In this document: piece after piece, positions 1 to 33,366 of the stretch
How positions within the stretch are numbered: the stretch's first letter is position 1
Layout: each line of letters begins with the position of its first letter
Notes under the pieces: model-generated
What the model was told of the DNA's origin: nothing
Seen by the model: the letters and a program-made list of their open reading frames with translations, nothing else
Databases searched by the model: none
Made by a program: the position numbers and the translations under genes
From: Pseudomonadota bacterium
Lineage (GTDB): Bacteria > Pseudomonadota > Gammaproteobacteria > Steroidobacterales > MnTg04
Assembly: GCA_022572885.1 (NCBI GenBank)
Contig: JACZVC010000031.1
Coordinates: forward strand, 1 to 33,366
DNA: 33,366 nucleotides
Direction: 5' to 3'

Positions 1-130
1 CTGCATTCAGTCTGTTTTGATGGAGGTTAGAGAGGTCCATTCCCTTCGGGAAGTACTGCCTTAGCAGACCATTGGTGTTCTCGTTCGAACCCCGTTGCCA
101 AGGACTTCTTGGATCACAGAATGTCCGTCT
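1..130 (-). pseudogene. IS30-family transposase, C-terminal fragment (runs off left edge)
   Basis: The minus strand reads through an open frame carrying [18 protein letters not shown], followed by [16 protein letters not shown]. This is the hallmark region around the last catalytic Glu of IS30-family DDE transposases. The frame is closed upstream by a stop at 131-133, nine bases before the left end of the IS3-family element. The N-terminal two thirds of the transposase are therefore missing on this side, and I do not find them again to the right of the IS3 element. The rest of the C-terminus lies outside the window. Call: remnant of an older IS30 copy, cut by the IS3 insertion and a later deletion or rearrangement. 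Confidence 0.85.
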
Positions 131-191
131 TCAAACGAATGGGACAGATATGCTGTCAAGCTAAGCGAGTGTTCTGCTCATCATTTTCATA

Positions 192-1172
192 TTACGCGGC
201 GTGCCGTTGATAGTGCAAACGACGTTTCGCGATGGTCCTTTTCTTGATCCTTTTTCTCTTTGTTAAAATCGATTGGCCACGCCCAAAGTAAACATCGGCT
301 GGGGTCAGGTTATTTAAGCTCTCATGGTATCGCTGGTGGTTGTAGTGATCGACGAACGCCTCGATCTGCTTTTCAAGATCACCGGGTAGAAAATAGTTCT
401 CCAGCAATATCCGGTTCTTCAGCGTCTGGTGCCAACGCTCGATCTTGCCCTGCGTTTGCGGATGGTACGGTGCACCGCGAACGTGACTCATCTCATTGTC
501 ATTGATCCAGTCAGCAAGCTCGCCGGAGATGTAACTTGACCCATTGTCGGAGAGTAATCTCGGTTTATGAACGACATCGGCTTGGTCACAGCCTGATGCT
601 TGTAAAGCGAGTTCCAACGTCTCAGTGACATCGCGACTGGTCATCGTACTGCACAACTTCCAGGCAATGACGTAACGCGAGAAGTCATCCAGTATCGTGG
701 ACAGATACATCCAGCCCCAACCGATGATCTTCAGGTACGTGAAGTCCGTCTGCCACTGCTGATTGATGGCCGTGGTCTTGTCGGTGAACTCGCTGGCGGC
801 TTTCATGACGATGAAAGCCGGGCTGGTGATCAGGTCGTGGGCCTTTAATAGCCGGTAAACCGAGCTTTCCGAGACAAAATAGCCTTCGGTATCCGTGAAC
901 GTTACTGCCAGCTCGCGTGGGCTCAGTTCCGGCCTGTCCAGGGCCAGTGTGATTAACCGCTCCCGCACATCATCGGGAATACGGTTCCACACCCGCCCTG
1001 GCAGGGGCGCTTTGTCTTCCAGCGCGTCTTCTCCGTTAAGGCGATAGTGTGCGTACCAACGGTAGAACGTGGTACGCGCAACACCGAGCATATCGAGTGT
1101 CTGCTTGGCCGGAAGGTGCGATCGCTCTACCAGCCGGATGATCTCAAGCTTCTCAGGGGCTGGGTATCTCAT
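192..1172 (-). CDS. IS3-family transposase OrfB (DDE integrase domain)
   Basis: Protein of 326 aa with an N-terminal helix-turn-helix segment (about residues 1-65) and an rve-type integrase core. The catalytic acidic residues are visible as the Asp of QTDFTY (about residue 141), the Asp of LLSDNGSSY (about 210) and the Glu of QGKIERWHQTLK (about 245). A C-terminal basic tail follows, with KRKRIKKR. The start codon overlaps the orfA stop as ATGA, so orfB lies in the -1 frame relative to orfA. It could be made by frameshifting into an OrfAB fusion or by coupled reinitiation. A run of seven A residues on the sense strand (complement of 1201-1207), 30 bases before the overlap, is a candidate slippage site. 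The frame is intact, so the element may still be active. Confidence 0.93.
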   Translation of the reverse strand: MRYPAPEKLEIIRLVERSHLPAKQTLDMLGVARTTFYRWYAHYRLNGEDALEDKAPLPGRVWNRIPDDVRERLITLALDRPELSPRELAVTFTDTEGYFVSESSVYRLLKAHDLITSPAFIVMKAASEFTDKTTAINQQWQTDFTYLKIIGWGWMYLSTILDDFSRYVIAWKLCSTMTSRDVTETLELALQASGCDQADVVHKPRLLSDNGSSYISGELADWINDNEMSHVRGAPYHPQTQGKIERWHQTLKNRILLENYFLPGDLEKQIEAFVDHYNHQRYHESLNNLTPADVYFGRGQSILTKRKRIKKRTIAKRRLHYQRHAA

Positions 1173-1543
1173 TCGAGTTCGCCCCCATCCCCGAGCATGC
1201 TTTTTTTGAGCAGCCGAAGTTCCAGCGTTTGCTCAGCAACCACCTCTTTGAGATCCCGTGCTTCACGCCGCAGATCCGTGACTTCACTCGTGTTGGCCTG
1301 GCGGACAATATCGCCGGCGAGGCGCTTCTTGCCAGCCTCCATGAAGTCCTTGGACCATTTGTAATACAGACTCTGGGCGATGCCTTCTCGCCGACACAGC
1401 TCGGCAATGCTGTCTTCACCACGCAATCCATCCAGAACAATGCGTATTTTCTCCTCCGCACCGTACTGCTTGCGTGTCTTGCGCTTGATGTCGCGAATGG
1501 TCTGTTCTGACGACGAGGGTCGTCCTGTTGGTCTTTGTTTCAT
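1169..1543 (-). CDS. IS3-family transposase OrfA (HTH and leucine-zipper subunit)
   Basis: Protein of 124 aa. It has a basic N-terminus, a helix-turn-helix (about residues 25-65, with KIRIVLDGLRG and AELCRREGIAQSLYYKW) and a C-terminal heptad coiled coil (LRREARDLKEVVAEQTLELRLLKKSML). This is the classic OrfA layout of the IS3 family: sequence-specific binding to the IS ends and dimerisation. The ATG at 1543 is preceded by GAGGAG at good spacing. Expression should start from a promoter near the right inverted repeat. The gene overlaps orfB by four bases. Confidence 0.93.
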   Translation of the reverse strand: MKQRPTGRPSSSEQTIRDIKRKTRKQYGAEEKIRIVLDGLRGEDSIAELCRREGIAQSLYYKWSKDFMEAGKKRLAGDIVRQANTSEVTDLRREARDLKEVVAEQTLELRLLKKSMLGDGGELE

Positions 1544-1605
1544 CTCAACTCCTCAGGTTAGGATGAACAAAAACACTCTCTTAAACCAGAACTAAATCTG
1601 TTCCA

Positions 1606-1922
1606 TAGGTGCTGACGGTATACAACGATAGCTAACTCGTTGAAATCATAGCTTGTTTTCTATTGTTAATACCCCGTAAACCATTGATTTTATTGATCAA
1701 GAGTTAACTGACTTGTCGGTCTTTTTGTAGGCTCTTATACCAATACACGCATTGCGTGTATGTCCGCTTCCCGCATGCCGATGAATGGCCCTCTTGCCCG
1801 TTATTTGACCGTTATTTACGGACAATGCCCTGTTATTGGCCTGTATTAACAGGACCGTAATCACCCGTATTTACGGGTAGACAATGGTCCGCTTTCGGCC
1901 AAAGCCAGCCGTCGAGTTTCGT
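1606..1922. other. Gene-free spacer with several short hairpins
   Basis: No convincing coding frame. It holds a perfect palindrome ATACACGC-ATT-GCGTGTAT (1743-1761). Compact palindromic words follow, such as ACCCGT-ATTT-ACGGGT (around 1865-1880) and CCGTTATTTACGG. One copy of the GGTCCGCTTTCGG repeat word seen again near 10.6 kb lies at about 1886. The high density of short inverted repeats suggests degenerate intergenic repeats rather than a regulated promoter. Confidence 0.5.
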
Positions 1923-2165
1923 TCAGTCCTTGGTATTCGACCACGATCCCTGAATACCTCCAATAAACATAAGAAGGGGTCCGATCGCCAGCGCAGAGAG
2001 AGGATGTTGGTCGACGAATCTAATCGTACTTACGACTGCCATACCTACATGGGTGGAATTCAGTCGTTCCGCCAACCGAGACACCTGATCTGGATCAATA
2101 TAGACAATAAAACCGCCGAGCAATTTAAAGAAGAACAACCAAGCTATAAGCCCTATAATCGCCAT
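1923..2165 (-). CDS. Possible small membrane protein (weak)
   Basis: An 80-aa frame with two hydrophobic stretches: IIGLIAWLFFFKLLGGFIVYI near the N-terminus and ALAIGPLLMFIGGI near the C-terminus. They are separated by a charged stretch with DPDQVSRLAERLNS. The composition looks like a real two-helix membrane protein, while the opposite-strand frame is charged and low in structure. No convincing ribosome binding site precedes the ATG at 2165. The open frame continues upstream for 15 codons to a stop without a better start, so this may be the 3' part of a decayed gene. Not recognised. Confidence 0.35.
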   Translation of the reverse strand: MAIIGLIAWLFFFKLLGGFIVYIDPDQVSRLAERLNSTHVGMAVVSTIRFVDQHPLSALAIGPLLMFIGGIQGSWSNTKD

Positions 2166-2388
2166 CGCCGGAATACTACCAAAGAACGCGGTGACAAAAT
2201 GGTCAGATCACGCATTGCGCCACCATCGTATCAATCAGTGCCAGCATGAAAAGAGTTGGATTCTGCACCGATTCATGCGACAAAGTAGGAATTCGCCACA
2301 GACAGGCGGTTCAGGAATGCAGAATGAGGGCAATAGGGTGAAATAGACACTGAGCCCGGAAAGAACGATTTCCAGGAAGGAAGTGGAG

Positions 2389-2775
2389 ATGTCATTCATC
2401 TATCCCGAAGTTCGGGATTTCGAGCACTCAAAAAAGACCGCCCGCTTCCGAGTAGTGGTGATCGAAAAAGCATACAATTCTGTTGATGAGAGCAAAAGTA
2501 CGACTGAAGAACTGGAGGAGTTCCATCTCGAATTGAGGCAGGAAAAGAAGGGCGATTTCTCACTTCGCCATGCTAACGACACTTCTGATTGGAATTTCCC
2601 GCTGGTCTCTGACAGCATTTCCGGCAGCGTTGTTTTATTCTTTCGTCTGCCGTCACAGCAGAACTTTGATACCAGGATGTACATCAACATTGTATTCAAC
2701 TGGTTGGGAAAGTGGAAGTTCATAAAGTTCGATAATGCGGTTCACTACGGAACTTTCAGGAAGAAACTGAAATGA
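2389..2775 (+). CDS. Hypothetical protein, 128 aa
   Basis: I choose the ATG at 2389 because AGGAAGGA lies about 8 bases upstream. A GTG two codons earlier is too close to that site. The protein has no signal peptide and no clear membrane helix. It is rich in charged residues (KKTARFRVVVIEKAY, STTEELEEFHLELRQEKKG) and ends in a basic tail (YGTFRKKLK). Alternating hydrophobic and polar residues suggest a beta-rich soluble domain. It stands alone between hairpin-rich DNA and a broken gene. Function unknown. Confidence 0.6.
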   Translation: MSFIYPEVRDFEHSKKTARFRVVVIEKAYNSVDESKSTTEELEEFHLELRQEKKGDFSLRHANDTSDWNFPLVSDSISGSVVLFFRLPSQQNFDTRMYINIVFNWLGKWKFIKFDNAVHYGTFRKKLK

Positions 2776-2843
2776 TGTGACTGCAGTTGCCCGCGAGTTC
2801 AGAACAGTTGAAAGCTGCCCAATCGGAACGAGGTGACATCGGC

Positions 2844-3180
2844 ATGCTTGGAAGCCACAAGTGGAAAAGTCGAAAACTGCGGTTCAGATCGCTATGCGCG
2901 GCGGCAGCCACCATCGTCTCCCTTGATATGGGCTCAGGGCTCAGCTCTGGCGGAGGAGTGGTGGCAAGCGCTGGAACGCGAGATCATGCAGGCACACGCC
3001 TGTGACGTTCACGCCACGCGGATCGTCTCTGATCGAGAAACGAAACGGCTTCATTTGTTCATGGTGATGGTCGTTTGTGCCGACAAAAGAACCTTCACGG
3101 CAATTCGACTGAACGAGGACCCCTATTTCTTCGAACGGTTCGGTGCGGGTGAGGTCAGGGCCTGTCCAAAACTCGAATAG
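2844..3180 (+). pseudogene. Small secreted-protein gene split by a 7-bp tandem duplication
   Basis: The frame from the ATG at 2844 (GAGG about 10 bases upstream) encodes a basic start and a hydrophobic segment, KLRFRSLCAAAATIVSLDMG, typical of a signal peptide. It then runs into a short nonsense tail. The +1 frame then carries SALAEEWWQALEREIMQ and continues to the TAG at 3178-3180. At the switch point the word GGGCTCA occurs twice in tandem (2930-2936 and 2937-2943). Removing one copy joins both frames into a protein of about 109 aa whose signal peptide ends in the cleavage motif SALA before EEWW. The mature part contains a hydrophobic strand (LHLFMVMVVC) and three cysteines. Function unknown. 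It may be a pseudogene, a phase-variable gene or a sequencing error. Confidence 0.55.
2930..2943 (+). repeat. 7-bp tandem duplication GGGCTCA x2
   Basis: Two perfect adjacent copies of GGGCTCA. Because 7 is not a multiple of 3, the second copy shifts the frame of the surrounding small secreted-protein gene exactly where its signal peptide meets the mature protein. Confidence 0.85.
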
Positions 3181-3235
3181 ACAGGACCATCCGACGACGT
3201 GCCATACATTTGCCCCGACCGGGGACGAGCAGGCT

Positions 3236-3835
3236 TTAGAAGCCTGTCGCCTCGCATTCTTTTTGATCGGCTGGCCAAAGTGAGATCCTGCCAACAGCCT
3301 CTGCCCCCCTAACCGCTAACCACTGCAAGGCGCCGACAAAATAACGATCCATAAAACAATCCGTTCCATTCCGGAGCGGTTTTCCATCGGTGACAGCGAT
3401 CAGGGGGAAAACGCTGGTAACGGCCCCGAAATCCTGAACCGTGTTTTTCTCGATGTCGCACTTGCCAGCCTTGAGTTCGTCGGTCGTGCAAAGGATAGGC
3501 CCGAGAATAGCTGGTCGGCCCGGCAATATCTCTCGCGATTGAGTGGGACAAATCCAGTTGTCGTCGGAATCAATCTTACAGCTTTCGCGCACAACAAATG
3601 CATCTGGATTATCGGTCTTTATGCGCATTTCGCCGGCTTCAGCATCCAAAATGTGGGTGTAGGTATCTTCGGCCTCGCATTTTGGCATGCCCTGAAATTC
3701 ACCCCAGGATTCGAGACAGCGCACCGGGTACACCGTCAGCTCGTTTCCTTCGAAATTCACAACGTCAAACGCAAAAAGCGCGTACGCGCCGCCGCCGAGA
3801 ACTCCCAAGGCTATCAGGCGCTCAATAAGGGTCAT
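3236..3835 (-). CDS. Membrane-anchored seven-cysteine protein, paralogue A
   Basis: Protein of 199 aa with one N-terminal membrane helix (residues about 5-25, LIALGVLGGGAYALFAF) and an extracytoplasmic domain. Shared motifs with the neighbour at 3887-4528 occur in the same order: TVYPVRC, PKC, YTHILDA, SC, WICP, ILCT, KC, FPLIAVTDGKPLR, DC, RYFVGALQW, ISLWP. All seven domain cysteines are conserved between the two, so they may form disulfides or bind a ligand in the periplasm. The gene is last in the minus-strand operon, 51 bases after its paralogue. The start at 3835 has only a weak upstream purine stretch. I do not recognise the family. Confidence 0.8.
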   Translation of the reverse strand: MTLIERLIALGVLGGGAYALFAFDVVNFEGNELTVYPVRCLESWGEFQGMPKCEAEDTYTHILDAEAGEMRIKTDNPDAFVVRESCKIDSDDNWICPTQSREILPGRPAILGPILCTTDELKAGKCDIEKNTVQDFGAVTSVFPLIAVTDGKPLRNGTDCFMDRYFVGALQWLAVRGAEAVGRISLWPADQKECEATGF

Positions 3836-3886
3836 ATTTCCACTTTCGCAACAAGAGTTTCAGCCCTGCGTTTCCACTTTCGCCAC

Positions 3887-4528
3887 CTACCCTAGGCACA
3901 GCGATCGCACCGTCTCGGGATTGACCGGCCAGAGAGAAATCCCGCCCACAAACACTCCAGTCCGGAGAAGCATCCAATGCATACCATGAACAAAATAGCG
4001 TCCTTCCACGCAGGCCTCGCCTACCCTTACGGCTTTCCCATCAACAACAACTATCATAGGAAGGAACGTCCGAAACTCTCCGAACTTCAGCTGCTGGATC
4101 TGGCACGCTCTGATCCGCATCTGCTCAGGCGTGCACAAGATCTGGCGGCGCGAACCTTGAATGCCCAATCCCGTTACTACCGCCTCGAATGGACACGACC
4201 ACTCGCGGACCGAAATGACGTTACAGCCAATTCGCACCGAGTCCTCGCTCGCGAACTGCCCCTTGGGGCGCACCTCATTCTTTGCCACGTCCACCACATA
4301 GGTATAATGGGCTGCGGTAACGCATTTGGGCGAACCGAAAAAATCGCGACTGCCGGAATATTCACCCGGCATCAATTCGCACCGGACGGGGTAAAAGGTA
4401 TATTCATCGCCAATGCCGAAAGACTCAGGATTGTTAAAGAAAAATATGACAGTTGACAGAAACAAGCCCGCTATTAGCACTCGAAAAACACCGCCGAGAA
4501 AAGCAAGAGTCTTTTTCAGAATCCACAT
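3887..4528 (-). CDS. Membrane-anchored seven-cysteine protein, paralogue B
   Basis: I choose the ATG at 4528 (MWILKKTLAFLGG) because GAGAGGA lies 7 bases upstream. The open frame extends 18 codons further without such a site. The 213-aa protein has one N-terminal membrane helix (FRVLIAGLFLSTVIFFF) and a periplasmic domain homologous to the next gene: TFYPVRC, SPKC, YTYVVDV, GC, WSCP, ILCT, AC, FLPMIVVVDGKAVR, AC, RYFVHGMHW, GGISLWP. Tandem duplication of the family in one operon suggests a heterodimer or two versions of the same binding domain. It follows the 1043-aa TPR gene by 84 bases. Function unknown. Confidence 0.8.
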   Translation of the reverse strand: MWILKKTLAFLGGVFRVLIAGLFLSTVIFFFNNPESFGIGDEYTFYPVRCELMPGEYSGSRDFFGSPKCVTAAHYTYVVDVAKNEVRPKGQFASEDSVRIGCNVISVREWSCPFEAVVTGLGIQGSRRQILCTPEQMRIRACQIQQLKFGEFRTFLPMIVVVDGKAVRVGEACVEGRYFVHGMHWMLLRTGVFVGGISLWPVNPETVRSLCLG

Positions 4529-4612
4529 TCCACAGTCCTCTCTTAGAGAGCTGCCAATTAATGTAGCGCGCGCACGCGCCAACCTCTTGGCGCGGATACT
4601 AACCTCCTACGA

Positions 4613-7600
4613 TTAGTCGCAGGCCCCACGTAAAGGCGCCTCGGTCTGCGGCACGACAAGATGCGGATCGAGCCGTCGCGCTTCTATCAAATCGGATCTT
4701 GCTCTGGTGCAGTTTCCGAGCTTCGCATGAACAGCCGCGCGATAAGCGTAATTTTCTCTAGACGGCTCGAGCTCTATCGCTTTACTCGCATCATTCAGTG
4801 CTGCGGCCAAGTTACCCAACATATAATTTACTTTCGAATGCACATACCACCCGAAAGCAAAATCGGGATGTCGCCGTATTACGTTTGATGCCTGCTGCAA
4901 TACGGGCCGCAGGTTCGCTCCTTCCCCCACGGCCTTGGCGATTGCCGCGCGGATTGCCCGGGCCTGGACTTCGAGTGCCGGCGCAAGGGGCAAATCCTCG
5001 TCAATCGAGCCAGCCTCCATGGTTTCTTCGATCGCCCGGCTCAATTCGTTCTGCAGGTTGGAATAATCTTCATAACTCTGAAAGCCACCCGGCTCCATAA
5101 CGACCTGGGCTCGTGACAGCCGCTGCATGGCGCTCACTGCCAGTGCGTAGGCAAGGGTTTCGGCAGCACCGTCGGTGCCCAGCCTCAGGTCCCTCCGGTA
5201 ACTTCGGATCGCCTGGATCAGGTTACGTCGCGCCCTGCGGCCGGTTCGGTCCTCGTCGGCCCAAAACAGTGCCATGCGCCCATCGCCGTTATCATGCCAG
5301 AGTTCGTTGGACCAATTGGCATAATCGATAGCCGTACGCGGATCGCCTGACAGAATAAGGTGGTGCGCAATGGTGCTGTATTGCTGGCTTAGATGAACAA
5401 TATCCTCCAGCTGCGCTTGGGCCAGAAATTGCTGTGGGCCGGAGAGCCATTCGACGTCCATCGCAGCCAAAGAAACAGCCGGATCGTCGGGGTTTAATCG
5501 TCGTGCCTGCTCCATCGCGTTCCTGGCCTCTGTATAGTGGCCTGCGCGGGCCTCTACGGCTGCCAGATCAATCCAAATCCGAATATCGAAGGGGTCAAGT
5601 TCTACTGCTCGCCCAAAGGCACGGGCGGCCCCTGCATAGTTTTGCTCGCCCATGGCCCGCACGCCTTCGCTGACAGCACGAAGCAGGCCCGGTGGGGACG
5701 AATCCTCCTGCTCCGGCAGTGTGAGGACCAGGTCCACCTCCTTCGACATTCCACTTTCGTCGGCAAACGCGTCGACCGCCTGTTCCAAGGCTCTGCTCAT
5801 CCGCTGGCCAAAGCCGCCGAGTGACCTGCTTGAGGCTCGCGCCGCCAGCTCGACTCCCCCGGCCACCCGCAGCCCCGAGCCATCGGAGAGGGTTACGCTT
5901 ACGGCCGGAAAATAACGGGGCACGGCCTCCGTTCCTTCAAGGGACCTGTAAGCAAGATCCGATATTCCTTTAAGTAGCTCATTATCAATACCGGCTCGCA
6001 CCCAAATCGTTGCCACGCTGGCCAGATCGACCAGCCCCTGAAGGCGAATGAATATTCCGCCGGGTTGGATATCCTGCCGTAACTGAAGTATCGAATAGAG
6101 GCCCGCGAATTGCCGTGCGGCATCCTCGGCCATTTCGTTGCCGCGTCCCGTGCCCTGGAATTCTCCGCGCGAAACAGTCATGGCCTCGGTCTTTAGGTCG
6201 ACGCCGGTTTCGAACAGGACTGACCTGCCACTTGCCGAAACATGCACGGTGCCCGGCGACAACGGTTTTGGCGTTAACCAGAATCGTGAAAGAAAACCCC
6301 CTGTCGTACGTCCTTCGAGCCGGGTCGACATTGGCGTAAACTCGATACCGCTTAATACGTTGCCCCCAAGCATGATCTCCTTCATCGCGTAATCTGCGTT
6401 GATCAGAATGCGCGCTGGCACCGAATCGGATGGAAGATTCTCGATGCGCGAATATTGGGGACCTTCCAGGCGATCTGGCATCGGGTCCAGAGAGACCTGC
6501 GGCCACAGCCCCTCGGCCCAAACTGCACGCAATATGAGTATCAGGCTGTCAATATCAATGCGGTTGCGCGGTTCCTTCGCGGCAGCACCGACGAGAATAA
6601 TGTCGCTGCGATCGGCCGAAAAAACGAACCCGTGGACTCGCGAGATTGCTCCAGGATAGCGAAGATGCTCCGGCAGTTTACCCCAGGCACCAACGTGGCG
6701 CTGAGCAGCCTCATACAACCGTCGCAATGAAATAATAACTGGCCGGTTGACGCGCTCAAGCGCACCGCCGCCCTCCAGTCCATTGACCCCGGCCAGCATC
6801 AGCGCATTCAGGGTCACTTCGAGCCGCACGCCACCCACTTCCCTGACGCGCGCGCGAACGACGGGATCGCTTAGCGCATCGATCAGAGACGATGTCGGTT
6901 CTACACTCGTGCCCACGCCTGACGGGGCCGGCACGGTTATGAAAAGCTCTTTTCGTGGAGCGCCGGGCTGGGCGTCTTCAACTGCGCGATAGAGCGGGGT
7001 GAGGTCAATTCTACCGCCTTCTTTCAAAATAATGCGCTCGCCATCCTCATCGTAGATGAGATGCCATTCCTGATCGAAAAATGGCGTTCCCGCGTCTTCG
7101 GGTGGAGCCTGGTCCTCCGTCCGACGCTGTTCCAGGGCATCTTGCCAGCCGGTGACGCCGCCCCGGTTGAGAATTTCGTTGGCCTGCCTGAGAGCGTCAG
7201 AATCTCCAAGATTGATTCCTTTGCGTTGCTGAGCACCGGGACCGCTGGACAACGTGTCCACAACATTCGCTGCCCGGTTTGCATAGGACCGAGCTTGGGT
7301 TATTTTCCGGGCTGCGTCTTTATAGAGCTGTTGCTTCGCGACCGGGTCGGCCTCGTTTTCCGCTAGTGCGACCGAACGCTGGGCGGCTTCGACCAACTGC
7401 AATGAGGCCTCATGGTAGCTTTCAACGTTGCCTATGAAATCTGTCGCACTGACCGCCTCTCCCGATACAGGTCTGCCAACGCCACCGCTATCCTCTCCGC
7501 CACCGCTATCCAGTTTTGCGGCGGCTTCGCGCAACTGGGCCAACCGGTTTTTCAGCGCTGCATTTTGTCCCCCGAGCAACTTCAGATCTTGGGAGCAAAG

Positions 7601-7744
7601 AGCATTAATCTCCTGGAAATCGCTGTTGGTCTCACCACTTGTGGATGACTCAAATGTCTGAGCCCCAGAGTCCTGTGCCGGTGCGACCGACGGCACTGCC
7701 AGCAGTGCGGTCGCCAGCACCAGCGAACAGAGACGTTTACTCAT
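4613..7744 (-). CDS. Large exported TPR-repeat protein, 1043 aa
   Basis: The N-terminus is a signal peptide (SLVLATALLAVPSVAPAQ, cleavage near residue 23). A coiled-coil-prone segment follows (about 50-160, LKLLGGQNAALKNRLAQLR). A long middle region (about 220-680) includes VHGFVFSADRSDIILVG and ILINADYAMKEIMLGG; this part vaguely resembles DUF1598-type proteins, a weak impression. The C-terminus has TPR units at about 690-760 (YAGAARAFGRAVELDP, YTEARNAMEQARRLNPDDP) and 955-1030 (LAAALNDASKAIELEP, RARSDLIEARRLDPH). TPRs usually scaffold protein complexes, so this may organise the operon's products in the periplasm. Its ATG overlaps the stop of the upstream gene as ATGA, implying translational coupling. 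No enzymatic motif seen. Confidence 0.88.
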   Translation of the reverse strand: MSKRLCSLVLATALLAVPSVAPAQDSGAQTFESSTSGETNSDFQEINALCSQDLKLLGGQNAALKNRLAQLREAAAKLDSGGGEDSGGVGRPVSGEAVSATDFIGNVESYHEASLQLVEAAQRSVALAENEADPVAKQQLYKDAARKITQARSYANRAANVVDTLSSGPGAQQRKGINLGDSDALRQANEILNRGGVTGWQDALEQRRTEDQAPPEDAGTPFFDQEWHLIYDEDGERIILKEGGRIDLTPLYRAVEDAQPGAPRKELFITVPAPSGVGTSVEPTSSLIDALSDPVVRARVREVGGVRLEVTLNALMLAGVNGLEGGGALERVNRPVIISLRRLYEAAQRHVGAWGKLPEHLRYPGAISRVHGFVFSADRSDIILVGAAAKEPRNRIDIDSLILILRAVWAEGLWPQVSLDPMPDRLEGPQYSRIENLPSDSVPARILINADYAMKEIMLGGNVLSGIEFTPMSTRLEGRTTGGFLSRFWLTPKPLSPGTVHVSASGRSVLFETGVDLKTEAMTVSRGEFQGTGRGNEMAEDAARQFAGLYSILQLRQDIQPGGIFIRLQGLVDLASVATIWVRAGIDNELLKGISDLAYRSLEGTEAVPRYFPAVSVTLSDGSGLRVAGGVELAARASSRSLGGFGQRMSRALEQAVDAFADESGMSKEVDLVLTLPEQEDSSPPGLLRAVSEGVRAMGEQNYAGAARAFGRAVELDPFDIRIWIDLAAVEARAGHYTEARNAMEQARRLNPDDPAVSLAAMDVEWLSGPQQFLAQAQLEDIVHLSQQYSTIAHHLILSGDPRTAIDYANWSNELWHDNGDGRMALFWADEDRTGRRARRNLIQAIRSYRRDLRLGTDGAAETLAYALAVSAMQRLSRAQVVMEPGGFQSYEDYSNLQNELSRAIEETMEAGSIDEDLPLAPALEVQARAIRAAIAKAVGEGANLRPVLQQASNVIRRHPDFAFGWYVHSKVNYMLGNLAAALNDASKAIELEPSRENYAYRAAVHAKLGNCTRARSDLIEARRLDPHLVVPQTEAPLRGACD

Positions 7745-8742
7745 TCTTTCGTCAACTCCACCGTTGCCGTAAAGAATCCAGTTACAACTACCGGACCTTC
7801 CGGCTGCTCCGATTCATAGGTCATCGTGAATTGCTCTTCCGACTTGAGAATGATCCCCCGATCAACCGAAAACAGAATTGCTGCCGCGCCGTCATATCCG
7901 AGAAGTCTGCCAGTGCTGGCCATCTCGGGACTTTCGACTAAACTAAGTTCGACATTCCCACCGATCACAGCCAGCAATTCACCTCCGCGCCGGGCAAATC
8001 CAATCAGTTCAGCATTGTAGTTTCGCTCGGCCCGGCCCAAGGCGCCCAGCGGCACGATTTGCGTAGCCATCGCCCATTGATCGCCCACGCTCACGGGATA
8101 ATCGGGCAGGAGGATCTGCTCCTTCATGGCCAATTGCTCCGCCCAATCAATTGTTTTCGGGTCTTCGATCGGCTCGCCATTCTCGTCTTCAAAATAAACG
8201 TCTGCGATATTCCCGGTCGGGCCATGAACGCTAATAGCTACTGTCCGAAGCATTTTTTCGAACTCTGCACGCTGTCCTGCATCCACCAGTTGGTCCTTGT
8301 CCGAAACTCGGGAGTCGTACATCAGGACCGGCTCATTATCGATGAGGGTCATCGCCTGCAGATCCAGGAAAACGGTTTCCATTTCGATCTGACCGAACCG
8401 GGAAACTGATAACACGTCGTTTGCAAAGGCCAATGATGTGATGTTCTTGAACGAAAACGTTTGTTCATTTGATTCGTTGGCAACCATAACAAGACCGGTA
8501 CTCATTCTGTATTGTCGTCTTTCCCCGGGAGCACCCTTGATCTCAAGAAGAGTCGGTGGCAGATCGATGAAATCTGACGGCAACTCCTTGGCAATAGCCA
8601 AGTCATGCACTGTCATGGTCGGTTCGTCGGATATCCGACTCCCATACCAAGCCAGGAATCCGATCGCAAAGACCAAGAGGACCAGGAGAACACCGACCCC
8701 GATGAGCAGTTTTTTGAAGAAACGCCAGATCCTGTGCGACAT
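7741..8742 (-). CDS. Membrane-anchored periplasmic protein, 333 aa
   Basis: I choose the ATG at 8742 (MSHRIWRFFKKLL) because GGAG precedes it by 8 bases. The upstream extension has no such site and overlaps the preceding gene. One N-terminal membrane helix (LLIGVGVLLVLLVFAIGFLAWYG) is preceded by a basic cytoplasmic end (in-out anchor). The rest is a beta-rich domain with alternating hydrophobic residues and motifs such as GDQWAMATQIVPLG and VVVTGFFTATVELTKE, suggestive of a lipocalin- or barrel-like fold with extracytoplasmic location. No catalytic signature. Overlaps the TPR gene by four bases. Family not recognised. Confidence 0.85.
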   Translation of the reverse strand: MSHRIWRFFKKLLIGVGVLLVLLVFAIGFLAWYGSRISDEPTMTVHDLAIAKELPSDFIDLPPTLLEIKGAPGERRQYRMSTGLVMVANESNEQTFSFKNITSLAFANDVLSVSRFGQIEMETVFLDLQAMTLIDNEPVLMYDSRVSDKDQLVDAGQRAEFEKMLRTVAISVHGPTGNIADVYFEDENGEPIEDPKTIDWAEQLAMKEQILLPDYPVSVGDQWAMATQIVPLGALGRAERNYNAELIGFARRGGELLAVIGGNVELSLVESPEMASTGRLLGYDGAAAILFSVDRGIILKSEEQFTMTYESEQPEGPVVVTGFFTATVELTKE

Positions 8743-8779
8743 TTGTAAAACTCCGCTTCGCGACCAACTATCGCGCGCG

Positions 8780-9265
8780 CTACTCAAATCCTTCCAATGA
8801 GGATGAGAATTGACGGCTCGCCCCTCGGAGGCGATCAAGTGCCTCCACATACCAGTCTCGTGCTATTTCGAATTCCAAAGCGTCACCGCGTCTGGCGCTC
8901 TCGGCCAGGGCGAGTATAGCGCTGGCGCACTCCTGATAATTGGGCAGTATCATCAAGTATCGCTTGGCGTCCCCCTCGGGCGGCATCGTTTGAAGCAAGC
9001 TCTTGAGAGCGGCGTCGAGCCGAAGAGCGCTCGCTTCGAGGTCTTGCGCTCTAGCGACATCGGCGGGATCACTTCTGTCGGCCAGAATAACTGCAACGTT
9101 GGTCAGTTCTGCGGCAGCAGTCACCCAGTGTCCGTAATACGCCGTTTCTTCAGCCGAACTGCTTTGGGCGCTTGCCGCATTGATCGACAGCCAACCAACC
9201 CAAACACTCAACACCGCCGACAGAACCATTTGCCGAATCACGAGGAAAGGCAAACCGGAACTCAT
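8780..9265 (-). CDS. Small exported protein, 161 aa
   Basis: The ATG at 9265 (MSSGLPFLVIRQMVL) overlaps the stop of the upstream gene as ATGA, which decides the start over a longer frame beginning at 9400. The N-terminus is a signal peptide (LSAVLSVWVGWLSINAASAQ, cleavage after ASA). The mature protein is nearly all helical with several Ala/Leu/Glu heptads (ARAQDLEASALRLDAALKSLL, ALEFEIARDWYVEALDRL), likely a small helical bundle in the periplasm. It could partner the coiled-coil protein encoded just upstream. Family not recognised. Confidence 0.8.
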   Translation of the reverse strand: MSSGLPFLVIRQMVLSAVLSVWVGWLSINAASAQSSSAEETAYYGHWVTAAAELTNVAVILADRSDPADVARAQDLEASALRLDAALKSLLQTMPPEGDAKRYLMILPNYQECASAILALAESARRGDALEFEIARDWYVEALDRLRGASRQFSSSLEGFE

Positions 9266-10383
9266 TGCGAATCCTCGTCCGCGATCGATTGCATCAATAA
9301 GGCGATCTTCGATTGTGCAATCAGCGTGGCCTCGGCGCGGGCAAGGCGCTCGGCCTGCCGCCGCACTTTTTGGCCCTGCACATGTATGCGGCCGCGCCAC
9401 GCCTGCTCGTTGCCTTCCATGCGATCAAGCCGATCCTGCGCATCGTTCAACTGTCCCATCGCGAGTACAAAATGAGCGACGTCTGCGCTGAAAACTGTAA
9501 CATCGGCGATCAGCCCGGCGGGACCGAGATAAGATGACATGCGCGCCGCCGACTGTACGCCAGCCATGCTCAAAAGACTGATCGTATTTGAAGCCTCGCG
9601 CGCCACCATGCCTGCCACCGTCAAGGCCGCTGCACGTTCGTCACCGGAAAGCTTCGCGTCGGACAAATTCTGCACGTCGCTGATATTGGGCAGCCGGCTA
9701 ACGATCTGATCGTACGTTTGCAGCGAACCGCGCGCCGCCAGGCTGAGATTCTGGCTGGCGTCAAGCTTCAGATTAGCGGCAAATGTGATTGCCGACATCG
9801 CAAGCCCGATACCAGACTGCATCATATTTTTCTCCAGCCATACTTGTTCGAGAGCAAAACCCTCGATTTCCCTGATCAGCCGGCGTCGGTCATCGCCAAT
9901 TCCGCTTTTGTCGACACGAAGATATATCTGAAAAGCTTGGTTCAGCCTGGCCAGACGTTCACTGGCGGCCTGACGGTCGCTCGCGGCGTTCGAGCGCTCA
10001 TCCAGTAGCGATTGCCGAAAATCAGCACTCGCGATCGTGCCTCCGATTAATCGCAATTGCCGAAACTGCTGCTCCGACTCTTCGAAGGCGTCGGCAAATT
10101 CGTCAAGTATCTCTTGGTCATTTGCCGCAATCAACTCATCCCGAATTTGCCGGATCTCGCGCCACTGGTTCCAGGCAGTTTCTATTTCGCTGTAATAGCT
10201 GTCCCATTGGCGGGCCAAGGACTTGGAAAGGCAATCTGAAAGGGATGTACAGACGCTTTGCTGGCCGAACGCCGGAGGAGATGAGGTCAGTCCATGCATC
10301 AGCATCCCGGCGATAAGGGCGGACAGCGTAATTCCAAGGCCACGGAAAATCTTAATTTCACTTACTCCAACGGAATCGGGCAA
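9262..10383 (-). CDS. Exported coiled-coil protein, 373 aa, first gene of operon
   Basis: The N-terminus holds a signal peptide (GITLSALIAGMLMHGL, cleavage near PPAFGQ). The mature protein is long-helical: WDSYYSEIETAWNQWREIRQIRDELI, heptads around 140-180, and a final basic helix RRQAERLARAEATLIAQSK. A hydrophobic glycine-containing stretch sits at about 285-315 (SSYLGPAGLIADVTVFSADVAHFVLA), perhaps membrane-active. The start is uncertain: the longest frame begins with TTG at 10383 without a good ribosome site, whereas GGAG lies just inside, before codons 8-10. Two cysteines (CTSLSDC) occur soon after the cleavage site. First gene of the six-gene operon; the promoter should lie in 10384-10848. 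Function unknown. Confidence 0.8.
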   Translation of the reverse strand: MPDSVGVSEIKIFRGLGITLSALIAGMLMHGLTSSPPAFGQQSVCTSLSDCLSKSLARQWDSYYSEIETAWNQWREIRQIRDELIAANDQEILDEFADAFEESEQQFRQLRLIGGTIASADFRQSLLDERSNAASDRQAASERLARLNQAFQIYLRVDKSGIGDDRRRLIREIEGFALEQVWLEKNMMQSGIGLAMSAITFAANLKLDASQNLSLAARGSLQTYDQIVSRLPNISDVQNLSDAKLSGDERAAALTVAGMVAREASNTISLLSMAGVQSAARMSSYLGPAGLIADVTVFSADVAHFVLAMGQLNDAQDRLDRMEGNEQAWRGRIHVQGQKVRRQAERLARAEATLIAQSKIALLMQSIADEDSQ

Positions 10384-10848
10384 GAAAATTACAACACCTA
10401 TTGCTCGAGCAGATCATGAAAATCGCAAAGGGAATTGCAGCGGCCACCGGCAACAGTAAGCAAATCGAAAGTCTCCTGTTCTCGATATAGCAGGGCCTTA
10501 TCCACCAGCGTGCCGCCTAACTAATAATTATATTGCAAAAGTGCCGTATTTAATCCCGTGCAGTACAAAATGTGCAGGTCCGCTTTGGGTCGTTAGCGGC
10601 CCCTTTGGTCAATATTACCCGAAGGTCCGCTTTCGGGAGTATAGCGGTCGTTCAAAACGCTAGAAAATCACTAATCTAACAGGCCGCTAACGGCCAGAAC
10701 CGGACATTGCGATGGCAAGGACTGGCCAAGAATGCCTATCTCAAGACTTCAAGAATCGGTGTGGATGTCTATACTGAAGAATAGGTATCCGATGTGCGGC
10801 GTCTATTGGCAACGGTTCGTCAATAATTAATGTACCGGGGATAATCAA
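10384..10848. other. Divergent intergenic region with PALINDROMIC repeat cluster
   Basis: No coding frame of note in 465 bases. It separates the minus-strand exported-protein operon from the plus-strand sugar dehydrogenase gene, so promoters for both must lie here; I could not pick a convincing pair. It contains three related palindromic words at 10577-10601, 10624-10650 and 10681-10711 (entered separately). Confidence 0.6.
10577..10711. repeat. Cluster of GTCCGCTTTsGG...AGCGG repeats
   Basis: Three variants of one word lie close together. GGTCCGCTTTGGGTCGTTAG followed by CGGCC starts at 10577. GGTCCGCTTTCGGGAGTATA followed by GCGGTC starts at 10624. An inverted version, GGCCGCTAACGGCC with CCGGACATTG, lies at 10682-10710. 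Further copies are at about 1886 and at 12266-12291. The arms CCGCT / AGCGG are complementary, so each copy can form a small hairpin. They behave as a dispersed intergenic repeat family. Confidence 0.65.
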
Positions 10849-12066
10849 ATGAACATCCATCCAGTTATCGCTGTGAGCTTGCTGCTTGCTCTTGTTGCGG
10901 CGATCAACTCTTGCGGGGGCGGCAGTTCCGGACCAGTCAGTCAACCACCGCCGCCGGTTTCGCTGGAGACAGGCGTACAGCGAGTTTTCAATCAGCTCAC
11001 ATTCAATCTTCCGGTCGCCCTGATTCAGGCGCCCAGCGATATTTCACGGTGGTTTGTCGTTGAGCAGTCAGGTGTCATAAGAGTGTTCAATAATGACCCG
11101 ACCGTATCTTCGAGTTCCGTGTTCATCGATATCAGTGGTCGAGTAAATTCCGGGCCCAGCGAAGCCGGTTTACTTGGTATGGCCTTTCACCCTGATTTTG
11201 CCGCCAATGGCCACGTTTTCCTTTCTTACACTCGAACCGGATCGCCGCTCGTATCGGTCATTTCGCGCTTCGTCATCGATCCTGCAACAGGAGATCTTGA
11301 CGAAACTTCAGAGTTCGAAATCCTGACTGTCCCACAGGATTTTTCAAATCACAATGGCGGCAACATCGCGTTTGGGCAGGACGGGTTTCTTTATATCGGG
11401 TTTGGCGATGGTGGCAGCGGAGGTGATCCTAACGAACGTGCGCAGGACACTAGCCATATCTTGGGCAGTATCGTGCGCCTTGATATCGATGTCGCGCCGC
11501 CAACTCGTTACGCGATTCCAGCGACTAATCCATTTTCGTCCAATACGAACTGCGTTGATGGCGTCGGTGTGATGCCTTGCCCGGAGATATATGCCTGGGG
11601 GTTTCGAAATCCCTGGCGCTTCAGCTTTGACAGTCAGACCGGGGAACTCTGGGTTGGCGATGTCGGGCAAGCTGACTGGGAAGAAATCGACCGGGTCGAA
11701 CTGGGAATGAATTATGGCTGGGACGAGCGAGAGGGCGCACATTGTTTTGAACCATCCACAGGTTGTTCAACCAACAACGTTGATCCAATCACCGAATATG
11801 GTCATGTCGGTGGAAATATTTCGGTAACCGGAGGATTCGTGTATCGTGGCGCCGCCATTCCGAATTTGCAGGGTTTCTATGTATTTGGCGACTTCGGCTC
11901 TGGTCGTATATGGGGTGTGCCGGCGACCAGCGTGCAAGGCACTGCACCCGACGAGCTTGACGATACTACGCTCAGTATCTCGTCGTTCGCAGAGGGCGCG
12001 GACGGTGAATTGTATGCACTGAATTACGGCGCCGGGGAAATCTATCAGATCATTGATGTTCCCTGA
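10849..12066 (+). CDS. PQQ-dependent sugar dehydrogenase-like lipoprotein
   Basis: Protein of 405 aa. A lipoprotein-like leader (LLLALVAAINSCGGG, lipobox-type Cys at about 22) is followed by a Pro-rich linker and a six-bladed beta-propeller of the soluble glucose/sorbosone dehydrogenase family. Seen motifs: WFVVEQSGVIRVF, EAGLLGMAFHPDF, VSVISRFVID, NHNGGNIAFGQDGFLYIGFGDGG, RNPWRFSFD, GELWVGDVGQADWEEIDRVE, NYGWDEREG and VTGGFVYRG. These match the conserved propeller blades and the PQQ-side His/Gly-Gly motif. The likely role is oxidation of an aldose at the outer face of the inner or outer membrane with PQQ as cofactor, though many homologues have no known substrate. GGGG lies about 10 bases before the ATG. 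It appears monocistronic. Confidence 0.9.
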   Translation: MNIHPVIAVSLLLALVAAINSCGGGSSGPVSQPPPPVSLETGVQRVFNQLTFNLPVALIQAPSDISRWFVVEQSGVIRVFNNDPTVSSSSVFIDISGRVNSGPSEAGLLGMAFHPDFAANGHVFLSYTRTGSPLVSVISRFVIDPATGDLDETSEFEILTVPQDFSNHNGGNIAFGQDGFLYIGFGDGGSGGDPNERAQDTSHILGSIVRLDIDVAPPTRYAIPATNPFSSNTNCVDGVGVMPCPEIYAWGFRNPWRFSFDSQTGELWVGDVGQADWEEIDRVELGMNYGWDEREGAHCFEPSTGCSTNNVDPITEYGHVGGNISVTGGFVYRGAAIPNLQGFYVFGDFGSGRIWGVPATSVQGTAPDELDDTTLSISSFAEGADGELYALNYGAGEIYQIIDVP

Positions 12067-12166
12067 CTTGGCTGCGTCCTGTCACCTTTTTTTCTAAAAA
12101 ATGCTCTGGCCGACTACGACGGAGTTTTATTAATGGGTCAAAAATCAGGTATTGAGATCGCTCGTG

Positions 12167-12232
12167 CAGGCCATTGCCCTGATCGAGAAACCGGATATCG
12201 TTGAGCAGACCTTGACACACCTCAACCGCTAG
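12167..12232 (+). pseudogene. Possible C-terminal scrap of an IS91-like transposase
   Basis: A short open stretch reads QAIALIEKPDIVEQTLTHLN followed by Arg and TAG. It resembles the conserved extreme C-terminus of IS91-family transposases (…aliedp.vierilthL). The upstream frame is too short for any functional protein. Identification rests on about 15 residues and is tentative. Confidence 0.35.
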
Positions 12233-12265
12233 CGCTTATCGTACAGTCCAGTATCAAAGGAGAAT

Positions 12266-12292
12266 GACCGCTTTGGGTCGTAAGCGGACATT
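12266..12292 (+). repeat. GACCGCTTTGGGTCGTAAG...CGGACATT repeat
   Basis: Complementary arms ACCGCTT / AAGCGG flank GGGTCGT. Same family as the 10.6 kb cluster. Confidence 0.65.
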
Positions 12293-12505
12293 ATCCTGAC
12301 GCCATTATCGCTCTTGGGCAAGGGCCCTCGTTTGTCAGGCTTTAGGAAATCGTTCGTCCACGATCGAGGGTCTATTCGTAGGGGCCTGCGCCGGGGCAGC
12401 GGGACCGGAGCTTACGCACGCTCTGGAAGAGCTTCCCACCGTTACGTAAATATTACGTAAACGGGCCGGCCCGACCTGCTGCCGAGCCTAACCCGTTGTT
12501 TTTAT

Positions 12506-12581
12506 TGGCGTCCCCAGGGGGAGTCGAACCCCCGTTGCCGCCGTGAAAGGGCGGTGTCCTAGGCCTCTAGACGATGGGGAC
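12506..12581 (-). tRNA. tRNA-Glu (anticodon UUC)
   Basis: The minus strand folds as a 76-base tRNA: acceptor GTCCCCA pairs with TGGGGAC, the anticodon stem CCGCC/GGCGG carries loop CTTTCAC with anticodon TTC, and the T-arm contains GGTTCGACTCC. CCA is encoded. It lies downstream of tRNA-Ala and of gltX, whose enzyme charges this tRNA; this order is common in gammaproteobacteria. Confidence 0.95.
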
Positions 12582-12627
12582 GAGGCTATGTCCTTATTCG
12601 TGGTCCTGGCGCGGCGCCTGTGAATTC

Positions 12628-12703
<76 letters not shown>

Positions 12704-12717
12704 ACGAAGAGTCGCGC

Positions 12718-12746
12718 ACTTTACGGTAGCCTCCGGAGCCTGTCAA
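12718..12746 (-). promoter_or_regulatory. Strong sigma70-type promoter for tRNA-Ala/tRNA-Glu
   Basis: On the minus strand a perfect -35 TTGACA (12741-12746) is followed by a 17-bp spacer and -10 TAAAGT (12718-12723). A GC-rich discriminator GCGCGAC follows, then the tRNA-Ala 5' end 14 bases after the -10. GC-rich discriminators are typical of stringently controlled stable-RNA promoters. Confidence 0.8.
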
Positions 12747-12778
12747 GAATACGCGACCACCGCTGTCAGGCCTGAAAA

Positions 12779-14221
12779 CTAGGTCTTTTCGGCGTTTTCC
12801 AAGCCATCGATATAGGCCAGCGCGCGGTCCAGCCTGGCCAGGGTTTTGTCCCGTCCCAGCAGCTCCAGCGTAATATCGATCGGTGGTGAAACCGGGCCGC
12901 CACACACGGCCACGCGCACCGGCTGTGCGACCTTGCCAAGCTTCAGGTCCATGGCCTCGGCGGTCGCCATCACGACTTGGTGGATCGGCTCCGCCTGCCA
13001 GTCGTCCAGCGCCGCCAGCGCCTTGCGTACCTTGGCCAGGGCCTCACGGCTGCTGGCTTTGAGATTCTTGCGGGCGGCCTTTTCGTGGTAATCGTCGAAA
13101 TCCTGGTAGAAAAACACGCTGCTCTGCGCCATCTCGTGCAGGGTCTGGGCGCGCTCGCGTAATGCATCGACCACCCCTTCGGCGGGCGGGCCGGCAGCGG
13201 TATCCACGCCGAGACATTCGAGCTGGTGCTGCAACTCGCAAGCCAGCCGATCGGTCCCGGCCTTCATGATGTGCTGCTGGTTGATCCACAACAGCTTTTC
13301 CGGGTTGAACGTGGACGCCGCCTTGTTGACATCGGCGATATCGAACAACTCGCACATCTCGTCCACGGTGAACAACTCCTGGTCGCCGTGCGACCAGCCC
13401 AGGCGGACCAGGTAATTGAGCATCGCCTCGGGCAAAAAGCCTTCCTGGCGATAATGCAGCACGCTGACCGCGCCATGGCGTTTTGACAACCGCGAACCGT
13501 CCTGGCCCAGGATCATCGGCAGATGGGCGTATTGTGGTAGCTCCGCACCCAGCGCCTTGCAGATATTGATCTGGCGGGGCGTGTTGTTGAGGTGGTCGTC
13601 GCCGCGGATGACATGGCTGATTTCCATGTCCCAGTCGTCGATGACGACGGAGAAATTGTAGGTCGGGGTGCCATCGGATCGCACCAGCACCAGGTCGTCC
13701 AGCTCCTTGTTCTCGAAAACCACGGGTCCGCGCACCAGGTCATCGACCACCACCTGGCCATCCTCGGGGTTTTTGAAACGCACGACCGGCTTGACCCCTG
13801 GCACCGGCTCGCGCCCGTCACGGCAACGGCCGTTATAACGCGGCTTTTCCTTGCGCGCCATTTGCGCCTTGCGCATCTCGTCCAGCTCCTCCTTGCTGCA
13901 ATAGCAGTGGTAGGCATCGCCCTGCTCGAGTAGCTGGTCGGTCAGTTCCTGGTAGCGCTCCAGGCGGTCGGTCTGGAAGAACGGGCCCTCGTCCGGGCGC
14001 AAGCACAGCCATTCCATGCCATCGAGGATGACCTGGATCGCCTCTTCGGTCGAACGCTCGCGATCGGTGTCCTCGATACGCAGGATGAAGGTGCCGCCGT
14101 GTCTTTTGGCGTACAACCAGCAAAACAACGCGGTGCGGACACCGCCGATGTGCAGGTAACCGGTCGGGCTGGGTGCGAACCGGGTCCTGACGGGTCTGGC
14201 CGGGGATTTTTCTGAACTCAT
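12779..14221 (-). CDS. gltX: Glutamate--tRNA ligase
   Basis: Class I aminoacyl-tRNA synthetase of 480 aa that charges tRNA-Glu with glutamate using ATP. I prefer the ATG at 14221 ([19 protein letters not shown]); a TTG four codons earlier is possible. The HIGH motif appears as [11 protein letters not shown] (about residues 17-27), the KMSKS equivalent as SRLSKRHG (about 243-250), and the zinc-binding-region CYCSKEEL at about 106-113. [13 protein letters not shown] and the C-terminal anticodon-binding helices are intact, and length is normal for the family. Encoded directly upstream of tRNA-Ala and tRNA-Glu on the same strand, but those tRNAs have their own promoter. Confidence 0.97.
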
Positions 14222-14312
14222 TGCTCGTGTCAACTTTTGCCGCCGGGGTTTTTTTTAAAGCCGATTCGCCCCGAATCCATTGCTGTTCTTAGGATGCGCA
14301 TTCTAGCAGAAC

Positions 14313-14336
14313 AAAAAAGGGGACAGATTTATTTAT
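14313..14336 (+). repeat. AAAAAAGGGGACAGATTTAT dispersed repeat
   Basis: First and best-preserved copy with the one at 24906. Lies in the divergent gltX/transporter spacer. Confidence 0.7.
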
Positions 14337-14361
14337 TGCAGCCGCGATTGGCGTTCGCATC

Positions 14362-14447
14362 GGGCCTGAAAGCCCGCCTACCAACATTTTCCGGCATTGG
14401 CGGTATTTATAACCGTTGGTGGAAAACCTCTTCGGGCCTGAAGGCTC
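14362..14447 (+). repeat. Two REP-like hairpins
   Basis: GGGCCTGAAAGCCC (14362-14375) and GGGCCTGAAGGCTC (14434-14447) lie 72 bases apart in the same orientation, like a small BIME-type pair. Confidence 0.65.
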
Positions 14448-14556
14448 TCCTGAGCAAGGAAGATAAATCGGGAAACTGCATCGCTGGCCGTGCGCCGTTG
14501 GTACATCGGCCGTCCGCCAGCTAACATGGTCAGCTTCGTATCCTCGGGATCAGGAA

Positions 14557-16173
14557 TTGGCGGAACAAAACAACAACCTCAGCCGCTTCGAACGCGTTAT
14601 TGCGCTGTTCACCAAGGTTCGTGCCGGCGAAGGCCGCTCCATCGCGTTGTTTTCGCTGTATGCGCTGGTCCTGATGTTGAGTTATTACCTGTTCAAGACC
14701 ATGCGCGAGACGCTGATCCTGACCGAGTTCAGCGCCGAAGTCAGAAGTTACGCAACCGCCGCCATTACGCTGATGCTGTTTTTCATCGTGCCCCTTTATG
14801 GCGTCTTGTTCCGCCAGGGCAACAAAGAGCAGCTGATCCGCTGGATCACACTATTCTTCGCTTCCAACGTCCTGATTTTCTACATGATGGGCAAAGCCGG
14901 CATGGAGTTCAGTTTTCTCTATTATATCTGGGTCGGCATTTTTGGGGTCATGATGATCGCCCAGTTCTGGGCTTTCGCCGCGGATCATTTCAACATCAAG
15001 ACCGGCCAGCGATTGTTCCCGATCATCATGGCCGGCCAGGCATTCGGCGCGGTCATCGGCGCCCAGCTTTTCTCGCTGCTTTTCCCGCATCTGGGTGCTT
15101 ACAATCTGATGCTGGTGGCGGGCGCGCTGCTGGCAGGAACCACCTGGTTTACCGGCCGATCCGGTCGTTCGGTGCCAAAAGAATCCGCCGCGGTTTACGC
15201 CGAACCCACTGCGGAGGACGAGAAACAACTCGATAACGTGCTCGGCGGATTTTCGGTGATCCGGAACAACCGTTACCTGATGTTGATCGCCGCAGTCGCC
15301 GTGTTGCTGAACTGGATCAACAGCACCGGCGAATATATTTTTGCCGAATGGGTCTCGACCCTGGCCGCCAACGCCGATGCCGAAAAATCCAGTACCATCG
15401 CCAGGTTGTATGGCATTTATTTTACCGCTGCGACGGTCCTCGGGTTTCTGTTGCAGATTTTCCTGGTGTCGCGCATTTATCGCTGGATCGGTGTAGGCGG
15501 CGCCTTGCTGATCCTACCGATCATCGCAATGGTCGGTTACGGAATGATCGTGTTTGTCCCGGTTTTCAGCCTGATCTGGCTAGTCAAGGTGGTAGAAAAC
15601 GCCACCGATTACTCGATCATGAACACGACCCGCCAAGCGATCTATCTGCCGCTGACGCAACGGGAAAAATACGAAGGCAAAACCGCAATCGACACTTTTT
15701 TCTGGCGCATCGGCGACCTGATCCAAGCCGGCGTCATTTATATCGGGTTGCACTGGCTCGGCTTCGAGATAACCCACTTCGCGTTGCTCAACATGGTGCT
15801 GGCATCGGTCTGGATCTGGCTGGCCGTACTCATCGGCCGCCGTTATCACCAACTGGCCAAGACCAATATTTCCAGCGTGCCGCCAACGCTTTTCCGGCCG
15901 ATCCCCGATGTCTATGCGCCAGCCGGCAGCCCATTGGCCTTCGAGCTCGATCATGACCATTTCCACGACACCGACCCTGGTGACGTGCTGACGCTGAGCG
16001 CTTGCATGGAGAATTCGGACGAACTGCCCGCGTGGCTTAGTTTTGAGGCGGTCACCCGTGCCTTTGCCGGCATGGTGCCCACCGATATCGACGAAGTGAC
16101 CACGCTGACCGTCACCGCCACCGATTTCGACGGGCTGTGCATATCGACCCGGTTGATTATCCGGCACCGATGA
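14557..16173 (+). CDS. NTT/Tlc-type transporter fused to a cadherin-like (CADG) domain
   Basis: Protein of 538 aa. Residues about 25-440 form a 12-helix membrane protein resembling the ATP:ADP antiporter / nucleotide transporter family, also MFS-like (YYLFKTMRETLILTEFSAEVR, FWAFAADHFNIKTGQRLFPIIMAGQAFGAVIGA, ENATDYSIMNTTRQAIYLPL). In free-living bacteria such proteins are mostly of unknown substrate. Residues 448-538 form a separate domain (PIPDVYAPAGSPLAFEL, LPAWLSFEAVTRAFAG, TLTVTATDFDG), typical of cadherin-like putative-Ig domains of secreted proteins. This fusion is unusual. Start is TTG at 14557 with GGGA 7 bases upstream. The gene stands alone, converging on a small membrane-protein gene. 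Confidence 0.85.
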   Translation: MAEQNNNLSRFERVIALFTKVRAGEGRSIALFSLYALVLMLSYYLFKTMRETLILTEFSAEVRSYATAAITLMLFFIVPLYGVLFRQGNKEQLIRWITLFFASNVLIFYMMGKAGMEFSFLYYIWVGIFGVMMIAQFWAFAADHFNIKTGQRLFPIIMAGQAFGAVIGAQLFSLLFPHLGAYNLMLVAGALLAGTTWFTGRSGRSVPKESAAVYAEPTAEDEKQLDNVLGGFSVIRNNRYLMLIAAVAVLLNWINSTGEYIFAEWVSTLAANADAEKSSTIARLYGIYFTAATVLGFLLQIFLVSRIYRWIGVGGALLILPIIAMVGYGMIVFVPVFSLIWLVKVVENATDYSIMNTTRQAIYLPLTQREKYEGKTAIDTFFWRIGDLIQAGVIYIGLHWLGFEITHFALLNMVLASVWIWLAVLIGRRYHQLAKTNISSVPPTLFRPIPDVYAPAGSPLAFELDHDHFHDTDPGDVLTLSACMENSDELPAWLSFEAVTRAFAGMVPTDIDEVTTLTVTATDFDGLCISTRLIIRHR

Positions 16174-16220
16174 CCAGCGCTTGTGCCCGCTGATGCATCG
16201 GCTTGATTGTTGACGAATCC

Positions 16221-16424
16221 CTAGTCCGATTTTCTGGTCAGATAAACACCGGTTGCCAGAATAAGCAGGCCGACTGCCGATCCCATCTTCTGCTGAGTCC
16301 CAAACCCAGGATCGTCACCGACTCCGATTACATCAGCAAGCAAAGAGATCAACAGTAGTCCGGCACCTATGACTATGACAATCGTCGCCGCGTTTATTTT
16401 ATCCAACACGGTCAAATCCCCCAT
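16221..16424 (-). CDS. Small two-helix membrane protein
   Basis: A 67-aa frame (ATG at 16424) with two hydrophobic helices, ATIVIVIGAGLLLISLLADVI and AVGLLILATGVYLT, joined by a short polar loop (GVGDDPGFGTQQK). The real start may be the GTG at 16409, since GGGGGA lies 7 bases upstream of it; that gives MLDKINAATIVIV and 62 aa. The longer frame to 16505 lacks a membrane-compatible N-terminus. Resembles small DUF-type membrane proteins common in bacteria, function unknown. Confidence 0.6.
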   Translation of the reverse strand: MGDLTVLDKINAATIVIVIGAGLLLISLLADVIGVGDDPGFGTQQKMGSAVGLLILATGVYLTRKSD

Positions 16425-16496
16425 TTTTTGAGTACGCCCAGAGTATACGCCAATGACCTCGTTCTGGTGGGCGGCGGCTCCTGGTGCCCGCCACAA

Positions 16497-16526
16497 TTGA
16501 CGCAAGGCCAGGCCAGACCCTAATAT
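16497..16526 (+). promoter_or_regulatory. Sigma70-type promoter for tRNA-Val
   Basis: TTGACG (16497-16502), an 18-bp spacer and TAATAT (16521-16526) are followed by a C-rich discriminator (CACCCCCCC). The tRNA begins 27 bases after the -10. The layout matches a stable-RNA promoter. Confidence 0.65.
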
Positions 16527-16552
16527 TCACCCCCCCCTGTCCGCGCCATCGT

Positions 16553-16627
16553 GGGTGATTAGCTCAGCGGGAGAGCGCTGCTTTCACACGGCAGAGGTCA
16601 CTGGTTCAATCCCAGTATCACCCACCA
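16553..16627 (+). tRNA. tRNA-Val (anticodon CAC), island insertion target
   Basis: 75-base tRNA: acceptor GGGTGAT pairs with ATCACCC, D-arm TAGCTCAGCGGGAGAGC, anticodon stem CTGCT/GGCAG with loop TTCACAC (anticodon CAC, reads GUG), T-arm CTGGTTCAATCCCAG, encoded CCA. The last 45 bases (16583-16627) recur with one mismatch at 24852-24896, the usual signature of integration into a tRNA 3' end. Confidence 0.93.
16583..16627 (+). repeat. Direct repeat in tRNA-Val 3' half (candidate attL)
   Basis: Starts TTCACACGGCAGAGGTCACT in the anticodon loop and ends at the encoded CCA. Matches 24852-24896 at 44 of 45 positions by eye. The T-rich sequence after it is also similar for about 10 bases. Confidence 0.8.
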
Positions 16628-17019
16628 GTTTTTCCCTCTACCTTTCAAAGAGTTAGCGTCAACTCACTAGAGCACTGCTTTTTGCCGGATTGCTCACTGC
16701 CGGAATTTTTGCCGGGATTTTTCCCGAACTCCTCCGGCCAGTCGCAAAACCGTCGTACGCTTCTGCTCACAGATCGAGTCAACCGCGTGCAACAATCTCC
16801 CAAGCAATGCCTGGGGTCGGCACATTGTAACCGCACCATACCGAGCATAGGGAATTGCACATTCGACAGGTGCGGCGTCCATCAAGACCTCGTAACCAAC
16901 GTCAGTACCGTATCGAGTTGGTGCCGAGTTCATGTCGGCAGGGCACTCGTCAGCTTATACATGCTAAAATCGCTACAAATATGCATAACAGCGAATCGGG
17001 CCATCGGAACTGTGTCAGC
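16628..17019. other. Left inner flank of the island, no gene seen
   Basis: 392 bases between tRNA-Val and the most likely start of the fused glycosyltransferase. It contains inverted words built on GCCGG/CCGGC, including ACTGCCGGAATTTTTGCCGG (16696-16715). A near copy of this, ACTGCCGGAAAATTGCCGGG, lies at 24736-24755, just inside the other end of the island. No integrase gene is present. Confidence 0.5.
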
Positions 17020-19356
17020 ATGCCACACCTTCTAGAATCAGTCGCTCTTATCGGCTCGTACCTGCCGAGACAGTGTGGTATCGCCACCTTTACGGCTGAT
17101 CTAGCCACCGCGATTATCGACAACGGTCCAAACATTGACTGCACTATCGTAGCCATGAACGATCGGCGTGAGGGGTACGAGTATCTGGAATCGGTCAAAT
17201 TTCAGATTAGCCAGAACGAATTGAATGAATACCGTCGCGCCGCAGATTTCCTGAACCTGCGCAATCCGGATGTAGTTTGTCTGCAACACGAATACGGAAT
17301 ATTCGGTGGTCAACGCGGCAGCTTCATTATTGAACTCGTACAGAACTTGAAAAGCCCCTTGATAACCACCTTGCACACAATATTGAGAAATCCATTAGCA
17401 GAGGAACGAACGATCATCAATCAGCTATCGGAACTGTCCTACCGCTTGGTGGTCATGAGTGAGCTCGGTGCTGATTTTCTAAGAGATATATATCAAGTTC
17501 CAGCGAGCAAGATAGCTCTCATCCATCATGGAATCCCCGATGTGCCTTTTTTGGATCCGGATCCATGTAAGAGCAAGGTCGCCGCAGACGACAAAATTGT
17601 GATCCTGACATTTGGCCTGCTCTCGCCCGGCAAGGGTATCGAGTTTATGATTGATGCCCTGCCGAACATCGTCAGCTCACATCCGGAAGTACTCTATTTC
17701 GTGGTTGGTGCCACTCATCCAAACTGCAGGAGCGAAAGTGGCGAGGCCTATCGCCTGAGTTTGCACCGCCGGGCAAAGGATTTGGGCGTCGCCGACCACA
17801 TTGTGTTCCATGATCGATTCTTAGAGCGAGATGAATTGCTTGAGATCATTCGGGCTGCCGATATCTATGTCACCCCGTACCTGAATGAGGCTCAGATTGT
17901 ATCCGGAACGCTCGCCTACGCAGTGGGAGCGGGAAAAGCCGTCGTCTCCACCCCGTATTGGCATGCAAAGGAGATGTTGGCTGATGGTCGAGGCAGGCTC
18001 GTACCATTTAAAGATCACCTGGCTTTGGCGCACGAGATCAATCAACTTCTGGACTTTCCAGAGGACCGACTCAAGATGCGCCGCGCAGCTTACGAATATT
18101 CCCGACCCATGGTGATGAAGGAGATGGGCCGCCGGTATCTGGAATTGTTTTCGCGAGCCAAGACGCAACATACGCGTATCGGCGATCTGCCGGTACTCGA
18201 TACGCTGAGTCAGCGCGATCAGCGACTGCCACAGATCAATTTAACGCATCTACGCCATATGACAGATCACACTGGCATGCTCCAGCACGCGAAATTCACG
18301 GTTCCAAACCGAGCCCACGGGTACTGTGTCGACGACAACGCTCGGGCACTCATCGTTGTTGCCAGAGCGCATGACCTCGATAGAACCGATACCTCACTGA
18401 CGGAATTGTCGTCCGTTTATCTCAGTTTCCTGGATGATGCTTTCGATTCAGAAACCGGGCGATTTCACAATTTCATGTCGTACGATCGCAAATGGCTGGA
18501 CACCATTGGATCCGAGGATTCTCACGGCCGCGCGCTGTGGGCACTGGGCACGATGGCAGGCTGGGGACAAAATTCAGGTCAAGTCGCTCTTGCCATTAAA
18601 CTCTTCCATGATGCGTTGCCGGCGCTGGAAAGCTTTTCGGATTCGCGTGCCGTAGCATTCCCTATCCTTGGGATTCAGGCGTACCTCCACCGGCACGATA
18701 ACGATCACCAAGTCCGTGAGCTGCTCAAATCACTGGGCGAGAGACTCCGGACCCGCTTCAGGCAGCACGCCACCAAAGACTGGCAATGGCACGAATTATC
18801 ACTGACCTACGACAATGCACGGCTACCCGAAGCATTGATAGCCTGTGGTCGCGTTACCAACGATGATGACATGGTGAAGACCGGTATCGAGGTACTCGAA
18901 TGGTTGAAAGACATCCAGCTCGATTCATCCGGCGGATGGTTTGCACCGGTTGGTAATCAGGGTTGGTTCCGCAAATCCGGCAGCAAAGCGCAATACGATC
19001 AACAGCCTCTCGAAGCAGCCGCCATGATCGGCGCCTGTATTCAAGCCCATGAATGCACGCAGCGTGAGGAATGGGTTCAGCTGGCATCGACCTGCTTCAA
19101 CTGGTATCTGGGTAAGAACGATCAACAAACCCAACTTTATGACCATGCCAGTGGCGGATGCCGCGACGGGCTCACGCGGGACGGTGTCAATGAGAATCAG
19201 GGTGCGGAGTCAACGCTGTCGTACCTATCCTCCTTGCTCGCCATTTATAATCTCCGCGGATTGACCGCGAATCATCAGGACGATAAGAAGCCGGCGTTGG
19301 AAAAAAATCTGGCGGAAAACCCCGAGACGCAGCTCAAGTCTGCGGGTACTCCTTAA
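17020..19356 (+). CDS. GT4 glycosyltransferase fused to a six-hairpin-like helical domain
   Basis: I prefer the ATG at 17020 (MPHLLESVALIGSYLPRQCG), since family members start just before this motif; the open frame runs back to a TTG at 16855. Of the 778 aa, residues 1 to about 390 form a GT-B enzyme (CGIATFTADLATAI, LQHEYGIFGG, LTFGLLSPGKGIEFMIDALP, HDRFLERDELLEIIRAADIYVTP, SGTLAYAVGAGKAVVSTPYW). The usual EX7E pair is incomplete: the Glu of NEAQIVSGTL is followed by Leu. Residues about 430-760 look like an alpha/alpha-barrel (YCVDDNARALIVVARAH, DSHGRALWALG, GGWFAPVGNQGW, NENQGAESTLSYLSSLLAIY). Such fusions occur beside GH130 enzymes; substrate unknown. It converges on the next gene with a 23-base 3' overlap. 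Confidence 0.85.
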   Translation: MPHLLESVALIGSYLPRQCGIATFTADLATAIIDNGPNIDCTIVAMNDRREGYEYLESVKFQISQNELNEYRRAADFLNLRNPDVVCLQHEYGIFGGQRGSFIIELVQNLKSPLITTLHTILRNPLAEERTIINQLSELSYRLVVMSELGADFLRDIYQVPASKIALIHHGIPDVPFLDPDPCKSKVAADDKIVILTFGLLSPGKGIEFMIDALPNIVSSHPEVLYFVVGATHPNCRSESGEAYRLSLHRRAKDLGVADHIVFHDRFLERDELLEIIRAADIYVTPYLNEAQIVSGTLAYAVGAGKAVVSTPYWHAKEMLADGRGRLVPFKDHLALAHEINQLLDFPEDRLKMRRAAYEYSRPMVMKEMGRRYLELFSRAKTQHTRIGDLPVLDTLSQRDQRLPQINLTHLRHMTDHTGMLQHAKFTVPNRAHGYCVDDNARALIVVARAHDLDRTDTSLTELSSVYLSFLDDAFDSETGRFHNFMSYDRKWLDTIGSEDSHGRALWALGTMAGWGQNSGQVALAIKLFHDALPALESFSDSRAVAFPILGIQAYLHRHDNDHQVRELLKSLGERLRTRFRQHATKDWQWHELSLTYDNARLPEALIACGRVTNDDDMVKTGIEVLEWLKDIQLDSSGGWFAPVGNQGWFRKSGSKAQYDQQPLEAAAMIGACIQAHECTQREEWVQLASTCFNWYLGKNDQQTQLYDHASGGCRDGLTRDGVNENQGAESTLSYLSSLLAIYNLRGLTANHQDDKKPALEKNLAENPETQLKSAGTP

Positions 19357-20815
19357 GTCGATGTAACAGTTCGGGAATCGAAACGGTGGCAACTCTGCAC
19401 CGTTGGTCAGCGATGCCATAAGGGACAATCAACACGTCCCCATGAATCATATTTCCGCAACTATAAACCACATTGGGCACGTAGCCGTCCCGCTCATGCT
19501 CATCAGGTGTCAGTATCGGTTCATCTAGCCGACCGATGACCTTGAGCGGATCGTCAATGTCCAACAGCTCGGCCCAGATGCTGTATTTCCGCATTGGTCC
19601 GACACCATGGAAAAACGCGAGCCATCCCTCAGACGTCTCCACCGGCGAGCCACAGTTGCCAACCTGAACAAACTCCAGCGGATGAACAGGCTCCTGCAGG
19701 AGTTCTGCCTCGTTCCAGAAGCGAAGGCTGTCCGAGAACATGATGTAGTTATTGATACCGTCCTGACGTGACAACATCACATACTGTCCGTTGATCTTCC
19801 TGGGAAACAATGCCATGCCCTTATTCTGTACGGCTTTGCCACTGAGTGTATGCATCTTGAAGGTCAGGAAGTCGGTAGTCTCGAGAATCTGCGGCAGTAT
19901 AAAAAAACCGTCGTATGCAGTGTAAGTGGCATAATAGACAACTGATTTATCATCATCCTCGAAACGCACAAACCGAGCATCCTCGATGCCTGCGCTCTCG
20001 TTTTCCGTCACTGGGAAGATCACTCTCTCAGAGATCTGTTGATCAGGACGGAATATCACTTCGTAATTGGACCGAGCTAGCCACAACGCAGTATCGATCG
20101 CACGGTGTTTATCTTTCAGTCGAAACTTGGTCGAGCGGAGTTTTTGTATTCGTGTTTCCAGCTCATCAAACGTAAACGTCTCGTCTAATTCTTCCAACAG
20201 GTGATTCACGACCCGGTCGCTTGCTCCCATCTCCTCGAGTTTTTGTCGAAAATGAAGACGATGATAGACAGGATCTGTGTGCATCTCAGGGGTGGCCACG
20301 TATTGGCTGATGGGATCGAAGTAGATGTCGTGGTTTTCGTCAACGATTCCACTACGAAATTCGATCGAGGACAAATGACCTTCACCTGTCGCCCTGAAGC
20401 TCATGATGAATCGCTGCGATCCCTTATCCACGCCTTTCTGGTCAGGGTGCGGAACGATTGAAGGATTAAAGAACGCGGCTGCCTCAACTGAATACTCTGC
20501 GGTAAAGTAGGCACCAAGCAAAAGCCGTTGCTCTGACGCCAAAGAAATATGTTTTGGCACGTATTCTGCAATACGATTAAAGTTTCTCTCCAGGACCTCT
20601 CGATAGTTCCGGTGACGCCCTGAGAATTCTTGAAATACAGCCTCCAGCAAGTGATGTACGTCTTCGTCGCTCAGCTTTGCGACCCGCTCTATCAGGTTCT
20701 TGCTGCGTGCCTTGTCTCCTGGAATATGTGGCCGGGTAATAACGCGTGAGCTCTCGGCGTTCAACAAGGTTGACCGCCGTTTGACCAGTTGCTCGCGTTG
20801 TTCTTGAACTCTCAT
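19334..20815 (-). CDS. GH130 family phosphorylase/glycosidase, long form
   Basis: Protein of 493 aa with an N-terminal helical extension (about 1-230) before a five-bladed GH130 propeller. Seen motifs: GIEDAR (276-281, with the family general-acid Asp), YATYTAYDG (296-303), KGMALFPRKINGQYVMLSRQDG (332-353), VGNCGSPVETSEGWLAFFHGV (385-405) and DEPILTP (431-437). GH130 enzymes cleave beta-mannosides, mostly by phosphorolysis to alpha-Man-1-P, some by hydrolysis. The long N-terminal part marks a different subgroup from the 313-aa paralogue nearby. It is transcribed away from the GT4-GH130 pair and converges with the fused GT. The start at ATG 20815 is acceptable but lacks a strong ribosome site. 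Confidence 0.88.
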   Translation of the reverse strand: MRVQEQREQLVKRRSTLLNAESSRVITRPHIPGDKARSKNLIERVAKLSDEDVHHLLEAVFQEFSGRHRNYREVLERNFNRIAEYVPKHISLASEQRLLLGAYFTAEYSVEAAAFFNPSIVPHPDQKGVDKGSQRFIMSFRATGEGHLSSIEFRSGIVDENHDIYFDPISQYVATPEMHTDPVYHRLHFRQKLEEMGASDRVVNHLLEELDETFTFDELETRIQKLRSTKFRLKDKHRAIDTALWLARSNYEVIFRPDQQISERVIFPVTENESAGIEDARFVRFEDDDKSVVYYATYTAYDGFFILPQILETTDFLTFKMHTLSGKAVQNKGMALFPRKINGQYVMLSRQDGINNYIMFSDSLRFWNEAELLQEPVHPLEFVQVGNCGSPVETSEGWLAFFHGVGPMRKYSIWAELLDIDDPLKVIGRLDEPILTPDEHERDGYVPNVVYSCGNMIHGDVLIVPYGIADQRCRVATVSIPELLHRLKEYPQT

Positions 20816-20961
20816 CGATGATTGCGCGCCGCTTTAATTTGACTAACAATGGCCTTGGGAAAGTGGCCCAGGTTCAGACAGTCGGGAGTATAGCCGCGAA
20901 GGCTGCCAGAAGCTTGTATTACAATTCACACTTCTGAGAATCACCAGTTAGGAGCATATCT

Positions 20962-21990
20962 ATGCGTATCGCAGTCCTCAGTCCCATTTCATGGCGGACC
21001 CCTCCTCGCCATTACGGGCCATGGGAGTCGGTCGTGAGCCTGCTCACGGAAGAACTCGTACGATTGGGCTTGGATGTGACTCTTTTCGCCACCGGGGATT
21101 CGAAAACCAATGGCAAGCTGGTCGCTGTGTGTCCGCGCCCGTATTCGGAGGACCACTCAGTGGATCCAAAGGTTGCTGAATGCCTGCACATATCGGAGGT
21201 TTTTGAGCGTGCCACAGAATTCGATCTCATTCATAATCATTATGACTTTCTACCGCTCACATACTCCGCGCTGGTTGACACGCCGGTGTTGACTACGATC
21301 CACGGTTTCTCATCGCCGTCCATCATACCGGCCTACAGAAAATATGATGCGCGGAGCCACTATGTAGCGATCAGCGAGGCAGATAAGTCGTCAGAACTCG
21401 ATTACATAGCCACTATCCACCACGGTATTGACATTGCGCAATTTCCCTTTTGTGAAGCTGCGGGGGAGTATCTATTGTTTTTTGGTCGGATCCATGCGGA
21501 TAAGGGCGTACACGAAGCGATTCAAGTGGCACAGCGGGTCGGAATAAAGTTGGTGATTGCCGGCATCATTCAGGATCAGGATTACTTCGCCACTCGAGTG
21601 GAACCTCATATTGATGGTACAAATGTAGAGTATCTGGGTTCTGTGGGGCCTGACCGAAAAGCGAAGGTGCTAGGACGCGCGCTGGCACTATTGCATTTAA
21701 TCAATTTCGAGGAACCTTTCGGATTAAGCATGGTTGAATCCATGGCGTGCGGAACGCCTGTCATCGCGTTTACTCGTGGGTCAACTCCAGAGATTATCCG
21801 ACACGGTGAAACCGGCTATGTCGTCGAGGATATTGAACATGCCGTGAACGCGGTCGCGGTGGTGAAGTCGATTGACAGGTCCGTTTGTCGGGAGGACGTT
21901 GTGCAGCGCTTCTCTCACACACGCATGGCACGCGACTACGTTGACGTGTACCGAAAGATCTTAAATCTGGGAGCAGGCGATGACCGATGA
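20962..21990 (+). CDS. GT4 glycosyltransferase
   Basis: Protein of 342 aa, GT-B fold. N-terminal glycine/histidine region (RTPPRHYGPWESVVSLLTEEL), acceptor-domain HNHYDFLP (91-98), TTIHGFSSPS, donor-domain FFGRIHADKGVHEAIQVA (173-190), and the EX7E motif as E251 PFGLSMV E259 followed by MACGTPVIAFTRGSTPEII. It should transfer a sugar from an NDP-sugar to an acceptor with retention; donor unknown, GDP-mannose is plausible from context. AGGAG lies 7 bases before the ATG. Its last 11 bases overlap the start of the short GH130 gene, so the two are translationally linked. Confidence 0.92.
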   Translation: MRIAVLSPISWRTPPRHYGPWESVVSLLTEELVRLGLDVTLFATGDSKTNGKLVAVCPRPYSEDHSVDPKVAECLHISEVFERATEFDLIHNHYDFLPLTYSALVDTPVLTTIHGFSSPSIIPAYRKYDARSHYVAISEADKSSELDYIATIHHGIDIAQFPFCEAAGEYLLFFGRIHADKGVHEAIQVAQRVGIKLVIAGIIQDQDYFATRVEPHIDGTNVEYLGSVGPDRKAKVLGRALALLHLINFEEPFGLSMVESMACGTPVIAFTRGSTPEIIRHGETGYVVEDIEHAVNAVAVVKSIDRSVCREDVVQRFSHTRMARDYVDVYRKILNLGAGDDR

Positions 21991-22921
21991 GCAGTTAGTG
22001 ACGCGGTATAAGGGCAATCCGATCCTCACGAAGCACGATATCCCCTACGCCGTGGAGACGGTTCACAATGCAGGTGCGTGCAAGTTTGCGGACAAGTACG
22101 TCTTGCTATTTCGCTCCCACCTGCGTAATGGGCGCTCGATAATCGGCGTCGCATGGAGCAATGATGGTTACAAGTTTCGCGCGGAACCCGCGCCATTTAT
22201 GGTGCCAAGCACCGAAGGCGTTTTCGCAGTGCACGAGGAGTACGGCATCGAAGACCCACGAATTTGCTGCATCGCGGGTGAGCATTATATTACTTACAGC
22301 GCTTATTCCAGGTTTGGCGTGCGCATCGGTTTGGCGAAGACGCGCGATTTCAAGACAGTCGAGAGAGTGTCGCTAATTAGTCAGGCAGACATGCGCAATG
22401 TCGTGATTTTCCCGGATACGTTCAACGGTCGTTATGCGCGGCTGGATCGGCCCCACTCGGAAATCAACCCCTGGTGCATCTGGCTGTCCTGGTCACCGGA
22501 TCTGGTTCACTGGGGCGATTCGGTGCCGGTGATTCAGCCTGTCCCGTATCATTGGGACGAAATGAAGATAGGTCCAGGTGCGACGCCTATCAAGACGCCC
22601 AACGGATGGCTTTGTATTTACCATGGCGTGTTTCCAACGATGGATGGTGCCGTGTATCGCCTGGGTGTGGCACTTCATGATCTTGCCGACCCCTCCAAAG
22701 TTCTCGGTGTTGCTGACGATTGGATACTGTCACCAGAGGATCCGTGGGAGTTAACCGGTTACGTTCACAATGTAGTTTTTACCTGTGGTGCTATCGCCGA
22801 GGACGATGGTACCGTGAAAATTTACTGGGGCGGCGCAGACAGCGTCATGTGTATCGGCGTCGCGAAGATCGACGACTTGGTTGAGCTTTGTCTGAAAAAG
22901 GCCCGACCGCCTTTGTTATGA
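21980..22921 (+). CDS. GH130 family beta-mannoside phosphorylase, short form
   Basis: Protein of 313 aa, nearly all GH130 five-bladed propeller. Motifs: NPILTKHD (13-20), HNAGACKFADKYVLLFR (29-45), YGIEDPRI (88-95, general-acid Asp), YITYSAYS, LDRPH (155-159), KIGPGATPIKTPNGWLCIYHGV (196-217), YRLGVALHDLADPSKVLG and GYVHNVVFTCG. The likely reaction is phosphorolysis of a beta-mannosyl glycoside to Man-1-P and the acceptor sugar. Partners such as Glc, GlcNAc or mannose are all known in the family and cannot be told apart here. The GGAG of the preceding gene's 3' end is 6 bases before its ATG. In an apparent two-gene operon with the GT4. Confidence 0.92.
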   Translation: MTDEQLVTRYKGNPILTKHDIPYAVETVHNAGACKFADKYVLLFRSHLRNGRSIIGVAWSNDGYKFRAEPAPFMVPSTEGVFAVHEEYGIEDPRICCIAGEHYITYSAYSRFGVRIGLAKTRDFKTVERVSLISQADMRNVVIFPDTFNGRYARLDRPHSEINPWCIWLSWSPDLVHWGDSVPVIQPVPYHWDEMKIGPGATPIKTPNGWLCIYHGVFPTMDGAVYRLGVALHDLADPSKVLGVADDWILSPEDPWELTGYVHNVVFTCGAIAEDDGTVKIYWGGADSVMCIGVAKIDDLVELCLKKARPPLL

Positions 22922-22939
22922 CTGCGATAGTGCTCAAAT

Positions 22940-22959
22940 CAGTACCGTCCAGGGTACTG
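22940..22959 (+). terminator. Possible hairpin terminator after GH130
   Basis: CAGTACC-GTCCAG-GGTACTG forms a perfect 7-bp stem 18 bases after the GH130 stop. There is no U-tract after it, so termination efficiency is uncertain. Confidence 0.4.
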
Positions 22960-22992
22960 ACAAGTTAACGGCCGCTGCACGACAATCGCAGA

Positions 22993-23175
22993 ATGAAAAG
23001 ATTCGATTCGCTGTACAATCGCCACCGCTTTCCTCCGGAGATTATCCAGCACGCGGTTTGGCTTTACTATCGCTTCAATATGAGCTCCCATGATATTGAA
23101 GGTCTATTAGCCGAGCGCGGGGTTTCTATGCCGATATCGGCACAGTTGTATGCCAGGAGATCAGCCGCCGCCTGA
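22993..23175 (+). pseudogene. IS6-family transposase remnant
   Basis: The frame reads RHRFPPEIIQHAVWLYYRF, then NMSSHDIEGLLAERGV. This is the N-terminal helix-turn-helix of IS6/IS26-family transposases (FPPEIIxxAVWLYxRFxLSxRDVExLLAERG). After residue 47 it breaks into IS6-like scraps (YARR) with deletions and frameshifts, and the catalytic domain is absent. DNA to 23347 has no other gene. It marks past IS activity inside the tRNA-Val-bounded island, between the GH130 operon and glucokinase. Confidence 0.8.
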
Positions 23176-23347
23176 CCTTGCTTTCGCTGGGCATTGGGCC
23201 ATTGAACGTTTGTTGGAGTTGGATTTTCGCTGTTTAGGACCGCCTCCACCTCCAGTTAGCGCTGCCTGGCGCCCCGACATATTCGCAGTTGATCTACTAT
23301 TCCACAAAAAGCTGCCGTAGCTGACGAACGCCAGCACCAACGCAGTA

Positions 23348-24331
23348 TTATTTCTTTTGGCCGGACTTTTGATCGTGAAACCAGCTTGCCGCTCCCAGGA
23401 GCGCAGGATGTTTTCCTGTCATGAGATAAACCGGTATATTTTCCAGGTAATCACGCATCAGACCCTTGGCTTGGAAACCACCCATAAAATCGCTTTCCAA
23501 CAATATGGCCTCAATTCTTGGTAAGATTCCGCCACCCAGAAATACGCCGCCCCTGGCGCCATATATCAACGAGACATCACCAGCGATTCGGCCCAGTAGA
23601 TGGCAAACAAGGTCCAGTGTTTCCCGGCAGGCAGGGTCGGTGCCGGCTACGGCATGAGCGGTAATCTGCTCCGGCGACAACGCCTCGGTTGCTCTTCCCT
23701 CGATGACCGCCAACGCTTGGTGTAGCCTGACCAGGCCCGGACCCGACAGCAATGACTCTGCACAGACGTATTCCAAGTCGTCGCGGATCAGCTCGAGTAT
23801 TTGAGCGGTCTTGTCGTTGTGCGGTGCAAAAGCTATATGCCCGCCTTGACCCGGTACCGGCTGCCACCCAACCGCCGTCGGAACCAGGGCCGCGATTCCA
23901 AGACCTGTACCGGGGCCGATAATCGCTCGTGGCGCATCGGCGATAGGCCTTCCCGCATGGACAACAGTGAGCTCATGCGCGCTGATATTGAGTGTCGAAT
24001 AAGCCAGGGCTGCGAAATCATTGATGACCTCCAGTCGCTTCAGGCCAAACTGTTTGCGCAGGCCGGAAATTGAAAAATTCCAGTTCTGGTTGGTCATCTG
24101 TACATGATCAGCAGTGATAGGGCCCGCGATCGCGATACAGGCATTGGTGGGGCGCTGGCCGGTCAGGGTTGCGATGTAAGCATCCAGGCAGCTTTCAAGG
24201 CCGTCAAATTCCTCGGTGCTCCGAGACCATAGGTTGCAAATTTTATAATCGGCGTTAGTTTCGTTTCTGCCGGTTACCAGTCCAAGACAAACGTTGGTAC
24301 CACCAATATCCGCGACGATATAAGGAAACAT
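23348..24331 (-). CDS. glk: Glucokinase
   Basis: I choose the ATG at 24331 (MFPYIVADIGGTNVCLGLV), with GGAG close upstream; the longer frame to 24412 adds a non-homologous tail. The 327-aa protein has the proteobacterial glucokinase motifs: DIGGTN phosphate-1 loop (8-13), CIAIAGPITADHVQMTNQNW, INDFAALAYS with catalytic Asp, GPGTGLGIAAL, GQGGHIAFAP (family EGGH region) and GGVFLGGGILPR. It phosphorylates glucose with ATP to glucose-6-P in the cytoplasm. Convergent with the IS6 scrap; in the island it could recover free glucose released by GH130 phosphorolysis of a mannosyl-glucose. Confidence 0.92.
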   Translation of the reverse strand: MFPYIVADIGGTNVCLGLVTGRNETNADYKICNLWSRSTEEFDGLESCLDAYIATLTGQRPTNACIAIAGPITADHVQMTNQNWNFSISGLRKQFGLKRLEVINDFAALAYSTLNISAHELTVVHAGRPIADAPRAIIGPGTGLGIAALVPTAVGWQPVPGQGGHIAFAPHNDKTAQILELIRDDLEYVCAESLLSGPGLVRLHQALAVIEGRATEALSPEQITAHAVAGTDPACRETLDLVCHLLGRIAGDVSLIYGARGGVFLGGGILPRIEAILLESDFMGGFQAKGLMRDYLENIPVYLMTGKHPALLGAASWFHDQKSGQKK

Positions 24332-24851
24332 GAGACTCCGTACGTTTACGTCAGGCTGGGTTATTCCAACCCGAGCTGATCCGGAAAGCTGACCAATACA
24401 CCATTGGTCCAACCAAAACCGTCCTGCACCGTGTATGTACCGCCTTCGTACGTGCAGGCTGAATTTCGTTTCTACTTGCCGATTTTATGCCGTTTTTCTA
24501 CTTTGATGCCAAAAGAAGTTATCCCATAGGGCACATTCCAGCGCACCGTAATGACCCTTCGCCGCAGGCCGAATAAGGGGGTCAAATCCGCTTCCTCCCC
24601 GGGTGTAGGGCGCAAAAAGTCCCCGGACCCATGCTATCGCCAATAATGCGATGATCCACATCCATGGAAGACGTAGTCCGTCAGACTGTTTTTGGTTCAA
24701 AGCCCAGGCATCGTGAGACTGACCGCAGCTTGTAGACTGCCGGAAAATTGCCGGGATCAGTCCGGACCCGTTATGACTTGTTGGGAAACTACGTCCACGA
24801 GCGTCTCCAGTATAGCTATTAAAAACAAATACTTATAACCGCCCTAATGCC
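24332..24851. other. Right inner flank of the island
   Basis: 520 bases. A 71-aa minus-strand frame (24485-24700) has one hydrophobic stretch (WMWIIALLAIAWVRGL) but no good start or homology, so I do not call it as a gene. ACTGCCGGAAAATTGCCGGG at 24736-24755 nearly repeats the word at 16696-16715 at the other end of the island. Confidence 0.45.
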
Positions 24852-24896
24852 TTCACACGGCAGAGGTCACTGGTTCAAACCCAGTATCACCCACCA
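24852..24896 (+). repeat. Duplicated tRNA-Val 3' half (candidate attR)
   Basis: This copy of tRNA-Val bases from the anticodon loop to CCA has one change (T to A in the T-loop). The sequence upstream is unrelated to the tRNA 5' half, so this is a fragment, not a functional gene. Together with 16583-16627 it brackets 8.2 kb of carbohydrate genes. Confidence 0.8.
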
Positions 24897-24905
24897 TTTT
24901 TCTCT

Positions 24906-24927
24906 AAAAAGGGGACAGATTTATTTT
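24906..24927 (+). repeat. AAAAAGGGGACAGATTTATT dispersed repeat
   Basis: Near-identical to 14313-14336. Looser copies occur at 27109-27127, 29734-29757 and, inverted, 30767-30790. Found only between or at the ends of genes. Confidence 0.7.
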
Positions 24928-24968
24928 TTACTGTGGGCGCGGCTTTAGCCGCGATTGGCGTCCCAATC

Positions 24969-24982
24969 GGGTCTGAAGACCC
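24969..24982 (+). repeat. REP-like hairpin GGGTCTGAAGACCC
   Basis: Variant of the GGGCCTGAAGGCCC hairpin with a compensatory pair change (C-G to T-A). Preceded by a second small hairpin, GCGGCTTTAGCCGC (about 24942-24955), in the order typical of REP-like units. Confidence 0.65.
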
Positions 24983-25006
24983 TCGTATGGTGTGCTTTTG
25001 CTTCTG

Positions 25007-26035
25007 CTAGTTCTCGTACTCGGCGAGCAGCGCCTGGAAGCGGGCGTCGTTGCGCAGCGCTGCAAAATGGGAACTCGTATCGATATTGGCGAAATCGTTA
25101 TAGCCGCTGGCCAGGGCGTCCGCCAACGCCGCGAGGGCCTTGTCCATGTCGCCGAGGCCTGCGTGGGCGGCAGCGATGTCGCGGAGTAGCCTCGGGCTTT
25201 CCCGTATCTTTCGTGCTACCTCGAACGGGGCCAGCGCCTTGCCGTATTCACCCTGCGCGAGATAGACACGGCCGAGCCTACGGGAGCCGCTGAGGAAAGC
25301 CGGGTTGATCCGTAACGCCTGCTCCAAGGCAGCTACGGCTTCTTCATATCGCCCCTGCATCTCCAAGGCCCATCCGAGCTGGTAGTAGTTCCACAAAAAG
25401 GTGGGATCGAGGCGGAGGGCCTCCCGTGCCGCCTGCTCTGCCTCCACCGGCTCGGGTGAATCCTTGCTGTTGAACGCCCAGGCCAGTTCCTCCCAGGCGT
25501 AGGTGTTTTGCGGGTCCAGACGGATCGCTTCGTGGAAGGCGACGATTGCCGCTGCCCACTCTTTACGAAGCCCATGGATGTCTCCCAACACCGCGTGTGC
25601 TTGGGAGAGTCCCGGGTCGAAAGCAAGAGCCCGACGAGCATATTCCTCCGCGCGCGCGAGATTATCGCCAGTCCCCTCACCGATCCAGACGTAGTAGGAC
25701 TCGACGAACGCCAACCCCACGAAGGCCAACGGGTAGGCAGAGTCGAGCGCCAGGGCGCGGTCGAAGTGCTGTCGCCCAGCATCGAGTTTCGCGGGACCGT
25801 CGACGCCGAGGTTGAAGGATTCGATCAATGCCCATCCTTGCAGGTACGCGTCGTACGCGTGCGGGTTCTCGGTGTAACGACGGCGGACGGCTGCCTCCTC
25901 CATGGGGCTCAACGCCAGATGGAGCGCATCGACGATCTTGAGCGCGGTCTCCTCCTGCACGGCGAAGACATCCTTCCGCAAAACCGAGGACATCCACACC
26001 TTTTCGTGGAAATCACCGCACTGCTGATCGCCCAA
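25007..26035 (-). pseudogene. TPR protein, probably the 5'-truncated end of a larger gene
   Basis: Up to 342 aa, of which residues from KDVFAVQEETALKIVDALHL on match the C-terminal half of larger signalling proteins. In those, a regulatory or cyclase/DNA-binding domain precedes this segment, followed by TPRs. TPR units visible: LDAGRQHFDRALALDSAYP, LARAEEYARRALAFDP, AAAIVAFHEAIRLDPQNT, AEQAAREALRLDPTF, YEEAVAALEQALRINPAF and YGKALAPFEVARK. The first 15 or so residues (MGDQQCGDFHEKVWMSS) fall inside a MITE-like repeat (25987-26090), so the original N-terminal part was replaced or deleted. The frame is still open and could give a small TPR protein, but a regular promoter or start is not apparent. 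Confidence 0.7.
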
Positions 26036-26090
26036 ACAATCAGCCAGACGGATATTTACAGGGTTTGCTCAGAAAGTCTGTGGGTGTCCT
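25987..26090. mobile_element. MITE-like repeat, copy A
   Basis: 104-bp element with 12-bp terminal inverted repeats: AGGACATCCACA at the left, and TGTGGGTGTCCT at the right (one mismatch when reversed). About 94% identical to copy B without indels. An extra copy of its right end, GTGGGTGTCCTTTGTTTTTA, follows at about 26100-26118. It has no coding capacity of its own. Confidence 0.7.
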
Positions 26091-26252
26091 TTGTTTTTAG
26101 TGGGTGTCCTTTGTTTTTATTTTATTGAAAAACTCTGTTTTCGCGGCCAATGAAGAAATCCTGGCTCCGTGGCAGCGACAGCCTTCTAGAAGAAAACCCG
26201 TTAAACCAATATGATTCCACCAACGTCTAATTGATTTCCATCGGTGGTAATT

Positions 26253-26954
26253 ATGAAGAAAATCATCCTGTTGTCTCTGCTTTTGTTAATCGCCGCGGCT
26301 GGAATCCTTGCTTATCGACATCTGGATCGTGGAAGGATGACCACGGAGCCCGTTTACACCAGCCTGCTTGGTTCCGTTTCAGAAAACGAGTTATTTTCGC
26401 CCCGTGATCCAGGCACAGTCATGGGGTTCGATCCTTCCTTTCGTCATATTGGCGGGCAGAAATTCGTGCTGTACGGAGTAGCCGATACAGAGCAACACTT
26501 CTTTGTCGAGACGACTGCCGACAATAAATTAAGGAGTCTTTACTGGATACAGTTTGAAGAGTACCTGCCGGATAATTCGCATCAATATGATTATGAGGAT
26601 TCCCCGTCTCGCCTGCGAATCAATGACTATGACTTTTACCTGGATACTGCCGCCGTTCACTTAAACCCAAAGAAAAGAAAACCTGGTACCGATGGCTCAC
26701 TCGCCAGACAATTTGTGCTAAGCAAAGGTTACACGTTTCCTGAGGATTTCGCCTATGCCCGGCTTGTTTATTTGACTGATGCATCGCGACGCAAGGAGCT
26801 GATGATAATTTTCATAGACGATCTTGCGCCACTCGGTTTGACTGCTTCGGATCTGACCGAAGATGGTGAAGAGACTGAGCGTTGGCCCGAGATAGAAAAG
26901 AAACTCCTGGATAAAATCCTTAGGACCTTGACGCTGATTCCTCATCAAAATTGA
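26253..26954 (+). CDS. Hypothetical exported or anchored protein, 233 aa, in a repeat-flanked cassette
   Basis: The ATG at 26253 (MKKIILLSLLLLIAAAGILAY) follows GGTGG by 5 bases. The N-terminus is a signal peptide or single anchor. The rest is a soluble domain with many aromatic residues: FDPSFRHIGGQKFVLYGVAD, YWIQFEEYLPD, YDFYLDTAAVH and YARLVYLTDASRRKELMIIFIDDL. Acidic and Tyr/Asp-rich stretches are frequent. No catalytic signature. It lies between two direct copies of a MITE-like repeat, so it may have arrived as a unit. Family not recognised. Confidence 0.75.
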   Translation: MKKIILLSLLLLIAAAGILAYRHLDRGRMTTEPVYTSLLGSVSENELFSPRDPGTVMGFDPSFRHIGGQKFVLYGVADTEQHFFVETTADNKLRSLYWIQFEEYLPDNSHQYDYEDSPSRLRINDYDFYLDTAAVHLNPKKRKPGTDGSLARQFVLSKGYTFPEDFAYARLVYLTDASRRKELMIIFIDDLAPLGLTASDLTEDGEETERWPEIEKKLLDKILRTLTLIPHQN

Positions 26955-26993
26955 ATTCCTTTTTTCTGATTTATCGAAAACCTAGGAAAACCT

Positions 26994-27097
26994 AGGACAT
27001 CCACACCTTTTCGTGAGAATCATCGCACTGCTGATCGCCCAAACAATCAGCCAGGCGGATATTTGCAGGGTTCGCTCAGAAAGTCTGTGGGTGTCCT
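26994..27097. mobile_element. MITE-like repeat, copy B
   Basis: Second 104-bp copy, in the same orientation as copy A and exactly 1007 bases downstream. About six substitutions differ (for example GTGGAAATCACC versus GTGAGAATCATC). Ends are AGGACATCCACA and TGTGGGTGTCCT. Confidence 0.7.
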
Positions 27098-27108
27098 TTG
27101 TTTTGTTC

Positions 27109-27127
27109 GAAAAGGGGGCGGGTTTAT
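27109..27127 (+). repeat. Degenerate GAAAAGGGGGCGGGTTTATT dispersed repeat
   Basis: Copy of the GGGGACAGATTTATTT family. The hipA stop codon (27124-27126) lies inside it. Confidence 0.55.
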
Positions 27128-28431
27128 TTAAAGGCTTGCAAACGCAGTACCCGCTGGATTTTATCGCGCCAGCCAGCGGGGACACCTGCCTCTTCCGCAT
27201 ATGACCGCCAACGCGACACCGTTTCCTGCACTTCTTTGACAATTGCCTCGGCGCGCCCGCGTTTCATCGAAGCCGATTTTGCACAAGCCACAAAATCAGC
27301 CAATACGAAATCGTCCCGTTTGCCGTTCATGGTCATCTGGTGACTGGCCGTCCATACACCGGACGGGTTGTAGCTGTAGGTCATGTCAAAGGCAGGCGCG
27401 AGGGACCAGTTGCCGGCTTTATCCATCAAAAAGGCGATGTTCTTGACATGGTCATCCTGGTTGCGGGCAACGACATTGAACACCATGCGGCGGAACTGCT
27501 CCTCGGTCGCATGCATGGGCAAGTCCAGTTGCCGAATCACCAGCAGTGCCTGTTCATAGGCATAGGCGCCCGCATTGTTGAAATCGTAGTGCGCCAGCGC
27601 ACCCAGCGACTGCATGTGGAGTTTCCCGCCACCGACAGGCCGGTCGAAGCGCCGGGTCATGAAGTGCTGCCGGCCGTTTTCTTCGAACAAGCGGCACTCG
27701 CTCATCGTAATGCCGCAATCCTCGGCCATTTTCCAATAGGCGTATTCGATCACCCCGTACCCTTGCGGATCTTCGAGCTCCTTGTCCTTGTTGCCTTTGA
27801 CACCGTCAAACTTGAGCAGCCAGTATTCGAACCCCTCGCCCGCCTGAACCTGGCCAGAGCGCACTTCGTTGGTCGATCGGTTCCAGGCGATCACCGCTTT
27901 GGCGCGTGCGCCACCGGCCGAGGTGCCCACCCGCAGAATATCGTTCAGCGCCTGCTCCTTGCCGGCATCGGCGAAGGAAACTCTGAAGTCGTTGCGATGC
28001 GTCAGGACCTCCGTTGCCAACTCAACCAGTTGATCGATTTGAACCTGGTTTGCCTCAAGCGCTTGCGGCCCGATCGCAGGGGAAAACTCCAGGGCGCCCA
28101 TCCCCCGTTTTCCCGTATAACAAAGCCGTTCGATGGCATTGAACGAAATCGGCTGCCGACCCTGGGTGGCCAACCAGGCATCGATCAGCGCATTGCCAAA
28201 TCTGTCCGGGAGCGAGTCCGCCAACAGGCCCGGTAATCCATAAAAGGTCTCTCGCGAGAGATCGGCAAAGGTATAAATGCGGGCGGAAAGCGGCATGGCA
28301 ATCGGCGAAATTTCGATACCGCTATCGGCGAAGGCCGCATCATACTCGAAGGCGGCCACCTGCCCGCCGTCCTCGAGCGAAACCGCGCCGATCGTGCGCC
28401 CCCAGAGTTTGACCTCGGCGACGGCGCTCAT
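27124..28431 (-). CDS. hipA: HipA-family type II toxin, Ser/Thr kinase
   Basis: Protein of 435 aa, full family length. Motifs: ETFYGLPGLLADSLPDRFGN (61-80), FNAIERLCYTGKRGMGALEF (97-116), the ATP/regulatory loop VGTSAGGARAKAV (168-180), with a Ser at 171 in the place of the autophosphorylated Ser of E. coli HipA, the catalytic loop RNQDDHVKN (323-331) and the metal-binding LAPAFDMTYS (344-353). E. coli HipA phosphorylates glutamyl-tRNA synthetase and induces persistence; HipA relatives have other synthetase targets, so GltX is a candidate but not proven. The start overlaps the antitoxin stop as ATGA. Confidence 0.95.
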   Translation of the reverse strand: MSAVAEVKLWGRTIGAVSLEDGGQVAAFEYDAAFADSGIEISPIAMPLSARIYTFADLSRETFYGLPGLLADSLPDRFGNALIDAWLATQGRQPISFNAIERLCYTGKRGMGALEFSPAIGPQALEANQVQIDQLVELATEVLTHRNDFRVSFADAGKEQALNDILRVGTSAGGARAKAVIAWNRSTNEVRSGQVQAGEGFEYWLLKFDGVKGNKDKELEDPQGYGVIEYAYWKMAEDCGITMSECRLFEENGRQHFMTRRFDRPVGGGKLHMQSLGALAHYDFNNAGAYAYEQALLVIRQLDLPMHATEEQFRRMVFNVVARNQDDHVKNIAFLMDKAGNWSLAPAFDMTYSYNPSGVWTASHQMTMNGKRDDFVLADFVACAKSASMKRGRAEAIVKEVQETVSRWRSYAEEAGVPAGWRDKIQRVLRLQAFK

Positions 28432-28778
28432 GGGTCGTCACTCCACGACCACGCCTTGCCGGTCTGCTCCGATGGTCTGCGCTTTGAGGCGCGTTGCCGC
28501 TCCTTGCCCTTGTTCCGTAGCAACGCCAGCGGGCTCGGCCCGGCTTCCGGGATCATTTGCTCAAGGCCCGGCAACAAATCCAGGACACGCAAGACCCGGA
28601 TGAAACTCGACATTTGCGCTGAAGCCCCGGACTCAAGCCGCTCTACCGTGCGTTTGGAGACGCCCGCCTGTTCCGCCACATCCGCCTGGGTCACCGACAG
28701 ATCGAGCCGGCGACGCGCAACCCGCTTGCCGATTTCGGCAAGAATGGCCTCATCTGCGAGGAGTTTGTTGATAATCAT
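28428..28778 (-). CDS. hipB: HipB-like HTH antitoxin
   Basis: I choose the ATG at 28778 (MIINKLLADEAILAEIGKRV); AAGGTGA lies about 5 bases upstream, whereas the longer start falls inside the operator. The 116-aa protein has a Cro/C1-type helix-turn-helix, VTQADVAEQAGVSKRTVERLES (about 29-50), as in E. coli HipB, and a long basic C-terminal tail (RNKGKERQRASKRRP) not present in short HipB proteins. It should bind HipA and repress the operon through the TCGTC...GACGA sites upstream. ATGA overlap with hipA. Confidence 0.92.
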   Translation of the reverse strand: MIINKLLADEAILAEIGKRVARRRLDLSVTQADVAEQAGVSKRTVERLESGASAQMSSFIRVLRVLDLLPGLEQMIPEAGPSPLALLRNKGKERQRASKRRPSEQTGKAWSWSDDP

Positions 28779-28780
28779 AG

Positions 28781-28796
28781 TCGTCACCTTAGACGA
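28781..28796 (-). promoter_or_regulatory. hipBA operator 1
   Basis: TCGTC-ACCTTA-GACGA, a perfect 16-bp inverted repeat three bases before the hipB start codon, covering the ribosome-binding region. Confidence 0.7.
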
Positions 28797-28820
28797 ATTG
28801 TACACATAATATAACTTATC

Positions 28821-28836
28821 TCGTCAATTCTTACGA
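28821..28836 (-). promoter_or_regulatory. hipBA operator 2 with -35 element
   Basis: TCGTC-AATTCT-TACGA repeats operator 1 with the same half-site spacing, 40 bp away. It overlaps a minus-strand -35, TTGACG (28822-28827). A -10 (TACAAT, 28797-28802) sits 19 bp on, slightly long. A third half-site, ATTGACGAG, lies at 28852-28860 and makes a 9-bp inverted pair with 28820-28828. The arrangement fits HipB autorepression. Confidence 0.6.
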
Positions 28837-28860
28837 GTTATAATGCATATTATTGACGAG

Positions 28861-29091
28861 ATTGAGGCGCCAGATGGGTCGAATTTCAGCGTGACTTGTG
28901 TTTATTTCGGCAATTGTGGCGAATTAAAGGGACACCTGGCTGCGGACCGATTGGTGTCCGCCCAAGAGCGGTTTCGGGCGCTATCGGCCTCCCCCATCGG
29001 GCCTGAAGGCCCTCCCACGATACTCTCCCGCCGCTTTGGGAAACCGATTCGAATCAGACGCGCGGGTTACCGGGTTGGCTGTATTCGCTTG
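28861..29091. other. Spacer between two toxin-antitoxin modules
   Basis: No credible gene; a 90-aa plus-strand frame through here includes the REP-like hairpin and is spurious. It carries one hairpin copy at 28999-29012 (GGGCCTGAAGGCCC) and a GGTGTCCGCCCAAGAGCGG word at about 28953-28971. Confidence 0.5.
28999..29012 (+). repeat. REP-like hairpin GGGCCTGAAGGCCC
   Basis: Perfect copy of the hairpin, within CATCGGGCCTGAAGGCCCTC. Identical core at 32182-32195. Confidence 0.7.
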
Positions 29092-29430
29092 TCAGATTCC
29101 GATTATCTGGTTTAACCCATCTACGATTTCCGCCAACTGCTCCGGCTCAACAGTGCCTAATTTCCTGCCAATTTTGTCCACGGACAAAGTGCGTATCTGG
29201 CTGATTTTTACCCAGGACGGTTTCGGTAATTGCCTGGATTCGAGGGGATAAGTGAGAGGAAAACGAGCTTTTTGTGGCTGGCTCGTCACGGCCATGGCAA
29301 TAACAGTGCCGGAGCGTTTGTTGAAAATATCATGGCTTAGCACAAGCACTGGCCTGCGCCCGGCTTGCTCATGGCCACGAGTTGGATTGAGTTCCGCCCA
29401 GCGGACCTCACCCCTTAATATTCGGACCAT
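29092..29430 (-). CDS. mazF: MazF/PemK-family endoribonuclease toxin
   Basis: Protein of 112 aa, normal family length. Motifs: [19 protein letters not shown] (6-24), [42 protein letters not shown] and the final [14 protein letters not shown]. These correspond to the PemK/MazF barrel, including the conserved Arg and Thr/Ser region of the RNA-cleavage site. It would cut mRNA at short sequences when freed from the antitoxin. It begins inside the last 16 bases of the antitoxin gene, so the two are coupled. Confidence 0.93.
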
Positions 29431-29657
29431 TCAGACAAATCCTCCGTCAGGCCTTCCTCTGCCAAAGCCTTTTCATCCTCCGGATCCAGTCTTGCACATT
29501 CCTCGGCCAGAAGACTGCGATTCAAACGAGTCAGTTTTTCTTTTACCGCCTCTTGAATTGCGCGACTGCGATTGGGAAACACGCGTTTTTTCACCAACGC
29601 ATCAACCTCGGCCAACAAACCGGATTCCAACGTGATTGCGATTTTGCTACTGCTCAT
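29415..29657 (-). CDS. mazE: Ribbon-helix-helix antitoxin partner of MazF
   Basis: Protein of 80 aa. Residues 4-45 form a CopG/RHH DNA-binding domain ([39 protein letters not shown]); the acidic C-terminus ([20 protein letters not shown]) is suited to wrap the toxin. GGAGG lies 7 bases before the ATG at 29657. The RHH type differs from the AbrB-fold MazE of E. coli, so the symbol is by role rather than strict homology. Controlled by the palindrome at 29672-29692. Confidence 0.88.
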
Positions 29658-29671
29658 GCGAGGCCTCCATT

Positions 29672-29706
29672 AGTATGATTATTGGTCATACTTTTAGATT
29701 CGTCAA
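29672..29706 (-). promoter_or_regulatory. mazEF promoter with operator palindrome
   Basis: On the minus strand, -35 TTGACG (29701-29706), a 17-bp spacer and -10 AATAAT (29678-29683). The inverted repeat AGTATGA-N7-TCATACT (29672-29692) covers the -10 and part of the spacer, so binding by the RHH antitoxin would block RNA polymerase. Confidence 0.75.
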
Positions 29707-29733
29707 GGAGCATAAATAGCGCATTCAGGCAGG

Positions 29734-29757
29734 AAAAGGGGGCGGACCTCTTTTTCT
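29734..29757 (+). repeat. Dispersed repeat, AAAAGGGGGCGGACCTCTTT form
   Basis: Relative of the GGGGACAGATTTATTT family. The sulfotransferase stop codon (29756-29758) overlaps its end. With the inverted copy at 30767-30790 it brackets the sulfotransferase gene. Confidence 0.5.
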
Positions 29758-30685
29758 ATATGAAGTTGTACTGCTTGAGTTGCTTGCGGGTCATCAGCGT
29801 AACGGCGCGGCGCCGTATTCCGGACAGTTTCTTTTCCCACTCGTCATCCAGGGTGATCGGTATTTTCCCGGTCGCGAACCGCATCGGGTTACCGGCCACC
29901 GAATGCGCCATGCTCAGTTCCGCCATGCCGGCATAAATGTGTGCCACCTGTACGGTGGCTGGGTTGACCGCAAGAACGCCGGCGACGAGGCTGGCAATGG
30001 TTGCGCGCGGCCGGTCGACCAGGTCCTCGTAGCGTAACTGCGTGCACCGGCCCGCATCGTACATGGCTGACAAAATATTATTGGCCAACCGCCATTCCAC
30101 ACCGGTACGCAGCGGATTGCCGATCGCCATGTTCTTTTTCTTCCAATGGACTTCCGGCCGCAGTTTTGTCTTCAATCTGGAAAAAGCCACCGCCCTGCTG
30201 TCGCGGACCAGGTGAACGACGTGCACATCATTGCCAAACAGTTCCTTCATGATCAACGCATAGGCCGGTTTTTTCGATGAATCGACGATTACGCGGGCCC
30301 CGGTTTTCTCGAAAATGCGGGAAACCAGGCGGCGCAATGCGTGCTTGTATTCATCGAGTCGATCCGAGAACTCCCTGGGCCTCAGGGACGGATTCAGCAA
30401 CAACGGTATGGCATTGCTTTTCTCGGCCACTTCTTGCACCCGCAAAACCCGCCTCGCATAGGCTTCCCGGGTTTCGGCCGCCGGCAGGTCTGCAACGATA
30501 TCCCGCCAGTACCCGCAGGAGCGAAACGGCGTGCCACAACCACACAACTCGTCTCCCAGCAGGCCGCGAATCCACAGGCAGCGAAGCTCGCCGACCGTGA
30601 CGAAACCGGCAATTTCGCCGAGCAGCCGGTCGAGCAAGGTGCTGCCGCTGCGGCTATGCCCGGCAATTAATATTATTTTTCTCAT
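29756..30685 (-). CDS. PAPS-dependent sulfotransferase
   Basis: Protein of 309 aa. The 5'-phosphosulfate loop is HSRSGSTLLDRLL (10-22), and the 3'-phosphate motif is VHLVRDSRAVAFSR (157-170) with the conserved Arg and Ser. A Cys cluster, CGCGTPFRSCGYW (48-60), is typical of a sulfotransferase subfamily near polysaccharide gene clusters. It transfers sulfate from PAPS to a hydroxyl or amine, here plausibly on a surface or secreted glycan. The acceptor is unknown. The ATG at 30685 lies behind an A-rich stretch without a clear ribosome site. It is flanked by dispersed repeats rather than joined to manB. Confidence 0.9.
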   Translation of the reverse strand: MRKIILIAGHSRSGSTLLDRLLGEIAGFVTVGELRCLWIRGLLGDELCGCGTPFRSCGYWRDIVADLPAAETREAYARRVLRVQEVAEKSNAIPLLLNPSLRPREFSDRLDEYKHALRRLVSRIFEKTGARVIVDSSKKPAYALIMKELFGNDVHVVHLVRDSRAVAFSRLKTKLRPEVHWKKKNMAIGNPLRTGVEWRLANNILSAMYDAGRCTQLRYEDLVDRPRATIASLVAGVLAVNPATVQVAHIYAGMAELSMAHSVAGNPMRFATGKIPITLDDEWEKKLSGIRRRAVTLMTRKQLKQYNFI

Positions 30686-30743
30686 TCGGTTTTTTTTCGT
30701 TTTCCTAAATCAAGCATAGGACAAAACAAGGACCTTTCCCATC

Positions 30744-30757
30744 GGGCCTGCAGGACC
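30744..30757 (+). repeat. REP-like hairpin, variant GGGCCTGCAGGACC
   Basis: Copy of the intergenic hairpin with changes in the loop and 3' arm. Confidence 0.55.
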
Positions 30758-30766
30758 TCCTACAAC

Positions 30767-30790
30767 AAATAAATCTGCCTCCTTTTTTCT
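30767..30790 (-). repeat. Dispersed repeat, inverted copy next to manB stop
   Basis: On the minus strand reads AGAAAAAAGGAGGCAGATTT followed by ATTT. The manB stop codon (30789-30791) overlaps its edge. Confidence 0.6.
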
Positions 30791-32138
30791 AGCTCATCAG
30801 CTCCAGCAATTCCTCGGTCCGCGCCTCCATCAGGGCTTTGTCGCCACGGCTTTCGACATTCAACCGCACCAGCGGTTCGGTGTTGGACGAGCGGATATTA
30901 AAACGCCATTCGGCAAACTCCATGCTCAGCCCGTCGATGTGATCCACGGCGATGGCGTCGGCGGCGTAATGGGCCTGCAGTTTTTCCATGACCGCAGCCG
31001 CATCGTCGATCTGCCGGTTGATCTCGCCGCTGGCCGGGAACCGCGCCACCCGGTCGACCACCAGGGCGGACAGACTCTTGCCGCTGGTCGATATCAGTTG
31101 CGCCACCAGCAGCCACGGCAGCATGCCGCTGTCACAGTAGGCGAAATCCCTGAAATAGTGATGCGCGCTCATTTCACCGCCATAGACGGCGTTTTCCGCG
31201 CGCATCCGCTCTTTGATAAACGAATGCCCCGATTTGCTCATCACCGGTACGCCACCGCTGGCCTCGACGATAGCCACCGTGTTCCAGGTCAGCCGCGGGT
31301 CGTAAATAATCGATGCACCGGGCTGGGCTTGCAAAAACACCTCGGCCAGCAGACCGACGATGTAATAACCTTCGATGTATTGGCCCAGCTCGTCGAAGAA
31401 GAAACAACGGTCAAAATCACCGTCCCAGGCGACGCCTAAGTCGGCCCCGGAGGAAATCACCGCATCGCTCGTGCTCGGCCGGTTCTCCGGCAGCAGCGGG
31501 TTCGGAATGCCGTTGGGAAAATCGGCATCCACCTGATGATGCACGCGGACGAATTCGAACGGCAACAACGGCGCCAGCCGGTCGATCACGGCGCCGGCGC
31601 CGGCATTGCCCGGGTTGCTGACAATTTTCAGCGGCTTCAAATCGTCTGTGTTGACATAGCCCAGCAGATGCTCGATGTAGGCATCGGCAATATCGATCGG
31701 CGTGGCCGCCGATTCCGCCCCGCCGGGGTCCGTCGAATCGTCCGACTCGGCCAGGCGGCGGATGTCCTCGAGCCCGGTATCGGCGCTGATCGGCCGCGAG
31801 TCCTCGCGGACGAATTTCAGCCCGTTGAAATCGATCGGGTTGTGGCTGGCGGTGACCATGATCCCGCCATCCATGTGCTCGTGGAAGGTCGCGAAATAGA
31901 TCTGCTCGGTGCCGCCTTCACCGATGTCGAAAACCTGCACGCCTTTGCTCACCAGACCGCGGGTCAGCGCCTGGCACAGTTCCTCACTGGTATGACGGAT
32001 ATCGCGACCGACGACGATGCGCCCGGGTTGCAAGTAGTCGGCAACCGCGCGCCCGATCCGGTAACAAATATCGGCATTGAGCTGGTCGGGGACGCGACCG
32101 CGGACATCGTAGGCTTTGAAACAGGTGATTTTTGCCAT
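30789..32138 (-). CDS. manB: Phosphomannomutase / phosphoglucomutase
   Basis: Alpha-D-phosphohexomutase of 449 aa, full length. The active-site phosphoserine is in TASHNP (96-101, Ser98), the metal loop is DGDFDR (239-244), the sugar-binding loop is GEMSAHHYF (321-329) and the phosphate-binding loop is RSSNTEP (416-422). It interconverts Man-6-P and Man-1-P in the cytoplasm, feeding GDP-mannose synthesis by the product of manC encoded 66 bases upstream on the same strand. It may also return GH130-derived Man-1-P to glycolysis via Man-6-P. N-terminal FKAYDVRG is typical. CpsG and AlgC are synonyms in other species; substrate preference is not decidable here. Confidence 0.95.
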
Positions 32139-32181
32139 CAGAAATTATTGTCCCGCCAGTTTCATCTTGCGAACGCCCATC

Positions 32182-32195
32182 GGGCCTGAAGGCCC
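32182..32195 (+). repeat. REP-like hairpin between manC and manB
   Basis: Perfect GGGCCTGAAGGCCC in the 66-bp gap between the manC stop and the manB start. Here the hairpin would lie inside a manC-manB transcript, where it could attenuate transcription or stabilise the upstream mRNA. Confidence 0.7.
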
Positions 32196-32204
32196 TCCCA
32201 CAGG

Positions 32205-33366
32205 TTAATCCGTTCGCCCTGTCCGGCCGTAGGTATCTTCAAAACGCACGATATCGTCTTCGCCCAGATACGAACCCGATTGCACCTCGATGATATGCAA
32301 CGGCTCTGTTCCCGGGTTCTCGATGCGGTGCTTGGTGCCGATCGGGATAAAAGTCGATTCGTTTTCCTTCAGATCGAACACCTCCTCGCCGCGGGTAATC
32401 CTCGCGGTGCCACGCACCACGACCCAATGTTCCGCGCGATGGCGATGCATCTGCAATGACAACACGCCGCCGGGATTCACAATCAGGCGTTTGACCTGGA
32501 AGCCATCGCCGTGATCGATGCTGTCGTAGCTTCCCCACGGCCGGAACACCTGGCGGCCAAGTTCCGTTTCGCTGCGATCCTGCTCCTTCAGCCGGGCCAC
32601 TACCGCCTTCACATCCTGCGCGCGGTTTTTCGGCGCCACCAGCACCGCGTCCTTGGTTTCGATCACGACGTGATCTCTAAGCCCGACCGTCGCCACCAGC
32701 CGGTGGCCGGCATAAACATAGCAGTTGAAGCTGTCTTCGATAACGGTATCGCCATAAACCGCATTGTTGTGCTCGTCGTTGTCCAGCGCATCGTGCAGCG
32801 AAGCCCACGAGCCGACATCGCTCCAACCGGCATCGAGCGGCACCACCGACGCGCGATCGGTCTTTTCCATCACCGCGTAATCGATCGAATCCGCCGGGCA
32901 GGCCAGGAAAGCATCGGCGTCGAGGCGGGTGAAATCGAGATCGCGTTTCGCCCCGTCAATCGCTTTGCGACACGCCGCCAGCATCTTCGGCGCGAATTTC
33001 CCGAGTTCAGCCAGAAAATCGGCGGCCGCAAACAAGAACATCCCGCTGTTCCAAAGATAATTCTCCGAGGACAGGTATCGCATCGCCGCGGCCAGATCCG
33101 GTTTTTCCACAAACTCCTCGACCGGTCCCGCAACGCCGGCTTCCCCGCCTTTTCGAATATAGCCATAGCCGGTCTCCGGGCTGGTCGGCACGACCCCAAA
33201 AGTCACCAGCCGCCCCTCGTCCACCAGCGCCAGGCCGCTGGCGACAGCCTGATGGAACGCAGCGGTATCGGCAATCACATGATCGGCGGGCAGAATCAGG
33301 ATGCGGGCTTGCGCGTCGCTTGCCATCGCCAGCAACGCGGCGACCGCCGCAGCCGGTGCGGTGTTT
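32205..33366 (-). CDS. manC: Mannose-1-phosphate guanylyltransferase / mannose-6-phosphate isomerase (5' part outside window)
   Basis: Open to the right edge without a start; 387 aa are visible and about 90 N-terminal residues with the GTP-binding signature are missing. Seen: NTAPAAAVAALLA, LILPADHVIAD, TFGVVPTSPETGYGYI, VEEFVEKPDLA, YLWNSGMFLF and GWSDVGSWASL for the nucleotidyltransferase. The C-terminal cupin with FRPWGSYDSIDHG, LSLQMHRHRAEHWVVVRGTA and HRIENPGTEPLHIIEVQSG belongs to the type II isomerase. It makes GDP-mannose from Man-1-P and GTP, and the second domain interconverts Fru-6-P and Man-6-P. First gene of a manC-manB pair for GDP-mannose supply. Confidence 0.95.
   Translation of the reverse strand, partial: NTAPAAAVAALLAMASDAQARILILPADHVIADTAAFHQAVASGLALVDEGRLVTFGVVPTSPETGYGYIRKGGEAGVAGPVEEFVEKPDLAAAMRYLSSENYLWNSGMFLFAAADFLAELGKFAPKMLAACRKAIDGAKRDLDFTRLDADAFLACPADSIDYAVMEKTDRASVVPLDAGWSDVGSWASLHDALDNDEHNNAVYGDTVIEDSFNCYVYAGHRLVATVGLRDHVVIETKDAVLVAPKNRAQDVKAVVARLKEQDRSETELGRQVFRPWGSYDSIDHGDGFQVKRLIVNPGGVLSLQMHRHRAEHWVVVRGTARITRGEEVFDLKENESTFIPIGTKHRIENPGTEPLHIIEVQSGSYLGEDDIVRFEDTYGRTGRTD

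Follow-up and report, generated by a model that had tools for sequence, protein, structure and literature searches.

A rare cell-envelope gene set around a distant DUF1598 homologue fused to TPRs

The six-gene operon described here is a real but rare cell-envelope gene set, formed around a distant homologue of DUF1598 that is fused to TPRs. This description is directly supported by the gene layout, by N-terminal export signals read from hydropathy, by DUF1598-TPR homology, by a clade shared with planctomycete proteins and by absence from the sampled relatives. The window, that is, the whole stretch of 33,366 nucleotides that was analysed, is one entire contig (C31) of a 2.76 Mb assembly (GCA_022572885.1, order Steroidobacterales), which is 96% complete with a contamination estimate of 0.25% and in which no 16S rRNA was found.

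The operon is a minus-strand run of six open frames, read from 10383 to 3236 (P0001 to P0006). The open frames confirm the layout given in an initial annotation of this DNA, with ATGA junctions at 9262-9265 (P0001/P0002) and 7741-7744 (P0003/P0004) and intergenic gaps of 37, 84 and 51 bases, the 84-base gap lying between genes 4 and 5:

9262..10383, minus strand: gene 1, P0001, 373 aa, probably from a TTG start; helical/coiled-coil protein behind a signal peptide; includes a small hydrophobic stretch (~residue 291)
8780..9265, minus strand: gene 2, P0002, 161 aa; small protein, probably helical, with a signal peptide that ends in ASA-QS
7741..8742, minus strand: gene 3, P0003, 333 aa; a single membrane anchor at the N-terminus (~residues 12-34), remainder outside, likely beta-rich
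4613..7744, minus strand: gene 4, P0004, 1043 aa; signal peptide, helical spacer, DUF1598-type domain, C-terminal TPRs
3887..4528, minus strand: gene 5, P0005, 213 aa; N-terminal membrane anchor and eight-cysteine domain
3236..3835, minus strand: gene 6, P0006, 199 aa; N-terminal anchor and eight-cysteine domain; duplicate of gene 5

P0001 probably starts at TTG; the next ATG (10305) would strip most of the signal peptide. N-termini were read by hydropathy and inspection, which gave signal peptides for P0001, P0002 and P0004 and single anchors for P0003, P0005 and P0006, as had been claimed for each product. The strongest hydrophobic stretch is the N-terminal one in P0002 to P0006; in P0001 the N-terminal stretch (1.60) is accompanied by a slightly stronger internal one (1.68) near residue 291. 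These predicted export signals support the envelope location proposed earlier. Codon usage of all six genes falls between the 13th and 31st percentile among 296 background genes, within the genome's own spread, so that the genes look real and resident.

All recognisable domains of the operon lie in P0004, in searches of the six proteins against Pfam, NCBIfam, PHROGs and PADLOC; the remaining matches were noise:

5837..6736, minus strand: DUF1598-type domain of P0004, residues ~337-636
5381..5671, minus strand: first TPR block of P0004, residues ~692-788 (TPR_2, 46.1 bits against a cut-off of 27)
4637..4978, minus strand: second TPR block of P0004, residues ~923-1036

The Pfam match to DUF1598 (PF07643) is sub-threshold (18.4 of 25 bits, over 33 residues), and since it misses the curated cut-off, we filed P0004 as a distant DUF1598 homologue and not as a member proper. 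Real DUF1598 sequences were fetched with a probe alignment (A1) in which rows 1 and 3 are hand-written consensus-like DUF1598 sequences and row 2 is the window sequence. The probe served solely for this fetching and gave 80 loci among at least 505 confirmed matches, nearly all titled Planctomycetota and one labelled otherwise. Its window row could have biased the loci fetched, but it hardly explains a similarity over the whole domain. An HMM built purely from 47 real planctomycete DUF1598 proteins scored P0004 at 54.9 bits, in two stretches within residues 337-636, against a best score of 2.4 bits among 200 shuffled versions of P0004. In the ADYxMK core, A, D, Y, M and K are invariant in 43 alignment rows, the window included. 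The initial annotation, which saw no recognised function in the operon, had thus overlooked this domain, the function of which is likewise not known. It had also cast P0004 as a TPR scaffold: a TPR-containing hub is supported by the sequence, but the conserved core is the DUF1598-type domain, making P0004 more than a mere TPR scaffold.

An AlphaFold2 model of the domain, computed from the 43-row alignment, reached a pTM of 0.74, with most core blocks at pLDDT 75-96. Its best PDB matches (Foldseek E 0.8, VIA Z 2.0) look like noise; because the query comprised 447 residues with a low-confidence start, a confident model with no solved match does not prove a new fold. In a viral structure library, the model (window 5660-7000) had one strong match, a Tupanvirus J-domain protein (E 1.3e-6, probability 1.00), but with poor superposition (rmsd 26).

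When 13 of the genomes behind the DUF1598 loci were searched with the P0004 core, a relative was found in one, the Planctomycetota MAG isolate SZAS-6 (L134), with 38% identity over 415 aa. This protein, P0009 (1235 aa), has a signal peptide, DUF1598 and TPRs; it aligns with full-length P0004 at 30.5% over 829 aa (E 2e-86), and its DUF1598 passes the Pfam cut-off (31.6 bits against 25). With a two-row profile, long proteins with DUF1598 followed by TPRs were found in 5 of 294 sampled Planctomycetota (~2%), SZAS-6 among them (L134, L142, L143, L144 and L145, the L143 gene being cut by the contig end). The TPRs were identified by domain search in P0004 and P0009 and read from the translations in the others. 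A six-row profile also recovered single-domain DUF1598 proteins, in which no TPRs were found, in four other host-class genomes of the 194 searched (L153, L154, L155 and L156). At L153 (6652-14353), in a genome of the host's order, the single-domain gene is flanked by a gene for an unknown protein of 955 aa and by a Staphylococcal-nuclease-type gene, beyond which comes a weak metalloprotease-family match.

In a phylogenetic tree that took in three of these four host-class proteins, P0004 pairs with P0009 (support 100/98) and the TPR-bearing DUF1598 proteins form one clade (six rows, 100/99), apart from both the single-domain host-class and the classical planctomycete DUF1598 proteins. The branches of P0004 and of the SZAS-6 protein are long (0.9 each), and the tree is therefore silent on the route by which P0004 entered the genome; it allows an old transfer as well as sparse retention. 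At the thresholds used, a search of 396 genomes from the order, four congeners among them, gave no match to P0004, and 369 genomes from the host's class gave none to any of the six proteins.

The initial annotation had proposed looking for the same six genes together in other genomes. Such co-occurrence was not found: relatives turned up for P0004 alone, and the genes around those relatives bear no relation to the other five proteins, none of which (P0001, P0002, P0003, P0005, P0006) has a detectable relative at any DUF1598-TPR or DUF1598 locus examined. In four of the planctomycete loci, the DUF1598-TPR gene is immediately preceded by an exported gene common to them:

L142:10972-12225, conserved upstream exported gene
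L143:3-575, conserved upstream exported gene
L144:8588-10039, conserved upstream exported gene
L145:7256-8704, conserved upstream exported gene

The L142 and L143 products are clearly similar (E 4e-22), and those of L144 and L145 (E 0.001 and 0.006) fit the alignment, so that DUF1598-TPR proteins do tend to be accompanied by an exported partner. From these sequences, the upstream gene and the DUF1598-TPR gene make a candidate two-gene unit of their own. Neither BLAST nor profile comparison linked the L142/L143-type partner to a protein of the window, and it is also missing in SZAS-6, where other exported proteins are found instead. Among the 80 loci listed, of at least 505 matches, no conserved neighbour hinted at a function for the single-domain planctomycete DUF1598 genes, the commonest being an FHA/GAF-type protein (17 of 80).

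The other five proteins of the operon have no detectable relative elsewhere. P0001 had no match above noise in family, PDB or defence libraries, P0002 had none in the four family libraries, and P0003 had no family match above noise and a best PDB E of 0.49; a supposed resemblance between P0003 and DUF6263 was rejected, since Pfam gave no match to that family up to E 1. The PADLOC anti-phage defence models gave no match to the operon proteins up to E 1. Single-protein searches of phages, plasmids (no match at E 10), viral contigs, contigs of 85k species and the sampled order, class and phylum genomes returned nothing beyond the window; a viral contig match of P0006 (L013) proved to be a short chance match (WGEFQGMP) within a phage structural gene, and phylum-level matches of P0005/P0006 (E 0.008-0.05) are probably due to chance. 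As previously noted, P0005 and P0006 are similar to each other, forming a duplicated pair (35% identity over 167 aa, E 2e-32), and the seven cysteines ascribed to each are in fact eight, with seven inside the aligned part. As far as searches of Pfam, NCBIfam, PHROGs, PADLOC and the literature reach, in which no mention of DUF1598 or PF07643 was found, the proposal of an undescribed system holds.

We tentatively favour a reading in which the operon encodes a cell-envelope assembly or module built around P0004 as hub, with lineage-specific partners. A signal peptide would direct P0004 into the periplasm, or further out. The working part of this protein may be the conserved DUF1598-type domain; as it shows no evident catalytic motif, it probably serves for binding, and the TPRs at the C-terminus could dock other proteins. 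Single anchors would fix P0003, P0005 and P0006 to the inner membrane, leaving their domains outside, those of P0005 and P0006 presumably closed by disulfides, and P0001 and P0002 would be soluble exported helical proteins. ATGA translational coupling suggests P0001-P0002 and P0003-P0004 as the tightest pairs, and genes 5 and 6 could form a separate unit, given the 84-base gap that sets them off from gene 4. The periplasmic complex, TPR docking and any function are what we infer from the directly supported features. Against a module with P0004 as hub, the other five operon proteins have no detectable relatives beside any DUF1598-TPR gene, the planctomycete partner gene was not detected in the window, and promoter-like and terminator-like sites were no more numerous than expected by chance.

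The strongest rival, which we consider quite possible, is a loose operon in a variable region, its exported accessory products sharing a promoter and forming no complex. The region is bounded by the following feature:

12488..12581, minus strand: tRNA-Glu (12506-12581), with synteny breaking off 18 bp beyond the tRNA 3' end; context, outside the operon

Positions 12488-16767 are colinear with the nearest relative, the congener G002, at 90-93% identity; left of 12488, the window sequence is replaced there by DNA unrelated to it for 11 kb. The glucose/sorbosone dehydrogenase-type gene at 10839-12081 has a 97% identical copy in G002 with both flanks wholly different, exceeding the 90-93% of the gltX region, and the insertion sequence at 120-1624, apparently recently active, has a 99% identical copy elsewhere in that genome. 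Given the break and the displacement of these two elements, the region that holds the operon is variable and adjoins a tRNA gene; tRNA genes are common island sites. That the partners of the P0004 relatives are all different also fits a loose operon, but the two ATGA couplings and the export signals on every product speak for a joint role. Moreover, no tyrosine integrase, the usual island type, was recognised in the window frames scanned, nor was an attachment-type repeat of the tRNA-Glu end found in the window. The tRNA-Ala/tRNA-Glu pair beside gltX is, we presume, reminiscent of Gammaproteobacteria such as Pseudomonas. Elsewhere in the window, a frame at 14557-16173 oddly combines a match to a TLC ATP/ADP-transporter-type model with an Ig-like domain at its end. 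Glycosyltransferase genes with two GH130-type mannoside phosphorylase genes (16855-22921), together with phosphomannomutase and GDP-mannose synthesis genes (30789-33335), perhaps form a mannose-polymer cluster.

The same break at 12488, together with the operon's lack of a relative in the sampled order, would also fit a contaminant or an assembly chimera in which the left 12 kb are foreign to the genome. We regard this as very improbable: all six genes fall within the genome's spread in codon usage and G+C, and a dispersed intergenic repeat of the genome itself (10540-10730), with several 72-83% copies on other contigs, adjoins the operon, both of which argue against contamination, as do the low contamination estimate and the 97-99% copies in a congener of the insertion sequence and dehydrogenase gene from the same stretch. 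A surface-acting or secreted system, for instance with P0001 as a membrane-inserting helical protein and the others as carriers or protectors, seems improbable. P0001 does place long helices around a small hydrophobic stretch, a pattern of helical pore-formers, but it matches no family, PDB entry or defence library, its single-sequence AlphaFold2 model (all-helical, mean pLDDT 44) is too poor for interpretation, and no secretion genes were recognised nearby in the window. A broader version of the hub reading, in which proteins of the DUF1598-TPR type would act as hubs in a class of envelope machines not yet described, their exported partners being exchangeable, the operon being a variant outside Planctomycetota and the DUF1598 fold one unseen in solved structures, strikes us as unlikely.

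In Planctomycetota, DUF1598 occurs frequently (one scan gave at least 505 confirmed matches); outside that phylum, the operon gives a compact setting for testing what the domain does, with its candidate partners defined. A confident domain model with no solved-structure match also makes DUF1598 a sensible target for structure determination.

Compared with TPR proteins generally, P0004 has TPRs that exceed the Pfam cut-off, but they occupy its C-terminal third only. With DUF1598 (PF07643), a family of exported proteins of unknown function found mostly in Planctomycetota, residues 337-636 align over most of the domain and share the ADYxMK and SxDP motifs and a terminal GG, in addition to the export signal; P0004 differs in falling below the Pfam cut-off, in belonging to a separate clade and in its long helical spacer and C-terminal TPRs. 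The single-domain proteins of L153-L156 likewise combine a DUF1598 domain with N-termini that read as export signals, but they lack TPRs, form a separate clade (three placed) and have unrelated neighbours. The planctomycete DUF1598-TPR proteins (P0009 and those of L142, L143, L144 and L145) have the same domain order as P0004 and share its clade (100/99), but their neighbour genes differ from those of the window, and four of the loci carry the conserved upstream exported partner, which the window lacks.
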